A stretch of 64,000 bases of DNA from Hyphomonas oceanitis SCH89 (lineage in GTDB: Bacteria > Pseudomonadota > Alphaproteobacteria > Caulobacterales > Hyphomonadaceae), in assembly GCF_000685295.1 (NCBI RefSeq), contig NZ_ARYL01000020.1, positions 19,854-83,853 of the forward strand, given 5' to 3'. The translations under genes and the position numbers were made by a program. Of the stretch, positions 1 through 64,000 are shown in pieces; within the stretch, counting starts at the first letter, position 1; every line of letters begins with the position of its first letter. Under the pieces are notes generated by a model that was not told the origin of the DNA, searched no databases, and saw only the letters and a list, made by a program, of their open reading frames with translations.

Positions 1-588
1 ATCCTGGACCAGAATGGTCCATCCAGCGAGGCCGTCTCTCTTTCATGGCCCGCGCGCGCAGACCTGCTGAATCTAAGGCAAGGGCTCTTTGCTGCTCGTG
101 TCAGCAGCGCAGCTCGCAGTCTGAACCTGGCGGCGATAACGGGTCTTGTCCTTGTCATGCTGACGAGCCTCATCGCTTCCGGTGATCTCCTCGCGCTTCA
201 ACACATAGCTCACAATCGGGAAGCGCGACTGATCGCCGACTTTCGCGAACGTTTTCCCGAGACGCCGGTCGGCACCGGCTTGATTGCGGCGATTGACGCC
301 ATGAACAGTCGCACGCTTGCGCGACCGCCCGATCTGTTCCTGTCGACATTATCTGCAACGAGTCTTGCGCTGCAAGACGAACCATCGGTGTCAGTCCAGA
401 CCATGGCCTTCACGCAGGCAGCCAGGCGCCTGGATCTGAGCATCGAAACCGATAGCCTGGACACCTTCCAGTCGCTCGAGTCACGCCTTGATCAGTCTGG
501 CATTGCCGCTGACCTTGGCGCAGCCACATCCGTTCCGGGCGGCGCCGAAGGCCGCCTGTCAGTGATCGTGAAGGATGTGCCGCAATGA
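1..588 (+). CDS. gspL: Type II secretion protein GspL, C-terminal part (cut by window edge)
   Basis: The reading frame is open from base 1, so the gene begins outside the window. About 195 residues are visible. The motif DLLNLRQGLF, followed by one membrane helix (about residues 40-65) and a periplasmic ferredoxin-like tail, is the usual end of GspL. GspL is the inner-membrane protein that docks the GspE ATPase and binds GspM. Its stop overlaps the start of the next gene as ATGA, so the two are probably translationally coupled. The pseudopilin genes gspG, H and I and the secretin gspD are not in the window and presumably lie upstream. Confidence 0.85.
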   Translation: MLDQNGPSSEAVSLSWPARADLLNLRQGLFAARVSSAARSLNLAAITGLVLVMLTSLIASGDLLALQHIAHNREARLIADFRERFPETPVGTGLIAAIDAMNSRTLARPPDLFLSTLSATSLALQDEPSVSVQTMAFTQAARRLDLSIETDSLDTFQSLESRLDQSGIAADLGAATSVPGGAEGRLSVIVKDVPQ

Positions 589-1070
589 ATTTCAGGGCGC
601 GGCTTCCGCAGCTGAAGGGTTGGTGGGAAACAAAAAACCTCAGGGACAAGTGGCTGCTCGGTGGAACGGCTGGTGTATTTGTCGCCGTCGCGTGGTGGAG
701 CCTTGTCTGGGCGCCGCTCCAGGACGCGCGGAGCGGTGTAGTCTCACGAATTGCGCGTATCGAGATGGCGCGTATCACGCTGGCCGGTCTGCCACAGGAT
801 GCGCGGTTGACAGGAGACGAGGATGGCTCGCCGACCGGCCTGCGCGAGACAGTGTCGGCAACAGCCTCGGCTCTGAAGCTGCCCGTCCAACGGATCGAGC
901 AGTCGTCAGGCCGGATCGTCGTCACCTTCGACACGGCTGAGTTCGAGCAGATCATGCGCTGGCTCGACATATTGTCCCGCGACCACGCCATCACTGTCGT
1001 CCAAGCGGACATCCTGCGGCGGACCGCACCGGGAATGGTCTCTGCCGAATTGACGCTGGAGCGCATATGA
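585..1070 (+). CDS. gspM: Type II secretion protein GspM
   Basis: 161 residues: a short cytoplasmic segment, one membrane helix at about residues 23-45 (WLLGGTAGVFVAVAWW), then a periplasmic alpha/beta domain. This is the layout of GspM, the partner of GspL in the inner-membrane platform. It overlaps gspL and gspE by ATGA junctions on both sides, which fits a tightly coupled gsp operon. Sequence identity within the GspM family is low, so the call rests on size, topology and position between gspL and gspE. Confidence 0.85.
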   Translation: MNFRARLPQLKGWWETKNLRDKWLLGGTAGVFVAVAWWSLVWAPLQDARSGVVSRIARIEMARITLAGLPQDARLTGDEDGSPTGLRETVSATASALKLPVQRIEQSSGRIVVTFDTAEFEQIMRWLDILSRDHAITVVQADILRRTAPGMVSAELTLERI

Positions 1071-2548
1071 GCACGGAGGCACAGCGTTTTCCCTACGCCT
1101 TCGCGTTGCGATCCGGCACTCTGCTGTCGGGCGACGAAGATTCCGGTATTGTTCTGCTCCACCGCGAGTCCATCAGCCTGCCAGTCCTCCTTGAATGCCA
1201 GAGGTTGTCAGGCAGGATTGATGGATTCAGGCAGGTAGGCGCATCCGAGTTTGAAGCTCTTCTTGCCGAAACCTACAAATCGAGCGCCAGCCGGGCTGCC
1301 GATCTTGCCGCAGAGTCCAGTTCCGACCTTGCAACGCTCGCAGATGATGCGGCCGCTTCCGAGGATATTCTCGACGAGCGGGCAAATGCACCGGTCGTGC
1401 AGCTGATCAACGCCCTCCTGTCGGAAGCCATCCGAGAAAAGGCGTCGGACGTTCATATCGAACCGCATGAGACCCGACTGGTTATCCGCTTCCGCATTGA
1501 TGGTGTGCTGCGTGACCGAATTGAGCCCAAGCGGAGCCTGGCGCCGATGCTGGTGAGCCGCATCAAGGTCATGGCCGGTTTGGATATCGCGGAGAAGCGC
1601 AAACCGCATGATGGCCGGGTCACTCTGAACGTGGGTGGCCATGACGTCGACGTGCGGGTCTCGACCATTCCGTCGCAGTATGGCGAACGCGTGGTCCTGC
1701 GATTGCTCGACAGGACCACGGCTCAGTTCAGGCTGACCCAACTCGGGATGACTGTCCGTGATCTGGCGGTGACTGAGCGGCTTCTGGCCAAGCCGGGCGG
1801 CATGATCCTGGTCACAGGTCCGACAGGGTCGGGCAAGACAACGACACTCTATTCGGCCATCACCTATCTCAATGATCGCTCGCGAAACATCATGACCGTG
1901 GAAGATCCGATCGAATACGCCTTTGACGGGATCGGACAGATGCAAGTGAACCCTCAAAAAGGCGTCACCTTTGCCGAGGGTGTCCGCGTCCTGATGCGTC
2001 AGGACCCCAATGTGATCCTGATCGGCGAAATCCGTGACGCGGAAACGGCCTCTGCAGCCGTGCGGGCAACCACGTCCGGCCACCTCGTGCTGTCAACGCT
2101 CCACACCACCAGCGCCATCGCAAGCGTCACGCGCCTGATCGACATGGGCGTCGACCGCTACTTGCTGGCGACAATTCTCTCAGGGCTGATCGCCCAGAGG
2201 CTTGTGAGGCGACTTTGTGATGACTGCAAGGTTGCCGATACGTTGACGCAAGCCGAAGCGGCCCGCCTTGGGACCGGCGCTCATACAGGCATGCCGGTCC
2301 ATCGCGCCGCAGGCTGTGCCGCCTGCGCAGGCCAGGGTTATCGCGGCCGGACGGCGATCTACGAAGTCGTCGAAATCGACGGTGAGATGGAAAAGCGCAT
2401 ACATGCGGGCGTATCCGAACAGGAGCTGGTTGCGCGCGCGCGTGAACGCGGACCCAGTCTGTCAATGGACGGTGCAACCCGTATCCGGGATGGCATAACG
2501 ACAGTTGAAGAAGTGCTCGCTGCAGCCGACACAGGTGCGGCGACATGA
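1067..2548 (+). CDS. gspE: Type II secretion ATPase GspE
   Basis: 493 residues, normal for the family. GspE is the cytoplasmic hexameric ATPase that drives pseudopilus assembly. Visible motifs in order are the N-terminal GspL-contact domain, Walker A GPTGSGKTTT near residue 250, the Asp box and Walker B region (LIGEIRDAETA), the His box (STLHTTSA), and a C-terminal zinc site made of two CxxC pairs (CDDC and CAAC, about residues 384-430). All catalytic elements look intact. ATGA overlaps join it to gspM and gspF. Confidence 0.96.
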   Translation: MSTEAQRFPYAFALRSGTLLSGDEDSGIVLLHRESISLPVLLECQRLSGRIDGFRQVGASEFEALLAETYKSSASRAADLAAESSSDLATLADDAAASEDILDERANAPVVQLINALLSEAIREKASDVHIEPHETRLVIRFRIDGVLRDRIEPKRSLAPMLVSRIKVMAGLDIAEKRKPHDGRVTLNVGGHDVDVRVSTIPSQYGERVVLRLLDRTTAQFRLTQLGMTVRDLAVTERLLAKPGGMILVTGPTGSGKTTTLYSAITYLNDRSRNIMTVEDPIEYAFDGIGQMQVNPQKGVTFAEGVRVLMRQDPNVILIGEIRDAETASAAVRATTSGHLVLSTLHTTSAIASVTRLIDMGVDRYLLATILSGLIAQRLVRRLCDDCKVADTLTQAEAARLGTGAHTGMPVHRAAGCAACAGQGYRGRTAIYEVVEIDGEMEKRIHAGVSEQELVARARERGPSLSMDGATRIRDGITTVEEVLAAADTGAAT

Positions 2549-3771
2549 CGGAATTCCGCTACAATGCCGTGGATGAAGCGGGGAAGGCTCGCAGCGGCAT
2601 CCTCACGGCACCCTCCCTCGTGGAAGCCCGGCATGCGCTGAGGCGTCAGGCCCTGTTGCCTGTACGGATTGTTCCGACGTCTGCCGGATCGCGTGGCTTG
2701 CAAGGCGCCGCGACAGGCAGGCGCGGCAGACGAGCGATCGGCGCCAAGACCCTGACCCTGATCACGCGGCAGCTCGCGTCACTCGTTTCCAACGCCATCC
2801 GGCTCGAGGAAGCCCTCGCTGCTGTTGCCCGCCAGGACCTGCCGGGCCGGGTCAGGGCCGTTCTGGGTGAAGTCCGCAACCAGATTATCGACGGACGCAG
2901 CCTGGCGGATGCGCTATCGGCCCAGGGCAGCGCCTTTCCGAGACAGTACATTTCGTCCGTCGCCGCCGGCGAGGCCTCCGGGCGCCTGGACATCGTACTG
3001 GAGCATCTGGCCGATTACACCGAAACGCGTCAGGAGAACCGCCAGACCTTGCAGCTGGCCCTAATCTATCCGGCCTTTCTTGCCCTCGTTTCCGGCGCGG
3101 TGATCATCCTTCTCCTGACGAAGGTCGTGCCCGATGTCGTTGCCGTGTACCAGCGCCGGGGGACGGACCTGCCAATTTCAACCGAGCTGTTGATCGGCAT
3201 GTCTGGATTTCTCCGGCACTTTGGTGGTGTCATGCTGCTGTCTTTTGCACTGATTTACGCAGGCATGATCTGGGCGCTGAGACGTCCGGCCGGTGGCCGT
3301 TTGTGGGGACGGTGGTCGCTGAAGGCACCCTTGCTCGGCCCGTTCACACGGCGGCGACAAGCCGCCGAAGTGTCCTCGACCCTTGCCATTCTAATTCAAT
3401 CCGGCGTACCGCTTGTGCACGCACTCAGGACAGCGGCGGGGGTGGCCAGCAATGATCATGTTGCTGACCGGATCCGGATGGCAGCCAGCGAGGTTGCTGA
3501 AGGCATGGCACTGGACCAAGCGCTCGCGCGCACCGGTGTCGTGCCGCCCATGATGCTGGCCATTGTGACCAGCGCCGTGCGATCGGGCGAGCTTGGTCCG
3601 GCACTGGCCCGGACAGCAAGGGATCAACAGAAGGAACTTGCGGCCCAGACCAAGGCACTGGTGGCCCTGATGGAACCGATGGTCCTGCTGGTCATGGGCA
3701 GCATCGTGCTCTTTATCGTCATGGCGATCCTGACCCCGATTGTCAGCCTCAACACGCTGTCAGGAGTCTGA
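2545..3771 (+). CDS. gspF: Type II secretion inner-membrane protein GspF
   Basis: 408 residues with the duplicated GspF/PilC domain arrangement: cytoplasmic domain, a helix pair around residues 170-230 (LALIYPAFLALVSGAVIILL), a second cytoplasmic domain, and a terminal helix ending ILTPIVSLNTLSGV. GspF is the polytopic platform protein contacted by GspE and GspL. It starts inside the end of gspE (ATGA). Its last 12 bases overlap the 3' end of gspN, which lies on the other strand. Confidence 0.95.
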   Translation: MTEFRYNAVDEAGKARSGILTAPSLVEARHALRRQALLPVRIVPTSAGSRGLQGAATGRRGRRAIGAKTLTLITRQLASLVSNAIRLEEALAAVARQDLPGRVRAVLGEVRNQIIDGRSLADALSAQGSAFPRQYISSVAAGEASGRLDIVLEHLADYTETRQENRQTLQLALIYPAFLALVSGAVIILLLTKVVPDVVAVYQRRGTDLPISTELLIGMSGFLRHFGGVMLLSFALIYAGMIWALRRPAGGRLWGRWSLKAPLLGPFTRRRQAAEVSSTLAILIQSGVPLVHALRTAAGVASNDHVADRIRMAASEVAEGMALDQALARTGVVPPMMLAIVTSAVRSGELGPALARTARDQQKELAAQTKALVALMEPMVLLVMGSIVLFIVMAILTPIVSLNTLSGV

Positions 3772-4503
3772 TTGAGTGCCACGCAATCCTATCTCAAGAA
3801 TGGTTTCAGAGGCCGTGTCGCGTCCCAGAAAAAGGCGGGACCCGGCGGGGGTGACGGTTATAACAGCGTTGCCCCGCTTCCCCAAGGCGACCGTGGACAA
3901 GACCGTTCCTGCGGCGCGCACACTGATTTTGCTCGATCCGTCAGTTGCAGCGGAGACCACATCCAGAGCTGGCACATCCCGCTCTGCGCATCGACCGGCA
4001 CGGGTTGTGGCTACGCCATCCAGCATTATCCGATCGTCGACCAATATCAGCTGCGCATTATCGATGCGGGCTGAGAGGCCGCAGGTGCCAGGATCGGCAT
4101 CTGCCATATGGCTGAGGTCTGCAATCGCGACGACCCCCGTGATATCCGTCAGTGACAGGCTCCTGCCAAGTTTCATCCGGCCGATCAGCCGTGAGTCTGC
4201 GTCCTCAAATGACCATCTGCCTGAAGGAGATCCCGTCTGGATGGTCTCCAGGGGTGACACCGCCCATCCGACTGCGCTGCCCTGCGGCATGCGGGCGCTA
4301 CCGTGCCAGAAAGATCCGGAAAAGGAAGCTTCACTTAATGGCGGACCAAACGTGCCGACAAGCTCTGCGGGGGCAGATGCAGCCAGTGCTGCGATGAACG
4401 TGATCAATCCGCAGCCTGCAGCAGCGCCCCATATGTGCCAATCAGGGGAGGGGGAAGATGACCGATAGGACGGGTCGTCGTGGCCTTGAGAGGGTGGCGA
4501 CAT
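3760..4503 (-). CDS. gspN: Type II secretion protein GspN, encoded antisense within the gsp operon
   Basis: About 247 residues from the ATG at 4503. A cytoplasmic tail is followed by one helix (HIWGAAAGCGLITFIAAL) and a periplasmic beta-rich domain. The pattern GSFWHGSARMP, a W-x-x-x-P-L segment, then GRM-LGRSLSLTDITG and a late TPAG segment fits the GspN family, an accessory component of the type II platform. It is read opposite to its neighbours: the 3' end overlaps gspF by 12 bases and the 5' end overlaps the long form of gspJ. A 230-residue plus-strand frame over the same DNA has no family features. The start is uncertain: an upstream in-frame ATG lies at 4596. Confidence 0.72.
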   Translation of the reverse strand: MSPPSQGHDDPSYRSSSPSPDWHIWGAAAGCGLITFIAALAASAPAELVGTFGPPLSEASFSGSFWHGSARMPQGSAVGWAVSPLETIQTGSPSGRWSFEDADSRLIGRMKLGRSLSLTDITGVVAIADLSHMADADPGTCGLSARIDNAQLILVDDRIMLDGVATTRAGRCAERDVPALDVVSAATDGSSKISVRAAGTVLSTVALGKRGNAVITVTPAGSRLFLGRDTASETILEIGLRGTQSDS

Positions 4504-5093
4504 GCCTTTGGCTCCGCATTGCGGCTTCAGATACGACAGGCGGGCAGGATCTGGATGCAGGCAACAGGCGCCTTGGTGCAGACCAGGGTTTTTCATTGAT
4601 TGAAGTGATCGTGTCGCTCGCCATCGTGAGCCTGGTGAGCCTTGCCGGCTTTACGCTCGTCGATACGCTGGCAGGCCTTCAGTCCCGCATCGGTTCCCGC
4701 TACGACAGGCTGCAGGACTTGCAAGTGATCCTGTCGGACCTGACGGATGATTTTGCACAGGCCGACCCGGCATCCCTCACGCTCGACACGGGCGCGCTGA
4801 CGATCCTGACGCAGGTGTGTGGGGCGAGGAAGCCGCTCACGCTGGCCATGGAAGACGGCGCGCTCCGGCGTAAACCGGACGACTGCCTGAACGGCGCAAC
4901 CAGCTTTTTTCCCGTTAGCGATGTGAGGTTCACCGTCATTGATTCAGGCATGACCGAGTGGACGCGCTGGCCATCTGATGACGCGCTTCAACCGAGGGCG
5001 GTGCGTATCGAGATGCGCATGCCCGATCAACCCGGAGCCCTCACCGGAACAGTCCAGGGACTGTTCGAGTTGCCGGATGCGTTCGCGCCATGA
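4458..5093 (+). CDS. gspJ: Minor pseudopilin GspJ
   Basis: 211 residues from the first ATG. A type IV prepilin cleavage site is plain at about residues 43-48 (ADQG|FSLIEV), followed by the hydrophobic helix VIVSLAIVSLVSLAGF. GspJ is one of the minor pseudopilins that form the pseudopilus tip with GspI and GspK. The 44-residue leader is unusually long, and no closer ATG or GTG precedes the cleavage site, so a rarer start such as CTG near 4551 is possible. It is coupled to gspK by an ATGA overlap. GspH or a general minor pseudopilin are alternatives, but the position next to gspK favours J. Confidence 0.82.
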   Translation: MTDRTGRRGLERVATCLWLRIAASDTTGGQDLDAGNRRLGADQGFSLIEVIVSLAIVSLVSLAGFTLVDTLAGLQSRIGSRYDRLQDLQVILSDLTDDFAQADPASLTLDTGALTILTQVCGARKPLTLAMEDGALRRKPDDCLNGATSFFPVSDVRFTVIDSGMTEWTRWPSDDALQPRAVRIEMRMPDQPGALTGTVQGLFELPDAFAP

Positions 5094-5917
5094 AACAAAC
5101 CGAATCCGGTATCGTCCTCGTTCAGGTTCTGGTGATTGTCGCCTTCGCAAGCGCAATGGCGTTAACGCTGATGACTGTGCAGGATCAGGCCACCAGTTTC
5201 ACGGAAAGGTCGGCCGATCGGATTCAGGCGCAGGCCCTGTTGCGCGGTGCGGAGGCTTCTGTCGTTTCCGCCTTCAGACAGGATGGTGAGGCCGGATCGG
5301 ATGTCGACCATTATGGTGAAGCCTGGTATCTGGCATCGCAATCACCAATCACGACATCTAGAGGGTCCCTGTCGGTGACCATCCGTGACGAGCAGTCGCT
5401 TTTCAACCTCAATAATCTCGCCGATGGCAATCTCGCGGCAAGGGCCATGCTAGGTCGGATCGTCGCGGCATCAGGCGAGGATAGCGGACTTGAGGTTCGC
5501 GTCGCAGCTGCGCTGGCACTGCATGGTCCCGTGAATGACTTGCAAGACCTGGCGGCCCTGGGCTTTCCGGAAACCGACATTGCCATACTCAAGGACTTTT
5601 CCTGTGCCTTGCCAGAACCGACACCGGTTAATCTCAACACCGCAAGTAACAGCCTGATCGCCGCCCTTTTTGACAACCCGCTTGCGGCCGGCAGGCTTAT
5701 GGCCCTTCGCAGCCGCGAGACATACATTAGCCGCGAAAACATGAGCAAGACCGGCTTGATCGCGCCGGCCGGCACCGCTCTTACAAGCCTGTTTATTTCT
5801 GTAGATGTCTCTGTCAGCTGGGGCAGCGCCCAGGTCCATTCACTCAGCCTGCTCGAGCGGCGGGGGAGCGGCGCCCGGGTCGAGGTCCGGGTCATCCGGC
5901 GAGATACCGGAATATAG
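5090..5917 (+). CDS. gspK: Minor pseudopilin GspK
   Basis: 275 residues. The N-terminus has a short leader ending in G (KQTESG|IVLVQVLVIVAFASAMAL), the atypical prepilin site of GspK. The large globular domain includes the SLFNLNNLADG segment and the helix-hairpin-helix-like NLNTASNSLIAAL that are typical of GspK. GspK caps the pseudopilus tip. It is the last gene of the operon in this window and is followed two bases later by a strong hairpin. Confidence 0.92.
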   Translation: MKQTESGIVLVQVLVIVAFASAMALTLMTVQDQATSFTERSADRIQAQALLRGAEASVVSAFRQDGEAGSDVDHYGEAWYLASQSPITTSRGSLSVTIRDEQSLFNLNNLADGNLAARAMLGRIVAASGEDSGLEVRVAAALALHGPVNDLQDLAALGFPETDIAILKDFSCALPEPTPVNLNTASNSLIAALFDNPLAAGRLMALRSRETYISRENMSKTGLIAPAGTALTSLFISVDVSVSWGSAQVHSLSLLERRGSGARVEVRVIRRDTGI

Positions 5918-5919
5918 AA

Positions 5920-5948
5920 ACGGCGGCGAACATGGTGTCCGCCGCCGT
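5920..5948. terminator. Bidirectional hairpin terminator between gspK and the lipoprotein gene
   Basis: Perfect 9-bp arms ACGGCGGCG and CGCCGCCGT flank an 11-base loop in the 54-base gap between two convergent genes. On the minus strand the stem is followed by TTTCTAT, a weak T-tract. The plus-strand side has only CATTT. The convergent position supports a shared terminator. Confidence 0.6.
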
Positions 5949-5971
5949 CATTTGGAATGATGTCGTCAGTG

Positions 5972-6253
5972 CTAGGACGGATCGGGCACGTCAACCGGGT
6001 CGGCTGTCTTGTCTATGGCGTTAACGTCACCTGCAGTGACCGGATTGGGATCATCCGTCGCCATATTCCCGAAAGCCGCTGCAAACCCGGCACCGAACTG
6101 GGCCTCGAAATTGGCTGGCGGCGGTGGGGGTGGAGGTGGCGAGGGCGGCATGAAGACATCATTCCCGCCGCCATTCCCGCAGGCAGCGAGCGTGAGGCTG
6201 GCGGCTCCGGCCAGCATTGCCAGCCTCAAAGGTTTCCAAATGTTCGCAGTCAT
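5972..6253 (-). CDS. Small proline-rich lipoprotein
   Basis: 93 residues with a lipoprotein signal peptide (MLAGAASLTLAAC, lipobox LAAC with Cys25), a Gly/Asn stretch, then a run of eight prolines after PPS, and an acidic C-terminal half without a recognised domain. It should be anchored in the outer or inner membrane. The start at 6253 has an AAGGAC-like ribosome site. It is the last gene of a minus-strand operon, 11 bases after the DUF4331 gene, which suggests a partnership with that exported protein. Function unknown. Confidence 0.7.
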   Translation of the reverse strand: MTANIWKPLRLAMLAGAASLTLAACGNGGGNDVFMPPSPPPPPPPPANFEAQFGAGFAAAFGNMATDDPNPVTAGDVNAIDKTADPVDVPDPS

Positions 6254-6264
6254 AGGATCTGTCC

Positions 6265-7848
6265 TTAATTGTTGGGCGACCCTGCGATCGGATCGTTCAG
6301 GTAGGGGAATGCATTCTTCAACTCTGTCGCGCTGATCGGCGCACCGTCGGTGAAGGGGACATTGCCGACCGGGGCATCATCGGATGTACAGAAACCGAGG
6401 TCGGTCGGTGTTCCGTTGATTGGCACCGGATAGCAGAGCGCACCCATTACGACCCTGAGGGCGATATCCACTGTATCGTCACCGGGGCGGCGGCCGTTCG
6501 GGAAGCCGGCCAGATCATCACCTGCCACACCGAACGTGCTCTGCTGAGCGCGCGGGGTCGGGGCAATGCCGGTATTCAGCCGCATCATTTCCGAAGGCGT
6601 GATGGTGGCCTGCTGGTTGAGGGTTGGAATGCCTGTCAGGAAGGCCGCGACGAGATCGTCCCGCGGGATGTTGGTTGGGGCAAGATTATCGATGCTGGTT
6701 CCAAGGGTCTGATTGACTGCGTCCCTGAACAGAAGATCGAGGATGGCAGGCAGGGTCGGATTTGTCACATAGTCGGCCAGCGCGCTGTCCTGTGTCGGTT
6801 CGGCTGCATTGAAGAGATCCTTTTGCGGCAGACCGATTACAACTTCATTGACCAGTGGCGCCGAAAGGCGTGACTGCTGGACATAAGCGCCGCCATAGAG
6901 CGAAGTCTGCGCATAAGTTGGCAGCGGGTCCTCGATATTGGCCTGCGGAAGGCTGGCAGTTGTCCAGGCGCCGATGACGCCATTGCCCGAGCCTACAAGG
7001 CAATCCACCGGAACCTCGATCGCCAGCGACGTGACATTTGCCTTGCCGACAAGATCGTCATTGGCGCGATCCTGCGTGATGCCGCCGGGAAATCCGCCGC
7101 CGTCACCTGCGCCAGGAGCGCTGTCACCTTCGATCGGCACAAGGTTCACGAGATCGAAGATTTCGCCCAGATTGACGGCAAAGGCTTCTGCCCGCTGACC
7201 GACGAAGACGCGTCCGTTGACGGCGCAGTTCGGGATTGTGACATCATACACAAACTGACTTGCATAAGCCGGATAGTCGGCGATTGTCTTGTTACCGACA
7301 TTGTCGAGTGGCTTGACGAACTCTGTTGAACCGTCACTGGCATTCTTGATCGCATCGCGTGTGCCCGACCGGCGGTCGCCAGACACCAGGGTGAGTGAGT
7401 AGTATTCGTTTTCGCCGAGCGTGCCGTCTTCTGGCGCCCCCACAGGGCCTGCTGCACGAAGGGCAATGGGAATATCCTTGCCGGCAATATTCAGGGTGAC
7501 GCCGGTGTCGTTGACGAGACGGTTGTCAAAGTCGAACTGGAAAGTCAGGTCCTCGACGGCATCGCCGTCACTGTCGATATGGATCTCGTAAAGCGCGTCC
7601 GGATCCATGGTGAAATAGTTCGGGCCCCCATATGGATCCTGAAGCGGCTGGTAGTTCGCGATGAAGGTAACGAACTGGTCGCGGCCTGGTTCGTAACTCT
7701 TGAACATGTAAAAATCGGTCCCGTCGATCTTGGGCTGTTCGGTCGTGCCGGGCGCTTCGCGGTGGCTGGATGCCCAGCTTGGGATGGCCACAGCGCAAAG
7801 GGCTCCGATGGCCGCGCCAGATATCAATAGAGAGCGCTTCAGTAGCAT
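6265..7848 (-). CDS. Exported DUF4331 family protein
   Basis: About 527 residues from the ATG at 7848, which has a GGAGA ribosome site; a longer frame upstream lacks one. A Sec signal peptide (LLISGAAIGALCAVAIPSWA) precedes SSHREAPGTTEQPKIDGTDFYMF, the hallmark opening of DUF4331 proteins. Another recognisable part is the DPDALYEIHIDSDGD segment. DUF4331 proteins are secreted or periplasmic and have no established biochemical role. The neighbours are HupE-like membrane proteins and a TPR protein, so a part in handling a metal or small ligand is possible, but that is inference. Confidence 0.88.
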   Translation of the reverse strand: MLLKRSLLISGAAIGALCAVAIPSWASSHREAPGTTEQPKIDGTDFYMFKSYEPGRDQFVTFIANYQPLQDPYGGPNYFTMDPDALYEIHIDSDGDAVEDLTFQFDFDNRLVNDTGVTLNIAGKDIPIALRAAGPVGAPEDGTLGENEYYSLTLVSGDRRSGTRDAIKNASDGSTEFVKPLDNVGNKTIADYPAYASQFVYDVTIPNCAVNGRVFVGQRAEAFAVNLGEIFDLVNLVPIEGDSAPGAGDGGGFPGGITQDRANDDLVGKANVTSLAIEVPVDCLVGSGNGVIGAWTTASLPQANIEDPLPTYAQTSLYGGAYVQQSRLSAPLVNEVVIGLPQKDLFNAAEPTQDSALADYVTNPTLPAILDLLFRDAVNQTLGTSIDNLAPTNIPRDDLVAAFLTGIPTLNQQATITPSEMMRLNTGIAPTPRAQQSTFGVAGDDLAGFPNGRRPGDDTVDIALRVVMGALCYPVPINGTPTDLGFCTSDDAPVGNVPFTDGAPISATELKNAFPYLNDPIAGSPNN

Positions 7849-8017
7849 TGGTAGTCTCCAGGTTGGCCTATCGCTCGAAGCTCCCCGTCCAAAACTCGAG
7901 GATGCCGATGGCGTGGGAAGGCGGGTTGTAAACACGCCCTTGAGGAGCAGGCGCATGGAAGATACGTGTCCCGCTCTTCCACTGGTGCACCCACGGACAA
8001 ACAATCTGTCGTTCAGT

Positions 8018-8596
8018 TCATAAAATGGTCGCCTGCCAGCTGACGGCGATGAGCAGGACGGCTATTGCGACGATCCATGACCCGGCGATCCTGAGGGCGA
8101 TGGCGCGCCATGCGGGCGCCGCTTCAGCGACGAGACCTGACACCAGAAACGTGAGGCAAATCATGGCGCCTGCGCCGGCTATCAGGTTTGTCGCTGTGAG
8201 ACCAAGCGCTGCTGGAAAGCGGGCGTTGAACGGAATGCAGGCAAGTCCGAAGGCAATGCCAATCAAAAGAATGATCAAGGAGGAAAGGGTTCCTGAAGTT
8301 CTGAAGCGCATCGCCACGCCTATACCGAGCAGGGCTGAAATTAAAATCAGCAGTGCGGGTAGAACGCGCGGCGCGCCTAGCCAGACAGCAAGCAGGAGGC
8401 CTGCGCCTGCGCCTGCCACAAGCGCAGCACCGGCAGGCCTCAGGCCCGACCCTGCCAGGCCCGGAATGAACATGCCGGCAGCGAGCACCAGCATGATCTG
8501 CGCGACTTTCAGGTCGTCAGACACATACCCTGCCTGCACATCACCTGCACCAGACAAGAGAAATGCGACGAGGCTTGCATGGGTCACGCCTGGCAT
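8018..8596 (-). CDS. Second HupE/UreJ-like integral membrane protein
   Basis: About 192 residues, almost entirely hydrophobic, with six likely membrane helices (for example VAQIMLVLAAGMFIPGLAG and ALLILISALLGIGVAM). The size and layout match a HupE/UreJ-type transporter. The motif around AFGLACIPFN occupies the place of the usual histidine-rich HGYAHG segment, so metal ligands are reduced compared with its neighbour. The start at 8596 lies 8 bases after the hupE stop; there is no clear ribosome site, so translation may be coupled. It could be a diverged duplicate of hupE. Confidence 0.65.
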   Translation of the reverse strand: MPGVTHASLVAFLLSGAGDVQAGYVSDDLKVAQIMLVLAAGMFIPGLAGSGLRPAGAALVAGAGAGLLLAVWLGAPRVLPALLILISALLGIGVAMRFRTSGTLSSLIILLIGIAFGLACIPFNARFPAALGLTATNLIAGAGAMICLTFLVSGLVAEAAPAWRAIALRIAGSWIVAIAVLLIAVSWQATIL

Positions 8597-8603
8597 ACAT
8601 TCA

Positions 8604-9203
8604 TCAGAATACGCCCAGCAGGAATCCGGTGCCGGTCGCAGCAATCAACGCTCCGGCCGCTTGCACGAGGATGGCGCCGCGCGGCAGGGCCGTCACCCGG
8701 CCCAAACCGATGCCGGCAAGATGGAGCAAGCCTGTTGCAAAAACGAACCCAATCGCAAACGACACCGGGTTCGCGGCAGTGGGCAGCTCAATTCCGTGGG
8801 CATAACCATGGAAGATCGCAAATATCCCGACAAGAATGACGGCACTCCACAATGGTAGCTGCGCCTTGCCGAGGATCAGCGCGCCGAGGACGACGGACGA
8901 AAGTGCAATACCTGTTTCGACGCCCGGCAGCGGAAGTCCCATCACCCCGATGGCGCCGCCCAGAGCCATGACCAGCGGAAACACGACGGGAAGCATCCAG
9001 ATTGCCGGCCGACCGAGGAACGTCCCCCATAGGCCCACAGCCACCATCGCGGCAACATGGTCCCATCCGCGGATAGGGTGGACAAACCCGCTCAGGAACC
9101 CGCCCGTCAGGCCTTCTCCCGTATGGGCCATTGCGGCTGGGGGTAATAGTAACAGAACGAGGAACGCAACGAGCAGCGCGCGGGGATTATTGAAAGTGTT
9201 CAA
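8604..9203 (-). CDS. hupE: HupE/UreJ family membrane protein (probable nickel/cobalt transporter)
   Basis: 199 residues: signal-like first helix ending AMAHTGEG, then the family motif GFLSGFVHPIRGWDHVAAMVAVGLW with the conserved HPxxGxDH histidines, and a second motif FHGYAHG. HupE/UreJ proteins are secondary transporters linked to nickel supply for hydrogenase and urease in some bacteria; here there is no such enzyme nearby. It overlaps the upstream TPR gene by 4 bases (ATGA), so the two are co-translated. Confidence 0.88.
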   Translation of the reverse strand: MNTFNNPRALLVAFLVLLLLPPAAMAHTGEGLTGGFLSGFVHPIRGWDHVAAMVAVGLWGTFLGRPAIWMLPVVFPLVMALGGAIGVMGLPLPGVETGIALSSVVLGALILGKAQLPLWSAVILVGIFAIFHGYAHGIELPTAANPVSFAIGFVFATGLLHLAGIGLGRVTALPRGAILVQAAGALIAATGTGFLLGVF

Positions 9204-10396
9204 GGCTGAGATCCAGTTCTGGGCATTGAAACAAATCGTGTCGCTGCGGCTGGAGCAGCCTGCGCCCCGAGAGCGGGAATCGAGAGATTGTTGTCAGACA
9301 GCCACGTCGTGACAATCGCTGCAGCAGTGTTGTCATCAGCCTGCCGCGCCGCGCGCAGAAGGACATCGGCATCTTCGAACTCCTTCTGAAGGGTCCAGTT
9401 GAGCCGGGCCCGCTCCAGCGCTTCGTCAGGCCTTTCCTCGACATCGAGCAGGAACCGCGCTTCCTCGCGCGCATGGGCAAAGCTTCCCAGTTTGCGTTCG
9501 GCAGCGAGATGGGCGCGAAGCTGTCTGCGCGCCTTGAGAAGGCAGGTCGGCTTTTCAAGCTGTTTGCAGGCGATCGCCCGACGCACAAGTATTGCGTCTG
9601 TCGGCGGCTTGCCTTCAAGGGCGTGCAGGGCACGGGCAGGGTCGCCCTGGCGAAGGCGAAAATCGGCCATCAGTGCGGCGGACCGTATATTGTCCGGATC
9701 GGCGGCGATGGCACGGGTGAACTGGCGCTCTGCTGTCTCGGGCTGATCCGTGTACCAGGCAATCTCTCCAAGGACACTATAGGCGTAACCGCGCATCGGC
9801 GGTTCCATTATGGGCTTTAGCGCCATGTATCCCGCGAGCCTGTCATATGCGGCCGGGGCGCCCGGCGAAAGCATCTCCGTCGTTGCAGCGCAGATCAACG
9901 CCAGATCGAATGCGCCGGACCGCGCGAGCCCGCGGCAATCGGTTCGTGCATTTCCAAAGCGGCCTTGAACGACAAGAATGTTGGCACGTGTAAGCAGCAA
10001 GCCGGGATTGGCAGGTTGCAGATGAGCGGCGCTGTCGAGCAGGGTGAGCGCACCGTCGAAATCATGCAGATATTGTCGTCCAATCGCCGCAAGGACCTGC
10101 ACCTGCGCATCGGCCTGCGTGTCAAGAAACGGGGCCAGCGTATCAAGGCCGATCTGCACCAAGCGTGCATCCCCACGCTCGCGACCGCTATTGATGAAGA
10201 GACGGGCAGCCTGGGTTGCTTCGCCGGCGTTGAGGCGCCTTGTGCCCGTCTGCAAGGCAGCGGCCTGCACCGCTGGCGGATAGTGCATTGCCTTCGGGCC
10301 AAGCGGCCCGGGATTTCCGGCAGCCATGGGGGAGGCGAGCACAGCCAGGAAGAGCCCCAGACCCAATCCCGCGCATGATGTTGAAAAGCGATTCAT
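9200..10396 (-). CDS. Exported tetratricopeptide-repeat protein
   Basis: About 398 residues from the ATG at 10396; an ATG 30 bases upstream would spoil the signal peptide. A Sec signal (LGLGLFLAVLASPMAAG) is followed by TPR-like helix pairs from about residue 45 to 330 (clear units at DFDGALTLLDSAAHLQPANPGLL and QPETAERQFTRAIAADPDNIRSA). It is probably a periplasmic scaffold. It is the first gene of the TPR-hupE-hupE-like-DUF4331-lipoprotein set. Ligand and partner are unknown; co-translation with hupE suggests they work together. Confidence 0.8.
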   Translation of the reverse strand: MNRFSTSCAGLGLGLFLAVLASPMAAGNPGPLGPKAMHYPPAVQAAALQTGTRRLNAGEATQAARLFINSGRERGDARLVQIGLDTLAPFLDTQADAQVQVLAAIGRQYLHDFDGALTLLDSAAHLQPANPGLLLTRANILVVQGRFGNARTDCRGLARSGAFDLALICAATTEMLSPGAPAAYDRLAGYMALKPIMEPPMRGYAYSVLGEIAWYTDQPETAERQFTRAIAADPDNIRSAALMADFRLRQGDPARALHALEGKPPTDAILVRRAIACKQLEKPTCLLKARRQLRAHLAAERKLGSFAHAREEARFLLDVEERPDEALERARLNWTLQKEFEDADVLLRAARQADDNTAAAIVTTWLSDNNLSIPALGAQAAPAAATRFVSMPRTGSQP

Positions 10397-10629
10397 CTCG
10401 TTCCAGCAGCGCCTGTTTGAACACATCAGGTACGCTGGGCGGCGTTGCCGGGATGCGGCGCCGCTGGAATATGATTCTGGAGGCTTGATCTAAGGCCGTA
10501 GATTGCTGCTTTCCCCTCATCATGCTCAATGCAAATGAAGTGTGTCTTCTGGCCCGCCGTTGCCACCGTCAGTAACCGTGCGTCCTCATTTCATATCAAT
10601 AATGAGGCCAGACGTAAAAATCGTTATCA

Positions 10630-10977
10630 ATGGGCCTTATTCTAAGCGGCGGCGCCATCGCAGCCCTCATGCAAGTCGACACAAGCGAGACCCTCACCTG
10701 GCAGAGGCGTATCCTGCAGTTCACGGACGTCACGCTCGCTGAAGCGATTGCCGCGCTCAACCACTATTCCGAAATCCAGCTCCGCGTGGGCGATCCTGCA
10801 TTGGCTGCAGCATCTCATGGGCGCCTTCTCGGCAGGCGACCAGGACATGTTGCCGAGATACTCAAACTCTACCCCTGGCTAGAACTCAGTCGCTCGGGGG
10901 ACGAGAGTCTGGTCACCTGCGGCGCAAGCGTTGCCGTACCTATGCTGGTAGAGTCAGCGCCTCCGATAGCACTCTAG
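10630..10977 (+). pseudogene. Remnant of a FecR-type anti-sigma factor (C-terminal part only)
   Basis: The 115-residue frame contains LTWQRRILQFTDVTLAEAIAALNHYSEIQLRVGD. This matches the C-terminal part of the intact FecR at 26.1-27.1 kb (WRQGIVQFDNVTLEEAAAELNRYSDTKI) in order and spacing. The N-terminal DUF4880 region, membrane helix and FecR domain are missing, a stop lies five codons upstream of the ATG, and no ribosome site is seen. It is best read as the tail of a decayed sigma/anti-sigma pair. A short functional protein is less likely. Confidence 0.6.
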
Positions 10978-11034
10978 ACAACACGCGCTATATAAAGCGG
11001 CATATTTGATGCAATACAAGATATTATTGGCCAC

Positions 11035-11094
11035 TATGCGTCAAAAAAGACGTATACAGGATTTATTAATTCGAGTGATATAGTGTCCTATATC
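11035..11094. promoter_or_regulatory. Inverted repeats upstream of the first hipBA pair (candidate operators)
   Basis: Two inverted repeats lie in the AT-rich 157-base gap before the antitoxin gene. At 11035-11056, TATGCGTC and GACGTATA flank AAAAAA (one mismatch). At 11077-11094, GATATA and TATATC flank GTGTCC (perfect). HipB-type antitoxins usually repress their own operon through such sites. The assignment to HipB is inference. Confidence 0.45.
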
Positions 11095-11134
11095 TGACGC
11101 ATTGTCGGCAAATAAAGAGTATTGTGCAGGATAA

Positions 11135-11494
11135 ATGACGCATAAAGTTGACTTCGCAACCTCCTCCAGCCAGGCGCTCATTGAGGCGCTTTGCAAGCGG
11201 CTCGACGAGATTCGCCTGAGCCGCAATATCAGCCAGGCCGACCTTGCCGACGAAGCGGGCGTCTCCAGAAGCACGCTTACACGGCTTGCCGACGGCCAAT
11301 CCATATCGCTCGATTCCTTTATCCGGATCATGCAGGCCTTGAGGCTGACCGATCACCTGGCCGCGCTATTGCCCGATCCCGCTGTCCGGCCTGTCGACCG
11401 CGTCCGTCTCGACGGCGGCGAACGCCAGCGCGCCAGTAGCAAGCGATCCGCCACCGCCCCGTGGGCCTGGGGCGACACGGAACCTGACGCATGA
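11135..11494 (+). CDS. HipB-type antitoxin, XRE-family DNA-binding protein (pair 1)
   Basis: 119 residues. A helix-turn-helix of the XRE type spans about residues 20-75 (LDEIRLSRNISQADLADEAG, then VSRSTLTRLADG). The C-terminal tail is basic and disordered. An AGGA ribosome site precedes the ATG. The stop overlaps the hipA start by ATGA, the standard antitoxin-toxin arrangement. It is expected to neutralise the adjacent kinase and repress the operon. Confidence 0.85.
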   Translation: MTHKVDFATSSSQALIEALCKRLDEIRLSRNISQADLADEAGVSRSTLTRLADGQSISLDSFIRIMQALRLTDHLAALLPDPAVRPVDRVRLDGGERQRASSKRSATAPWAWGDTEPDA

Positions 11495-12798
11495 CCGATA
11501 CGGCCCGTGTCATCTTGTGGGGCAGTGACATCGGCGCGGTGACCTGGCTGCCGGACCGCGAAATCGGCGTGTTCCAGTATACACCGGAGTTTGCCGCGTC
11601 CGATATCCAGGTCGCCCCAATGATGATGCCGCTGACAGACGCGCCCTATGAGTTTCCATCGCTGTCGCGCGAAACGTTCAAGGGCCTGCCTGGCCTTCTG
11701 GCCGACAGCCTTCCAGACAAGTTTGGCAATGCGCTCATCAATGCGTGGCTATCGCGCCGGGGACGTGAACCGGGAAGCTTCACGCCGGTTGAGCGTCTTT
11801 GCTATACAGGCACGCGCGGCATGGGCGCGCTCGAATTCAGGCCTTTAATGAGCGATGCACCCAACACGTCACGGCAGGTCGACATTGAAGCGCTGGTCGC
11901 GCTCGCCAATCGTGTGCTCGATGACAGGATTGCGCTGGAAGGCAAGTTTACCGGCGTCGACGACCAACACGCGATTGAAGACATTCTCCGGGTCGGTACC
12001 TCGGCAGGCGGTGCGCGCGCCAAGGCTGTCCTCGCCTGGAATCCGGATACGGGCGAATTCCGCTCGGGCCAGGCGCCGTCGGGCGAGGGGTTCAGCCAGT
12101 GGCTGATGAAATTTGACGGCGTGGACGCCAACCGCGACAAGGAGCTGGCTGACCCGCAAGGCTTTGGCCGGATCGAATATGCCTATTCCCTGATGGCCCG
12201 TGCGGCAGGCATCGACATGGAAGACTGCAACCTCCACCTGGAGGGGGGCCGCGCGCATTTCATGACCCAGCGGTTTGACAGAACGCAGACCGGGGCGAAG
12301 CTGCACATGCAGTCGCTCGGCGCGCTCATGCATTATGATTTCAATTCCGCCGGCGCCTATGCCTATGAACAGGTGCTACAGGCGATCCGGCGGCTCGGCT
12401 TGCCGACGCGCGATGTCGAGCGGCAGGTACGACGGACCTTCTTCAATCTCGTCGCCCGCAACCAGGACGACCACGTCAAGAACATCGCCTTCCTGATGGA
12501 CCGGCAAGGCGTCTGGCGCCTGTCGCCCGCTTTTGATATCGCCTATTCCTACAATCCGTCCGGTGCGTGGACGCGCCAGCATCAGATGAGCGTCAACGGC
12601 AAGCGTGACAGATTCGAGATCGACGACCTGATCGCCTTCGCGGGCGTCGGCGGCATCAAGCCAGCCAGGGCCAAAACCATCCTGGCGGAGGTCTCTCAGG
12701 CCGTCGCCAAATGGCATGAGCATGCGCAAGCGGCCCAGATACCGGACAGCGAGATGGCACGGATCGCGCGGGCGCACCGCCGCAACCTGTTCGCCTGA
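11491..12798 (+). CDS. hipA: HipA-type serine/threonine kinase toxin (pair 1)
   Basis: 435 residues, the size of full-length HipA. The N-terminal subdomain contains FKGLPGLLADSLPDKFG. The kinase core carries SAGGARAKAV (nucleotide loop, about residue 170), the catalytic loop NQDDHVKNIAF at about residues 325-335, and the metal-binding LSPAFDIAYSYNP around 346-356. All key residues seem present, so the kinase is probably active. HipA kinases phosphorylate translation factors such as aminoacyl-tRNA synthetases; the substrate here cannot be told from sequence. Confidence 0.9.
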   Translation: MTDTARVILWGSDIGAVTWLPDREIGVFQYTPEFAASDIQVAPMMMPLTDAPYEFPSLSRETFKGLPGLLADSLPDKFGNALINAWLSRRGREPGSFTPVERLCYTGTRGMGALEFRPLMSDAPNTSRQVDIEALVALANRVLDDRIALEGKFTGVDDQHAIEDILRVGTSAGGARAKAVLAWNPDTGEFRSGQAPSGEGFSQWLMKFDGVDANRDKELADPQGFGRIEYAYSLMARAAGIDMEDCNLHLEGGRAHFMTQRFDRTQTGAKLHMQSLGALMHYDFNSAGAYAYEQVLQAIRRLGLPTRDVERQVRRTFFNLVARNQDDHVKNIAFLMDRQGVWRLSPAFDIAYSYNPSGAWTRQHQMSVNGKRDRFEIDDLIAFAGVGGIKPARAKTILAEVSQAVAKWHEHAQAAQIPDSEMARIARAHRRNLFA

Positions 12799-12833
12799 TT
12801 TACCGTGCGCCGCCCAAGAGGTTCGACGTCTAC

Positions 12834-12862
12834 CGCGCGTGACCGTGTGTCGGTCACGCGCG
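12834..12862. terminator. Strong hairpin between convergent hipA and phoX-like genes
   Basis: Perfect 12-bp arms CGCGCGTGACCG and CGGTCACGCGCG flank the 5-base loop TGTGT, 36 bases after the hipA stop. No T-tract follows on either strand, so it may end transcription inefficiently or act as an mRNA 3' end stabiliser. Confidence 0.5.
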
Positions 12863-13014
12863 TTCAAGGCTCGGTCAGCGTCATGCCGGAGACGGCAGGG
12901 CAGGGCAGGGGAGCGCAGTGCCCCGCGCTGGTAGGGAGCGTGCCGCAACCGTACTGGTCCCCGGCGATCGCCTCATGCAGTAAGATCCGGCGGAACATAT
13001 TGGATACCATCTGC

Positions 13015-14928
13015 CTAGTCGCCGACTGACCGCCCAGCCACTTGCCTGATCGCGACAATCGATGGGCGCGGCGGGCGCGTCGGATCGAAGTCCGGCCACC
13101 GCGTCGGTGTCAGGTCTAGCGACGCGGCGCCTTCGCCCGGATGCTGGATCCCGAGGAGCAGGGTTGCGCCATTGTCGATGAAGGTAGGGCTGCAGCACTC
13201 GGCGCCGGCAGGCGGGGCATAAAACAATTTCGGCAGGGCGCGCCCATAGCCTTCCAGGTCCATTGCATAAAGCCCGTCATGGCCGCTCGGTTGTACACCA
13301 TCAGTGCAAATCCAGAGACGTCCTGTGGGATCAAATCCGATATTGTCCGGATCGGTAAACCAGCCATTCGAGGAGGTGGCCGGATGGAACCTGGTCGCGT
13401 GGTCCGGGGTCGCGGGATCGCCGCAAAGCGCGAGCACTTCCCATGCGAACGTATCCGCAGCATGGTCACGGCCATTGACGGTCTGAGGTGGCCGCAGTTC
13501 CAGCAAGTGCCCGTACCGGTTATTGGCGCGGGGATTGGCGGGGTCTGGATCGCTGCGGTCGTCATTGCTGGTGAGCGCGATGATCACGGTTCCAGTTACC
13601 GGATTGGGCGCAAAGCCTTCGGGCGAATCCATCGGCGTTGCGCCGACAAGGTCAGCGGCGCCGCGTGTATTGATCAGCACGTCGCCCTGGGAGTGGAATC
13701 CGTTTTCGGGAATCAAGGGTCCCTGGCCAAACACAAGCGGAATCCATTTCAGCTGCCCGTTCGCTTCAAACTGCGCGACGAACAGCACGCCCTCATCAAG
13801 CAGGTCGCGGTTGGCTGCCGCGCCGCCGGGCCGCACCGGATGCGTGCTGACAAACCGGTAGCAATATTCAAATTCCCAATCGTCGCCGAGATAGACCACG
13901 ACGCGGCCGTCGGGTGCCAAGATTGTGCTTGCGCCCTCGTGCGCAAACCGCCCCAGGGCCGTGCGTTTCACTGGTGTTGATGTCGGATCGGCGGGGTCGA
14001 TCTCGACGACCCATTCATACCGGTTCGGTTCATTGGGTTCATTCTCAAGCGAGAAGCGCGGAGCGACGCGGGTCCAGCCCCAGCGGTCATTGTCGGTGTC
14101 GTCATAGTAATAGCGTTTGAGAAGCGCGTGGTCCGGCGCCGATTGCCAGTCGCCCCCGAATATCTCGCCGGCGCCTTCTTCGCATGTCAGGATCGTGCCC
14201 CAGGGCGTCACGCCGCCATTGCAATTGGACAACGTTCCGAGCACGCGCGTACCGGTCGGATCGGCTTGGGTCTGGAGTCTCGGATGACCTGCGGCCGGTC
14301 CGGAGATACGCATTGGCGTGGTGGCCGTGATGCGGCGATTGTACTGACTGTCGCGCACGGGCTGCCAGGCACCGTCGGCCTTGCGCAACTCCACAACCGA
14401 ACCACCTACGCTCGCCATGGTGACGGCGACCTGATTGTCCGTCATCTCGCGGGCGGCGCTATGCTCGGACAGGCCCGTCCACATAAGGTGCGGGTTCGGA
14501 TATTCGTGATTGGCATATAGCAGGCCGCGTGAGGGATCATCGCCGAGCGGCAGGAAGGCGAGAAAGTCATTATTGACGCCAAACTGCCGGGCAGCGATGT
14601 CCGGGGTCAGCGTTGCAGGATCGAAGTCCGGGACGTCTTCAAAGAGGGCGTCGCCCCATCGGATGATGACGCGTGAGCGATACCCTTCCGGCAGGACTTC
14701 GCCTGGTGTCTTCATGAGGGATATTTCCCGGAATGCCAGGGTGGAGCCTTCACGCGCGACAGGGGTCTTGCAGGCAGCCAGGCTGGCGGCGCTGGCACCC
14801 ATCCCGATCAGGACGGTCCTGCGGGAAATGAGGCTGCCCAAGGGGGCAGCCTCTGTTCGCTTGGCGTAGGGCCTCGTTCGGCCGCGATCATTCGAGATAC
14901 GCATGTCTTCAAGGCCCTCTGCCGGCAT
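13015..14928 (-). CDS. PhoX-family (DUF839) exported phosphatase
   Basis: 637 residues. A twin-arginine type signal (SRRTVLIGMGASAASLAAC) precedes a large beta-propeller domain typical of PhoX (LLYANHEYPNPHLMWTG, GTILTCEEGAGEIFGG, DNIGFDPTGRLWICTDG). PhoX enzymes are calcium/iron-dependent alkaline phosphatases that release phosphate from organic esters. The first ATG overlaps the upstream receptor stop as TGATG, arguing for coupled translation; an alternative ATG lies at 14904. The Cys after the signal could also allow lipidation. Pairing with a TonB receptor suggests scavenging of an organic phosphate. Confidence 0.88.
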   Translation of the reverse strand: MPAEGLEDMRISNDRGRTRPYAKRTEAAPLGSLISRRTVLIGMGASAASLAACKTPVAREGSTLAFREISLMKTPGEVLPEGYRSRVIIRWGDALFEDVPDFDPATLTPDIAARQFGVNNDFLAFLPLGDDPSRGLLYANHEYPNPHLMWTGLSEHSAAREMTDNQVAVTMASVGGSVVELRKADGAWQPVRDSQYNRRITATTPMRISGPAAGHPRLQTQADPTGTRVLGTLSNCNGGVTPWGTILTCEEGAGEIFGGDWQSAPDHALLKRYYYDDTDNDRWGWTRVAPRFSLENEPNEPNRYEWVVEIDPADPTSTPVKRTALGRFAHEGASTILAPDGRVVVYLGDDWEFEYCYRFVSTHPVRPGGAAANRDLLDEGVLFVAQFEANGQLKWIPLVFGQGPLIPENGFHSQGDVLINTRGAADLVGATPMDSPEGFAPNPVTGTVIIALTSNDDRSDPDPANPRANNRYGHLLELRPPQTVNGRDHAADTFAWEVLALCGDPATPDHATRFHPATSSNGWFTDPDNIGFDPTGRLWICTDGVQPSGHDGLYAMDLEGYGRALPKLFYAPPAGAECCSPTFIDNGATLLLGIQHPGEGAASLDLTPTRWPDFDPTRPPRPSIVAIRQVAGRSVGD

Positions 14929-17849
14929 CAGAATTCGACCGTGACGCCGAAGGTGACCGTCCGGCCGTTAAACGTCACATCTTCGGGATAGCGCCCTTCC
15001 TTGCCAAGCGTCTTGTTGACCACGGGATCGAGCCCATCGTCCAGGATATCGATGGCGTTGATATAGACACTGGCCTTCTCGGTGACCGCGTAGCGCAGCT
15101 GCCCGTCGAGCGTGTTGTAAGCCTGCTGGTACTTGTCGATCAGGTAGGGGCCCAGCTCTTCAAGGGAATCGCCCCGGAACGTATAGGCAAGGTTCGCCTC
15201 GATTCCGTACTTCTGATAGGTCAGCGCGGCGGTGCCGACATAATCCGGCGCGTTGAAGAAGGGAACGCCGTCGCGTCCGTCCAGCCCGATATCTGCCGAG
15301 GTTTCCTGAAGGGTCACGTTGGCATACACACCGAACCCGCCCCATAGCCCTTTAAGGCTCGTGAACTGGTTCATGTAGGCGAGTTCGATGCCGTAGACTT
15401 CGGCCCGGTTCCCGTTGAAGACCGTCTCGACGTCGATCGTGTAGCCCGGGAAACGGGCATTGAGTGCAGGGATCGTGACCTCGCCCTCAGGCGCCGCATC
15501 GACGAAAATGAAGTCGTCGATGGATTTGTAGAACGCGTTCGCCGAGACCATGCCGATACTGCTCAGATAGTATTCCGCGCCAAGATCGAAGTTCCAGGCA
15601 TAGGCCGGTTTCAGGTTGGGGTTGCCGACGAAAGCATCGATACTGTTATCATCGACAATCTCGATTTCGGTCGCGGCGTTGAGGAAGGCAAATTCAGGCC
15701 GTGCGAGCGAGGTGAATGCCGCGCCGCGAACGACCAGTTTTTCGGTTGGCCGATAGTTGACCTGGATCCGCGGCAGGACCTGCGTATTGTTCGACGTGGA
15801 TGTGCGGGGCGCAACATTTTCGCCGTCGTCCGTTTCGATCACTTCGAAACCGTCCGATGTAAAATCGAGATACTCGACCCTTACGCCGCCGATGAATTCA
15901 AAATCGCCCTGTACGGCTTCGGCCATCAGGTAACCGGCATAGATGTCCTCGGTCCCGGTATAGCTGTCTTCGTCACGCGGTTCGCCATCATAGTCGTTTT
16001 CCAGGACGCCATCGGCCACAAGCTGCCCGGCGATTGAGCGCCAGTTGCGGATCGATCCCGGATTGAGCTTGAGGATCGTGCCATAGGGCGATCCAATGTC
16101 GGACGTGTCCAGGAAACCGCCTTCAAATCCTGAGCCGACAAGCGCAAGGTCGCCTTGGGCGTCAAGGACGTTCTCCTCGTAGAGGGCGCGCCTGGACCGC
16201 TGGAACTTCACGCCGCCCTTGATATAGGAGAGCCAGGTCGAGCCAGGATCATAGGTCGTGTCGAACTGCGCGATGTATTTCTCGTCCTTGGAATCATCAA
16301 GGTCGATATCATTGCTTCCCAGCACGAAGTTTGAGGGATCGCGAATGGCGGCGGCATCCGCGTCGCTCAGCTGGGGCTGCGGGAAATACTTGTCTGAATA
16401 GTCGTAGAGCACAGGGCCTGTGAGTTCGTATTCGAACGCGACTTCGTAATCGTTCGGCTCCTCGAAAATGCCGCGCGCATAGCCAGCCGAGTAGTCGAAC
16501 ACGAACTGGTCGAGCGCGGTCGAGCCGCCGACTGTCAGGGTGCTGTTGGTCAAGACCGATTCTTCGTATTCGCTGCGCACCTGGTAGGTGGTTCCGCCTT
16601 CTGGATTGAAGACGCCATCCTGGTAGAGTTCGTCATCATCGGCGATGATGAAAAATCCGCTGCTCAGTTCCACGTCTTCAAGGCGGTTATAGCTGCCTTT
16701 CGCATAGAGGCTCGTATTGGCATCGAGGCGGTAGTCGAGCGCGATCGAGGCGCCGATATTCTCCCGCTCATTATCGAAATTACCGAGGCCGAACCACCAA
16801 GGGATCAGCGTATTGCCGTCGCTCATGTCGATCGGCTCGCCTTCATCCTGCTCGAAATAGGGGACGTATTCCTCATCCTGGAGGTTGTTGTAACCGAGCG
16901 TATGGCGCTTGTTGTACGTGCCGGACACCAGCACGCCCAATTGGTCTTCGGCGCCGAACGTGTCGCCATAGGTCGCCGACACCTTGCCGCCGAGCTTGTT
17001 GGCAAAGTCGTTGTAATTGCCTTCCAGGTTGAAGCGGATGAGGCGCTCTTTCAGGTCGAAGGCCGAACCGGTCTCCAGCTCGACGGATCCACCGATCCCG
17101 TCGCCGTCCATGTCGGGAAGCAGGGTCTTGTTGACGACAATCTTTGCCAGGGCGTCAGCCTGCACGACATCCAGAGGCACGCGGCGCGTTTCCTTGTCTG
17201 TCTGGGCGACGTTGATACCGTTGATCTTGAAATTGTTGAGCCCGGAATCGAGGCCGCGGATCGAGATATAGCGGCCCTCGCCGCCCTTCTCCTCGCGATT
17301 GATGGCAACACCTGGAACGCGCTGCAGGGCTTCTGCAGCGTTCGAGTCCGGGAAGCGGCCCGCCTGGTCGGAAGAGATCACGTTTGAGAGGTTCGATGCG
17401 ACGCGTTGCTGGTTCAGGGCAGAGGCTTGCGCCGCGCGCTGACCGACAACAACAATCCGGTCCATCGTCATCCGGTCCGGCATGGCAACGGCGACCTCGG
17501 CAATGGCGTTGCCAGGCACCGTTACCGGCACCGTGTAGTCTGCAAGGCCGATATAGGACACTTTGAGCGTATACGTACCCGCCGGCACGTTCCTGAAAGT
17601 GAAACGCCCGCCTTCCTGGCTTGCCGTCACAGCGCCGGTTTCGACCAGCGTGATTTGGGCCCCCGACAGTGGGGATTGCGTTCCGGCGTCAGTCAGTTGC
17701 CCGCGGACCTGTCCGGTCTGGAGTTCCTGGGCGCTGGCGCCAATTGGCACCGCCATGGCGGCGACGGCCATCAGGGAGAAGGTTGAAAAAGCGCATGCGG
17801 TCGCCCGCAATGCGTGTCGAAAAGAAGTCCCCGTAAATTCATAAACCAT
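14928..17849 (-). CDS. TonB-dependent receptor, Caulobacter/Xanthomonas type, with carboxypeptidase-regulatory-like N-domain
   Basis: About 973 residues from the ATG at 17849, chosen for its GGGAGA ribosome site and the following signal peptide ending GASAQ. A carboxypeptidase-regulatory-like domain comes first (about residues 40-120; SPLSGAQITLVETGA, FRNVPAGTYTLKVSYIG). The plug follows, with ALQRVPGVAINRE and ISIRGLDSG, and then the beta-barrel, which ends in TFGVTVEF with a terminal Phe. This subtype imports oligosaccharides or other organics in oligotrophic alphaproteobacteria. Coupling to the PhoX gene suggests a phosphorylated substrate, by inference only. Confidence 0.92.
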   Translation of the reverse strand: MVYEFTGTSFRHALRATACAFSTFSLMAVAAMAVPIGASAQELQTGQVRGQLTDAGTQSPLSGAQITLVETGAVTASQEGGRFTFRNVPAGTYTLKVSYIGLADYTVPVTVPGNAIAEVAVAMPDRMTMDRIVVVGQRAAQASALNQQRVASNLSNVISSDQAGRFPDSNAAEALQRVPGVAINREEKGGEGRYISIRGLDSGLNNFKINGINVAQTDKETRRVPLDVVQADALAKIVVNKTLLPDMDGDGIGGSVELETGSAFDLKERLIRFNLEGNYNDFANKLGGKVSATYGDTFGAEDQLGVLVSGTYNKRHTLGYNNLQDEEYVPYFEQDEGEPIDMSDGNTLIPWWFGLGNFDNERENIGASIALDYRLDANTSLYAKGSYNRLEDVELSSGFFIIADDDELYQDGVFNPEGGTTYQVRSEYEESVLTNSTLTVGGSTALDQFVFDYSAGYARGIFEEPNDYEVAFEYELTGPVLYDYSDKYFPQPQLSDADAAAIRDPSNFVLGSNDIDLDDSKDEKYIAQFDTTYDPGSTWLSYIKGGVKFQRSRRALYEENVLDAQGDLALVGSGFEGGFLDTSDIGSPYGTILKLNPGSIRNWRSIAGQLVADGVLENDYDGEPRDEDSYTGTEDIYAGYLMAEAVQGDFEFIGGVRVEYLDFTSDGFEVIETDDGENVAPRTSTSNNTQVLPRIQVNYRPTEKLVVRGAAFTSLARPEFAFLNAATEIEIVDDNSIDAFVGNPNLKPAYAWNFDLGAEYYLSSIGMVSANAFYKSIDDFIFVDAAPEGEVTIPALNARFPGYTIDVETVFNGNRAEVYGIELAYMNQFTSLKGLWGGFGVYANVTLQETSADIGLDGRDGVPFFNAPDYVGTAALTYQKYGIEANLAYTFRGDSLEELGPYLIDKYQQAYNTLDGQLRYAVTEKASVYINAIDILDDGLDPVVNKTLGKEGRYPEDVTFNGRTVTFGVTVEF

Positions 17850-18051
17850 CGTTCGTCTCCCGCTTGGCGTTTGGCAAAAAGTCTGGAGAGTCCCGAAGGC
17901 AAAGGGCGCGCAATAGAAGACCTTCGGGCATCGTCCAGAACTGGACACTGCCTCGAACTTCTAAGCCCTGGTCCCACGCAGACAGAAAATCGGGGGTGGT
18001 GAAAAGGTGTCTGCGTCAAGAAGTTGCCGGTAAGCCGAGCGCCGTCTGCTT

Positions 18052-18071
18052 ACGAAACGTGGTTGTTTCGT
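18052..18071. promoter_or_regulatory. 20-bp palindrome upstream of the TonB receptor (candidate operator)
   Basis: ACGAAAC and GTTTCGT flank GTGGTT, a perfect inverted repeat, in the 254-base gap upstream of the receptor start. The same gap holds a 9-bp inverted repeat (ACGCAGACA at 17976-17984 with TGTCTGCGT at 18008-18016) and an 8-bp one (CCCGAAGG at 17892 with CCTTCGGG at 17921). They may regulate the receptor-phosphatase operon or end the MFS transcript. No Pho box was recognised. Confidence 0.35.
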
Positions 18072-18103
18072 TCAACGTCATTTCTGTGAAGTTTTTTTGT
18101 TAT

Positions 18104-19300
18104 CTATGCGACGTTCACCAGCGGGACAGCGGGGCGTTTTCGCGTCAGTTCCCAAATGGCAACCAGGAGGAGATAGGCCCCGGCAACCTGGTAGGTCTTC
18201 AGGACTGTCAGGTGACTGAACAAGAGCGCGATGGCAATGTTGTAGACCACTGAGAGCCCTTCAATGAGTGCGCTCATCACCGATGTCGTTGTCGCTCGGT
18301 TGGCGCCATCCAGCGCCTTCTGGAACCGGCTCATGGTCAGGACCATGAGCGGCGCGACAAGAATGTAGGCAATGGCAAGCGCGCACAGGGCAAAAACGGG
18401 CGCAAGGAAGCCGGACACGAGCAGGGCGCCCCCGCAGATCATTGGCGCGAGCCAGTTGAGCGCGGCAAAATGCTCGAACTTGCCGGCATGATAGCCGAGG
18501 GCGAGGCGCGCCAGTCCCATCAACGCCATCGTGATGCCGATCGACCAGACCGGCATCTTGATCGCCAGCAGGAACAGCTGGTTGAAGTCCTCGAGCGTGC
18601 TGAGAAAGGTCACGCAGATCGCTACATAGAGGGTGACATGGCGCACGTCCGCCTTGGCAAAATACTCGCCCCAGGTTGATCGCAGCAGGGCAGGGGCCTG
18701 TTTCAGCGACACATGGGCGCTCTGGCGCGGTGTGACGCGCATATCAGTCAGGAAGCACGCTGCCAGGGCGCAAATGCCAAGGGGGGCCAGAGAGGCCCAG
18801 AAGGCAAGTTCGAGATTCTGGCTGGCGATAAGCCCGCCGAGCGCAGCGCCGGCCAGGGTGGCGCCATCCTGGAAGGCCCGCTCCTTCCCCAGGATTGCTG
18901 TATACCTGGCCTCCTGCGCATGGACAGCCACATGTTCGTAAAGCAGCGCCTCCTTGGTGCCCGAGCGCAGGGCCGAAGCGAGCGACCAGAACGCGATGCC
19001 GAGAAAGTAAAGGGAGACGTGCCCGTCCGCGAAAATCCAGATGACGAAGCAGGCGCCCTTCACGAGCGGCGATAGGACCAGCAATCGGCGTCGGTCTATC
19101 ATGTCACCGAGCAAGCCGGCCGGAATCTCGAAAAGGATGATGCAGCCGGCCCAGAAGGCAAGGAGCGCGCCGATGACTTCAGGCGAGACGCCCTTCAGCT
19201 GGAAATAGGCTGGGAAGATCGCATAGCCGAAGATGAAATCATAAGAGATGACATGGAGGTAGTAGAAGAAGAGCGTTCGGGTGAATGAGGATTGGGCCAT
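18104..19300 (-). CDS. Major facilitator superfamily transporter
   Basis: About 398 residues from the ATG at 19300 (GAGAG upstream); a frame extended to 19405 has no ribosome site. Twelve hydrophobic segments are recognisable. The loop between helices 2 and 3 carries the MFS signature GDMIDRRRLLVLSP. It lies upstream of the receptor-phosphatase genes on the same strand but 254 bases away, so co-transcription is uncertain. The substrate is unknown; efflux or uptake are both possible. Confidence 0.85.
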   Translation of the reverse strand: MAQSSFTRTLFFYYLHVISYDFIFGYAIFPAYFQLKGVSPEVIGALLAFWAGCIILFEIPAGLLGDMIDRRRLLVLSPLVKGACFVIWIFADGHVSLYFLGIAFWSLASALRSGTKEALLYEHVAVHAQEARYTAILGKERAFQDGATLAGAALGGLIASQNLELAFWASLAPLGICALAACFLTDMRVTPRQSAHVSLKQAPALLRSTWGEYFAKADVRHVTLYVAICVTFLSTLEDFNQLFLLAIKMPVWSIGITMALMGLARLALGYHAGKFEHFAALNWLAPMICGGALLVSGFLAPVFALCALAIAYILVAPLMVLTMSRFQKALDGANRATTTSVMSALIEGLSVVYNIAIALLFSHLTVLKTYQVAGAYLLLVAIWELTRKRPAVPLVNVA

Positions 19301-19500
19301 CCGGTTTCTCTCTGCCACCTTGCGGTCTCGGTGACCAATCGCCTGAAACTGCGCGTGAAAATAGTCATTCGCCTGCTTGAGAGCAGCTTGGGGGTGGCGC
19401 GTCATGTGAGCGAAAACGCCTCAGCCAAAAAAGTGCTAGATATTTATCAGTGATTGGATTGTCGCTGACCTGCCATCTTCATGAAATGGAAGATGCTTTT

Positions 19501-19830
19501 TTAGCGAGCGTGCAGATCCTCAACGCTGAGATTGAATGATTGTCGATATTTTTTCAGGATCGCGCTCAATTCTTCATCAGATAGGGCAAGACGATGGGCC
19601 GGAACGGGGGCGGGAGTGCCGGGCTTGGCTGGTGGTTCATGTTGACGAAACGGATATGACCAGCCCGTCAACCGATTAAGAATCATTGTGACCAGGGCAA
19701 GAGTAAGGCGGCCGATCAGGACCGGCGCCAAGGCGATGCGGAATCCGAGATTAAGTATTGCCGGCTTCCTTATCGCGGCCCTTATGGCCACAGCACCTGC
19801 AATAGTTGAGTGGACACGTCCAATAGCCAC
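19501..19830 (-). CDS. Small hypothetical protein
   Basis: 109 residues from a GTG. A hydrophobic N-terminal half (AIRKPAILNLGFRIALAPVLIGRLTLALVTMIL) could be one membrane helix. A proline-rich linker follows, then a charged helical tail with LSDEELSAILKKYRQSFNLSVEDL. The tail looks like a real protein segment, but no family was recognised, the start has poor spacing to its ribosome site, and a shorter form is possible. Confidence 0.35.
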   Translation of the reverse strand: MAIGRVHSTIAGAVAIRAAIRKPAILNLGFRIALAPVLIGRLTLALVTMILNRLTGWSYPFRQHEPPAKPGTPAPVPAHRLALSDEELSAILKKYRQSFNLSVEDLHAR

Positions 19831-19926
19831 CTCTCCCGTACATGATCGATGTGACGTGCTCCGGCTTATCGAACAGACCCGCGATAGCGGGCAGGGGAGG
19901 GGGATGCCTAAATGTGCATTCGATTC

Positions 19927-19996
19927 ATACGCATTCGCGTATTAACTTGATTTATACGAGTTCGCGTATATATAGGTTTCATGCGCGAACGCGTAT
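19927..19996. promoter_or_regulatory. Three phased operators in front of hipBA pair 2
   Basis: Three 16-base near-palindromes begin exactly 27 bases apart: ATACGCATTCGCGTAT at 19927, ATACGAGTTCGCGTAT at 19954 and ATGCGCGAACGCGTAT at 19981. Half-sites ATACGC and GCGTAT are shared. The last copy ends just before the AAGGAGAT ribosome site of the antitoxin gene. Tandem phased sites just upstream of a HipB gene strongly suggest autorepression by this antitoxin. Confidence 0.8.
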
Positions 19997-20004
19997 AAGG
20001 AGAT

Positions 20005-20256
20005 ATGCCGATGTCAGACCTCGTACGGAGCCCGCGAATGGCAGGGGATATGGTGCGCAAGGCGCGCATGGAGGCTGGCTGGACGCAAGCTGAACTCGGG
20101 GCACGCATGCGGGTGCGCCAAGCCACCGTGTCCAAACTGGAAGCCGGCGAACCGGCGACGCGCATGGAGGTCTTTTTCGATGCATTGACTGCCCTTGGCC
20201 TCGAACTCGTGGTCGCTAAGCGCGGCAGCAAAGCGGATTTCGGAGATCTGTTCTGA
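20005..20256 (+). CDS. HipB-type antitoxin, XRE family (pair 2)
   Basis: 83 residues with an XRE helix-turn-helix (MVRKARMEAGWTQAELGARM, VRQATVSKLEAGEPATRMEV, about residues 17-60) and a short C-terminal tail ending DFGDLF, typical of HipB proteins. An AAGGAGAT ribosome site lies at 19997-20004. The stop and the hipA start overlap as TGATG. It is the probable ligand of the three operators just upstream. Confidence 0.9.
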   Translation: MPMSDLVRSPRMAGDMVRKARMEAGWTQAELGARMRVRQATVSKLEAGEPATRMEVFFDALTALGLELVVAKRGSKADFGDLF

Positions 20257-21569
20257 TGGCGCGCCGGACCCAGACACAGCGGCTGAACATCTATCTGAAT
20301 GCCCGCTCCGTCGGCCGGATCGAAAAAGCTGGCTCCGGCGCCGTCTCCTTTGTCTATGATACCGACTGGGTGGCTTGGGAGGGAGCTATGCCAGTGTCGA
20401 TTTCGCTGCCTCTCTCGGAGGAGGTCTTCCGGGGTCAGCAGGTCGTCAATGTCTTCGAAAACCTCTTGCCCGATGCCGACCGGGTCCGGCGCAACGTGGC
20501 CGAGAGGCTTGGCGCAGAGGGGGTCGATGCGTTTTCGCTTCTGGCCGTGACCGGACGCGACTGCGTGGGGGCCCTGCAATTCCTGTCTCCGGACGACACG
20601 CCGGGGGCGGCAGGTGAGGTGACCGGAACGGTGATGAGCGAGGCGGGCATCGCAGCGCTCATCCGCGGTCTGCACGTCAATCCTCTGGGGCTCGATCCGG
20701 AAGATGATGCCTTTCGCATTTCGATTGCCGGGGCCCAGGACAAGACCGCCCTGTTGAAAAAGGACGGTGTTTGGTGCCGCCCGACCGGCACGACGGCAAC
20801 GACCCATATTCTGAAGCCGGCGATCGGCGTCATTCAGAACGAGATCGATCTCACCGACAGTGTGCAGAACGAATACGTCTGCCTGAAGCTTTGCGCCTTG
20901 CTCGGCCTTGACGTTGCCGAAGCTGAGATCGCGGAGTTCGAAGACCAGCTTGCGCTCAGCATCACGCGATTCGATAGACTGTGGACGCAGGACGGCCGCC
21001 TGCTGCGACTGCCGCAGGAAGATTTCTGTCAGGCCTTGTCTGTGCCGTCGACCCGAAAATATCAGAATGAGGGTGGACCAGGCGTTCTGGACATCCTTGA
21101 CCGGTTGAAGGAGAGCGACCGGGCGAATGAGGACCGGTACGCGTTCTTTAAGGCGCAGGTCGTCTTCTGGCTACTTGGCGCCACCGACGGGCATGCCAAG
21201 AATTTCTCGATCGCGCTTCAGCCCGGCGGAGGCTTTTGGCTGACGAAACTCTATGATGTCCTGACCACACAGCCGGTTGTGGATGCGGGACGGATTTCCC
21301 AGAACCAGTTTAAGCTGGCCATGTCCCTCGGGGATCGCAATCGCTATCAGGTCAACCAGATTGCCCGCCGCCATTTCGAGCAGACTGCCGGTGCCGCTGG
21401 CTTGCCCAAGGGCACGGTTGAAAATATCTGTGCGGAGCTGGACGAAGCCGTTCCGATCGCGCTGGAGGCGCTCGGCGCGCTCGTCGACAATACCGTTCCC
21501 GAGGCCATCGTTGAGAGTATCGGCTGCGGTATGCGCACCCGGCTCGCCGCGCTGAATATTCATGAATAG
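20256..21569 (+). CDS. hipA: HipA-type serine/threonine kinase toxin (pair 2)
   Basis: 437 residues. The N-terminal subdomain has YLNARSVGRIEKAGSGAVSF and VFENLLPDADRVRR. The kinase core shows the nucleotide-binding SIAGAQDKTALL (about residue 155), the catalytic loop ATDGHAKNFSI near residues 309-319, and the metal-binding TKLYDVLTTQP near 328-338. This is the classical HipA layout, closer to the Escherichia coli type than pair 1 is. The antitoxin is translationally coupled. The target is unknown. Confidence 0.93.
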   Translation: MARRTQTQRLNIYLNARSVGRIEKAGSGAVSFVYDTDWVAWEGAMPVSISLPLSEEVFRGQQVVNVFENLLPDADRVRRNVAERLGAEGVDAFSLLAVTGRDCVGALQFLSPDDTPGAAGEVTGTVMSEAGIAALIRGLHVNPLGLDPEDDAFRISIAGAQDKTALLKKDGVWCRPTGTTATTHILKPAIGVIQNEIDLTDSVQNEYVCLKLCALLGLDVAEAEIAEFEDQLALSITRFDRLWTQDGRLLRLPQEDFCQALSVPSTRKYQNEGGPGVLDILDRLKESDRANEDRYAFFKAQVVFWLLGATDGHAKNFSIALQPGGGFWLTKLYDVLTTQPVVDAGRISQNQFKLAMSLGDRNRYQVNQIARRHFEQTAGAAGLPKGTVENICAELDEAVPIALEALGALVDNTVPEAIVESIGCGMRTRLAALNIHE

Positions 21570-22231
21570 CATTCCTCGGATCGGTCGACCTGTGAGCCGT
21601 CGCCCTAAACGTCCGGCAACGCTGAAGGCGGAGCCGTGCCCAGCGTGACGAGGGTACACATGGTGGCATCTGCGACGGAATAGCCATGTTGAATCACGCT
21701 GCGGGCTTCCAGCCGTTTCAGAGATTCCAAGCGTACATCCTGATTGTGCCCTCAAGCAACATCAGCCTGGCCGAGGCCGATCGAATTACTGAGCCCGAAA
21801 TCGCCGTGACGTCCACGCGTAAGGATACAGGGTTCAGCTTAGCGAGCATGAAAGGGGAAACTCTGCCCGCCTATACAGCCTCGAGCCGCTGAGCACAGAC
21901 CCGCGATCCCTAAGCAGAACAAGCGCCGCTCCCAGGATATTTTCGCCCTCCTTTCCAAGCCGCTTGTTCTTGGTTCGCACACTGCAGGAACGCGCCCGCA
22001 GTTGCTGATCACTGAATCAACCGGAGGGGCTGATGGGACAAACAAGAAATTACCGATCGCGTAAGCGTGGTGTGATATCAGGCTTGAGCCTCTCGGACTT
22101 TCGACCTGGCTGCGCAATTGGATATGCGTGATCCGGATAGGGCCGACCGTTTGGGTGGTGGATCATTGGTATTATGGATTGGTCGCGTGTGGGTGTTGTG
22201 CCGGCAGGTCCGAGCGCCGCCCGGACGCCAT
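21570..22231. other. 662-base stretch without a supported gene
   Basis: Short frames exist on both strands (the longest is 92 codons on the minus strand), but none has a ribosome site plus recognisable protein features. Low coding density is in keeping with an accessory or decayed region. Confidence 0.5.
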
Positions 22232-22453
22232 TCAGAAACTGTCGAGAAAGAACGCAAGGTCAAGCAGGCGGTCTGCCGCGAGGATCTCGATTCGCTTTCG
22301 CAATTCGCCGGCCTCACCTCTGACCTGTTTCTCGCCCAACCTGAACGCGACTGTAATATCGGTGCCGTTGAGCGCGTGAACGGCCTTCACCGACACGTCT
22401 CGGTCCTCCAGGTCAATCAGAACTTTGTCGAAACTCCACATTTTGATTCGCAT
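22232..22453 (-). CDS. Small hypothetical protein with a strong ribosome site
   Basis: 73 residues (begins MRIKMWSFDKVLIDLEDRD). A near-consensus AGGGAGG lies 5-6 bases before the ATG, which is the main reason for accepting the gene. The protein is charged, without signal or membrane segments; the middle (VKAVHALNGTDITVAFRLG) looks beta-rich and the end is helical. The family was not recognised. Confidence 0.55.
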   Translation of the reverse strand: MRIKMWSFDKVLIDLEDRDVSVKAVHALNGTDITVAFRLGEKQVRGEAGELRKRIEILAADRLLDLAFFLDSF

Positions 22454-22682
22454 GTCTGCCTCCCTCGCCGTAGCTTATGAGAGGCACAGCAGGGCACTTC
22501 GCGTCCTTTGTCTCGGTTGGGTTGAAGAGGCCTGTTGCTGATGTGACTGGCGCGAACACTTTATCCCGTTCGTCCGCGTTTTACTCGCCAGCGTCCACGG
22601 ATGGCGACTGACGCATCCGACTAATAAAAATTACCTGCCGGATACGCGCGCTATGTCGTTGAGTGAGCGGAGGCTGTCCTTG

Positions 22683-22697
22683 CGGATAGCCTATCCG
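22683..22697. promoter_or_regulatory. 15-bp palindrome upstream of an XRE gene
   Basis: CGGATAG-C-CTATCCG is a perfect inverted repeat 22 bases before the ATG of the XRE gene at 22720. The position fits an autoregulatory operator overlapping the leader or promoter. Confidence 0.5.
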
Positions 22698-22719
22698 TGA
22701 CACGAGAGAGCGCGCCGAG

Positions 22720-23082
22720 ATGACCGATGATAAACCAAAAGCGCACCGAGCTCCCAGCGAGATGGATCTCAGGGTCAGCGCGCGGCTAAAGGTTGCACGC
22801 CGGGCAGCGGGGCTGACACTTGTCGAACTCGCCGGACGGCTTGGCTTGTCCCATCAGCAGCTTCAGAAATACGAGCAGGGAAAGAACAGGATCTCGGCGG
22901 GCTTGCTGTATTCGATCGCTTCTGAGCTCGGGGTGTCGCTTGCTGTATTCTTTGAGAGCGCTCAGGCACCGTTGGAAACCCCGGCGTCGCGCGCGCGCAG
23001 GCAAGCGGTCCATATCATCTCCCGAATACCTGACGCTGAAATGGACCGGGTCGTCAGGGTGCTCAAGGCCTTGTGCGATTAG
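22720..23082 (+). CDS. XRE-family transcriptional regulator
   Basis: 120 residues with a clear XRE domain at about residues 17-75 (LKVARRAAGLTLVELAGRLG, LSHQQLQKYEQGKNRISAGL). The SHQQLQKYE recognition-helix region is shared with the regulator at 40.1 kb, so the two are paralogues. The C-terminal helix (DAEMDRVVRVLKALCD) may dimerise. Its 3' end overlaps the convergent DUF6499/DUF2285 gene by 20 bases. The target is unknown; self-regulation through the 22683 palindrome is likely. Confidence 0.88.
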   Translation: MTDDKPKAHRAPSEMDLRVSARLKVARRAAGLTLVELAGRLGLSHQQLQKYEQGKNRISAGLLYSIASELGVSLAVFFESAQAPLETPASRARRQAVHIISRIPDAEMDRVVRVLKALCD

Positions 23083-24028
23083 TCAAATCCCCGATGCCGG
23101 CAGCCGGTTCTCCGGTCGCAGCAACGCGAACTGAACGTGCAGGTGGGAAAGTCCGATTAGCAGATGACCCGTCAACATGCCCTGCCGTGTGAGCGGGAGA
23201 AAAGCCGGGCCGACGAGCGCGGCCAGAAGACAGAAGTTCGAAATATCCGCCATCGCGCAAGTGCCGGCCTTTGGCAAGGCGCCGCGCCATTTCTGCTTTC
23301 ATCGCGGTGGAACCGCTATTCCAAGCCTCGGAGACGCGCGCTTCACTGTAAAAAATCATGGCGGTCTGGCGGTAGCAGAGGCCACTTTCGTGCGCCTCGA
23401 GTGCCACGAGCGCATTGCGAAGCAAGACATGGCGGCGTGTCCAGACAGGAGCACTGGCTTCGCCGAGCAGTCGTCTGGCCTGGGCGAGCGCGCGCGTCTC
23501 GGCCCCGGCGCGGTGGACGGAGGAAAGCGACACGTCAAACTTGGTCTCCGTCGCTCCGGAGCGGAAAGACAGGCCGCGATAGCGTACCTGCAAAACGCAT
23601 CCGCTCCCCCGCAGAAGGAGATGAGCCTGACCAGATCCATCGGTAAGGTGGGTCACCTTGCACTGTTGAACCGCAAGGTCGAACAATCCATCTGGCTCGT
23701 CAGTCGCGCGCTCGCGGCCGAAGAGGGCAACCTTTCCGGGACAGGCGCGATCCGACCAGAAGACATTTGTCCGGCTTGCCGGAAGATTGACGTCAGGAAA
23801 TGTGAGAAGTCCCCAGGTCTCGGCCAGCCGGTTTCGCCGGGCGAGTCTGACGTGCTGAGCATCGCCTGTTAAATCTCCGGATATCGCGGATGTATCGCTC
23901 CGAGCATTGGACTGGAATCGATGGTTGCGTCTCAGGAATTCCCAGGCCCAGTCGCTCGTTGATAGGTTTATTGTATCGTCGTAGCGCTGCAGGATATCGC
24001 TGAAGGATTTGATGTGACGTATTTGCAT
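23063..24028 (-). CDS. DUF6499/DUF2285 protein, typical of integrative elements
   Basis: About 321 residues from the ATG at 24028 (GGGGAAGCGGG upstream). The N-terminus has SDWAWEFLRRNHRFQSNARSD, the DUF6499 signature. The region from about residue 140 to 265 (HLLLRGSGCVLQVRYRG, LRNALVALEAHESGLCYRQ, ending RHLRDGGYFELL) matches DUF2285. Such proteins are found next to relaxase and conjugation genes on integrative elements and are thought to bind DNA. The last 55 residues go beyond the normal end of the domain and look low in quality, so a frameshift near the 3' end is possible. Confidence 0.75.
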   Translation of the reverse strand: MQIRHIKSFSDILQRYDDTINLSTSDWAWEFLRRNHRFQSNARSDTSAISGDLTGDAQHVRLARRNRLAETWGLLTFPDVNLPASRTNVFWSDRACPGKVALFGRERATDEPDGLFDLAVQQCKVTHLTDGSGQAHLLLRGSGCVLQVRYRGLSFRSGATETKFDVSLSSVHRAGAETRALAQARRLLGEASAPVWTRRHVLLRNALVALEAHESGLCYRQTAMIFYSEARVSEAWNSGSTAMKAEMARRLAKGRHLRDGGYFELLSSGRARRPGFSPAHTAGHVDGSSANRTFPPARSVRVAATGEPAAGIGDLTNRTRP

Positions 24029-24403
24029 GATCCCGCTTCCCCACCAGGCTCTGTGGCAGCGCCGGAAATACAACCAAAAGAAGAAATAAAATGCAACCGA
24101 AATGCTTGGCCATTTTCCATTTGAATAGACCGTCCGGGGGCGCGATGGGCACCGCCTAAGGGCTCGTCAAAGCGTCGAGGTGGGCAGCCTATTGTCGCGC
24201 GCATCGGTATGCTGTGGAATCAGGCTGCTATTGAGAAGCGGACTAAAACCCGAACGCATCTCCGTCATTGTCCGCTCACGGGTTTCATCGTGGCGCATAA
24301 CCGGCACGTCGCGCATTTTTCTTGCGATAATGGCCTGACTATAGGGGTGGCTGAAGAGTGCAGGGGCGCTCGAATAGCATTGCCCGCCACCGCCTAATTG
24401 TAG
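24029..24403. other. 375-base gap without a supported gene
   Basis: Nothing convincing was found on either strand. It probably holds the promoter of the DUF6499/DUF2285 gene. A minus-strand frame at about 24113 begins with a signal-like hydrophobic stretch but has no ribosome site and runs into the known gene. Confidence 0.5.
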
Positions 24404-24643
24404 TTATTTTGTGGAAGTAACTTTCTCCAGTATTTTTCCCCACGATCCACTTATTGCTTCGACAAGTTTCAAGAACTCTATCACATCAAGGCGACGTTCA
24501 CCCAACTCGACTTTGGCCACATAAGACTGTGGCACATCGAGGATGTCAGCCACAGCCTGTTGGGAAAGACCAGCGCTATGTCGCGCGGCCTTCAGTTCTT
24601 CGAGCAGAACCCGGTGCGCTCTTGTTCTCAGGGATTTGGTCAC
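24404..24643 (-). CDS. Small XRE-family regulator
   Basis: 79 residues, nearly all helix-turn-helix (LKAARHSAGLSQQAVADILD, VPQSYVAKVELGERRLDVIE). The start is a GTG at 24643 with GAGG seven bases upstream. An inverted repeat GTAATCC/GGATTAC lies 30-67 bases upstream. Similar one-domain regulators serve as antitoxins or element repressors; no toxin gene is adjacent, so the role stays open. Confidence 0.8.
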   Translation of the reverse strand: MTKSLRTRAHRVLLEELKAARHSAGLSQQAVADILDVPQSYVAKVELGERRLDVIEFLKLVEAISGSWGKILEKVTSTK

Positions 24644-25017
24644 GTCAGCCTCAAGTAAAAACTTGTTGCATTCGTAATCCCAATGTCGGATAAACCCATT
24701 TTAGGATTACAAAGAATTGCGGCAGGCAGGGGATCAAAGCCTATGAGAACTGAGGTGACCGTTCGTAATGCACCAAGTGCAGCGGCACCGATTAATTCGG
24801 TCTGGAGCGAAAACGAAAGAAAACCAGAGATTTCGGGTCCAACGAGTGCCGGGCTTCACTCAAATTCAGATCTGCGACCAACATTCACGCGTCAGATTTT
24901 TCTTCCTTTCCGGTCCCAGATCGTTGGTCGTTTGAGAGTGTTAACCTCGGCAAATCTCCTTCCGGGACGGGCAGAAGAACATCATGTAACCGACCGATTT
25001 CTGAGAAGTTCTGATCG
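24644..25017. other. 374-base gap with one inverted repeat
   Basis: No gene is supported; a long plus-strand frame across it is the shadow of the next XRE gene. GTAATCC at 24674-24680 and GGATTAC at 24704-24710 form a perfect 7-bp inverted repeat upstream of the XRE gene at 24643, a candidate operator. Confidence 0.45.
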
Positions 25018-25362
25018 TCACTTCTTCATTGAGCCGAGTGCCTCGATCTGTATGCGAGCGATCCTGAGGTGTTCTGATGAAAGGGATCGAATGCGGTCGA
25101 TTACCTCATTTTCTTCCCGGATCCTTGACCGCGACTTCCGGCCCGGCGCCGGGGCTTGCACAAGCGCGTCTATCGGAACGTCCAGCGCTTCGGCTATTAG
25201 GATCAGGGTATCAAGCGAGGGGAGGGCGTGGGCGCGTTCGAGATTGCTCAGGCTCGCAGACGTTCGATTGATACGCTCAGCCAAATCTTCCTGGGTTAAG
25301 CCCCTGGCGCGCCGCGCCGCTCGGATGGCGGCGGCAATCTGCTCTCTTCGGGCATTGTCCAT
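25018..25362 (-). CDS. XRE-family regulator divergent from the lasso-cluster sigma factor
   Basis: About 114 residues from the ATG at 25362. XRE domain near residues 8-65 (IRAARRARGLTQEDLAERIN, RTSASLSNLERAHALPSLDT), then a basic linker and a C-terminal helix. It is transcribed divergently from the ECF sigma gene. A perfect palindrome sits in the shared promoter region, so this protein is a candidate controller of the sigma-FecR-receptor operon as well as of itself. Confidence 0.88.
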   Translation of the reverse strand: MDNARREQIAAAIRAARRARGLTQEDLAERINRTSASLSNLERAHALPSLDTLILIAEALDVPIDALVQAPAPGRKSRSRIREENEVIDRIRSLSSEHLRIARIQIEALGSMKK

Positions 25363-25393
25363 GCCCCAAGTTGGCTTGTGGAAAGGAGAATGC

Positions 25394-25411
25394 CATAAAG
25401 TCAACTTTATG
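25394..25411. promoter_or_regulatory. 18-bp palindrome in the XRE / ECF sigma divergent promoter
   Basis: CATAAAGT-CA-ACTTTATG is a perfect inverted repeat, 31 bases upstream of the XRE start and 88 bases upstream of the sigma start, in an AT-rich stretch. Related AAGTT/AACTT half-sites recur up to 25470. It is a probable XRE operator; the link to the XRE protein is inference. Confidence 0.55.
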
Positions 25412-25499
25412 TTTTCGCTGGAAAACAAACTGAACTTAAACTATACGTTGAAGTTATCGAAAAACTTATAGTCCACGTTTGGCTGGAGGTTCGGAATCA

Positions 25500-26105
25500 G
25501 TGGAGAAAATTGAAACCCACTCTTTGTCGATGGCGCTACAGGCTCCCGAATTGTCGATCGGAACAGCCCCAGGTGGGTCTCCCGGGCTCGCGCAAATGTA
25601 CCGGTCGCTCCATACCGAACTCCTTCGTTTCGCCCGCTTGCGCATTGGCGCGGCCGATGCTGAAGATCTTGTCCAGGAAGCCTTCATCTCTGCCAAACGC
25701 GCCTATGCAGACAAGCCGACGGAAGAGTTGCGCCCTCTTCTCTACACGATCCTGCGCAACCTGACCCGCGACTATCTAAAATCAGGTTATGTCAGACACC
25801 GCCGCCAAAGTACCGATATCGGCGATGAGGAAGATCGGCTCGCCTGTCGCAGAACCCTGAACCCGGAGCAGCAGCTGATGGATAGTCAAATCCTGGTCGT
25901 CGCGCAGGCTGCCCTTGGCAAGCTGAAACCGCGCCAGAGAGAGGCGCTCGAACTCCACCGGCTCGAGGGCCTGACACACAATGCCATTGCCGAGCGCCTC
26001 GGCGTATCGCCACGCACTGTAAGGAGTGATATAGCCAATGCTCTGGGAGCTGTTTCGAAAGCCCTTTTGAAATCCGGCCTCCCGCGCAATGACAGGGCTA
26101 AGTGA
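25500..26105 (+). CDS. ECF (FecI-type) sigma factor of the lasso cluster
   Basis: About 201 residues from a GTG that follows GGAGG by 11 bases; a TTG at 25479 precedes the ribosome site. Sigma-70 region 2 is at about residues 35-95 (LRFARLRIGAADAEDLVQEAF, LLYTILRNLTRDYLK). Region 4 is near 140-190 (LKPRQREALELHRLEGLTHN, AIAERLGVSPRTVRSDI). With the adjacent FecR and an STN-containing receptor it forms a cell-surface signalling system. It is expected to activate the receptor and isopeptidase genes. Confidence 0.93.
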   Translation: MEKIETHSLSMALQAPELSIGTAPGGSPGLAQMYRSLHTELLRFARLRIGAADAEDLVQEAFISAKRAYADKPTEELRPLLYTILRNLTRDYLKSGYVRHRRQSTDIGDEEDRLACRRTLNPEQQLMDSQILVVAQAALGKLKPRQREALELHRLEGLTHNAIAERLGVSPRTVRSDIANALGAVSKALLKSGLPRNDRAK

Positions 26106-26115
26106 ACCCCGCGTG

Positions 26116-27132
26116 ATGAACGACAATGACGAGGAAACCGGCCGGCTTGAAGCCGCTGCGCTTTGGTATGGCGATCTCCAGGCACCCGATGTGGACCTTG
26201 CTACCTGGGATGCTTTTCGCGTCTGGGAGCGCGATCCCCGCAATGCGGCGGCCTTCCGGCAAATCGAGGCAAGCGTGCCGATCATCGATCGTTCGCTCAG
26301 GCTGCGCACGGCCGCGGCCGATGTCACCACTGTGCCCGCCAAGCCGCGCCGCTCGCGACGGACAGTCGGTGCTGCGCTGGCCACGGCCGCAGCGGTTCTC
26401 GCACTGGGCGCAGCTCTCCTGCTGAACCTCCGGGCGCCTGAATTGCCAAGTCCTTTGACATATGCCAGCGACGTTGGCGAACAGCGCAGCGTCATGCTCA
26501 TCGACGGATCAGTGGTCACCCTCAATACAGACACCGCGATTGCAATTCTCTACACTTCGCGCGAACGCCATGTCAGCCTGGAGCGGGGGCAGGCTATATT
26601 CGAGGTGGCCAGGACGGGCGTACCGTTCGTGGTGGAGGCGGGCGCCAGCCGGACGCGCGCTATCGGAACCGCGTTTGAGGTATATCTCAAGCCATCCGGT
26701 GTCGCCATCACACTCCTCGAAGGATCGGTTCACGTTACAGCCTCTGAAGAAGACTCCCTGCCAAACAGTGAGCGCTTGGACCCCGACGAGCGGCGCGGCA
26801 GACGCCTCGCGCCCGGCGACCGGCTGAGCATTGCCGCAGATGGCACCCAGGTCCTTTCGCAAGTTGACATCACGACAGGCCCGACGTGGCGCCAGGGCAT
26901 CGTTCAGTTCGACAATGTGACACTGGAGGAAGCTGCGGCTGAACTGAACCGGTATTCCGATACGAAAATTATCGTGCCCGACGCGCGCTTGGCATCTGAA
27001 CGCATCAGCGGGACGTTCCAGGCCGATGCGCCTGCGGATTTCGCTGCAAATCTGGTTCTCATGTTGCCCGTAACCATCGAAGAGATCGACAGTCAGATCC
27101 TGCTGGTGCCATCCGGTCCGACACAGCCCTGA
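26116..27132 (+). CDS. FecR-family anti-sigma factor
   Basis: About 338 residues from the ATG at 26116; an in-frame ATG at 26089 overlaps the sigma gene. Order: DUF4880-like N-terminal region (EEAAALWYGDLQ-type, with TWDAFRVWERDPRNAAAFRQ), one membrane helix at about 85-110 (TVGAALATAAAVLALGAALLL), periplasmic FecR domain (SVMLIDGSVVTLNTDTAI, RHVSLERGQAIFEV), and a C-terminal STN-like unit (VQFDNVTLEEAAAELNRYSD). It should hold the sigma factor until the receptor's STN domain signals occupancy. Confidence 0.92.
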   Translation: MNDNDEETGRLEAAALWYGDLQAPDVDLATWDAFRVWERDPRNAAAFRQIEASVPIIDRSLRLRTAAADVTTVPAKPRRSRRTVGAALATAAAVLALGAALLLNLRAPELPSPLTYASDVGEQRSVMLIDGSVVTLNTDTAIAILYTSRERHVSLERGQAIFEVARTGVPFVVEAGASRTRAIGTAFEVYLKPSGVAITLLEGSVHVTASEEDSLPNSERLDPDERRGRRLAPGDRLSIAADGTQVLSQVDITTGPTWRQGIVQFDNVTLEEAAAELNRYSDTKIIVPDARLASERISGTFQADAPADFAANLVLMLPVTIEEIDSQILLVPSGPTQP

Positions 27133-27569
27133 TTACCCCGGCGGACGCTGAAGAATCTGACGGTAGGGCGTCCCTCAGTGTCAGCACGGATCAAGCTCGC
27201 AATACGCAAGCGGCATGTCATAGGTCGCACATGACCCTTGCCTGCAAGGTGTCTGGTTGCAGTTGATGAAAACCGTCGCGCCAGAGGCGGCGTCCGTCAG
27301 CGCGGCGGAATACGGACCCGGTCTTTGAGTGGATGCCGGATGCTCCGATCTCCCAGGAAACCAAGCGAGTGCAATGCGATCGCTCACATTGGGGCGTTTA
27401 TCCGCAATCGGTAGTTCTGGAGAGGCGGGCTGAAAAGCGCCGTTCCGGGCAGAGGACATCCGTTCACAATCCAAATATTTTCCTGCCGCTTCTTCGGGCT
27501 CGCCTCGTTGAGGGTGTTGACTGCCGGGATGGAATGCCTGGCCGGGGTCAAGCAAATCCGGAGGGGACC
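27133..27569. promoter_or_regulatory. 437-base leader/promoter region of the lasso receptor gene
   Basis: No plus-strand gene with a ribosome site is present before the receptor. An inverted repeat GGACGC (27143) / GCGTCC (27168) just after fecR could be a weak terminator. The region is long enough for a separate promoter, probably the target of the ECF sigma factor. A cysteine-rich minus-strand frame (27181-27555) is considered accidental. Confidence 0.4.
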
Positions 27570-30341
27570 ATGATCACAGCATCATCATTCAAGCGATATT
27601 TTGTCAGCATTGCAGCGGTTGCGCTGGCTGCAGGTTCCCCCGAGGGACGTGCTTGGGCCGACCCATTCAATGCGAGCGAGTCAGTCCACCTCATGATCGA
27701 TGAAGACACACTCGGAGCGTCGCTTCATGCCTTCGGCAAACAGTCAGGCGCCCAGATCCTCTTCTCCGAAACCTCTGTCTCGGGTCGTGCCGGTGTGCGC
27801 CTGGACGGCACTTATACGGCTGCCGCGGCGCTTGAGGCGCTTCTGAACGGGACGGATCTCGAAGCCGTGCGAGGGCAGGGCAACACCTTTATTGTTCGGC
27901 ATCGGAGCAATCAAAAAAAAGAGACATTGAAAGACCCGGATTTGCCTCGACGCGTCTCCGACACGCCCGCGGTCGCTTCTGATGCTGAGGCAGATGCCTC
28001 AAGTCCTGAGCCTTTGATGGTGGACAAAATTATTGTGACGGGCACCAGCTTGCGCGGCATCACGCCTGAAAGTTCGCCGCTCCAGATTTACTCCCGCGAT
28101 GATATACTCGGTTCAGGCGTGACAACGACTGAGCAGTTCATCAGGACGCTGCCGCAGAATTTTGGCGGTGGGTCGACTGAGCTCGCACCATCTGGACTGC
28201 CAGGCGACAGTAATTCACAGTTCAACAATATTTTCGGATCTGGCGCCAATCTGAGGGGGCTCGGGTCCGGCGGCACATTGACATTGCTTAATGGTAATCG
28301 GCTCGCGCCAACTTCAGAAATTGGCGACTTTGTGGATCTCTCTCTGATCCCAATCTCGGCACTCGAGCGCGTGGACGTTATGACCGATGGTGCGTCGTCC
28401 ATTTATGGCGGTGACGCGGTTGCGGGCGTCATGAACTTTATCTTGCGGGATGATTTCGAGGGCGCCGAAACGGCCGTGCGTTATGGGGCTGTGACGCAGG
28501 GCAATCTCGAGGAATACCGGCTCAGCCAGACACTGGGTACGGCCTGGCAAAGCGGTAACGTGATCGCAACGTACGAGTATTTTGATCGTGACAATCTCTC
28601 GCTGGCTGACCGTCCGGATATCCCGGTCCCGACTCAGACGGACGGAGCGCCGATTTCGAATGTCGGGCTCTTCGATCTTTTGCCGCAACAGACACGCCAA
28701 AGCGGACTTCTTTCGCTCAGGCAGTCGGTCAATGCCGATCTGGATGTTTCAGTGTCGGGACTTTATTCGAAGCGCGAGGCCGACAGTCTCTCTGTCTATG
28801 CGAGCAATACAAGCTCGGTTCTGGGTTTCGAAGCCTCGTCAGAATTGCAGTCGTTCAGTGCCAGCGCAACATATACAATCTCGCCTCGCTGGGCAGTGAC
28901 GCTCGATTCAACCTATAGCAATATCCACAATATCGAGACGGCGCAGACCCTTTTACCAGAACCTTTCGAACCTAGCGTCAAGGTCACGCATTCTGATCTC
29001 TATTCGGCTGATCTCAGGCTGAATGGTGATTTGTGGCGCATTGGTGGAGGGACCGTAAAGAGCGCATTGGGCGTCCATGTACGCCGTGAAACATTCGTCA
29101 ATGAGCAGCGAGGCGAAGGCGCCGAGCGCGATGGCGAGCGTGATGTAAGCGCTGTCTATGGTGAATTGCTTGTCCCTTTTTTTGGATCTGGGAACGCTGT
29201 CCCGGGTATTCAGCGGCTTGAACTGAACGTGTCGGGTCGACTTGACGATTACAGCGATTTTGGCTCCACAGTGAACCCGAAAATCGGGGCTTTATGGTCG
29301 CCGATTAGCGGGTTGATTGCGCGTGGCAGTTATAGTGAGTCCTTTGCGCCGCCTCCGCTTGGACGTACAGGTGACCTCAACAGAGTCGCGGCGGTGGTTC
29401 CATATTCGTATATTCTGGGACTGCTAGGCGGTATCCCTGCGCCGGATCCTTCACTGGAAGGCGTGGATTATCTTCAGACGTCCGGAACGGTTGCTGATCT
29501 CGAGCCAGAGACGTCTCGGACGTATACGGCGGGTATTGATTTTACCCGCCACACGGGTCGTCACGACTGGTCAGTTCGAACCAATTACTATGACATCGCC
29601 TTCGAGGGCCGTCTCGGGTCAACGCCGATACCCCAGAACCTGCCCGCCGTACTGGCCCCCAGTATTGCCTTCAATGATCCGGATGCCTTTCCGAATGGCA
29701 CCATCATTTTCTTTCCGAGCGCAGCCGAACTTGATGCCCTTGAGGCTTCGCTGAGCCAGCCAGTGATCTTCTTGGGCGGGGGCAATAGCCTGGACAATGT
29801 CGGTATCATCAATAACAGCGCAGTCGTCCGAAACCTTGCTTCCACCCGGACAAGTGGAGTCGATATTCAAGTCGATTATGCAACAGAAACCGACTGGGGA
29901 AATATATCGGCGGGGATCAATGCCAATCATATACTCGACTTCACCCAGCAGGCGTCTCCGACAACGCCCGAGGTAGTAGTTCTCGATACATATCTGAACC
30001 CAGTCGATCTTCAGCTCCGAGCCCATGTTAGCGTATCGGTAGGGGGCTTAGCCGGCAACGTGTTCGTCAACTATGCTGATAGCTACAAGACTGATGAGAC
30101 CGACACTGCTGCGCCGATCGCTGCGTGGACAACGATCGATACGTCCTTGAGCTATGCGTTAGGTCAGCGCCAGAACCCTTGGCTCGACGGGACCACGTTC
30201 AACCTCTCCGTGACGAACCTGCTCGATCAATCACCACCTCATACGCCTTCGGTTGGCACCAGTCGCATTGCTGGGTTCGACCCGGCGAATGCATCCCCAC
30301 TTGGTCGCTTCGTCGCCATTGAAATTCGGAAGGCGTTTTAG
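27570..30341 (+). CDS. TonB-dependent receptor with STN domain (lasso cluster)
   Basis: About 923 residues from the ATG at 27570 preceded by GGAGGGG; the signal peptide follows (FVSIAAVALAAGS). The STN signalling domain covers about residues 35-110 (GASLHAFGKQSGAQILFSET, ALEALLNGTDLEAVRGQG). The plug contains DKIIVTGTSLRG (TonB-box-like), LRGLGSGGTLTLLNGNRLAP and DGASSIYGGDAVAGVMNFIL. The barrel ends in FVAIEIRKAF with a terminal Phe. In isopeptidase-type lasso clusters such receptors are thought to recognise and import the lasso peptide or a complex of it and to signal through FecR. It is followed by the isopeptidase gene after 3 bases. Confidence 0.93.
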   Translation: MITASSFKRYFVSIAAVALAAGSPEGRAWADPFNASESVHLMIDEDTLGASLHAFGKQSGAQILFSETSVSGRAGVRLDGTYTAAAALEALLNGTDLEAVRGQGNTFIVRHRSNQKKETLKDPDLPRRVSDTPAVASDAEADASSPEPLMVDKIIVTGTSLRGITPESSPLQIYSRDDILGSGVTTTEQFIRTLPQNFGGGSTELAPSGLPGDSNSQFNNIFGSGANLRGLGSGGTLTLLNGNRLAPTSEIGDFVDLSLIPISALERVDVMTDGASSIYGGDAVAGVMNFILRDDFEGAETAVRYGAVTQGNLEEYRLSQTLGTAWQSGNVIATYEYFDRDNLSLADRPDIPVPTQTDGAPISNVGLFDLLPQQTRQSGLLSLRQSVNADLDVSVSGLYSKREADSLSVYASNTSSVLGFEASSELQSFSASATYTISPRWAVTLDSTYSNIHNIETAQTLLPEPFEPSVKVTHSDLYSADLRLNGDLWRIGGGTVKSALGVHVRRETFVNEQRGEGAERDGERDVSAVYGELLVPFFGSGNAVPGIQRLELNVSGRLDDYSDFGSTVNPKIGALWSPISGLIARGSYSESFAPPPLGRTGDLNRVAAVVPYSYILGLLGGIPAPDPSLEGVDYLQTSGTVADLEPETSRTYTAGIDFTRHTGRHDWSVRTNYYDIAFEGRLGSTPIPQNLPAVLAPSIAFNDPDAFPNGTIIFFPSAAELDALEASLSQPVIFLGGGNSLDNVGIINNSAVVRNLASTRTSGVDIQVDYATETDWGNISAGINANHILDFTQQASPTTPEVVVLDTYLNPVDLQLRAHVSVSVGGLAGNVFVNYADSYKTDETDTAAPIAAWTTIDTSLSYALGQRQNPWLDGTTFNLSVTNLLDQSPPHTPSVGTSRIAGFDPANASPLGRFVAIEIRKAF

Positions 30342-30344
30342 ACA

Positions 30345-32942
30345 GTGGCAACGACAGGTAATGTGTCTACCGCGCACCGCTACGCGTTTCCCATCCTTAG
30401 AAATGCGATACTCGCTGCTGTCCTGCTTTTGACGCAGCTTTTTGCTGCGGCTATGGCTGACTCCAGGTCTCTTTCCCTGGATGACATGCTGAAAGTTGAA
30501 GGCTTAGGGACGGCCACAATTGACCCGACAGGCCGTTGGCTCATTTATGAGCAGCTGCGGCCCTATGACGAAATTCCCGATTATAGTTTTCGAACCTATG
30601 CATTCGGCAAATCCGGTCACCAGTTATGGCGCTATGACCTGGCGTCTGGCGCTCCCCCGGTTTTGTTGCCGGGGCTCGATCCCGTTCCGCATGCGTGGCT
30701 TGACGGGTTTTCCCCATCAGGTCGCTTTCTTAGCCTTATGCAGTATCGGTTCGGGGATCTCACTATCAGCGCATATGACATGGTACGCGAGCGCAGCGTG
30801 TCCTTTGCCCACACACCTGCATTCAGCAGAACGGGCGATTTCAACCCCGTCTGGATTTCAGAAACTGACCTTGTCTTTTCTGCGCTACCTCAAGGTGACC
30901 AACCCGCCACAACCAGCGTGCGTGCTTTAACCGGCAAGCGACTAAGCGAGGCTTGGCAGGACGCATGGACAGGTACCACATCGACGGCGGATGAAGTGCG
31001 ATCAAGGCCTCCCGGGGCGGCTGACAGCCATGCGGCAGGCCAACTTGTGCGTGCTAATGCGCTTTCTGGCAGAACCGAGATCCTTGCAGAGGGGCTTTAT
31101 GCAGATATTCGCGTTTCGCCAGACCATTCTCAGTTGGCAGCATTAGCTGTTTCACCTCCGGATCAGGTTGACCCCGAGGTGCTTGTCGAGAACGACCCAC
31201 GTCATTTTACGCTTACGCTGTTTGACCTGGAAAAAAATGCGTCCCGCGTGTTGGCGGGGAGCTTAGAATTTATGCCCTATACGATCAGCTGGGATCCAGC
31301 CGGACGGCGCTTGGCAGCCTTTGCCTGGGAGCGCGGTGGATATCCTCGGGATGGGAGATTTGTCGTGATCGACACATCGACCGGGCAAGTCACCCGTTAT
31401 GACCATGATGGTCTCGACCTCGTGTCCGAGCGCGAAAGAGGGGGCATTCAGAGACCAGAACGCGTGTCTTTTCTTGACGATAGGCTGGCGATTTTCGCGC
31501 GTAAGATACCAAAAGGCGAGGATCCGACGCCGCGGTTTTCCTATCAGGACTTGCGGCCGGAAGCTCCTCCAAGAGCAGACTGGTATGCGGTGTCGCCACA
31601 AGGCCGCCATGTCAATCTGACTGCGAAAGTCGGAGCCACATCGCCAATTCCTGTCCATGCTGGCCCGAACGAGCTCACTGTGTGGGGCAGTGAGGGGATA
31701 TATCGGCTTGATCGATACGGGATCCGGGACCGACTAATGCCGGGCAGGGCAGACAAGTTCCGCTATCTGCCGCATGGGACGTTTTCCACCCGCGCAAGCT
31801 TGGTTCGCCCGGATTTTGTCGACGAAGCAATGTTTACGTTTCAGCTGGGAGGAAAGGCGCAGATCGCCCTTGTGGACCTACGCGCCAAACAACTTGGTCA
31901 GAGTACGATTATTGACGCACCAGACGCCGACGCGCTTCCGATCGCAGCCTCCATCCCTGCGGAGAAGGTGGTGTTTCGATCCCAAACAGGTTCTGTCACA
32001 CGTGTCTTTGCGACCGGCACAAAATCCAAGGGGGCGACCACGCAAATCGCTAATCTCAACACTCACCTTCAAGATATTGATTTCGGAAAGTGGAGCAGTG
32101 TTCAGTATGTTGCAACGGATCCGGAGGGCCTTTTGCCAGACAGGACGTTGGAGACATGTCTCCTTTTGCCTCCGGATGCCGAACCCGGCGATCGGTTCCC
32201 ACTTATTGTGGATATCTATCCGGGTGTCGCAGGCCGCTGCTCAGCTATGGTCCCTGCGTTCGACTATCCCGATCCCCACTCGCCCTACCTATGGGCAGGA
32301 AAAGGATACGCTTATGCCAGAGTCGCAACGCCAAGCGACTTCATCCGCACGGTCGAGGGGCCGATTGCGGGCATGCCAACGCTCATAGACGCTGGCGTCG
32401 ATGCACTTATTGATACGGGTCAGGTGGATCCGTATCGGATCGCATTGCACGGCTTTAGTCAGGGCGGAATCTCGGCACTTTATGTCGCGGCCCACACATC
32501 TCGGTATCGTGCAGTGATCGCGAAAAATAGCTGGGCAGACCTTTTCAGTCACTACTTTGGCGCCGTCGGCATTTATGGACTTCTATATGACGAATTCGGC
32601 GCATATACGGGCTACGACTCCGTGCGAGGCAGCGACTTTGGAATTGGCCACACGCCATTTGTTGATCCCGGCATATACTACCGTAATAGCCCTGTGTTCT
32701 TAGCAAACCAGATCGACATGCCTGTTCTCCTGATGCATTCGGACCTGGACAGTTTCGATATGGCGCAATTTGACGAGATGTTTGGTGCGCTCAAGCGGGA
32801 AGGAAAGGATGTGCGCTATATACGCTACTGGGGCGAGGGCCATGGTCCATCGTCACCTGCGAATATTCGGGACATGTGGAAACGTATGCTGACATTTCTC
32901 AATGAGTATGGAGTTGCACCGGGTATTAGGAGCGACGATTGA
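30345..32942 (+). CDS. Lasso peptide isopeptidase (S9 prolyl-oligopeptidase family)
   Basis: 865 residues from a GTG, with GGAAGG about ten bases upstream. A signal peptide (ILAAVLLLTQLFAAAMADS) predicts a periplasmic enzyme. The N-terminal half is a beta-propeller (LDDMLKVEGLGTATIDPTGR). The C-terminal alpha/beta-hydrolase domain shows the triad: Ser705 in HGFSQGG, Asp802 in HSDLDSF, His833 in WGEGHGP. Context with lasso genes identifies it as the AtxE-type isopeptidase, which opens the macrolactam ring of the cluster's own lasso peptide. The stop overlaps the convergent cyclase gene by 17 bases. Confidence 0.9.
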   Translation: MATTGNVSTAHRYAFPILRNAILAAVLLLTQLFAAAMADSRSLSLDDMLKVEGLGTATIDPTGRWLIYEQLRPYDEIPDYSFRTYAFGKSGHQLWRYDLASGAPPVLLPGLDPVPHAWLDGFSPSGRFLSLMQYRFGDLTISAYDMVRERSVSFAHTPAFSRTGDFNPVWISETDLVFSALPQGDQPATTSVRALTGKRLSEAWQDAWTGTTSTADEVRSRPPGAADSHAAGQLVRANALSGRTEILAEGLYADIRVSPDHSQLAALAVSPPDQVDPEVLVENDPRHFTLTLFDLEKNASRVLAGSLEFMPYTISWDPAGRRLAAFAWERGGYPRDGRFVVIDTSTGQVTRYDHDGLDLVSERERGGIQRPERVSFLDDRLAIFARKIPKGEDPTPRFSYQDLRPEAPPRADWYAVSPQGRHVNLTAKVGATSPIPVHAGPNELTVWGSEGIYRLDRYGIRDRLMPGRADKFRYLPHGTFSTRASLVRPDFVDEAMFTFQLGGKAQIALVDLRAKQLGQSTIIDAPDADALPIAASIPAEKVVFRSQTGSVTRVFATGTKSKGATTQIANLNTHLQDIDFGKWSSVQYVATDPEGLLPDRTLETCLLLPPDAEPGDRFPLIVDIYPGVAGRCSAMVPAFDYPDPHSPYLWAGKGYAYARVATPSDFIRTVEGPIAGMPTLIDAGVDALIDTGQVDPYRIALHGFSQGGISALYVAAHTSRYRAVIAKNSWADLFSHYFGAVGIYGLLYDEFGAYTGYDSVRGSDFGIGHTPFVDPGIYYRNSPVFLANQIDMPVLLMHSDLDSFDMAQFDEMFGALKREGKDVRYIRYWGEGHGPSSPANIRDMWKRMLTFLNEYGVAPGIRSDD

Positions 32943-34764
32943 TTCCATGCCGACCCACACGAATAGCTTTCCAGGTCTGAAGCCAGGATTCGATGGAATA
33001 GTAAGCCAGCAACAGGCTGCCAGAGCTCGCCATACGATAGTCATCGCCGGAAAAAAACGATGCGACATCTCGCGGCTCGATCAACCCCCTCCCCGCCAGC
33101 TCGCCGTACGTGAGCGCCTCGACGATTTCGCGGCGGTAGGCCGTTACTCGATCTGTAAAGTATCGGGATGCATGTCCTTTGTTCATCCGATGACGGATCT
33201 CGTCAGGGATGGAGCCTTTGAAGGCGCGCCTGGCAAGGCCGCGGCTCGTCGCGTCAGACGTGAGCAGGTAGCAGGGCAGGCGAAGGCATAAATCGATAAG
33301 GGGCTGGGCTATGAGGGGATGAGTGGTCTGGACTGCACCGGGTTTGAAGTATGGCTCCCGCATTTGAAACATATGTAAGAGCGTGCTGACCTGATCAAAT
33401 TTTGCTGGTGGCAATCCGCCCGACACACGTATCCAGTCGGGGAGCACACTCTGACGATCCAGATTGGCCTGAACGTGGCGATTGATGTGTGTCCAGCGTC
33501 CGGCGATGGCTGCTTCCATCGCGCTGGTTCCACGGCATCCGACTAGCGGTGGCAAGGTCTTCCGGAGAACCTGCCAAATTGACTTGCCTGAGAGTCTGGC
33601 GGCGTCAACCAGGCCCTGGGCCGTCTCCAGACATATGCCGTGATTGCGGACATGATCTGCAAAGCTGAGCGGACTTCGGGACGCCAGGAACAGATGGTCT
33701 CCACCCTGTCCCGTCATCAGGGTCGTTCCAGGTGTTCGAAACGATTCCGGAAGGAGCCCGGCCGGATCTGGCGAAAGGAACTGGCGATGAGGACGCACGC
33801 TAGCCGGATGCCGACCGAGTGAATCGAGACCGGACTGAGGTTCGGCTAGGATTTCTATCAGCTCGCATCCGCTTGCCTCTGCCGCCAAGCGAGCATAATG
33901 CGCCTCAGAAGCATCATCAGAATCCATTATGTAATGTACCGCGCGAACCTGTCCTCTGGGGCGGGCGGCGCAAAGGCAATGGAGAACAATTGTCGAATCT
34001 AAGCCTCCGGAGAGACTGACAACAATATCGGATCGATCCCTGGCGGAGGCTTCGACAACGTATTGGACCGTGGCCCTCAGTTCCTCGGCTGCTGTGTCTC
34101 GATGCGGTTCGTAAACATCCCGAGCAATCGCGCGAGGATCCCATAAACGGGTTCGAAATGAACCGCTTTTACTGATCGTCAGCTGCTCGCCGCCGAGGAG
34201 CTCTGATACCTCTTTCAATCCCGTAGAGCCGTTTATGATCTTATCATATGAGAGTAGCGTACGAACGTGTTCTTCATTGATGGAAAAGTTGGTCAGGTCC
34301 AGAAACGTGCAATTCTCCAGGTGGGAAAATACCAGCGTCACACCGTTTTGGTTGGCGAAGTAGCAGGGAATGGACGCGGTTGGATCGAGAATCACAGTGG
34401 AAGCGTCGGCCGAGGCCAGAAAAGCAACATAGTTGCCCCAATACCTATCAATCAGCGCTTGGCCCGTCGTGCGATAAAGTATCCCTTGCTCGTCTGGCGG
34501 CAAACGCGAGAGCGCGTCACTGCTTCTTCCTTTTTGATACAGTCGACCGAACACGGCGCCGTTGCAGTTTGGATCAATTCCCTGAAGCGGAAGAAGATTG
34601 TTTCGGCTGCCAGCGCCACTCAAGTCATAGATCGCAAATCCGGGATGGCGAACAGACGGAGCTTCAGGGCGAAAATTGGAGCTTATATCATTGTGAATTC
34701 CGTCGGCCGCTGAGCAGGCCGGCACTTCATGCTGGTCCCAAATCATTGCGAAGAATGATAGCAT
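32926..34764 (-). CDS. Lasso peptide macrolactam synthetase (asparagine-synthetase-like, C protein)
   Basis: 612 residues. An N-terminal glutaminase-like domain lacks the catalytic Cys2 of asparagine synthetase (starts MLSFFAMIW), as in all lasso cyclases. The synthetase domain has the ATP-binding PP-loop VSLSGGLDST at about residues 247-256. The protein adenylates the ring Glu/Asp side chain of the leaderless core and joins it to the N-terminal amine. An AGGAGG-like ribosome site lies 12 bases after the B gene, so B and C are co-transcribed. Length is normal for proteobacterial lasso C proteins. Confidence 0.93.
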   Translation of the reverse strand: MLSFFAMIWDQHEVPACSAADGIHNDISSNFRPEAPSVRHPGFAIYDLSGAGSRNNLLPLQGIDPNCNGAVFGRLYQKGRSSDALSRLPPDEQGILYRTTGQALIDRYWGNYVAFLASADASTVILDPTASIPCYFANQNGVTLVFSHLENCTFLDLTNFSINEEHVRTLLSYDKIINGSTGLKEVSELLGGEQLTISKSGSFRTRLWDPRAIARDVYEPHRDTAAEELRATVQYVVEASARDRSDIVVSLSGGLDSTIVLHCLCAARPRGQVRAVHYIMDSDDASEAHYARLAAEASGCELIEILAEPQSGLDSLGRHPASVRPHRQFLSPDPAGLLPESFRTPGTTLMTGQGGDHLFLASRSPLSFADHVRNHGICLETAQGLVDAARLSGKSIWQVLRKTLPPLVGCRGTSAMEAAIAGRWTHINRHVQANLDRQSVLPDWIRVSGGLPPAKFDQVSTLLHMFQMREPYFKPGAVQTTHPLIAQPLIDLCLRLPCYLLTSDATSRGLARRAFKGSIPDEIRHRMNKGHASRYFTDRVTAYRREIVEALTYGELAGRGLIEPRDVASFFSGDDYRMASSGSLLLAYYSIESWLQTWKAIRVGRHGINRRS

Positions 34765-34775
34765 GACACAGCCTC

Positions 34776-35471
34776 CTAAACGGTCATTATTCGGCGGTAC
34801 TCTTTGGTGTTGTCGGCGTGGTCATTCAAAATCAGACCGTCCTGTTCTACCCAACAGTGCGCGCCAAAGGGGGATAGGCGAACGCCGAATACCCAATCTG
34901 TGGGAATATTGAACAAGGCGAGAAACTTTATCAGGACGAGGCTGCGAAAGCGGCACGCGTCGTCTGTTGTTAGCAGAAATGGTGACAAGGCATGGAAGTC
35001 AGCTACCAGCGTATGAACCTGAGCGCTCGGTGGGTGCGGTCGGCGTAACGCGTTCTTCTTCCATTTCCGAACTGCCCGCACAACGCGCGCGAACGAGCCT
35101 GTTCGCTCAAGCGTCCAGCAGGAAATGAGAGCATAAGCTAGGGGAACCAGGTGGCTAAACGCAGTGTGAAAAGGCTCTTCAGAGTAGAGATCCAGAATAC
35201 TATCCCGCGCTTCTGTGATCGGCAAAAGAGTCGTCGTCGATTGGTCGTGCGCAGCTGGCGCTATCACAGCTCGATCTACAAGACGGTTGGCAAAGCGACG
35301 TGCACCGTCGCTTAATTGAGCGGGAGCGGATGCTGCGCATATCTCATGCAACCAGTCAGTCTGTTCGGATGTTAGCCTGAAGTAACGGTCCGCATTGACA
35401 TCAAGAAGGATGATCGCGGCCTCAAACTGACAAGCATAAACATCCGGAGAAAGAGCAAAAAAATGTGTCAT
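34776..35471 (-). CDS. Lasso peptide leader-binding and cleaving protein (fused B1-B2)
   Basis: About 231 residues from the ATG at 35471. Residues 1-75 (ACQFEAAIILLDVNADRYFRL, LTSEQTDWLHEICAA) form the PqqD-like RRE (B1) that grips the leader. The C-terminal part is a transglutaminase-like cysteine protease (B2) with the triad Cys173 (DDACRF), His205 (FGAHCW) and Asp217 (LILND). The fusion is the usual proteobacterial form. It removes the leader after Arg26 of the precursor and hands the core to the cyclase. Confidence 0.93.
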   Translation of the reverse strand: MTHFFALSPDVYACQFEAAIILLDVNADRYFRLTSEQTDWLHEICAASAPAQLSDGARRFANRLVDRAVIAPAAHDQSTTTLLPITEARDSILDLYSEEPFHTAFSHLVPLAYALISCWTLERTGSFARVVRAVRKWKKNALRRPHPPSAQVHTLVADFHALSPFLLTTDDACRFRSLVLIKFLALFNIPTDWVFGVRLSPFGAHCWVEQDGLILNDHADNTKEYRRIMTV

Positions 35472-35598
35472 ACTTTCACGGCGATGGCCGGCCCGTACTT
35501 GATCCTGGACTGCTATATGCAGTCGAAAATTGCGACAATTAGTGGTTGGCCGGAGCATCTGGGTTGCCCGAAAGAAGCTCCGGCCGATTGGATGCCGT

Positions 35599-35615
35599 TC
35601 CCAGTCAAAGTGGGA
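35599..35615 (-). other. Small hairpin between lasso precursor and B gene
   Basis: TCCCA and TGGGA flank a 7-base loop within the 154-base gap between the precursor stop and the B-gene start. Hairpins at this place in related clusters are thought to raise the precursor transcript above the enzyme transcript. Here the stem is short, so this is tentative. Confidence 0.25.
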
Positions 35616-35625
35616 TTGCGGCTAT

Positions 35626-35754
35626 CTAGTCGCGTGAGCTCTGGCCGAAGAACTCAATGAGCCCGTTGGGTTGCCCACGGGTCTCTTCGGAGACTGAGCC
35701 AAGTTCGATCAAATCAAGGAATTCTTCCTGATGGTCATCTGAATTCGTATACAT
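35626..35754 (-). CDS. Lasso peptide precursor (A)
   Basis: 42 residues from the ATG at 35754, with AGGAGAA upstream; a longer frame to 35841 has no ribosome site. The 26-residue leader ends LIELGSVSEETR. This repeats the alphaproteobacterial pattern LI-LG--S-ETR seen in astexin-type precursors, with the essential Thr at the penultimate leader position. The predicted core is GQPNGLIEFFGQSSRD (16 residues). Gly1 should join the side chain of Glu8 in an eight-residue ring, leaving an eight-residue tail FFGQSSRD with Phe9/Phe10 or Gln12/Arg15 as possible plugs. Identification rests on the leader motif, the ring acid at position 8 and the adjoining B and C genes. Confidence 0.93.
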   Translation of the reverse strand: MYTNSDDHQEEFLDLIELGSVSEETRGQPNGLIEFFGQSSRD

Positions 35755-35952
35755 ACCGATTCTCCTATTCGCATAATCGTCGCCGAGATTGACGACAGGT
35801 AGAATAATGATCCTATCTAAAGTAGAGTCAATAATCGACAAAATTAAAATCCAGAAAGAAATACAAGCAGTTTTTGCTCGGGCATGGTTGGCTTCACGAA
35901 GGTTTTGTGCAGTCGCATCTGAAGTGCGGGCAGGCTCCGCCCCGAGGCGATA

Positions 35953-37308
35953 CTAAGCCGTGTCTTCGTTGATCTGGGGAAGAAGAACCGGCAACGGCGA
36001 TTGCTGCAACAGGCGTCGCGCCTTTTCCACATCACCGATTCGACGCGATGTCTCGGCACGGATCAACGCATAATAGGCACGAGCGTAGGGATCTGTTGAA
36101 AAAAGAGCCGGAGAACTCAGCACTGAGGCAAACGCTCTGTCGGGCGTTCGCCAACCTGGCCCGTAAGTTTCAGCAAGGTAGCGATCCGGATTGTCAGGCA
36201 CGGTCCATGTCCTGCCGCCATAGACGGCTTTCTTCAACCCGAATGCGCTGAAACGCCATGCGATATCACCCGGCAAGGATCCGAGGCCGCAATGCAGCTT
36301 ATCTTCGCGCTGCTCGTAGATGAAAACATCGACGCCGGTCCCGTCAACATTAAGAGCGAAGTACTGGTCATTTGGCCGGGCGCGGCGGGCTAGCATGAGC
36401 CCGGGATCCTCGCGGAGGATACGGTATATGTCTGGCGCTGTGCCGGGGCTGGAAAGCACGCCAATATCCACATCCCGGTCATAAACAAGCGGACCGCCAT
36501 TGCGGTGAAAGCCGAGCAGCGTTCCTGCGGCCAGAAACGGCGTGACGCCACTTGCCTGAAATATGGCGAAGACTTTCAACAGGGCGGCTATTGCCGCATC
36601 TGGCTTGAATTGAGGTCTTGGCGAAATCTTCGCCGCACCGGGCGCGCTAAAGACAAGCGAGTTTTGTCTATGTTCCAGGGCAGCCCGATAGTCCCCTGTC
36701 TCATAGCAGGCCCGCGCGAGGCAGGCATAAGCGGTCGATTGATCCTCAAACCGTGCAAAATTCTGCCTGACAAAGCCGACCGCATTCTCGTCACGTCCTG
36801 CATCGAGAAGCGCATTCATGCATCTGACAAATAGGATGGGCTGGACGGCCGGGTCTTCGCAGAGGTGACAAAGTAGTCTGGCCGCTCGGGCGATGGCGTC
36901 TAGGCGCTCTTCCTCGCGAGGCGTGATATCTGCGATCGATTGCAGCGATCGCCATGCATGAGGCTGGGCCGTGACCGCATAGCGAAAAGCGTTCAGGGCA
37001 TTCTCACGGTCTTCAAGCAGATGCAGGGCAAGCCCCTTTCCGTGCAAAGCCTGTGCATCGCGGGGATTGGTCGCAAGGATATTCGCGAACACGGTTAGCG
37101 CGTCAGAGGCGTGTCCCGCACGCAGGTGAGCGGCAGCCAGAGACTGGAGAATGGGGAGATGGTCCGGCCATAGAGAACTTGCTTCGTCCAGCACGCTAAT
37201 CGCTTCGTCCGGAAGGCCCGCCGCGAGGCAACGCAGCCCGGAGCGAAGCGCGTCCTGCCAGCGGCGCTCACCCCGCGCCGGTTGGTCTGCCTGAGCATCT
37301 GTCGCCAC
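35953..37308 (-). CDS. TPR protein with LicD-like nucleotidyltransferase domain
   Basis: About 451 residues from a GTG at 37308 that follows GGAGG by 5 bases; a TTG at 37320 precedes that site. TPR-like helices fill about residues 10-225 (AISVLDEASSLWPDHLPILQ, AQALHGKGLALHLLEDRENA). A LicD/fukutin-like domain follows: VTPFLAAGTLLGFHRNGG and LVYDRDVDIGVL (about 255-285) carry the GTLLG and DxDxD-like metal-binding motifs. LicD enzymes transfer phosphocholine or phospho-sugars. It lies 198 bases upstream of the lasso precursor on the same strand. A tailoring role is possible but unproven; a surface glycan role is the alternative. Confidence 0.8.
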   Translation of the reverse strand: MATDAQADQPARGERRWQDALRSGLRCLAAGLPDEAISVLDEASSLWPDHLPILQSLAAAHLRAGHASDALTVFANILATNPRDAQALHGKGLALHLLEDRENALNAFRYAVTAQPHAWRSLQSIADITPREEERLDAIARAARLLCHLCEDPAVQPILFVRCMNALLDAGRDENAVGFVRQNFARFEDQSTAYACLARACYETGDYRAALEHRQNSLVFSAPGAAKISPRPQFKPDAAIAALLKVFAIFQASGVTPFLAAGTLLGFHRNGGPLVYDRDVDIGVLSSPGTAPDIYRILREDPGLMLARRARPNDQYFALNVDGTGVDVFIYEQREDKLHCGLGSLPGDIAWRFSAFGLKKAVYGGRTWTVPDNPDRYLAETYGPGWRTPDRAFASVLSSPALFSTDPYARAYYALIRAETSRRIGDVEKARRLLQQSPLPVLLPQINEDTA

Positions 37309-37468
37309 CTTGGCCTCCAAATGAGAAATCGAGCAGTTGAAAATCGTAATGTTAAACCTTAAGTGGGAATATAATACAACGTGAAGATTGGTATTTGGCT
37401 AAAGTGGCCTTGCCGCCGGCCTTGTGGACCGGGCGGCGGGGAGCGTTCGAAGACTTTTTGAAACCGGG
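37309..37468. promoter_or_regulatory. Divergent promoter region between the LicD-like gene and luxR
   Basis: 160 AT-rich bases separate the two divergent genes, with runs such as GGGAATATAATACAACG near 37365-37381 that could hold a -10 element. No clear 18-20-bp lux box was found by eye, so direct LuxR control is undecided. Confidence 0.4.
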
Positions 37469-38206
37469 ATGACACCCATGCGAAACTATGACGGTAGCGC
37501 AGTTCTCGAAGCCATCAGGCTCATTCTCGCAACACATAGCGATAGCGCCGCACTGATCGCTTTGGCCGGCTTCATCGAAGCCTACGGATTTGAAAAGATT
37601 TTCCTGGGCCATCTCGTCAATCCCTACAGCGTGCCGCTGAAGGATATTCTCTATCTTTCCAACTGGCCGGAGGAACTCAAGGCTGCCCGAAAGAAGCAGG
37701 CGGCTATCCTGCATGACCCGGTGGCGATCTGCGCCATACGGTCCAAACGGCCATTCACCTGGGCTGAAGCGCGTGCTCATGCCACGCGCTCTGGCCGCAG
37801 GATTGTCGACCTCGTCCATGGGTTTGGTCTGACACATGGCATGATGTTTCCCATGCATGCGCTCGACAGCGTGTCGGGTGGCGTATCACTTGGAGGCCCC
37901 CTCAAAACCGACCTGTCACCGATCCAGATCAGAGAATTGGAGATCGTTTGCCAGGCCGCCTATTATCATCTCGAGAGTATGCATGGTCCATTTCCCTATC
38001 AGAAGGTGGCCGAGCTTACCGGACGTGAAGCTGAATGCGTGACATTTGCCGCCTCGGGCAAATCCAACTGGGAGATCGCTCACATACTTGGCATTCAAGA
38101 GGACACGGTCAAGAAGACCCTGCGCCGGGCGAGCAACAAGCTGGACGCCGTCAATCGGACCCATCTGGTCGCGAGCGCGATTGCGCGTCATCAGATATTT
38201 CCCTGA
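37469..38206 (+). CDS. luxR: LuxR-family quorum-sensing regulator
   Basis: About 245 residues from the ATG at 37469 (alternatives: ATG 37478, GTG 37424). The autoinducer-binding domain spans about 10-165. It keeps the Trp and Asp of the ligand pocket (SNWPEEL, HDPVAI) and FTW, but the usual Tyr between them is not seen. The GerE-type helix-turn-helix is at about 180-240 (LTGREAECVTFAASGKSNWE, IAHILGIQEDTVKKTLRRA, ending AVNRTHLVASAIA). The luxI gene follows within 27 bases, so it is the cognate receptor for that signal. Confidence 0.92.
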   Translation: MTPMRNYDGSAVLEAIRLILATHSDSAALIALAGFIEAYGFEKIFLGHLVNPYSVPLKDILYLSNWPEELKAARKKQAAILHDPVAICAIRSKRPFTWAEARAHATRSGRRIVDLVHGFGLTHGMMFPMHALDSVSGGVSLGGPLKTDLSPIQIRELEIVCQAAYYHLESMHGPFPYQKVAELTGREAECVTFAASGKSNWEIAHILGIQEDTVKKTLRRASNKLDAVNRTHLVASAIARHQIFP

Positions 38207-38209
38207 CAA

Positions 38210-38225
38210 GTCCCCGAAAGGGGAC
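38210..38225 (+). promoter_or_regulatory. GAAA-tetraloop hairpin covering the luxI ribosome site
   Basis: GTCCCC-GAAA-GGGGAC forms a perfect 6-bp stem closed by a GNRA-type loop, four bases after the luxR stop. The right arm with the loop end (AAGGGGA) is the only ribosome-site-like sequence before the luxI ATG at 38234. The stem could mask it and limit synthase translation, or the DNA palindrome could bind a regulator. Confidence 0.6.
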
Positions 38226-38233
38226 ATTACCAG

Positions 38234-38932
38234 ATGACGTCCCTGGAACATGATCCTTCTGCCACACAAGGAGAAGAAGCCGTGTTCAAAATCATCACGC
38301 CTGACAACCGGGCCCAGAACAGTGCCCTCATCGATGCCATGCATGAGATGCGTTACCGTATCGTCGTCGGCGAGTGGGGATGGGATATTCCCGACATCGC
38401 GAAGGGCTATGACAAGGATCAGTTCGACACCGATGACACCGTCTATGTCATCGTACGAAGCAGGGCCGGCGATGTGGTCGGCTCGTCGCGGCTCAATCCA
38501 ACCATCCACCCGCATATGATGAGCGAACTCTTTGCCGATTATTGCGATCTCCAGCCCTATCCAGTGGGCAGGGACGTCTGGGAATGTTCGCGCTTTGTCA
38601 CAGACCGTGCTTTGATGGAGGATGCCGTTGACGATTTCAGAGTTCGGTGTCGTCTCGGCCTCGGCCTGACGGCCTGGAGCCTCGATAACAAGGTTTCGCG
38701 GTTAAGCTGGCTCACACATCAGAAGTTTTTCAATTTGGTGCAGAAGGTTTGGGATACCGAGCCGCTTGGCTTGCCGAAGCGCGAAGGGGACGGTTGGGCC
38801 TGGATCCCGGCTGTTTCCCGCATGGATGAGGCGACATTTGATCGCCAACTGGATCGCTACAGAAACGCCGACGCGATCGTCGCCCAGTATATGGGCGCTA
38901 GGCCAGCCCTAAGCCAGGCGCAAGTCGTATGA
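38234..38932 (+). CDS. luxI: Acyl-homoserine-lactone synthase (LuxI family)
   Basis: 232 residues. Conserved synthase features are in order: RYRIVVGEWGWDIP (Arg and Trp of the SAM site), YDKDQFDTDDTVYVIV (Asp pair), and GSSRLNPTIHPHMM followed by DVWECSRFVTD (Arg, Glu, Arg). It makes an N-acyl-homoserine lactone from SAM and acyl-ACP or acyl-CoA; the chain length cannot be read from sequence. A 20-residue N-terminal extension precedes the core, and a Met at residue 18-20 is absent, so the 38234 start is kept. It overlaps the dioxygenase gene by ATGA. Confidence 0.93.
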   Translation: MTSLEHDPSATQGEEAVFKIITPDNRAQNSALIDAMHEMRYRIVVGEWGWDIPDIAKGYDKDQFDTDDTVYVIVRSRAGDVVGSSRLNPTIHPHMMSELFADYCDLQPYPVGRDVWECSRFVTDRALMEDAVDDFRVRCRLGLGLTAWSLDNKVSRLSWLTHQKFFNLVQKVWDTEPLGLPKREGDGWAWIPAVSRMDEATFDRQLDRYRNADAIVAQYMGARPALSQAQVV

Positions 38933-39957
38933 CGGGCCGCAATGCGGTTTGTCTGACTGTCGCAGATCGTCATGCCTTTGCCGAGGATGGCGTTCTTTGC
39001 CTGCGCAATGCGCTGTCAGCAAACGAGGTTGATCTTTTGCGCGCGGCTGTTGACCGCCAAATAGCCAGCCTCGGATCCTCTTCCACGGGTTACGATTTCG
39101 AGGCAATCGCGCATCAGGTTTGGGGTGGGGACAGTATGGTCGAGACCGGTTCTGCAGACCGGTTCGATATGGAGCGGCTCAAGGACATGATCCGCGCAGA
39201 TCCTTTCTCCCGTCCCCTGCAGGAGACGGTCGGCACAGGACAGACCGGCCTCTTCTTCTACGACGTTGCGGCCTGGCGTCACGACAGAGGTGTCAGGCAG
39301 GTCGCCTTTGATTCGGCACTACCACAGATCGTAAGCCAACTGCTTGAGGCTCGCTATCTCAATTTCTGGGAGGATACGACCTTCGTTAAGGCTCCGCAAA
39401 CGCGGCAAAGAACAGCGTTTCATCAGGACCTTTCCTACTTTCAGATCGAGGGGGACCAGTGCGTCGTCGTCTGGATGCCGCTCGATCCAGCTGACCTTGC
39501 CAATGGTGTTACGCAATATGTCCGAGGGTCCCACCGATGGGATGAAATCTTTGCGCCCAATGTCTTTGTTTCACAGACTCCGATCGCCACTTCTGCTGAC
39601 AGCCGGTGTCCCGACATCGAAGCAGCTCAGGAACGCTACGACGTGATCAGCTTTGATGTCATGCCGGGCGATGTGATTATCCACCATGTGCGCACCGTGC
39701 ATGGTGCGGGGGGCAATCCGTCTGATCGGTGGCGGCGCGCAATGTCCTTTCGGTATTGCGGTGATAAAGTTCGGTATTTCGACCGGCCGGGTGCGATCAG
39801 CCAGGTTGGCGTCGCTCATGACCTGAAGAATGGTGACCGGCTCTTTTCGGCTGACTACCCTGTCGTCTGGCCAAGGCCTTGGCCGGGATTCCGCATGGCG
39901 GATGCTTTTGACGCGCAGATCTGTCTACAGAAGGGGTCCCAGGCGTCGACGGCCTGA
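38929..39957 (+). CDS. Phytanoyl-CoA dioxygenase-family protein linked to luxI
   Basis: 342 residues, Fe(II)/2-oxoglutarate oxygenase fold. The iron facial triad appears as HQD (TAFHQDLSYF, about residue 165) and a distal His (IIHHVRTVHGAGGN, about 250); a later Arg (WRRAMSFRY) can bind 2-oxoglutarate. It is translationally coupled to luxI. The luxR-luxI-phyH order is found in several alphaproteobacteria, which suggests that it modifies the acyl chain of the signal or a quorum-controlled metabolite, but this is not established. Confidence 0.88.
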   Translation: MTGRNAVCLTVADRHAFAEDGVLCLRNALSANEVDLLRAAVDRQIASLGSSSTGYDFEAIAHQVWGGDSMVETGSADRFDMERLKDMIRADPFSRPLQETVGTGQTGLFFYDVAAWRHDRGVRQVAFDSALPQIVSQLLEARYLNFWEDTTFVKAPQTRQRTAFHQDLSYFQIEGDQCVVVWMPLDPADLANGVTQYVRGSHRWDEIFAPNVFVSQTPIATSADSRCPDIEAAQERYDVISFDVMPGDVIIHHVRTVHGAGGNPSDRWRRAMSFRYCGDKVRYFDRPGAISQVGVAHDLKNGDRLFSADYPVVWPRPWPGFRMADAFDAQICLQKGSQASTA

Positions 39958-40114
39958 CACAGGCGGCAGTATGTTCTTCTGAGCAGGAGAATCATGGCCG
40001 GCATCGCCCGTCGGATCGACAGGGCGCCCGATGCGGTGCTGGACGCTCGACGCCAGCTCATGAGCCGTCTATTGTAGCGGACAGAATAAAGAAGCCGCAG
40101 GGAGGGAGATTCGG

Positions 40115-40507
40115 TTGAAGAAACCGCGACCAGGCGCCAATGCAGCCCGTACAGCGACAGAAGTCGATCGCCAGGTCGGGCACAATGTCCGCAGGATCAG
40201 AAACGCCCTTGGCCTGACCCTCATGGAATTGAGCGAACAGCTGGGAATCAGTCATCAGCAGCTCCAGAAATATGAGACCGGCAGCAACCGGCTCAGCGCC
40301 GGAACCCTTATGGCGATGTCGGAGCGCCTTGGTGTACCCATCAGTGAGCTGTTCGACGCTGGCGGCACGACAAAAAAAACATCGGAATCGGAGAGCGACA
40401 GACTGAAGGTCGTCTGTCGCCGGGTCATTGAACGGACGCGCTCCCGGAAAACGCTGGATCTCATGGCGCGTGTACTGAAAGCCATAGACGAGAATGGCAG
40501 TCTGTAG
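40115..40507 (+). CDS. XRE-family transcriptional regulator
   Basis: 130 residues from a TTG with a strong GGAGGGAG seven bases upstream. XRE domain at about residues 20-80 (VRRIRNALGLTLMELSEQLG, ISHQQLQKYETGSNRLSAGT), C-terminal helical tail (TLDLMARVLKAIDENG-like). It is a paralogue of the regulator at 22.7 kb, sharing the SHQQLQKYE segment and the tail layout. It stands alone downstream of the quorum-sensing operon; the target is unknown. Confidence 0.87.
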   Translation: MKKPRPGANAARTATEVDRQVGHNVRRIRNALGLTLMELSEQLGISHQQLQKYETGSNRLSAGTLMAMSERLGVPISELFDAGGTTKKTSESESDRLKVVCRRVIERTRSRKTLDLMARVLKAIDENGSL

Positions 40508-40659
40508 GTGGACAGAGATATTTGAACCGGGAACTTTTATCGTCTTACTTTGCGATCGGCCGTGTCCCGACCTGGCATGACCGAAATCGTATTAAAGAGG
40601 CCAGTCAGAGCAGCGGTCTGGTCCGCGTTCCCGGCCGGGAGCCAATTCGGACATGCAGG

Positions 40660-41670
40660 TCACGCCTCAACGCCCTCTGCCTTATTGGGGCGCATGAGCA
40701 AGGTCATGATTGCATCATCCACGCTGATCTCGCCCGTTATGATCGCTGCCACGGAAGCGCAGATCGGCATGTCGACATCATGCTCGCTGGCAAGCCGGCG
40801 CAAGACCGGCGCTGTAGCGACGCCTTCGGTGACTGCATTGCGCGCGCCCAATATGCTGTCGAGGCTTTCGCCCCGCCCAAGGGCCAGGCCGCAGCTCATG
40901 TTGCGGCTGGTTTCGGAACTGCAGGTCAGCACGAGATCGCCAAGGCCCGAGAGGCCGGACATGGTTTCGCGGTCAGCGCCCATCGCGAGGGCGAGCCGGG
41001 TCATCTCGGCGCTGCCGCGGGCGATGAGAGCAGCATGGGCGGACCGTCCTAGGCCCTTCCCGAGAGCAATACCGCAGGCAATGGCGAGCACGTTCTTTAC
41101 TGCGCCGCCAATTTCGGCGCCGAGCAGGTCGCTGGCAAGGTAGGGCCGGAAGGTCGGGGTCGAGATGGCCTGAATGAGTTCGCTGCCGATGGACTCATCT
41201 TCCACGGCGAGCGTCACGGCGGTTGGCAGGCCCTTGGCAACGTCGATGGCGAAACTGGGGCCGGACATGACGGCGGGGCTGGCTTCCGGCAATGCGTCAG
41301 CGAGCACTTCGGTCATGAACTTTCCCGTGGATAGCTCGATGCCTTTCGAACAGAGGACGACGGGTGTTCCGGACGCGATGTGGCCCTTCAGGGCGGCAAG
41401 CGTGCTGCGCGTATGCTGCGCCGGGGCGACGGCGAAGAGAGCGTCCAGATTATAGAGGTCAGCCAGCGACGTTGTTGCGCGCAGGGCAGGTTTCAGCGGT
41501 ACGCCGGGCAGGAAAACCGTGTTCTCGTGCGCACTGTTGATCGCGTCAGCGACTTCCGCCTCGAGGCACCAAAGGGTCACGTCCTGCCCGTCGCGGCAGA
41601 GCATCTGCGCGATCGCCGTGCCCCATGCGCCGCCGCCGATTACACCGAATGTCTTGAGAGCTTGAGTCAT
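40660..41670 (-). CDS. gpsA: Glycerol-3-phosphate dehydrogenase [NAD(P)+]
   Basis: About 336 residues from the ATG at 41670. The NAD-binding motif [14 protein letters not shown] opens the protein. Typical GpsA segments follow: [25 protein letters not shown] and the catalytic-lysine region [17 protein letters not shown], with [11 protein letters not shown] near the C-terminal domain. It makes sn-glycerol-3-phosphate for phospholipids in the cytoplasm. It lies 37 bases after the amidotransferase-like gene, so it is probably the third gene of that minus-strand operon. Confidence 0.96.
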
Positions 41671-41707
41671 GGGCGGAGATTTATCGAAGTTGGGGGCAGG
41701 GGCAAGC

Positions 41708-42418
41708 TCAAGACTGCGGCTGCGCGCTGGTTGTACGGGCTTCATAGGCTGCTGCGACGAGGCGTTCGAAGATCCGGCGGAACCTGCCGCGATAGGTCAT
41801 GAATTCCGGATGGAACTGGACGCCGAGATAGAAGGTCTTGCTGGGGTCTTCGATGGCCTGAACGACGCCATTGGCCTCTTGCGCGGTGATCACGAGGTTC
41901 TTGCCGATCTTTGCGATGGCCTGCTTGTGGATTGAATTGACCCTGACACTGGCCTTGCCGAGAATATCGCGGATGAGGCTGCCGTCGGTCGTCTCGATTG
42001 TCTTGCGGTAGAGGATATGGCCGGGAAGGGTGGAGGGATAATCCACGTCTTCGAACACGCCTTCAAGTTCCTGATGCAGACTGCCGCCGCCGGCTACGTT
42101 CATGACCTGCGCGCCGCGGCATATGGCGAGTGTCGGCAGGTCGGTGTTTCGCGCGGTGCGGGCCCAGTACATTTCCATTTCGTCGCGGCTGCGGTCGTAA
42201 TGGGCGTCTTCGATGGCTTCCTGATCATAGTGCGCCGGGAAGACATCCGACCCACCACCGATGATTAGGGCGTCGATCGGCGCCTCGCGCCATGACATGC
42301 CTGTCGTCAGCGTTTCGGGCCTGCCGCCCGCCATCAGCACAGCCAGCGCAATGGCGGCGTAAGCGAGATTGTCGCCGCCTTCAGGCTTGGTGATGCCGAT
42401 GATGGGCTTGTCTGCCAT
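41708..42418 (-). CDS. Class I glutamine-amidotransferase-like hydrolase (peptidase C26 family)
   Basis: About 236 residues starting [15 protein letters not shown]. Hydrolase motifs: [15 protein letters not shown], nucleophile Cys in [15 protein letters not shown] (about residue 94), and the late His-x-Glu in GVQFHPEFM. The fold matches gamma-glutamyl-GABA hydrolase (PuuD-like). Its start is 5 bases after the stop of the ATP-grasp gene, so the pair probably acts on one gamma-glutamyl or amide compound. The substrate is unknown. Confidence 0.87.
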
Positions 42419-42423
42419 GCCGT

Positions 42424-43737
42424 TTAGTCCGTCACTTCCGGTGGCAGCTTGCCGTGCCGGGCGAGGGAACTGAGGATGAAGAAGATGCCGAGCGAGGTCA
42501 TCGGGTCTTCCGAAAGCATCAGTTCGGATTTGGCATTCTTTGCATTGCGCGACTGTACCCGAAGCAGGGCGATGGCCTCGTCGAGATTTGTGGCTTTGCC
42601 GAATGCTGTCTTCAGGGAGGCAAACGCGCTCTTGAGTTCGCCTTTTTCGACATGGTCGATCATCTGGCGAACAGATTGTTTCGCGCCTTCTGTGTCTACC
42701 TCTGCCGACAAGGCCTGCTTGATGGCGCCAGCAGCCCAGGCGACGGGAATCCGTGTCTTGGTGCCGACCACGGCTTCGGACGCTTCCGGGACGGTGCCAT
42801 AGGCGAAGAGGTGATAGAGCAGCCATGGGAAGTCGACGCCGGATTCGACACTCTGGAAGAGGCCTGCCCAGAAGCGCGGATTGACTTCGATGATAACAGG
42901 TTCGTCGTCAGGATTACCGCTCCACATGAAGTCGATTTCGGCGATGCCGTTCCAGCCGACAGCTTTCATCAATGTGTTGGCCGCACGGATAAAGGGGGCG
43001 TCGTCGATGGTTTCGCGCATGGCGCCTGCGCCGCCTTCGGACGGCATGTTCTGCAGGTTGTGATAGGCCATGTGTGCGCGCAGTTCGCCGTTCTCGTACA
43101 GCACGCCGAGGCAGTAGTCCTCGCCGGTCGCTGCTTGCTGCAGCAGGGGCGGCGGGTTCTCCTTGGCGACGCGTTCGATGGCGCGTTTGAGGAGCTTGTC
43201 CTTGTCCTGGAAGAACTCGATGCCGCGGCCGCCGACTTCATCGACTGCCTTGATAAGCGCGGGCATGGTGAGTTCTGCGACGGCGGCTTTCACTTCTTCA
43301 GCATTGGTGGGAGTGAAGGTTTTCGGGGCGGCGATGTCGAGCGGCTTCAGTGTTTCAACGAGATGCTGCTTGGGGTCGACCTGGTCGATGGACGTGAAGT
43401 CGGCGGCGGCGAGCGTGATCAGGCCCTCGAATTTTGCGCGGTGTTCGGAGAGAAATTTGCCGTCCCGGAATGTCGGGATGAGGATATAGGGGCGGTCGTC
43501 ATCGGGCTTCAGCTCACGGACATGGGCCACCATGTCGGCAAGGTAGCGACGGGGATCGTCGGCCTGATCGGCATGCACGAAATTGCCTTCGGTGAAGCGG
43601 GAGAACGAGGCCGCCGTCATACCGACGCTGTCACAGGTAATGACCTCAATGCCCTGTTTTGAAAGCGAATGTGCGATCACAACAGCCATAAGGCTGCGGC
43701 CATACGTGACGATCGCGCGCCCTTTGAACTCAGTCAT
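42424..43737 (-). CDS. ATP-grasp ligase (carbamoyl-phosphate-synthase-like)
   Basis: About 437 residues from the ATG at 43737 with GGGGAGA upstream; a longer frame to 43977 has no such site. A Rossmann-like pre-ATP-grasp part (GRAIVTYGRSLMAVVIAHSL) is followed by an ATP-grasp domain with KAVDEVGGRGIEFFQD, GEDYCLGVLYENGEL and the metal site IEVNPRFWAGLFQSVESGVD. These enzymes join a carboxylate to an amine through an acyl phosphate. The next gene is a gamma-glutamyl hydrolase-like enzyme. A small peptide or amide pathway is inferred; the substrate is unknown. Confidence 0.82.
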   Translation of the reverse strand: MTEFKGRAIVTYGRSLMAVVIAHSLSKQGIEVITCDSVGMTAASFSRFTEGNFVHADQADDPRRYLADMVAHVRELKPDDDRPYILIPTFRDGKFLSEHRAKFEGLITLAAADFTSIDQVDPKQHLVETLKPLDIAAPKTFTPTNAEEVKAAVAELTMPALIKAVDEVGGRGIEFFQDKDKLLKRAIERVAKENPPPLLQQAATGEDYCLGVLYENGELRAHMAYHNLQNMPSEGGAGAMRETIDDAPFIRAANTLMKAVGWNGIAEIDFMWSGNPDDEPVIIEVNPRFWAGLFQSVESGVDFPWLLYHLFAYGTVPEASEAVVGTKTRIPVAWAAGAIKQALSAEVDTEGAKQSVRQMIDHVEKGELKSAFASLKTAFGKATNLDEAIALLRVQSRNAKNAKSELMLSEDPMTSLGIFFILSSLARHGKLPPEVTD

Positions 43738-43939
43738 GGAATCTCCCCCAAACCTTCTCGACTTGCTTGAACGCCTCCGGACAGACTTCGTTCCTGTCAG
43801 GTGACGGATGACCAAAAATGCACGGAAGAACCCGTCCCAGGCCCAGTCGAGGCCCCGTCTCCGAATTCTATGATTACCATCTCCGGGGGCGGAAATCATT
43901 GATGAACTGCCAAGGGCAAATACGTTGACAGAATGATCT

Positions 43940-43976
43940 TGAAAATCATTCGCAATATTGTTGCGAGCTATTCTCA
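43940..43976. promoter_or_regulatory. Fur-like box upstream of the siderophore receptor
   Basis: Bases 43940-43954 read TGCGAATGATTTTCA on the minus strand, 12 of 15 matches to the 7-1-7 Fur consensus TGATAATGATTATCA. A weaker copy (9 of 15) follows at 43962-43976. A TTGACA element lies just upstream at 43925. Iron repression by Fur fits the two genes that follow. Confidence 0.6.
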
Positions 43977-44023
43977 AAACTGCTAGGGCGCCTCAAACAT
44001 CCAAACACAGAGAGAATTCGATC

Positions 44024-46168
44024 ATGCGCAACCGCAATGCTGTCTACAAAATCAGCCTTCTCATGGTGAGCACGGCCCTTTCAGCACTCATTGCGCAAGC
44101 CCAGGCATCCGACGAACGTGATTCCGATGAGTTGCGGCAGGAAACGGTGATCGTGACGTCCCGCGCACAGCAGCTTTACCGTGTGACCGAGACGACTTCT
44201 GGCAAGATGCCGATCGAGCCGCTGCTATCGACGCAGGCGATCACGGTCATCAATGCTCAACTGATCGAAGATCAGGGCGCGCGCGATGCGCAGGATCTGT
44301 ATCGCAACATCTCCGGAGTTAGCGTGTTCAGCTATGCGGGCGTTACGGCGCGTGGTTTCCGGCAGGAGGAGAACTTTTTTGATGGCCTGAGGGGCGACCC
44401 CTATGCCGGCTTCTCGGTGCCACAGCTGTTCAATGTGGAGCGCGTGGAGTTCCTGAAAGGGCCAGCCGGCATGCTCTATGGCGCGGGCGCGCCCGGCGGG
44501 CTGTTCAACTATGTGACCAAGAAACCGAGCGAGCAATTCGGCGCGACTGCTTCAGCCGTCTACGGCACGGAAGGACGCAAGGGCGCCTCTGTCGAAGTGA
44601 CGGGCGCGCTACCGATGGAGGGAGCGGCAGGTCGGCTTGGAATCTTTTACGAGGACCAGAATGGGCCACGCCGGAATGCGGGCTCCGAAACGGACATCTA
44701 TGATGCCGGTCTGAGCTTTGATCTCGGCGTGGCCGACCTTGTGCTGCAGGCGACGCGCTATGAGCAGAAGCTCGGCGGCAACCGGCTTCGCGGCGTACCG
44801 ACAGACGATCTCGGCAATTTCCTGGCGGACCGGCGCTGGAACCATAACGAGCCGACCGACTTCCTCGACCTCGAATCGAACGTGTTGCAGGCCAAGCTCT
44901 ATGCCGAGCCGATTGAGGGTCTGACGCTCGATGCTGGCATTCGCTACATGGATGGCACCGAGCGGCAGAAATACCATGAGCCGAGCGGCCTGTTCGATTC
45001 TGATGGCGACGGCGTTATCGATTCCTCACGGCGGCAGTTCCGCGACCAGTACAGACGCAATGAGGGCGTAAGCCTTGGCACCAACGCGGTCTGGTCAAAG
45101 CGGTTCGGGGCCATCGACAATCGGGTGCTGCTCGGGGCTGACTGGTACCGCAATGATGCCTACTTTACCGGCGTGTCGATCAGTGGCGCCAGCACGGCGA
45201 CGACCGGCCTGCCCACGCCGCTCAGCCTGCTTGATCCGGTCTACGGCAATACCGATCCCTCGACTTATATCTATCCGGCCACGCGCGTTACGGAGACGGT
45301 GCAGACCCGTTACGGATTCTATGCGCTGAACGAAGCCACGATGGGCCCGGTGATTGCCGTCGTCGGCGTTCGCCAGGATACGTTTGAAGACAAGGACCGG
45401 GTCGGGGGCACCACGTTTGAGGATAACGCAACCACATGGCGGGCAGGGCTCGTCTACCGCATCCGCGAGGATGTCTCGCTGTTCGGCCAATGGGCCACCA
45501 GTTTCGAACCACAGAGTGTCAGTGCGCAGAGCCCGCTGGCTGGTGGCCCGTTTGAGCCAACGGAAGGCGAGATCGTCGAGGGCGGGGTGAAGACGGAGCT
45601 TCTGGGCGGGCGTGTGCAGACATCCGCGTCGGTCTACCGGATCGTTAAGACCAACCTGCTGCAGGCTGATCCGCGCGGCGATGTGGACGGCGACGGTGTC
45701 GATGATCAGGTCGCGTTCGGCGAAATTACCAGCGATGGATTCGAAGCAGACCTGACGGCCGATATCACCCAGAACTGGGTGGGTACGGTTTCCTATTCCT
45801 ACAATGATGCCCGCATCACGAAGACGAATGATCTGTCGACCATCGACAGTAATGTCGGCGACAGGTTCGCCAATGCGCCGGAGAACACGGTCGGCTTCTG
45901 GACGCGCTATCAGGTGCCTGCCTGGAACACGGCGTTCGCTTTTGGCGGCGACTATGTCGATGTGCGCCAGAGCCTGAGCGGGCAGAAGGTGCGCCCATAC
46001 ATGATTTTCGACGCCTCGATCATCTATGAGATAGATGACTGGAAGGCCCTTCTGCGCGTCGACAACCTGTTTGACGAGACCTATGCATCAAGCGGCTTCA
46101 TTGACCGCACGGGCCACTTTCCGGGTGATCCGCGCTCTGTGTTCCTGGAAATCAGCCGCAAATGGTGA
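44024..46168 (+). CDS. TonB-dependent siderophore receptor
   Basis: About 714 residues from the ATG at 44024. Signal peptide ending AQAQASDE, TonB-box-like ETVIVTS, plug with VFSYAGVTARGFRQEENFFDG and FLKGPAGMLYGAGAPGGLFN (the siderophore-receptor signature), a 22-strand barrel, and a terminal FLEISRKW with Trp. There is no STN domain, so it is not a transducer. It is likely to import ferric siderophores. The Fur-like box and the following PepSY reductase support an iron role. Confidence 0.94.
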   Translation: MRNRNAVYKISLLMVSTALSALIAQAQASDERDSDELRQETVIVTSRAQQLYRVTETTSGKMPIEPLLSTQAITVINAQLIEDQGARDAQDLYRNISGVSVFSYAGVTARGFRQEENFFDGLRGDPYAGFSVPQLFNVERVEFLKGPAGMLYGAGAPGGLFNYVTKKPSEQFGATASAVYGTEGRKGASVEVTGALPMEGAAGRLGIFYEDQNGPRRNAGSETDIYDAGLSFDLGVADLVLQATRYEQKLGGNRLRGVPTDDLGNFLADRRWNHNEPTDFLDLESNVLQAKLYAEPIEGLTLDAGIRYMDGTERQKYHEPSGLFDSDGDGVIDSSRRQFRDQYRRNEGVSLGTNAVWSKRFGAIDNRVLLGADWYRNDAYFTGVSISGASTATTGLPTPLSLLDPVYGNTDPSTYIYPATRVTETVQTRYGFYALNEATMGPVIAVVGVRQDTFEDKDRVGGTTFEDNATTWRAGLVYRIREDVSLFGQWATSFEPQSVSAQSPLAGGPFEPTEGEIVEGGVKTELLGGRVQTSASVYRIVKTNLLQADPRGDVDGDGVDDQVAFGEITSDGFEADLTADITQNWVGTVSYSYNDARITKTNDLSTIDSNVGDRFANAPENTVGFWTRYQVPAWNTAFAFGGDYVDVRQSLSGQKVRPYMIFDASIIYEIDDWKALLRVDNLFDETYASSGFIDRTGHFPGDPRSVFLEISRKW

Positions 46169-47382
46169 CAGGCGCCCTTCGCCCAAGGAAGCGTCGCACG
46201 CGCCTGTGGTGGCGTGTGCACCAGTGGGCTGGCCTGCAGGTGTCGCTCTTCCTGGCGTTTGTGTTCCTGACGGGCACGCTGGCTGTCTTTTCCTATGAGA
46301 TGGATTGGCTGGCCCGTCCCGCCATGTGGGTGAACCCGGCCAGCGTGTCGCAGCCTGCAAGCTGGGGCGAGGTGGCGAACGCCGTGATGGCGCATGATCC
46401 GGAGGCTGAGATCATTGCGCTCAACACCCCTTTGAACGGCGCGGCGGCGATTGACGCGCTGGTGCGTTCGCCGGGGGATTCAACGCCCCATCATGTCTAT
46501 GTCCATCCGGGCACAGGGCAGGTGACGGGCGAGGGCGCATGGCTGGGCTTCCAGCGCTTCCTGCGCAATACGCATCGCCATCTTATGCTGCCGGTGAAAT
46601 GGGGCGTTTCCATCGTCGCGCTTGCGGCGGTGCTGCTGCTGGTGTCGCTGGTGACATCCTTTGTCGTTTACAAGAACTGGTGGCGGGGATTCCTGCGCTG
46701 GCCGAGGGGGCGAACGGTGCGGGCCGTGGTCGGCGATATCCACCGGCTGGCAGGCATCTGGTCGATTTGGTTCATCCTTGTGCTGATCTGCACGGGCTTC
46801 TGGTACCTGATCGAGATTTGGGGGGGAGGCGCGTCTGTGCCCGAGCGTCCGAAACTTGACCCTGTGAGCGAACTGCCGGTGGCCGAAGACCTGACGGTCG
46901 CGCTTGATAGGGGGATTGCCGAAGCGCATGCCGAACTGCCGGGCTATCGTGTTGCGGGCGTTATCTGGCCACGGGAGAAGTATCCGGCCTTCATGGTGCA
47001 TGGCCACTCTGGCCGCGCAATCCTCGTCCGGCCAAGGGTGGACGCGTTCTGGGTGGATGCGCGGGATGGGCACCTGCTGGGCCGGATTGATCCGCGCACG
47101 CTGAGCGCTCACCAGCGCATTGCCGAGGGCGCGGATCCGCTGCACTTCGGCACATTCGGAGGCTATTGGACGAAGACGATCTGGTTTGTCTTCGGTCTGG
47201 CCCTGACGGGCCTCGCACTCACTGGCGTCGCAATCTATACGCTGCGCATTGCCAAGAGCGAGCGGGCGCATCCCGGCTGGCGACGCGGCCTGCGCGACGG
47301 TTGGCGCGGCATGGGCAAGGCACGTTGGATCGCGCTTGGCCTTTGTCTTCTGCCCGTGGTGCTGGCGCCTTTCGTAATTTAG
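46162..47382 (+). CDS. PepSY-domain inner-membrane protein (probable siderophore-iron reductase)
   Basis: 406 residues with four membrane helices: LWWRVHQWAGLQVSLFLAF, VSIVALAAVLLLVSLVTSF, IWSIWFILVLICTGFWYLI and IWFVFGLALTGLALTGVAIY. His residues in helix starts (RVHQW, DIHRL) suit haem binding as in the PepSY-associated family. It overlaps the receptor gene by 7 bases. In such pairs the protein is thought to reduce ferric iron in the periplasm or inner membrane. Confidence 0.88.
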   Translation: MVTGALRPRKRRTRLWWRVHQWAGLQVSLFLAFVFLTGTLAVFSYEMDWLARPAMWVNPASVSQPASWGEVANAVMAHDPEAEIIALNTPLNGAAAIDALVRSPGDSTPHHVYVHPGTGQVTGEGAWLGFQRFLRNTHRHLMLPVKWGVSIVALAAVLLLVSLVTSFVVYKNWWRGFLRWPRGRTVRAVVGDIHRLAGIWSIWFILVLICTGFWYLIEIWGGGASVPERPKLDPVSELPVAEDLTVALDRGIAEAHAELPGYRVAGVIWPREKYPAFMVHGHSGRAILVRPRVDAFWVDARDGHLLGRIDPRTLSAHQRIAEGADPLHFGTFGGYWTKTIWFVFGLALTGLALTGVAIYTLRIAKSERAHPGWRRGLRDGWRGMGKARWIALGLCLLPVVLAPFVI

Positions 47383-47397
47383 GCGCAGCGCAGCTCG

Positions 47398-48912
47398 TCA
47401 GGCGAAGTCGAACGTGCCGACTTCGTCTTCGACGGTGATTGTCACCTTGCGACCGACAGGGCTGGCCTCTTCGCGCAGAACAGCGAGGGCGGCCGGGCTG
47501 GCCTTTGCAATCGTGCGACGACCGTCGGCAAGGCGGGCAAAGATGATGCCAGCCTCAGGACCAGCCTTACCATGGGTGACGGTGAAGGTTTCGAGCGTGC
47601 CTTCGCCGTCTGCCTGATGGATTTCCACTTCTGTCTTTGCCTTGGCAGCAGGGGCCACAGGGCGGAACGCCTTAGGCTTCTCGGTCGAGTAGACGCCAGC
47701 TGCTTCCTTGGTCATCCAGCCGCCATTGGCGAGGACAAGGCCGAGGTCGCCGGGCGCGGCCCGGAGTGTGTGCGCCATCTCGGCAATGCCGTGGAGGGAG
47801 TAATTGTTTCCGGGGCCACCGAAGAAGGGCAGGCCACCCGTCAGCGTGAGGGGGCGGGGATCGGTTTTCCAGTCTATGCCCATAGCGGCGGTTGAGGAGA
47901 AGACCGCGCAGGGGAAGCAGGAATAGAGGTCGAAATGATCGATGTCGTCTGCTGTGACGCCTGCCTGCGTGAGGGCACGCGACGTCGCCTGTTCCATGGC
48001 CCATGAACCGTCGAGCTTTGGCCGCACGGAGATATGGTTGTCGCCTGCCTCGCCGCCGCCGTGGAGATATACGCGTTTGTCCTTGGGAATGCCGAGTTCA
48101 TCAGCCTTGCTTTCGCTCATCAGGATGACGGCAGCGCCCTGGTTCACAGCGTCCTGTGCGATGAACCATTTGAGGAAAGGATCGGCATATTCATAATTCT
48201 CGCGCGACGGTGTCGAGAGGAAGTCGACGCTGTGTTCGACGGGGAATTGTGAATACTCGTTCTTGGCGGCAACGGCGGAGAAGGGCTGGAAGAGTTCAGC
48301 CATGGCGCGGCGATGCTCGCTGCGCGTGCGGCCTTCGCGTGCAGCGATGGCATTTTCAAACAGGCCATAGAAATAGGCCGGGGCGATCAGGCCATGCTTG
48401 ATCTCTTCGCGGGTGAGCATCATCGGGCCCATGCCGCGATCCTCGTAGGCGGCATCATCGCCATCGGCCCAGTTGATCTCGACATTGTTGCGGCGGGCGC
48501 CCTTGGAAGCGCGGTTGGCTTCCGAACCCGAGATGAGCGCGACTTCAGCTTCTCCGGCATGAATGCGGGCGGCCATCTCGTTGACCAGCGCCTGCGCGCT
48601 CTGGCCGCCGACGGTCTCATAGATGAGGTTGGCAGGCTTGGCGCCAATGTCGCGGGCGAGCGTGCCGGGCAGGTTGGTGTTGTGGCCATGGGGATGTGGC
48701 GCACGGCCGATCGAGTCCTCGAAGATACGGACGACGGCGAGCGTATCTATCGCACTGGCAATGCCAACCGCGCCAGCATCGGCAAGGGCGGCCTTCGAGG
48801 CATCGACCATGAGAGATAGCGGTGAAGGCGCGCCGTCAGGACCGTTTGTGCCGTCCCACTGGCTGAGGCTTTGTCCCACACCGACGAGGACGGGCATGTC
48901 TCCCTTGGCCAT
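47398..48912 (-). CDS. Thiolase-like acetyl-CoA acetyltransferase
   Basis: 504 residues with thiolase fold features: ETVGGQSAQALVNEMAARIHAGEAEVALISGSEA in the N-domain (position of the nucleophile loop, without a clear Cys), DIDHFDLYSCFPCAVFSS, and NNYSLHGIAEMAHTLR, GLVLANGGWMTKEAAGVYST. A 90-residue C-terminal domain (about 410-504) is beta-rich. This long form is annotated as acetyl-CoA acetyltransferase, but the missing canonical Cys in VGG-S suggests a non-standard or sterol/fatty-acid-related thiolase-like reaction. It stands 99 bases after cysNC. Confidence 0.8.
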   Translation of the reverse strand: MAKGDMPVLVGVGQSLSQWDGTNGPDGAPSPLSLMVDASKAALADAGAVGIASAIDTLAVVRIFEDSIGRAPHPHGHNTNLPGTLARDIGAKPANLIYETVGGQSAQALVNEMAARIHAGEAEVALISGSEANRASKGARRNNVEINWADGDDAAYEDRGMGPMMLTREEIKHGLIAPAYFYGLFENAIAAREGRTRSEHRRAMAELFQPFSAVAAKNEYSQFPVEHSVDFLSTPSRENYEYADPFLKWFIAQDAVNQGAAVILMSESKADELGIPKDKRVYLHGGGEAGDNHISVRPKLDGSWAMEQATSRALTQAGVTADDIDHFDLYSCFPCAVFSSTAAMGIDWKTDPRPLTLTGGLPFFGGPGNNYSLHGIAEMAHTLRAAPGDLGLVLANGGWMTKEAAGVYSTEKPKAFRPVAPAAKAKTEVEIHQADGEGTLETFTVTHGKAGPEAGIIFARLADGRRTIAKASPAALAVLREEASPVGRKVTITVEDEVGTFDFA

Positions 48913-49011
48913 ATTAGTCTCCCTGATATCTCAAAATCTGTTCTGCGAACGGGCTTAGCGCGCCCGCAGAGCGATTTCGAGATGGGACGTTGGGGAAACC
49001 CGGTATTGCGT

Positions 49012-50919
49012 CTAGTGCGCCAGGAAGCCCTTTTCCTTGAGGTAGTCCAGGATCGTTTCGGCGGCATCTTCAGGGGATTGTCCGACCGTGTTGATCCGGA
49101 GTTCCGGATCGAGCGGAGGCTCGTAGGGGCTGTCGATGCCGGTGAAGTTCTTGATCTCGCCTGCACGGGCCTTCTTGTAGAGGCCTTTTACGTCGCGCTG
49201 CTCGGCGACATTGAGCGGGGTATCGACATGGATCTCCACGAACTCGCCATCGGCCATCAGATTGCGGGCCATCTGGCGCTCGTCGCGGAACGGCGAGATG
49301 AACGAGACGAGCGTGATCAGGCCGGCATCGCTCATCAGGCGTGCAACGTTCGAGACGCGGCGCACGTTCTCGACGCGGTCGACATCGGTGAAGCCGAGGT
49401 CGCGATTGAGGCCGTGGCGGACATTGTCGCCATCAAGGATGAACGTGTGCTTGCCGAGCGCGAACAGGCGCTTCTGCAGGGCGTTGGCGATGGTCGACTT
49501 ACCCGAGCCCGAGAGGCCCGTGAACCAGAGCACGGCCGGTTTCTGGCCTTTCTGTTCGGCCAGCGTGGCACGGTCGATATCGATGGCCTGCCAGTGGATA
49601 TTGGAGGCGCGGCGCAGGGCAAAGTCGATCATGCCGAGGCCGACCGTGTCATTGGTCTGGCGGTCGATCAGGATGAAACCGCCCATTTCGCGGTTCTCGT
49701 CATAGGGGTCGAACGCTATGGCCTGGTCGAGCGACAGGGTGGTGACGCCGATCTGGTTCAGCTCGAGCGTTTTGGCAGGCATGTCGTTCAGCGTGTTGAT
49801 GTCGATGCCGTATTTCGGTGCATTGATCGTGGCCGTCACGGTCTTGGCGCCGATCTTCAAGAGGTAGCGCCGGCCGGGCAGGAGGGGCGTGTCGCTCATC
49901 CAGAGAACACGAACCTGGAACTGGTCGGACACTTCAGCCGGGCTATCGGCTGAAACGATAACGTCGCCGCGCGAGCTATCGACTTCATCGGCGAGCGTCA
50001 GTGTTATCGACTGGCCAGCGACGGCCTCGTCCAGATCGCCAGTGGCGGTGACGATGCGGGTGATGGTGGACTGGCGCCCCGAAGGCAGCGTCTTGATCCG
50101 GTCGCCGGGCTTGACGGTTCCGGCCGCGATCTGGCCGGAGAAGCCGCGGAAGTCGAGGTTCGGACGGTTGACCCACTGCACCGGCATGCGGAACGGCGCA
50201 TTGAGGCGCTTGTCGCCGATCGGCACGGTTTCCAGATAGTCCATCAGGCTCGGGCCGTCATACCAGTCCGTTTCGCGCGAGTTCTCGGTAATGTTGATCC
50301 CGGCGAGGGCTGACATCGGGATGGGCTGGATTTCGAGGTCGGTCGCCAGCTCGTCTGCAAAATCATAGAAGTCTTCGACAATGTCATTGAAGACCTGCTC
50401 GCTGTAATCGACGAGGTCCATCTTGTTCACGGCAAGCACGAGGCGGCGGATACCGAGCAGCGTTGTGATGAAGCTGTGGCGGCGGGTTTGGGTCAGGATG
50501 CCCTTGCGCGCGTCGATCATCAGGATGGCGACATCGGCGGTCGAGGCGCCGGTCGCCATGTTGCGGGTATATTGCTCGTGGCCGGGCGTGTCCGCGACGA
50601 TGAACTTGCGCTTGTCGGTGGCAAAGAAGCGATAGGCGACATCAATTGTGATGCCTTGTTCACGCTCGGCGGCGAGGCCGTCGACGAGGAGGGCGAAGTC
50701 GATATTCTCACCCTGCGTGCCAACGCGTTTGGAGTCTGCCTCCAGCGAGGCCAGCTGGTCCTCGAAGATCATCTTGGAATCATAGAGAAGGCGGCCGATG
50801 AGGGTCGACTTGCCATCATCCACGCTGCCGCATGTGATGAAGCGCAAGAGAGACTTGTGCTCGTGCTTTTGCAGGTAGGCGCCAATGTCTGAGGCGATGA
50901 GGTCGTCGGTGAGGCGCAT
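49012..50919 (-). CDS. cysNC: Fused sulfate adenylyltransferase subunit 1 / adenylylsulfate kinase
   Basis: 635 residues. The N-terminal two thirds is CysN, an EF-Tu-like GTPase (G1 [17 protein letters not shown] near residue 32, [24 protein letters not shown]). The C-terminal third is APS kinase (Walker [16 protein letters not shown] near 462, [15 protein letters not shown]). With CysD it converts sulfate to APS and then to PAPS for sulfate reduction or sulfation. The start adjoins the cysD stop with no gap. Confidence 0.97.
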
Positions 50920-51822
50920 CTAGAAATAGCCTTCCTGTTTCTTCTTCTCCATGGAGGCGGCCTGGTCGGCGTCGATGACGCGGCCCTGGCGCTCTGACGT
51001 CGTGGTCAGCAGCATTTCCTGGATGATCTCTTCAAGCGTGGACGCGGTGCTTTCGACAGCGCCGGTCAGAGGGTAGCAGCCGAGCGTGCGGAAGCGGACG
51101 GACTTCATCACGGCGGTCTTGGTCAGCTCATCCGGCATCCGGTCGTCATCGACCATGATGTCGACGCCGTTCCAGGTGACGACCGGGCGTTCAGCGGCAA
51201 AATAGAGCGGCACGATCTCGATCTGCTCGCGGCGGATATATTGCCAGATGTCCAACTCGGTCCAGTTGGACAGCGGGAAGACGCGGATACTTTCGCCCTT
51301 GTGGATGCGCGTATTGTAGAGGTTCCAGGGCTCAGGGCGCTGTTTCTTGGGATCCCAGCGATGCTCGGCCGAGCGGAACGAGAAGACGCGCTCCTTGGCG
51401 CGGGATTTCTCTTCGTCGCGCCGGGCGCCGCCAAAGGCTGCATCGAACTTGTACTTGTCGAGCGCCTGTTTAAGGGCCGCCGTCTTCATGATGTCGGTAT
51501 GCATGGCCGAGCCATGCGTGAACGGGCCGACGCCGTCGCGCACGCCGTCTTCATTGATGTGGACAAGCAGGTCCATGCCCATTTCGGCGGCCTTGCGGTC
51601 GCGGAACGCGATCATCTCCTTGAACTTCCAGGTCGTATCGACATGCATCAGGGGGAATGGCGGACGTGATGGATAGAAAGCCTTCATTGCCAAGTGCAGC
51701 ATCACGGCGGAATCCTTGCCCACCGAATAGAGCATGACGGGGTTTTCGCACTCCGAAGCCACTTCCCGCATGATGTGCAGGCTTTCGGCTTCAAGCCGGT
51801 CGAGATGGGTCATCTTGGCCAA
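50920..51822 (-). CDS. cysD: Sulfate adenylyltransferase subunit 2
   Basis: 300 residues, PAPS-reductase-type ATP pyrophosphatase fold with [23 protein letters not shown] (PP-loop) and KAGDD-like C-terminal REGYF-type ending (KKKQEGYF). It makes APS from ATP and sulfate with the GTPase subunit. The frame may open at a TTG at 51822, supported by AAGGA 11 bases upstream, or at the ATG at 51813 ([11 protein letters not shown]), which is closer to other CysD starts. Confidence 0.96.
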
Positions 51823-52058
51823 GGTTAGTAACGTCCTTCAGTCTATTTTGTGTCGTCCTAGTCGTCTTGGAATGGGTAGGGAAGGGCGCCATTTCCAGGA
51901 AACACACTTGTAAGCAGTGCTATACAGTTAGGCTGACCGGCAGGATCGCCCGTTAACGCTGGGAATACCCCGAGATTGTCGCAATTTCCAACAATCTGTC
52001 ATTATTCAGACTGAATGGTCGGGTCTATCTAAGCTCTCTGATTCCCTGGAGGTAGATT
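51823..52058. promoter_or_regulatory. Divergent promoter region cysD / glmS
   Basis: 236 bases between two divergent operons, holding the GGAGG ribosome site of glmS (about 52048-52052). No riboswitch-like or glmS-ribozyme features were seen, as expected outside Firmicutes. Confidence 0.5.
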
Positions 52059-53885
52059 ATGTGTGGCATTGTAGCGATTACGGGTTCTGAACCTGTTGCG
52101 AACCGTCTGATCGACGGCCTGAAGCGGCTGGAGTACCGTGGCTATGACAGCGCGGGCATTGCCATCTCATCGCGTGGCAAGGTCGAACGTCGCCGTGCCA
52201 AGGGCAAGATCGTCAACCTGCAGGCCCGCCTTGAAGAAGAGCCCATGGACGGCCTGACCGGCATTGCCCACACACGCTGGGCAACGCACGGCAAACCCAA
52301 CGAAACCAATGCGCACCCGCACATGTCGGGCAATGTGGCCATCGTGCACAATGGTATCATCGAGAATTTCCGTGATTTGCGCACCGAGCTGGAAGCGGCT
52401 GGACGCGTGTTCGAGTCCGAAACAGACAGCGAAGTCATCGCTCAGCTGATCGCCCAGAAGATGGACGAGGGCCTGAGCGCCGTGGACGCGTTCGAGGCAA
52501 CGCTTGGCCAGCTTACGGGCGCGTTTGCGCTGGCTGTGATATTTGCGGGTGAAGAGAGCGTGCTGATGGGCGCGCGCAAGGGCAGCCCGCTTGTGCTTGG
52601 CTATGGCGAAGGCGAAATGTTCCTCGGTTCCGATGCCATTGCGCTGGCGCCGCTGACCCGTGACGTGACCTATCTGGAAGAGGGCGACTGGGCTGTGCTG
52701 CGGCCTGATGGCGCTGATATTCGCAATTCGCGCGGCGACCGGGTGAACCGGCCTCGCGTGACTTCGGCTGTCAATGACGCGCTGATCGAGCGCGGCGAAT
52801 ATGACCACTTCATGCTGAAGGAAATCCACGAGCAGCCTGAATCCCTGGCGCGGTCGATCCTCCCCTATATCGACCAGGCAACCCAGACGATCGAGGCGGG
52901 CGATACGGCGAGCCAAATCTTTGCCGATGCTGACCGCGCCGTCGCGATTGCCTGCGGCACGGCCTATTATGCGGCCCATACGGCGAAATATTGGTTTGAG
53001 CAGATTGCGAAGCTCGCCGTTGAAACCGACATCGCGTCGGAATTCCGCTATCGCAAGCCGGTCCTGCCGGTGACAGGTCCGGCTCTGTTTGTCAGCCAGT
53101 CGGGCGAGACGGCGGATACGCTGGCGGCGCTGCGCTATTGCCGCGAGAACAAGTCGCCTGCGATTGCGGTGGTGAACGTGCCGGAAAGCTCGATTGCGCG
53201 CGAGGCCAAGGCGATTGTGCCCACGCATGCCGGACCGGAGATTGGTGTGGCCTCGACCAAGGCCTTTACGGCGCAGCTGGCCGTGCTGGCCGTATTGGCC
53301 CTGTCAGCGGCCAAGGCGCGCGGGCATCTCAAGACCGGTGACGAGGCCAAATATGTGAAGAGCCTGCTTTCGCTGCCGCGCAAAGTGTCGGAAGCACTCG
53401 AAGCACAGCCGGAAATCAAGGCCATTGCGCAGACACTGACCAAGGCGAAGGACGTGCTGTTCCTCGGCCGGGGACGCTATTTCCCTCTGGCGCTGGAAGG
53501 CGCGCTGAAGCTGAAGGAAGTGTCCTATATCCATGCCGAGGGCTATGCCGCCGGCGAGCTGAAGCATGGGCCGATCGCGCTGATAGAACAGGACCTGCCG
53601 ATTGTCGTTGTTGCTCCTTATGACGACCTCTTCGAGAAGACGCTCTCGAACGTGGAAGAGGTGCGGGCGCGCGGCGGCCGGATCATCCTGATCTCCGACG
53701 ATAAGGGCATCAAACTGGCCGGAAACCGGGCCGATCATGTCATCCGCCTGCCGGATGCCGACGAGATCGCCATGCCGATCCTTGCGGCGATCCCGTTGCA
53801 ATTGCTGGCCTATTTTGTCGCTGTGGCGAAGGGGACGGATGTCGACCAGCCGCGCAACCTGGCCAAGTCCGTCACGGTTGAGTGA
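52059..53885 (+). CDS. glmS: Glutamine-fructose-6-phosphate aminotransferase (isomerizing)
   Basis: 608 residues, full length. The catalytic Cys follows the initiator Met (MCGIVAITG). The N-terminal glutaminase domain contains RWATHGKPNETNAHPH. Two SIS isomerase domains follow (SQSGETADTLAALRYC, FLGRGRYFPLALEGALKLKE) and the C-terminus ends NLAKSVTVE. It supplies glucosamine-6-phosphate for peptidoglycan and lipopolysaccharide. Confidence 0.98.
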   Translation: MCGIVAITGSEPVANRLIDGLKRLEYRGYDSAGIAISSRGKVERRRAKGKIVNLQARLEEEPMDGLTGIAHTRWATHGKPNETNAHPHMSGNVAIVHNGIIENFRDLRTELEAAGRVFESETDSEVIAQLIAQKMDEGLSAVDAFEATLGQLTGAFALAVIFAGEESVLMGARKGSPLVLGYGEGEMFLGSDAIALAPLTRDVTYLEEGDWAVLRPDGADIRNSRGDRVNRPRVTSAVNDALIERGEYDHFMLKEIHEQPESLARSILPYIDQATQTIEAGDTASQIFADADRAVAIACGTAYYAAHTAKYWFEQIAKLAVETDIASEFRYRKPVLPVTGPALFVSQSGETADTLAALRYCRENKSPAIAVVNVPESSIAREAKAIVPTHAGPEIGVASTKAFTAQLAVLAVLALSAAKARGHLKTGDEAKYVKSLLSLPRKVSEALEAQPEIKAIAQTLTKAKDVLFLGRGRYFPLALEGALKLKEVSYIHAEGYAAGELKHGPIALIEQDLPIVVVAPYDDLFEKTLSNVEEVRARGGRIILISDDKGIKLAGNRADHVIRLPDADEIAMPILAAIPLQLLAYFVAVAKGTDVDQPRNLAKSVTVE

Positions 53886-53970
53886 CGTTCGCGCGTTGCG
53901 GGTGCTGCGGTTCATGGTATAGCCGTCGCCCGAAGGCAGACGCCTGCTGCAATTGCTGAAGAGCGCGCTT

Positions 53971-54558
53971 ATGAAGCCTGAGTTCAGACCTGATCCTGTC
54001 CTGAAAGACGTGATCCTGATCAAGCCTGCGCGTATCGGGGATGCGCGGGGCTGGTTCTCGGAAACCTTCAATGCGCGGCACTATGCCGAGGCGGGTATTC
54101 CGGATGATTTCGTCCAGGACAATGAATCCTGCTCCGAAGCCATGGGCACGCTGCGTGGGCTGCATTTCCAGTTGCCGCCGCATGCGCAGGCCAAGCTGGT
54201 GCGCTGTACGCGCGGGCGTATTCTCGATGTGGTCGTGGACATAAGGCAGGGCTCGCCGACGTTCGGGCAGCACACGCGCGTGGAGCTTTCAGCTGAAAAG
54301 GGCGAGCAGGTTTATGTGCCGGTGGGCTTTGCGCACGGGTTCTGCACGCTGGAGCCCGATTGTGAGATTTCCTACAAGGTGACGGCCTATTACGCCCCCG
54401 CGTTCGACCGCGGGCTGGCCTTTGATGACCCTTCCCTGGGTATTCAATGGCCATTCCCGGACCAGTCGCTGGTCTTGTCGAACCGTGACCGGGGGCATCC
54501 GCGGTTGTCAGATCTTGGCGACGTGTTCCCGGCCGAGACGGCGGGAGCCGCGCGATGA
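53971..54558 (+). CDS. rfbC: dTDP-4-dehydrorhamnose 3,5-epimerase
   Basis: 195 residues from the ATG at 53971; an upstream TTG lacks a better ribosome site. Motifs: DARGWFSETFN, QDNESCSEAMGTLRGLHFQ (with the catalytic His), VDIRQGSPTFGQ and GFAHGFCTLEPDCEISYKV. It makes the third step to dTDP-L-rhamnose. It overlaps rfbB by ATGA. The order C-B-D-A forms one operon starting 85 bases after glmS. Confidence 0.96.
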   Translation: MKPEFRPDPVLKDVILIKPARIGDARGWFSETFNARHYAEAGIPDDFVQDNESCSEAMGTLRGLHFQLPPHAQAKLVRCTRGRILDVVVDIRQGSPTFGQHTRVELSAEKGEQVYVPVGFAHGFCTLEPDCEISYKVTAYYAPAFDRGLAFDDPSLGIQWPFPDQSLVLSNRDRGHPRLSDLGDVFPAETAGAAR

Positions 54559-55598
54559 AGTATCTTGTGACCGGCGGTGCCGGCTTCATCGGCTCGGCGC
54601 TGTGCCACAGGCTGATGGCGGCGCCTGACGCGCAGGTCACGGTTGTCGACAAGATGACCTATGCGGCCAACCCGGCGTCGCTGGCGCCATTCGAGGGACA
54701 AGGCCGGTTTCGCCTCGTGAAGGCCGATATCTGTGATCAGACCCGAATGATGGAACTGGCGCTGGCGGATGCGCCGGACGTTATTTTCCACCTCGCTGCC
54801 GAGACGCATGTGGACCGTTCCATCGATGGGGCGGATGCGTTCGTGCAGACGAACCTGGTTGGGACGTTCGCGATGCTGCAGGCGGCGCGGGGCCTGCATG
54901 AGCGCAAGGGTGGGTCGGGCGTTCGCTTTGTGCACGTCTCGACGGATGAAGTGTTCGGCTCGCTCGGAGCGGAGGGCCACTTTGATGAAGCGACGGCCTA
55001 TGACCCGTCGTCCCCCTATTCGGCGACCAAGGCAGGCGCAGACCATCTCGCGCGGGCATGGCACCGCACCTATGGGTTGCCGGTGATGGTTTCCAATTGC
55101 TCGAACAATTACGGGCCGCGCCAGTTTCCGGAAAAGCTGATCCCCTTGATGGTGCTCAATGCGCTGGAGGGGCTCAAGCTGCCGATCTATGGCGACGGCT
55201 CGAATGTGCGCGACTGGCTGCATGTTGAAGACCATGCCGACGCACTGGTTCGCATCGCCGAGGCGGGTGTGCCGGGCGAGAGCTATACGGTGGGCGGCAA
55301 TAGCGAGAAGACCAATCTCGAGATTGTCAGGCTTGTTTGCCAGTTGCTGGACGAGCGGCGCCCGCTGAGCGCACCCCATGGCGACCTGATGACGTTTGTG
55401 GCTGACCGGCCCGGCCATGACCTGCGCTATGCCATTGATGCGAGCAAGATTGGCCGTGAGCTGGGCTGGGCCCCATCACGTGATTTCGCGCAGGGGCTTG
55501 CCGATACGGTCGACTGGTACATTGCCAATGAAGCCTGGTGGCGCCCCTTGCGTGAGACGGTTTATGCCGGCCAACGGCTCGGCAAGGTCGGAGCCTGA
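54555..55598 (+). CDS. rfbB: dTDP-glucose 4,6-dehydratase
   Basis: 347 residues, extended short-chain dehydrogenase. NAD-binding GGAGFIGSALCHRL starts the protein. The catalytic YxxxK is in SPYSATKAGADHLARAWHRTYG. Family signatures HLAAETHVDRSIDGADAFV, VSTDEVFGSLG and SNCSNNYGPRQFPEKLIPL are present. It is the second enzyme of dTDP-rhamnose synthesis. Confidence 0.97.
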   Translation: MKYLVTGGAGFIGSALCHRLMAAPDAQVTVVDKMTYAANPASLAPFEGQGRFRLVKADICDQTRMMELALADAPDVIFHLAAETHVDRSIDGADAFVQTNLVGTFAMLQAARGLHERKGGSGVRFVHVSTDEVFGSLGAEGHFDEATAYDPSSPYSATKAGADHLARAWHRTYGLPVMVSNCSNNYGPRQFPEKLIPLMVLNALEGLKLPIYGDGSNVRDWLHVEDHADALVRIAEAGVPGESYTVGGNSEKTNLEIVRLVCQLLDERRPLSAPHGDLMTFVADRPGHDLRYAIDASKIGRELGWAPSRDFAQGLADTVDWYIANEAWWRPLRETVYAGQRLGKVGA

Positions 55599-55601
55599 GG
55601 C

Positions 55602-56492
55602 ATGGCGGAAGGCACCATCCTTGTGATCGGCCGGACGGGCCAGGTCGCGCAGGCGCTGGCGCATGTTGGCGGCGCGTCGGTGATCTGCCTCGGACGACCG
55701 GATGCAGACCTGAAGCGGCCTGAAACGCTGGCGCGCGCAATCGACCTGCACAAGCCGGTCGCCGTCATCAATGCAGGCGGTTTCACGCTGGTCGACCAGG
55801 CCGAAGCCGAGCCGGACGAGGCACGGATACTGAACGTCGATGGGCCGTCAGGCCTTGCGCTTGCCTGCAAGGCGGCAGGGGTGCCGCTCATCCACCTTTC
55901 AACCGATTGCGTGTTTGACGGCGAATTGGCGCGTGCCTATCGGCCCGATGATGTCACAGCGCCGATATGTATCTACGGGCAGACAAAGCTCGATGGCGAA
56001 CTGGCGGTGGCGGACGCTTACGCGCGGCATTTGGTTGTACGCGTGTCATGGATATTCTCGCAGTTCGGGCACAATTTCGTGCGGACCATGCTCAAGCTCG
56101 CGCAGACGCGGGATCGTGTGTCTGTCGTGTCAGACCAGGTCGGCTGTCCGACTTATGCCCCCGCGCTTGCGGCCGGGTTGCTGGAAATGGCCAGGCAGGC
56201 TGCCCAGCCCGGCTTTTCGGGCTGTGGAACATATCATCTGGCCGGGGCAGGCGAGACGGACCGGGCAAGCCTCGCGCGAAGCATTTTTGCCGAAAGTGAG
56301 CGTCATGGCGGCCCGGTGGCCCAAGTCGACGCCATTCCCACTTCGACCTATCCCACCCCTGCCACGCGTCCGCTGAATGCGCGGCTCGACATCACACGCA
56401 CGACCGATATATTCGGCGTCCAGCTGCCAGACTGGCAGGACGGCCTTGCCGCTACTGTCCCGGCGCTGATTCAGGAGATTGCGAACGCATGA
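55602..56492 (+). CDS. rfbD: dTDP-4-dehydrorhamnose reductase
   Basis: 296 residues with the NAD(P)-binding opening [19 protein letters not shown], the [16 protein letters not shown] segment (STDCVFDG is the RmlD hallmark) and catalytic [12 protein letters not shown]. It performs the last step to dTDP-L-rhamnose. It starts 3 bases after rfbB and overlaps rfbA by ATGA. Confidence 0.96.
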
Positions 56493-57361
56493 AAGGTATC
56501 GTGCTGGCTGGCGGACTCGGGTCGCGGCTGTATCCCGTCACGCGCGGTGTGTCGAAACACCTGCTGCCGGTGTATGACAAGCCGTTGATCTATTATCCGA
56601 TTTCGACGCTGATGCTGGCCGGCATCCGCGAGATGCTGATCATCACGACGGGTGAGCACGCCGACGCCTACAAAGCGCTTCTCGGTAATGGCTCGCAATG
56701 GGGCGTCGAGTTCCAGTATGAGATCCAGGACGAGCCACGCGGGCTCGCTGAGGCCTTCATCCTGGGTGAGCGCTTCATCAATGGCGGCACGTCGGCGCTA
56801 GCCCTGGGCGATAATATTTTCCACGGCGCGGGGCTTTCAGGGCAATTGCTGGAAGCGGCTGCCCTGCAAAAGGGCGCGCGCGTGTTCGCGCACCAGGTTC
56901 AGGATCCACACCGGTTCGGCATTATCGAGATGTCGCCTGAAGGCAAGCCTATCTCGATCGAGGAGAAGCCGACCGAGCCGCGCAGCAATCAGGCGATCAC
57001 TGGGCTCTACTTCTACGATGCAGACGTTGTGGAGATAGCCAAGGAGGTCAAGCCGTCTGCCCGGGGCGAGGTTGAGATTACTTGCGTGAACCGCGCCTAT
57101 CTCCAGCGGGGCGATCTGTTCGTGACCAAGCTGCCGCGTGGCTCGACATGGCTGGATGCCGGCACGTTCGACAGCCTGCTGGAAGCCTCGCATTTCGTGC
57201 AGGCGCTCGAAAAGCGTCAGGGCCTGAAGATTGCCTGCCTTGAGGAAATTGCCTGGCGCAAAGGCTTCATCAATGCGGCCACGCTTGAGGCGTTGGCGAT
57301 GGCCTACAAGAATGATTACCAGGGCTACCTACTGGCCTTGCTGGACAAATCCGCCCAATAA
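56489..57361 (+). CDS. rfbA: Glucose-1-phosphate thymidylyltransferase
   Basis: 290 residues. Signature [35 protein letters not shown], product-binding [13 protein letters not shown] and [20 protein letters not shown]. It makes dTDP-glucose, the entry to the rhamnose pathway. It is the last recognisable rml gene; an unknown nucleotidyltransferase-like gene follows after 27 bases. Confidence 0.97.
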
Positions 57362-57388
57362 AGAGCTGAAACGTCCGGAAGACCCGCC

Positions 57389-58315
57389 ATGCCCGTTCCC
57401 AATATCGCTGAAGTCGAATCGCATGTCATCGCGCTGCTGAACCTGCACGGCCCGTTGATCGGCAAGCAATTGTCCGAAAAGCTGCCGGACATTCCGAAGC
57501 TCGCCCTTTGGCAAGCCTGCTACCAGAGCCGCGCGTTGCAGGTGTCCCACTTTGCCAGCTATTACCTGCGGTTTGACATTACCCGTGAAGACCAGGTGCG
57601 GCTCAGCCCGTCCATCCTGCGTGACTTCCTGTCATTCTCGCTGTTCGGCCTGCCGGGCCAGCGCGATCAGATGATCGAGCGGCAGGGGACCCTATCCAAC
57701 ATGCACCGGGAGATCAGCCGGGAAAAGATCGCGCTTGCGCAGCAGGTGATGAAGTCGCTCTTCCTCGACCTGCCGCGGGAAATCCGCTCGTCCATGTGCG
57801 CGTTCATTGCCGGTGACCTTGCTTATTTTCTGGCTCATAATGAGCCGCGCGAACATCTGGTCTCGGGCGAAATGGTCAAGGGGTCCGATATCGATATCGT
57901 CATCATACTGAATGATGACTTGCCCGACACCATTCAGCGCAAGATCGATGCGGACATGATTGCGCTGAAGAACTATTACCTGCGCCACCCGCAATACCGG
58001 CACGAAATCGACTTCATCACCAAGCGCAAGGAGACGATGCTTCGCCAGTTTCACTATACGGATATCCACGACAAGATTGCGAGCAAGATCGCCTATGAAT
58101 CCATGTTCCTTGGCGGCTCGCTGACGCTGTACATGGAAGTGCGTGACGCGATGACATCGACAGGTGTTGACCGGCTTATCGAGGCCGACTTCGACCACGC
58201 GCTCAAGGACCGGAAGCACGCGATGCAGACACTGCTTCAGGCGTCCAGCGATGACATTGATGATGAGACGCGGTCCCTGTTCTACTTTTCGCAGGAACGG
58301 GTCGAGTTTACCTGA
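57389..58315 (+). CDS. Predicted polymerase-beta-like nucleotidyltransferase of unknown role
   Basis: 308 residues, cytoplasmic. At about residues 162-174 it has GEMVKGSDIDIVIILND, the GSxIDxV pattern with paired Asp residues of the MNT/pol-beta nucleotidyltransferase fold; a third acidic residue may be in RHEIDFITK (about 210). The N-terminal 120 residues are helical and unrecognised. It follows the rfb operon closely and converges on the mannose-1-phosphate gene with a 6-base gap. The target could be a sugar, a protein or RNA. Confidence 0.65.
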   Translation: MPVPNIAEVESHVIALLNLHGPLIGKQLSEKLPDIPKLALWQACYQSRALQVSHFASYYLRFDITREDQVRLSPSILRDFLSFSLFGLPGQRDQMIERQGTLSNMHREISREKIALAQQVMKSLFLDLPREIRSSMCAFIAGDLAYFLAHNEPREHLVSGEMVKGSDIDIVIILNDDLPDTIQRKIDADMIALKNYYLRHPQYRHEIDFITKRKETMLRQFHYTDIHDKIASKIAYESMFLGGSLTLYMEVRDAMTSTGVDRLIEADFDHALKDRKHAMQTLLQASSDDIDDETRSLFYFSQERVEFT

Positions 58316-58321
58316 GGCCTG

Positions 58322-59392
58322 TCAGAAAAGGTCTGTGCGCCCGCGCGCCTTCAAGGCCGCAATGACAAGGCTGACATCCTGCGATCGGGATTTCGGCATG
58401 ACGAGCACGGCGCCGTCATGGACGGCGATCACCATGTCATCAATACCAAGGGCCGCCACGAGTGTGCCTTCGCCTGCATGAATTGTGCAGTTCCTGCTAT
58501 CGATCAAGATCGGGCCTGAATCAGGCGAGGTATCCTGCAAGTCGCCCCAGGCAGGCCATGTGCCGACATCGCTCCAGGCGCAGGAGACGGGCCCGACGAC
58601 GGCCGCTTTCTGCGTGTGTTCCATGACGGCATAGTCAATCGAGATCGACCGGATTTGCGAGAACAGGGTCTCGTCCAGCCGCATGATCGTGGCGTCCGTA
58701 TCAGTCGCATTGAGCGCAGCGACTGCTCCCTCCATCACGTCAGGCGCATGGGTGCCGAGTTCGGCTTTCATGAGACTGGCGGGGAACAGGAAGATGCCCG
58801 CATTCCACGAATATGTGCCATCCGCTAGATAGGTCACGGCGGTCGCCTGGTCGGGCTTTTCGCGGAAGGCTGCGACGGTGAAGGCTGAGGGGCCAATGGC
58901 TTCGCCGGCCTTGATGTAGCCGAATCCGGTTTCGGGCCGGTCCGGTGAAATGCCAAAAGTGACAATGCGGCCACCTTGGGCAATCCCGGCTGCATCCGCG
59001 ACCGCCTTGCGAAACGCGGCGGGCGTTCCGATGAAATGGTCGGCAGGCAGAAGCAGGACAAGGCCGTCAGGATCAATGCGGCTGATATATTCGGCGGCGA
59101 TGGCGGCGACAGCAGCCGTATTGCGGGCGCAGGGCTCAAGCAGGATGGCGAGCGGATTGATGCCTGCATCTGTGAGCTGGCGCTCCAAGAGGTCAAGGTA
59201 GCGCGCATTGCTGATGATGACCGGGTCGGCGAGGCTGAGGCCGTCATCGGCTTGAGCGACGCGTCGCGCGGTTTGCCGGAACAGCGATTCCCCGGAAATG
59301 AGGTTAACAAACTGTTTCGGGGTGCGCGATGTCGACACCGGCCACAGACGGGTTCCGGATCCGCCGCACATGATAACGGGATAAATAGCCAT
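58322..59392 (-). CDS. manC: Mannose-1-phosphate guanylyltransferase
   Basis: About 356 residues from the ATG at 59392 (AGGAG 11 bases upstream). Nucleotide-binding VIMCGGSGTRLWPVSTSRTPKQF opens the protein, followed by LLLPADHFIG, FGISPDRPETGFGYIKAGEA and FREKPDQATAV. The isomerase domain of bifunctional ManC/AlgA (about 110 more residues) is absent, so it is a short GMP-only form. It makes GDP-mannose for surface polysaccharides. Confidence 0.93.
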   Translation of the reverse strand: MAIYPVIMCGGSGTRLWPVSTSRTPKQFVNLISGESLFRQTARRVAQADDGLSLADPVIISNARYLDLLERQLTDAGINPLAILLEPCARNTAAVAAIAAEYISRIDPDGLVLLLPADHFIGTPAAFRKAVADAAGIAQGGRIVTFGISPDRPETGFGYIKAGEAIGPSAFTVAAFREKPDQATAVTYLADGTYSWNAGIFLFPASLMKAELGTHAPDVMEGAVAALNATDTDATIMRLDETLFSQIRSISIDYAVMEHTQKAAVVGPVSCAWSDVGTWPAWGDLQDTSPDSGPILIDSRNCTIHAGEGTLVAALGIDDMVIAVHDGAVLVMPKSRSQDVSLVIAALKARGRTDLF

Positions 59393-59618
59393 AATCTGCG
59401 TCGCTCCTGAAGATTTATTTGGTGAATTCATGTGATCGAATCACGAGATCGGACCTTATTTCAGACGCATGGCAGGAAGGCTAGTCTTCAGCCGCCCATG
59501 GCCCTGCAGCACTCGCTTGACAGGGGAGCTGGACAGGCTCCACGCTACTTTAAAAGCGCATTCTGGACATCCAATGACCGTGCGTACCCGTAGGAGAGCT
59601 CAAAGTCAGGAGTATCCC

Positions 59619-62129
59619 GTGTCCCGAAATACCAAGGCCCGACAGGTCTCGATCCCGCTTGTGCTCAGCGCTGCCTTGCTGGTGCCTTCATCCCTTATCC
59701 TCGGGGCATGCGCAGGTGGCGGCGGCGGTGGTAGCGGATCTGCCGTTACACCCCTGTCTCCTCCACCCCCTCCGCCACCTCCTCCACCGCCACCCCCTCC
59801 ACCGCCCCCGGCGCCTTTTCCATCGACAATTGCGGCTGCCAGCGCGTTCGAGACATACGAATATAACCGTACGGGTGGCCTGCCGGTTATCGGCGCCTCG
59901 TCGGCCTATGCGTTAGGCGCGACAGGTGACGGCATCACGATCGCCATCATCGACACGGGGGTCCTGAGGGACCATCCGGACCTCGCCGACGCTGACATCC
60001 GGACATATGACGTCTGTGCGGCCACAGCCTGTGCCGGATATGATTCGAATGGCGACAGCATCGTTCAGGTTCGCCAGCCGGGTGACATCGACACTGAAGG
60101 GCACGGTACGCTGGTCACAGGCGTGGTGGCTGCCGTGCGGCAGGACAATTATGCGACGCCGGTTGATGAGGGTAATAACGGCGTCAATATTCAGGGCATC
60201 GCCTATGAAGCGTCCGTAATCGACATCAGGGCGGATGGGCCCGGAAGCTGCGCCCGGACGGGCGAGGACGAAGGCTGCACATTTTCCGATAATACCCTGG
60301 TCCAGGCCATCGACTATGCCGTCGCTCAGGGTGCCAGCGTGATCAACATGTCGCTTGGCGGCGACATCGATTCCGACCAGTCGCTGGAGAATGCCGTGCG
60401 TCGCGCGGCGGCTGCAGGTGTGCTTGTCGTTATCTCGGCGGGCAATGAGGCTGAACCCGCCGGGACCGATGACATGGGCAATCCTGTTGATGCGATGGGC
60501 CAGATTCCGTCAGAGCCGGCCTATATTGCCGGTGAGGCGGCTTCGCGTGGCCGGGTTGTTGCGGTCGGCTCAATCACGCTCGACCGCGTGATGTCGGACT
60601 TCTCGAACCGGGCCGGCGTAGCATCGCAGAACTATTACCTCCTCGCGCCCGGAGAGGGCATCGTGACCACGGGTCTTGATGACAATGTCACGAATCCGGA
60701 CGGGATAAATTGCATCGGCGTACAGACGTCCGGCTGTAATGATGCGGACTCCATCGGCGATTATTACCGCGTCAGCGGCACATCCTTTTCGGCGCCTTAC
60801 GTCGCCGGCGCCCTGGCGCTGCTGCTGGATGCGTTCCCGAACCTCAAGGACAGTCCCGAGCTGGCGCTTCAGATCCTGCTCGATACGGCTGACGATTATG
60901 TCGATAATACGCCAGATGCCATAACGGGTGAGATAGCCGGTGTCGGCACTGATTCGGTCTCGGGCGTTGGCATCATCAACCTGGTCGAAGCGTTCCGTCC
61001 GCAGGGCCAGCAAAGCCTCTCGATTTCCGGTGAACAGGTCAGCGTGGCGCAGACGCTTGCGCCTTCCGGCGGTGCGTTTGGCGACTGGGCGACAGCGTCC
61101 GGCGCTTTTAACGGCATCGTCTTCACGGATGACTACGGGCGTGGCTTCAGGCTGGATGCAGACAAGGCTGGCAAGGCGTTGCCGACACAATTGTGGCCCT
61201 CTTCGCGCTCCATAAAGATGGATATGCGGGCTGACTGGGCCGCGAGCGAATCGCGCGCCGTGGCAGTGGGTGATCTCACCTTCGCGTGGTCGACACCGCG
61301 CCTGCAGGAAGACCGCCTCGCGCCCTATCAGGAAGAGCCTGTCACGAACTATCAGGCCGCCTACCGATTCACCGGAGGTGAGGTGGAGTTCGGACGGGGC
61401 GGCGGTCTTGCGCGGCTCGCACCTGAAGTCACGCTTTTCAACGAGCCGGGCATTGGCAATGCCTATGCGACTGGCGGAAACTGGGCGCGGCTCAGCCATG
61501 ATGTGGGAATGGGGCTCACGATGGATTTCTTCACTGCAGCGGACGAGGCCCGCTCGCTCACCGGCGTGAGCGTGGGGCGCGATGCGCGCTTCTGGTCTTT
61601 CCGTGCAGGCATATCGAATGCCTCAGATGATGAGACGGCCCTCGGAGGAAGCCTGCAGGAGCGCTTTGGCGAAACAGACCAGGCCGGCATGACTGCCTAT
61701 TCGGTTGAGGGCGAATGGAATCCGCTCGGGCGCCTCACCCTTTCATCCGGTGTGGAAATGGCGAGTGTCGATCTGCCGGGCGTCGACGTGCAGGGCATCT
61801 GGACAAGCCGCTGGTCGCTCGGGGCGACGCACCCGGCAGGCCCCGGCGCGCTCAGCTTCGTGGTTGCCCAGCCACGCCGCGCCGAGACAGGCACGATCCG
61901 CTTCGTCGCCCCCACAGCCATCGATGCGACAGGCAGCCTCATAAGCGGCCAAGTGGAAGCCGGGCTCACGCCTAGCGGTCGGCAGATCGATTATGAGGGC
62001 CGCTATCGATTCAATCTGCCGGGCGACTGGATCGGCGAAGCCTCAACAGCCCTTTCCACATCACCGAACCATATTAGCGGTGCTGATGCAGAAAGCGTGA
62101 CGTGGCTGGCGGTAAGCACAAAATGGTAG
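59619..62129 (+). CDS. Lipoprotein subtilase with probable C-terminal beta-barrel
   Basis: About 836 residues from a GTG at 59619 with CAGGAG six bases upstream. Lipoprotein signal ending LILGAC, a Gly stretch, then a run of 17 prolines. The S8 protease domain holds the triad Asp (IAIIDTGVLRDHPDL), His (GHGTLVTGVV) and Ser (GTSFSAPYVAGALALL). The last 300 residues are beta-rich and end WLAVSTKW, with the aromatic terminus of outer-membrane barrels. The layout resembles the lipidated autotransporter protease SphB1 of Bordetella, so surface processing of other proteins is a reasonable guess. Confidence 0.82.
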   Translation: MSRNTKARQVSIPLVLSAALLVPSSLILGACAGGGGGGSGSAVTPLSPPPPPPPPPPPPPPPPPAPFPSTIAAASAFETYEYNRTGGLPVIGASSAYALGATGDGITIAIIDTGVLRDHPDLADADIRTYDVCAATACAGYDSNGDSIVQVRQPGDIDTEGHGTLVTGVVAAVRQDNYATPVDEGNNGVNIQGIAYEASVIDIRADGPGSCARTGEDEGCTFSDNTLVQAIDYAVAQGASVINMSLGGDIDSDQSLENAVRRAAAAGVLVVISAGNEAEPAGTDDMGNPVDAMGQIPSEPAYIAGEAASRGRVVAVGSITLDRVMSDFSNRAGVASQNYYLLAPGEGIVTTGLDDNVTNPDGINCIGVQTSGCNDADSIGDYYRVSGTSFSAPYVAGALALLLDAFPNLKDSPELALQILLDTADDYVDNTPDAITGEIAGVGTDSVSGVGIINLVEAFRPQGQQSLSISGEQVSVAQTLAPSGGAFGDWATASGAFNGIVFTDDYGRGFRLDADKAGKALPTQLWPSSRSIKMDMRADWAASESRAVAVGDLTFAWSTPRLQEDRLAPYQEEPVTNYQAAYRFTGGEVEFGRGGGLARLAPEVTLFNEPGIGNAYATGGNWARLSHDVGMGLTMDFFTAADEARSLTGVSVGRDARFWSFRAGISNASDDETALGGSLQERFGETDQAGMTAYSVEGEWNPLGRLTLSSGVEMASVDLPGVDVQGIWTSRWSLGATHPAGPGALSFVVAQPRRAETGTIRFVAPTAIDATGSLISGQVEAGLTPSGRQIDYEGRYRFNLPGDWIGEASTALSTSPNHISGADAESVTWLAVSTKW

Positions 62130-62512
62130 GGCGCCGGGTGATAATTGCGATCGGGCTCGCCTCGCTTGGGGCCTGTGCCTTGTGGCAAAACGGCGCGACG
62201 CCAGAGGCGGTTGCAGACTGTCCATCTGTCACGCGCGCCTCAGCCTGGGTGGATCAGATGCCCAAAATCGGATCATCGCCGCACAAGCTGATCGTGGCGC
62301 TGAAACTTGACGATGCGCGGCCATGGCTGCTTACACCGACGACATCAGCCGATCCGGCACTGCTCGTGCTCGACCTGTCGCCGGGTGGTCCTGCGTTTCC
62401 TGGCAAGGCTGGTTACCGCGAAACCGCAAGTGACGTGCCTCGCCGAGCTGTCAGTATCATGTGCGGCGGCCGAGAACGTTTGCGCATTGATAATATTACG
62501 AAGGTGATGTGA
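62123..62512 (+). CDS. Small lipoprotein overlapping the subtilase gene
   Basis: About 129 residues from the ATG at 62123, which overlaps the subtilase stop by 7 bases, implying coupling. A lipoprotein signal (VIIAIGLASLGAC, lipobox LGAC) precedes a domain with ASAWVDQMPKIGSSPHKLIVALKLDD and paired Cys residues (ADCPS, IMCGG). No family was recognised. It may assist the protease or the barrel, judging only from the coupling. Confidence 0.7.
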   Translation: MVGRRVIIAIGLASLGACALWQNGATPEAVADCPSVTRASAWVDQMPKIGSSPHKLIVALKLDDARPWLLTPTTSADPALLVLDLSPGGPAFPGKAGYRETASDVPRRAVSIMCGGRERLRIDNITKVM

Positions 62513-62521
62513 CCAATAACC

Positions 62522-63751
62522 TTAGATAAGACGTGATCGCGCGCCCATGCGCAATGGATCGAGCGTACTCACATACCCAGCGCCATCGAGATTGGTTGAA
62601 ATGTACTCGGCGGCGGCCTGGCCTAAGCGAGCCGCTGAGTCCCTGTTTTTGTTCAGGTGTCTTATAGCCTCGACACTGGCGTCCTCATCGACTTTTGCCC
62701 AGATAGCGCCTCTAGGCGCCTTGTATACACCGTAGGGATCATTGACGGCTTCGAGTTGATACGGAAGCGGGACGGAGTTTTCCGCATCCATGAATTCCAT
62801 GTTTCCCGACCAGCCCGTTGCCATGGCAACCCGGCCGACCGACATGGCTTCGGCGAGATGCAGCCCAAAACCCTCAGAGCGGTGCGCCGACAGCATCACA
62901 TGATGCGAGGCAATCAAGTTCCATCTGCGCGCATCAGGAAGCGATTCGTCGATGATCGTGACCGAGCTGTCGCCTCTGACGGCCTCTGTCAGATCGCGAG
63001 AAAATTCCGGATACTCAGCCATGTTGCGCAATTTCACTGTCAGGGACGTGTCGTCTTTTTGCGAAAAGGCGTTCCGGTAGATTCGGACAGCTGACAGCAC
63101 GTTCTTGCGATGAAACGAGGACCGTCCATCAGCCATGATCAGGCACCGCAGCGGGGATGAGTCAAATCTGGCGGGTGTATCATCCGCTGTGAGTTCCGGT
63201 GCGCGAACCGGCAGGGCAACAGTCCGGATAGGTATGTCGACAAATGGACGAAAAGCTTCCGTGACAAAACTGCTAGGGGTCCAGATTTCATCAAGGTGTT
63301 CGGCAATCGACAGCCACTCTTTTGGGGGTTCGCTCAACTCCCACGCCCAGTATCCGATGATCCGCCAATTGTGCCATCGGCGAAGGCCGAGCGCCTGAAG
63401 CGCTATGCGCGTTTCAGGCGCATTGGCATGCAGGACAAGGGTGCCGCTACTGCCGGATGGGATCTTTTGAAGCGCGTCCTCGCTGTGTCCGTCGATCTGG
63501 TTGAGGATATCGCTGAGGTCGACAGCGATGGGGTTATATCCTTGCCGCTTTAGCGCATGGATGCCGAGGCGGGCGGCCTGTCCCAACCCATTGGCAGTTC
63601 GAAACATGCCAGCAACGACAAGGGGGGCGGATGGGTTAAAGCCCTCTCGCTTCGGATTGCCTCTCGGCAGCATCGCAACCCTGATGTCACGTGCCGCTGC
63701 AGCAGTGGGAGGAAAGCGTCCGGCCATTTTTCGGGCGCTGCGGAACACCAT
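62522..63751 (-). CDS. Glycosyltransferase, GT4-like
   Basis: 409 residues (starts at Met9 or Met27 also possible). Rossmann-like N-domain with VAGMFRTANGLGQAARLGIHAL, middle segment IIGYWAWELSEPPKEWL and LDEIWTPSSFVTEAF, and the C-domain signature LSAHRSEGFGLHLAEAMSVG with the E-x7-E pair that binds the nucleotide sugar. It transfers a sugar, perhaps mannose or rhamnose given the nearby nucleotide-sugar genes. The acceptor is unknown. Confidence 0.88.
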   Translation of the reverse strand: MVFRSARKMAGRFPPTAAAARDIRVAMLPRGNPKREGFNPSAPLVVAGMFRTANGLGQAARLGIHALKRQGYNPIAVDLSDILNQIDGHSEDALQKIPSGSSGTLVLHANAPETRIALQALGLRRWHNWRIIGYWAWELSEPPKEWLSIAEHLDEIWTPSSFVTEAFRPFVDIPIRTVALPVRAPELTADDTPARFDSSPLRCLIMADGRSSFHRKNVLSAVRIYRNAFSQKDDTSLTVKLRNMAEYPEFSRDLTEAVRGDSSVTIIDESLPDARRWNLIASHHVMLSAHRSEGFGLHLAEAMSVGRVAMATGWSGNMEFMDAENSVPLPYQLEAVNDPYGVYKAPRGAIWAKVDEDASVEAIRHLNKNRDSAARLGQAAAEYISTNLDGAGYVSTLDPLRMGARSRLI

Positions 63752-64000
63752 GATTCGCTTTCCACTTTTACGCTACAGGCGAACTCGCCTTACAAGAAAC
63801 ACAGGTCTTAAATATGGACCTTATTGGGCGAATGGCCTGTTGTCGTCAAGCAATCGGGTATCGACCGGTTCCCTGTCGGTCCGGCCACTGCCAGCCGCCC
63901 TTTTCGGACCATTGACAAGGACCGAGGTTGTCACAACAAGGGCAGGATTAAAACAACTGCTACAGGAGCGGGTAGCGTCCCATCAGATGGTGTAAATCGT
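63752..64000. other. Window end, nothing firm
   Basis: No full gene is supported. A short minus-strand open frame running in from beyond the edge (stop near 63962) could be the tail of another gene, but too little is visible. Confidence 0.4.

Follow-up and report, generated by a model that had tools for sequence, protein, structure and literature searches.

A subterisin-family lasso peptide locus of Hyphomonas with a predicted TPR-LicD/FKRP-like tailoring enzyme and LuxR/LuxI genes

The core of subterisin begins with Gly, and its ring closes at Glu8. Enzymes of the LicD/FKRP family usually act on glycans. The subterisin cluster is without an ABC transporter, according to the passages of PMC11006600 that describe it. 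The astexin/benenodin-type isopeptidase clusters (AtxE2, SpI-IsoP), as outlined in part of PMC9266682, consist of genes A, B and C together with a convergent S9 peptidase gene, a TonB receptor gene and a sigma/anti-sigma pair. In the Bacillus lasso peptide pseudomycoidin, the kinase PsmK acts first, on the C-terminal Ser, and PsmN, a lasso-cluster enzyme annotated as a nucleotidyltransferase, modifies the tail Ser; the mechanism and timing of this nucleotidyltransferase-type tailoring enzyme are unresolved in the sections of PMC9266682 and PMC8498205 devoted to it. For the metagenomic lasso cluster BGC 38, the excerpt of PMC12670498 reports that a tetratricopeptide-repeat (TPR) gene was cloned with the A-B-C cluster and that a D gene (ABC transporter) is present. 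FKRP itself is a ribitol phosphotransferase, as stated in the abstract of PMC10755465.

Gene A occupies 35626..35754 on the minus strand of the window, the whole stretch of 64,000 nucleotides from Hyphomonas oceanitis analysed here, and consists of 42 codons and a stop. The initial annotation had placed an open reading frame at these positions without naming a strand; the plus-strand frame is interrupted by stops, and translation of the minus strand bore out the leader with a penultimate Thr and the core with Gly1 and Glu8 that had been described. The leader, MYTNSDDHQEEFLDLIELGSVSEETR, is encoded at 35677-35754 (minus strand) and, read as DLIELGSVSEETR, has Thr as its penultimate residue. The core, GQPNGLIEFFGQSSRD (35629-35676, minus strand), has Gly first and Asp last. 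Glu8 (codon 35653..35655, minus strand), the predicted ring acceptor, is the sole acid within positions 7-9, so that a ring of eight residues suggests itself. The ring from Gly1 to Glu8 and the eight-residue tail predicted earlier are thus consistent with the sequence, and also with the Pfam model and the neighbouring B and C genes. A Shine-Dalgarno-like AGGAGA lies just 5' of the ATG (35761..35766, minus strand).

A carries the features that mark class II lasso precursors, namely Thr at -2, Gly1, Asp or Glu at 7-9 and no Cys in the translation, and it adjoins genes for B, a transglutaminase-like peptidase, and C, an Asn-synthase-like cyclase. The A peptide scored 31.2 bits against Pfam PF24178 (Subterisin; cut-off 27), and this match, with the adjoining B and C genes, supports the earlier assignment as a lasso precursor, an identity that we regard as almost certain. 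The benenodin family model NF033522 of NCBIfam was rejected, at 26.5 against a cut-off of 33. By the curated models, then, A belongs with subterisin, and it is a new precursor within that already known family. In one related metagenome-assembled genome the peptide is 98% identical, with an identical core, and another related genome has GQPNGLIELFGQNSRN. Neither the core GQPNGLIEFFGQSSRD nor the fragment QPNGLIEFF had a text match in the literature searched, a weak negative since a subterisin core was equally unmatched. While the precursor reading stands, the initial annotation did not include the LicD/FKRP-like gene, the Ser/Thr-Arg/Lys tail site, the LuxR-LuxI genes or the second cluster described below.

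B (34776..35558) and C (32926..34764) lie downstream of A on the same strand. B matches lasso_biosyn_B2/Transglut_core3 and has conserved Cys202 and His234; C is an Asn_synthase-type macrolactam-forming enzyme with an SGGLD motif at 252. Convergent to these genes, on the plus strand, are E (30345..32942), an S9 prolyl-oligopeptidase-family protein and predicted lasso isopeptidase in which Ser705, Asp800/802 and His833 are conserved, and genes identified by domain matches for a TonB-dependent receptor (27333..30341), a FecR-type anti-sigma factor (26089..27132) and an ECF sigma factor (25479..26105). The conserved residues of B, C and E are taken to have the catalytic roles known for their families. 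Membership of E in the Atxe2 isopeptidase family NF033523 was rejected (48.3 bits; equivalog cut-off 400), and the S9-type catalytic residues are kept. Because E is only weakly Atxe2-like, its isopeptidase role is a prediction. An ORF at 24683-25471 was also rejected as a gene, having no Pfam match and a translation unlike a protein by eye. Elsewhere in the window, 43958-47382 (plus strand) encodes a further TonB receptor and, after it, a PepSY_TM protein. A scan of 19 window ORFs showed no ABC transporter, as in the subterisin cluster, and no kinase; with neither an HPr-kinase-like gene among them nor a C-terminal Ser in the core, the locus does not fit phosphoglycosylation of the pseudomycoidin type. 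A second lasso precursor, with the core GGFNQGAEFAVGPNSRLIPIG and a parallel gene set, is encoded on another contig (G000:C59, L003) of the host genome, which comprises 4.28 Mb in 188 contigs; Hyphomonas chukchiensis has this same precursor.

Directly upstream of A is a gene (35953..37320, minus strand, TTG start as listed) for a TPR protein with a C-terminal LicD/FKRP-like domain, a predicted tailoring transferase that we call TPR-LicD. The whole protein scored 23.0 bits against Pfam LicD and the domain alone 25.5 bits (cut-off 22.6), a match spanning 33 of 227 model positions. In a fold search with the whole predicted model, TPR structures dominated and FKRP ranked ninth; because TPR structures swamped that search, the C-terminal domain was searched by itself, and human FKRP was then the best match of the predicted fold. 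FKRP was also the sole sequence-level PDB match for a profile of this domain. The catalytic Asp residues are invariant across TPR-LicD homologues, so that both fold and Asp residues are those of LicD/FKRP enzymes.

The family, order and class were searched for TPR-LicD, with the best 4 candidates per genome scored in the order and class-wide searches. Of 105 family genomes, 20 have TPR-LicD, at 27 places in all; in the order it occurs at 34 or more places in 24 of 398 genomes. In the class-wide draw of 367 genomes, the best 4 candidates per genome held it only in the host genome and in one 31%-identical outgroup, and no lasso genes lay within the 12 kb examined around the latter. In a protein search, 67 of the top 7,995 candidates were relatives with an E value of 1e-10 or lower. 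A precursor was linked to each of the 34 order places found, in 33 cases within one contig and in one case across contig ends that overlap, and TPR-LicD is directly upstream of A at all 27 family places, one of them across contig ends; precursors with a frame open upstream or with a deviating leader were recovered by reading frames and relaxed patterns. The 29 named loci widen the range to Henriciella, Marinicaulis, Glycocaulis, Parvularcula and the gammaproteobacterium Luteimonas sp. XNQY3, in which the same genes occur and the precursor is positioned between E and a TonB gene. The lasso B2 model found 34 places in 26 of the 105 family genomes, 26 with TPR-LicD and 8 without, and in a tree of B (55 rows, one mostly unfilled) the LicD-linked rows all fall on one side of a branch (92/39).

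Three Glycocaulis loci (L174, L175 and L192) have open A and TPR-LicD frames and a B frame of only some 444 nt, and L174 has no C within the 12 kb examined; these are either decaying clusters or assembly faults. In Hyphomonas sp. CY54-11-8 (L203) the E and TonB receptor frames are far shorter than in sister loci. Plasmids gave six distant LicD-domain matches, and the annotations of two plasmids with such matches list no lasso genes. On one plasmid, pOA238_118 of Octadecabacter arcticus (L209), the LicD-domain protein adjoins a cytidyltransferase-family gene and is near flagellin.

The cores beside TPR-LicD share a tail motif, Ser or Thr followed by Arg or Lys after position 8, which in A is Ser14-Arg15 (35632..35637, minus strand), the predicted modification site. 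It occurs in 28 of 31 unique TPR-LicD-linked cores versus 1 of 49 unique unlinked cores of the order, the sole unlinked one being GVPLEDAKEGISTRDFYTP (Fisher one-sided p = 4e-17, with related cores treated as independent and the two sets gathered differently). The unlinked set came from the benenodin model alone and the linked set also from patterns and named loci; seven of the 103 places given by the benenodin model were dropped because they were unlike precursors or their core could not be assigned (G139, G270, G315, G221, G095, G387 and G358), and one (G051:C22) was moved into the linked set because its contig ends overlap. Each distinct core was counted once, and a script trimmed the few that still carried leader residues. 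Shuffled tails contained the motif in 5.6 of the 31 cores on average and in 14 at most. Two of the three misses (L184 and L197) keep Asn-Ser and are without Arg/Lys, and their enzymes retain all 27 invariant residues; the third is a Cys-containing Parvularcula precursor. One Parvularcula core was scored as a match through a doubtful Thr-Arg, and inclusion of a third precursor of Parvularcula G215:C4, excluded from the 31, gives 28 of 32. At that locus (L168), lasso-like precursors with at least two Cys in long tails lie beside a divergent TPR-LicD.

The enzyme-bearing clusters look like one clade, and the motif contrast therefore does not represent many independent events. A better argument for constraint is that, within the LicD-linked group, residues 2-7 of the ring vary widely by eye while Glu8 and the Ser/Thr stay. 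Glu is at position 8 in 30 of the 31 unique linked cores, and the patterns that found part of them required Asp or Glu at 7-9, not Glu8. The tail of astexin-1 contains Ser-Arg, and astexin-1 is not known to have a LicD-type enzyme; the dipeptide by itself thus proves nothing.

An alignment of 30 upstream regions of A showed a conserved TTGACTC, a -35-like element (35825..35831, minus strand), and between this promoter-like site and the start codon a conserved hairpin-forming repeat (35778..35797, minus strand). In 28 of the 30 regions (L184, whose precursor is elsewhere, and L207 were omitted), both partners had changed in six of seven pairs, and pairing was seen in 90.7% of cells versus at most 72.6% in slid controls, the hairpin having been drawn from the same sequences that were later used to score it. 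By one of five measures, further pair types, it was no better than shuffled alignments (159 of 500 shuffles). An Rfam search of the region returned three chance-level matches and no credible family; the hairpin may serve as a stem at the 5' end of the mRNA or as an operator. With its own promoter-like site and hairpin, A need not be co-transcribed with LicD.

On the plus strand beyond TPR-LicD are genes for a LuxR-type autoinducer-binding regulator (37424..38206; frame as listed, with an internal ATG at 37478), a LuxI-type autoinducer synthase (38234..38932; domain match and homologue search) and a PhyH-family oxygenase (38929..39957), whose frame overlaps that of LuxI by 4 bases. In the family, 20 places have a LuxI homologue with 60% identity or more, and 19 of these lie no farther than 3 kb from TPR-LicD. 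Counted the other way, 19 of the 27 family TPR-LicD places have a LuxI-type gene nearby, and among the eight without one, G051:C160 is at a contig end. A 70%-identical LuxI homologue with one internal stop and no adjoining TPR-LicD is found at G054:C20:62322-62978. The order LuxR-LuxI-PhyH is constant in 15 of the 29 named loci and in the second cluster of the host. The closest PDB match of PhyH is the MysH oxygenase (2e-34); a second modification of the peptide or a signal-modifying role is possible. Several LuxR-LicD intergenic regions, including 37320-37424 in the window, share a block like GTTAAACCATAAGTAGGAA, perhaps a LuxR operator.

From the gene content, the linkage, the motif, the invariant catalytic Asp residues and the predicted fold, all seen here, we infer each reaction of the following pathway. 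B would cut the leader after its Thr-Arg, and C would close the ring from Gly1 to Glu8 around the tail FFGQSSRD. The TPR part of TPR-LicD would hold the precursor or the lasso, and its LicD/FKRP-like domain would use a nucleotide-activated donor to place a phospho-alcohol, a phospho-sugar or a group of that sort on the Ser hydroxyl, with the Arg after the modified Ser as a recognition mark. The product may leave the cell and re-enter via the TonB receptor, after which E would open it, and the LuxR/LuxI pair may tie its production to cell density. That A yields a Gly1-Glu8 lasso whose tail Ser14 receives a phospho-linked group from the neighbouring TPR-LicD protein is, in our judgement, somewhat probable. 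The broader proposal is tentative and falls a little short of probable: a Hyphomonas-type lasso class with phosphodiester decoration of tail Ser/Thr by TPR-FKRP/LicD enzymes, the first peptide substrate of that family, under AHL-type LuxR/LuxI control and with possible oxidation by PhyH.

Other explanations bear on the same data. TPR-LicD might be a true nucleotidylyltransferase that places AMP, CMP or UMP, not a phospho-alcohol or phospho-sugar, on the tail Ser/Thr; with FKRP top-ranked for the C-terminal domain and the sole sequence-level PDB match of its profile, we hold this to be unlikely. We find it rather unlikely that the lasso stays unmodified, that Ser/Thr-Arg/Lys is a mark for the TonB receptor or the isopeptidase, and that TPR-LicD alters a surface glycan, e.g., in immunity or uptake. 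Such a role accords with the usual glycan substrates of the LicD/FKRP enzymes, with FKRP structure titles that name CDP-ribitol and a sugar acceptor, with the location of two more remote LicD-domain proteins close to flagellin or capsule genes, and with the conservation of the E and TonB genes in TPR-LicD clusters. However, the hydroxyl residue persists where Arg/Lys has been lost (L184 and L197), LicD is next to A in every family place with no known glycan genes beside it in the window, and a cluster without LicD that has an E-like gene (L078) shows no tail motif.

Finally, the locus could be an ordinary subterisin/benenodin-type cluster with TPR-LicD and LuxRI as unrelated upstream neighbours. 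The promoter-like site and hairpin that belong to A itself would suit this, as would the distant TPR-LicD that occurs without lasso genes. Linkage to a precursor at 34 of 34 places found in the order sample, across Hyphomonas, Henriciella, Marinicaulis, Glycocaulis and Parvularcula, and the shared gene set of Luteimonas, with the precursor elsewhere, make it highly improbable.

If true, modification of the tail Ser by TPR-LicD would carry FKRP/LicD chemistry beyond glycans to a ribosomal peptide and would connect lasso peptides with the quorum-sensing genes of Hyphomonas-type bacteria. With 31 unique cores, nearly all having one tail hydroxyl beside one enzyme, the modification site is readily testable. 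Among the literature matches listed, none described a lasso enzyme resembling LicD/FKRP or a lasso peptide from Hyphomonas, although one paper contains both Hyphomonas and lasso; the one paper in which lasso and LicD co-occurred deals, by its title, with a Bacillus lichenysin producer, and the titles and abstract starts described no lasso cluster with homoserine lactone. The cluster type, with its predicted FKRP-like tailoring enzyme and conserved tail hydroxyl, is a new form of a known kind of lasso cluster.

Subterisin, from Sphingomonas subterranea, resembles A in its PF24178 match and in Gly1 and closure at Glu8; it differs in core sequence, and the published passages on its cluster mention neither a LicD/FKRP-like gene nor LuxRI. 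The astexin/benenodin-type clusters share with the present one A-B-C, a convergent S9 peptidase, a TonB receptor and a sigma/anti-sigma pair, but in the part of PMC9266682 that treats them a GntR-like gene precedes A, where here TPR-LicD does, and E is far below the Atxe2 cut-off. BGC 38, as described, likewise has a TPR gene with lasso A-B-C; it differs in having a D gene, its excerpt mentions no LicD domain, and it may or may not be of the same type as the TPR-LicD clusters. Pseudomycoidin is like our prediction in combining a nucleotidyltransferase-type enzyme of a lasso cluster with a tail Ser as target, whereas here the Ser lies inside the tail with Arg after it, the core ends in Asp, and the enzyme is LicD/FKRP-like with TPRs. 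TPR-LicD has the fold match and catalytic Asp motif of the FKRP/LicD family, but unlike the known members it has a TPR half and is located in lasso clusters.
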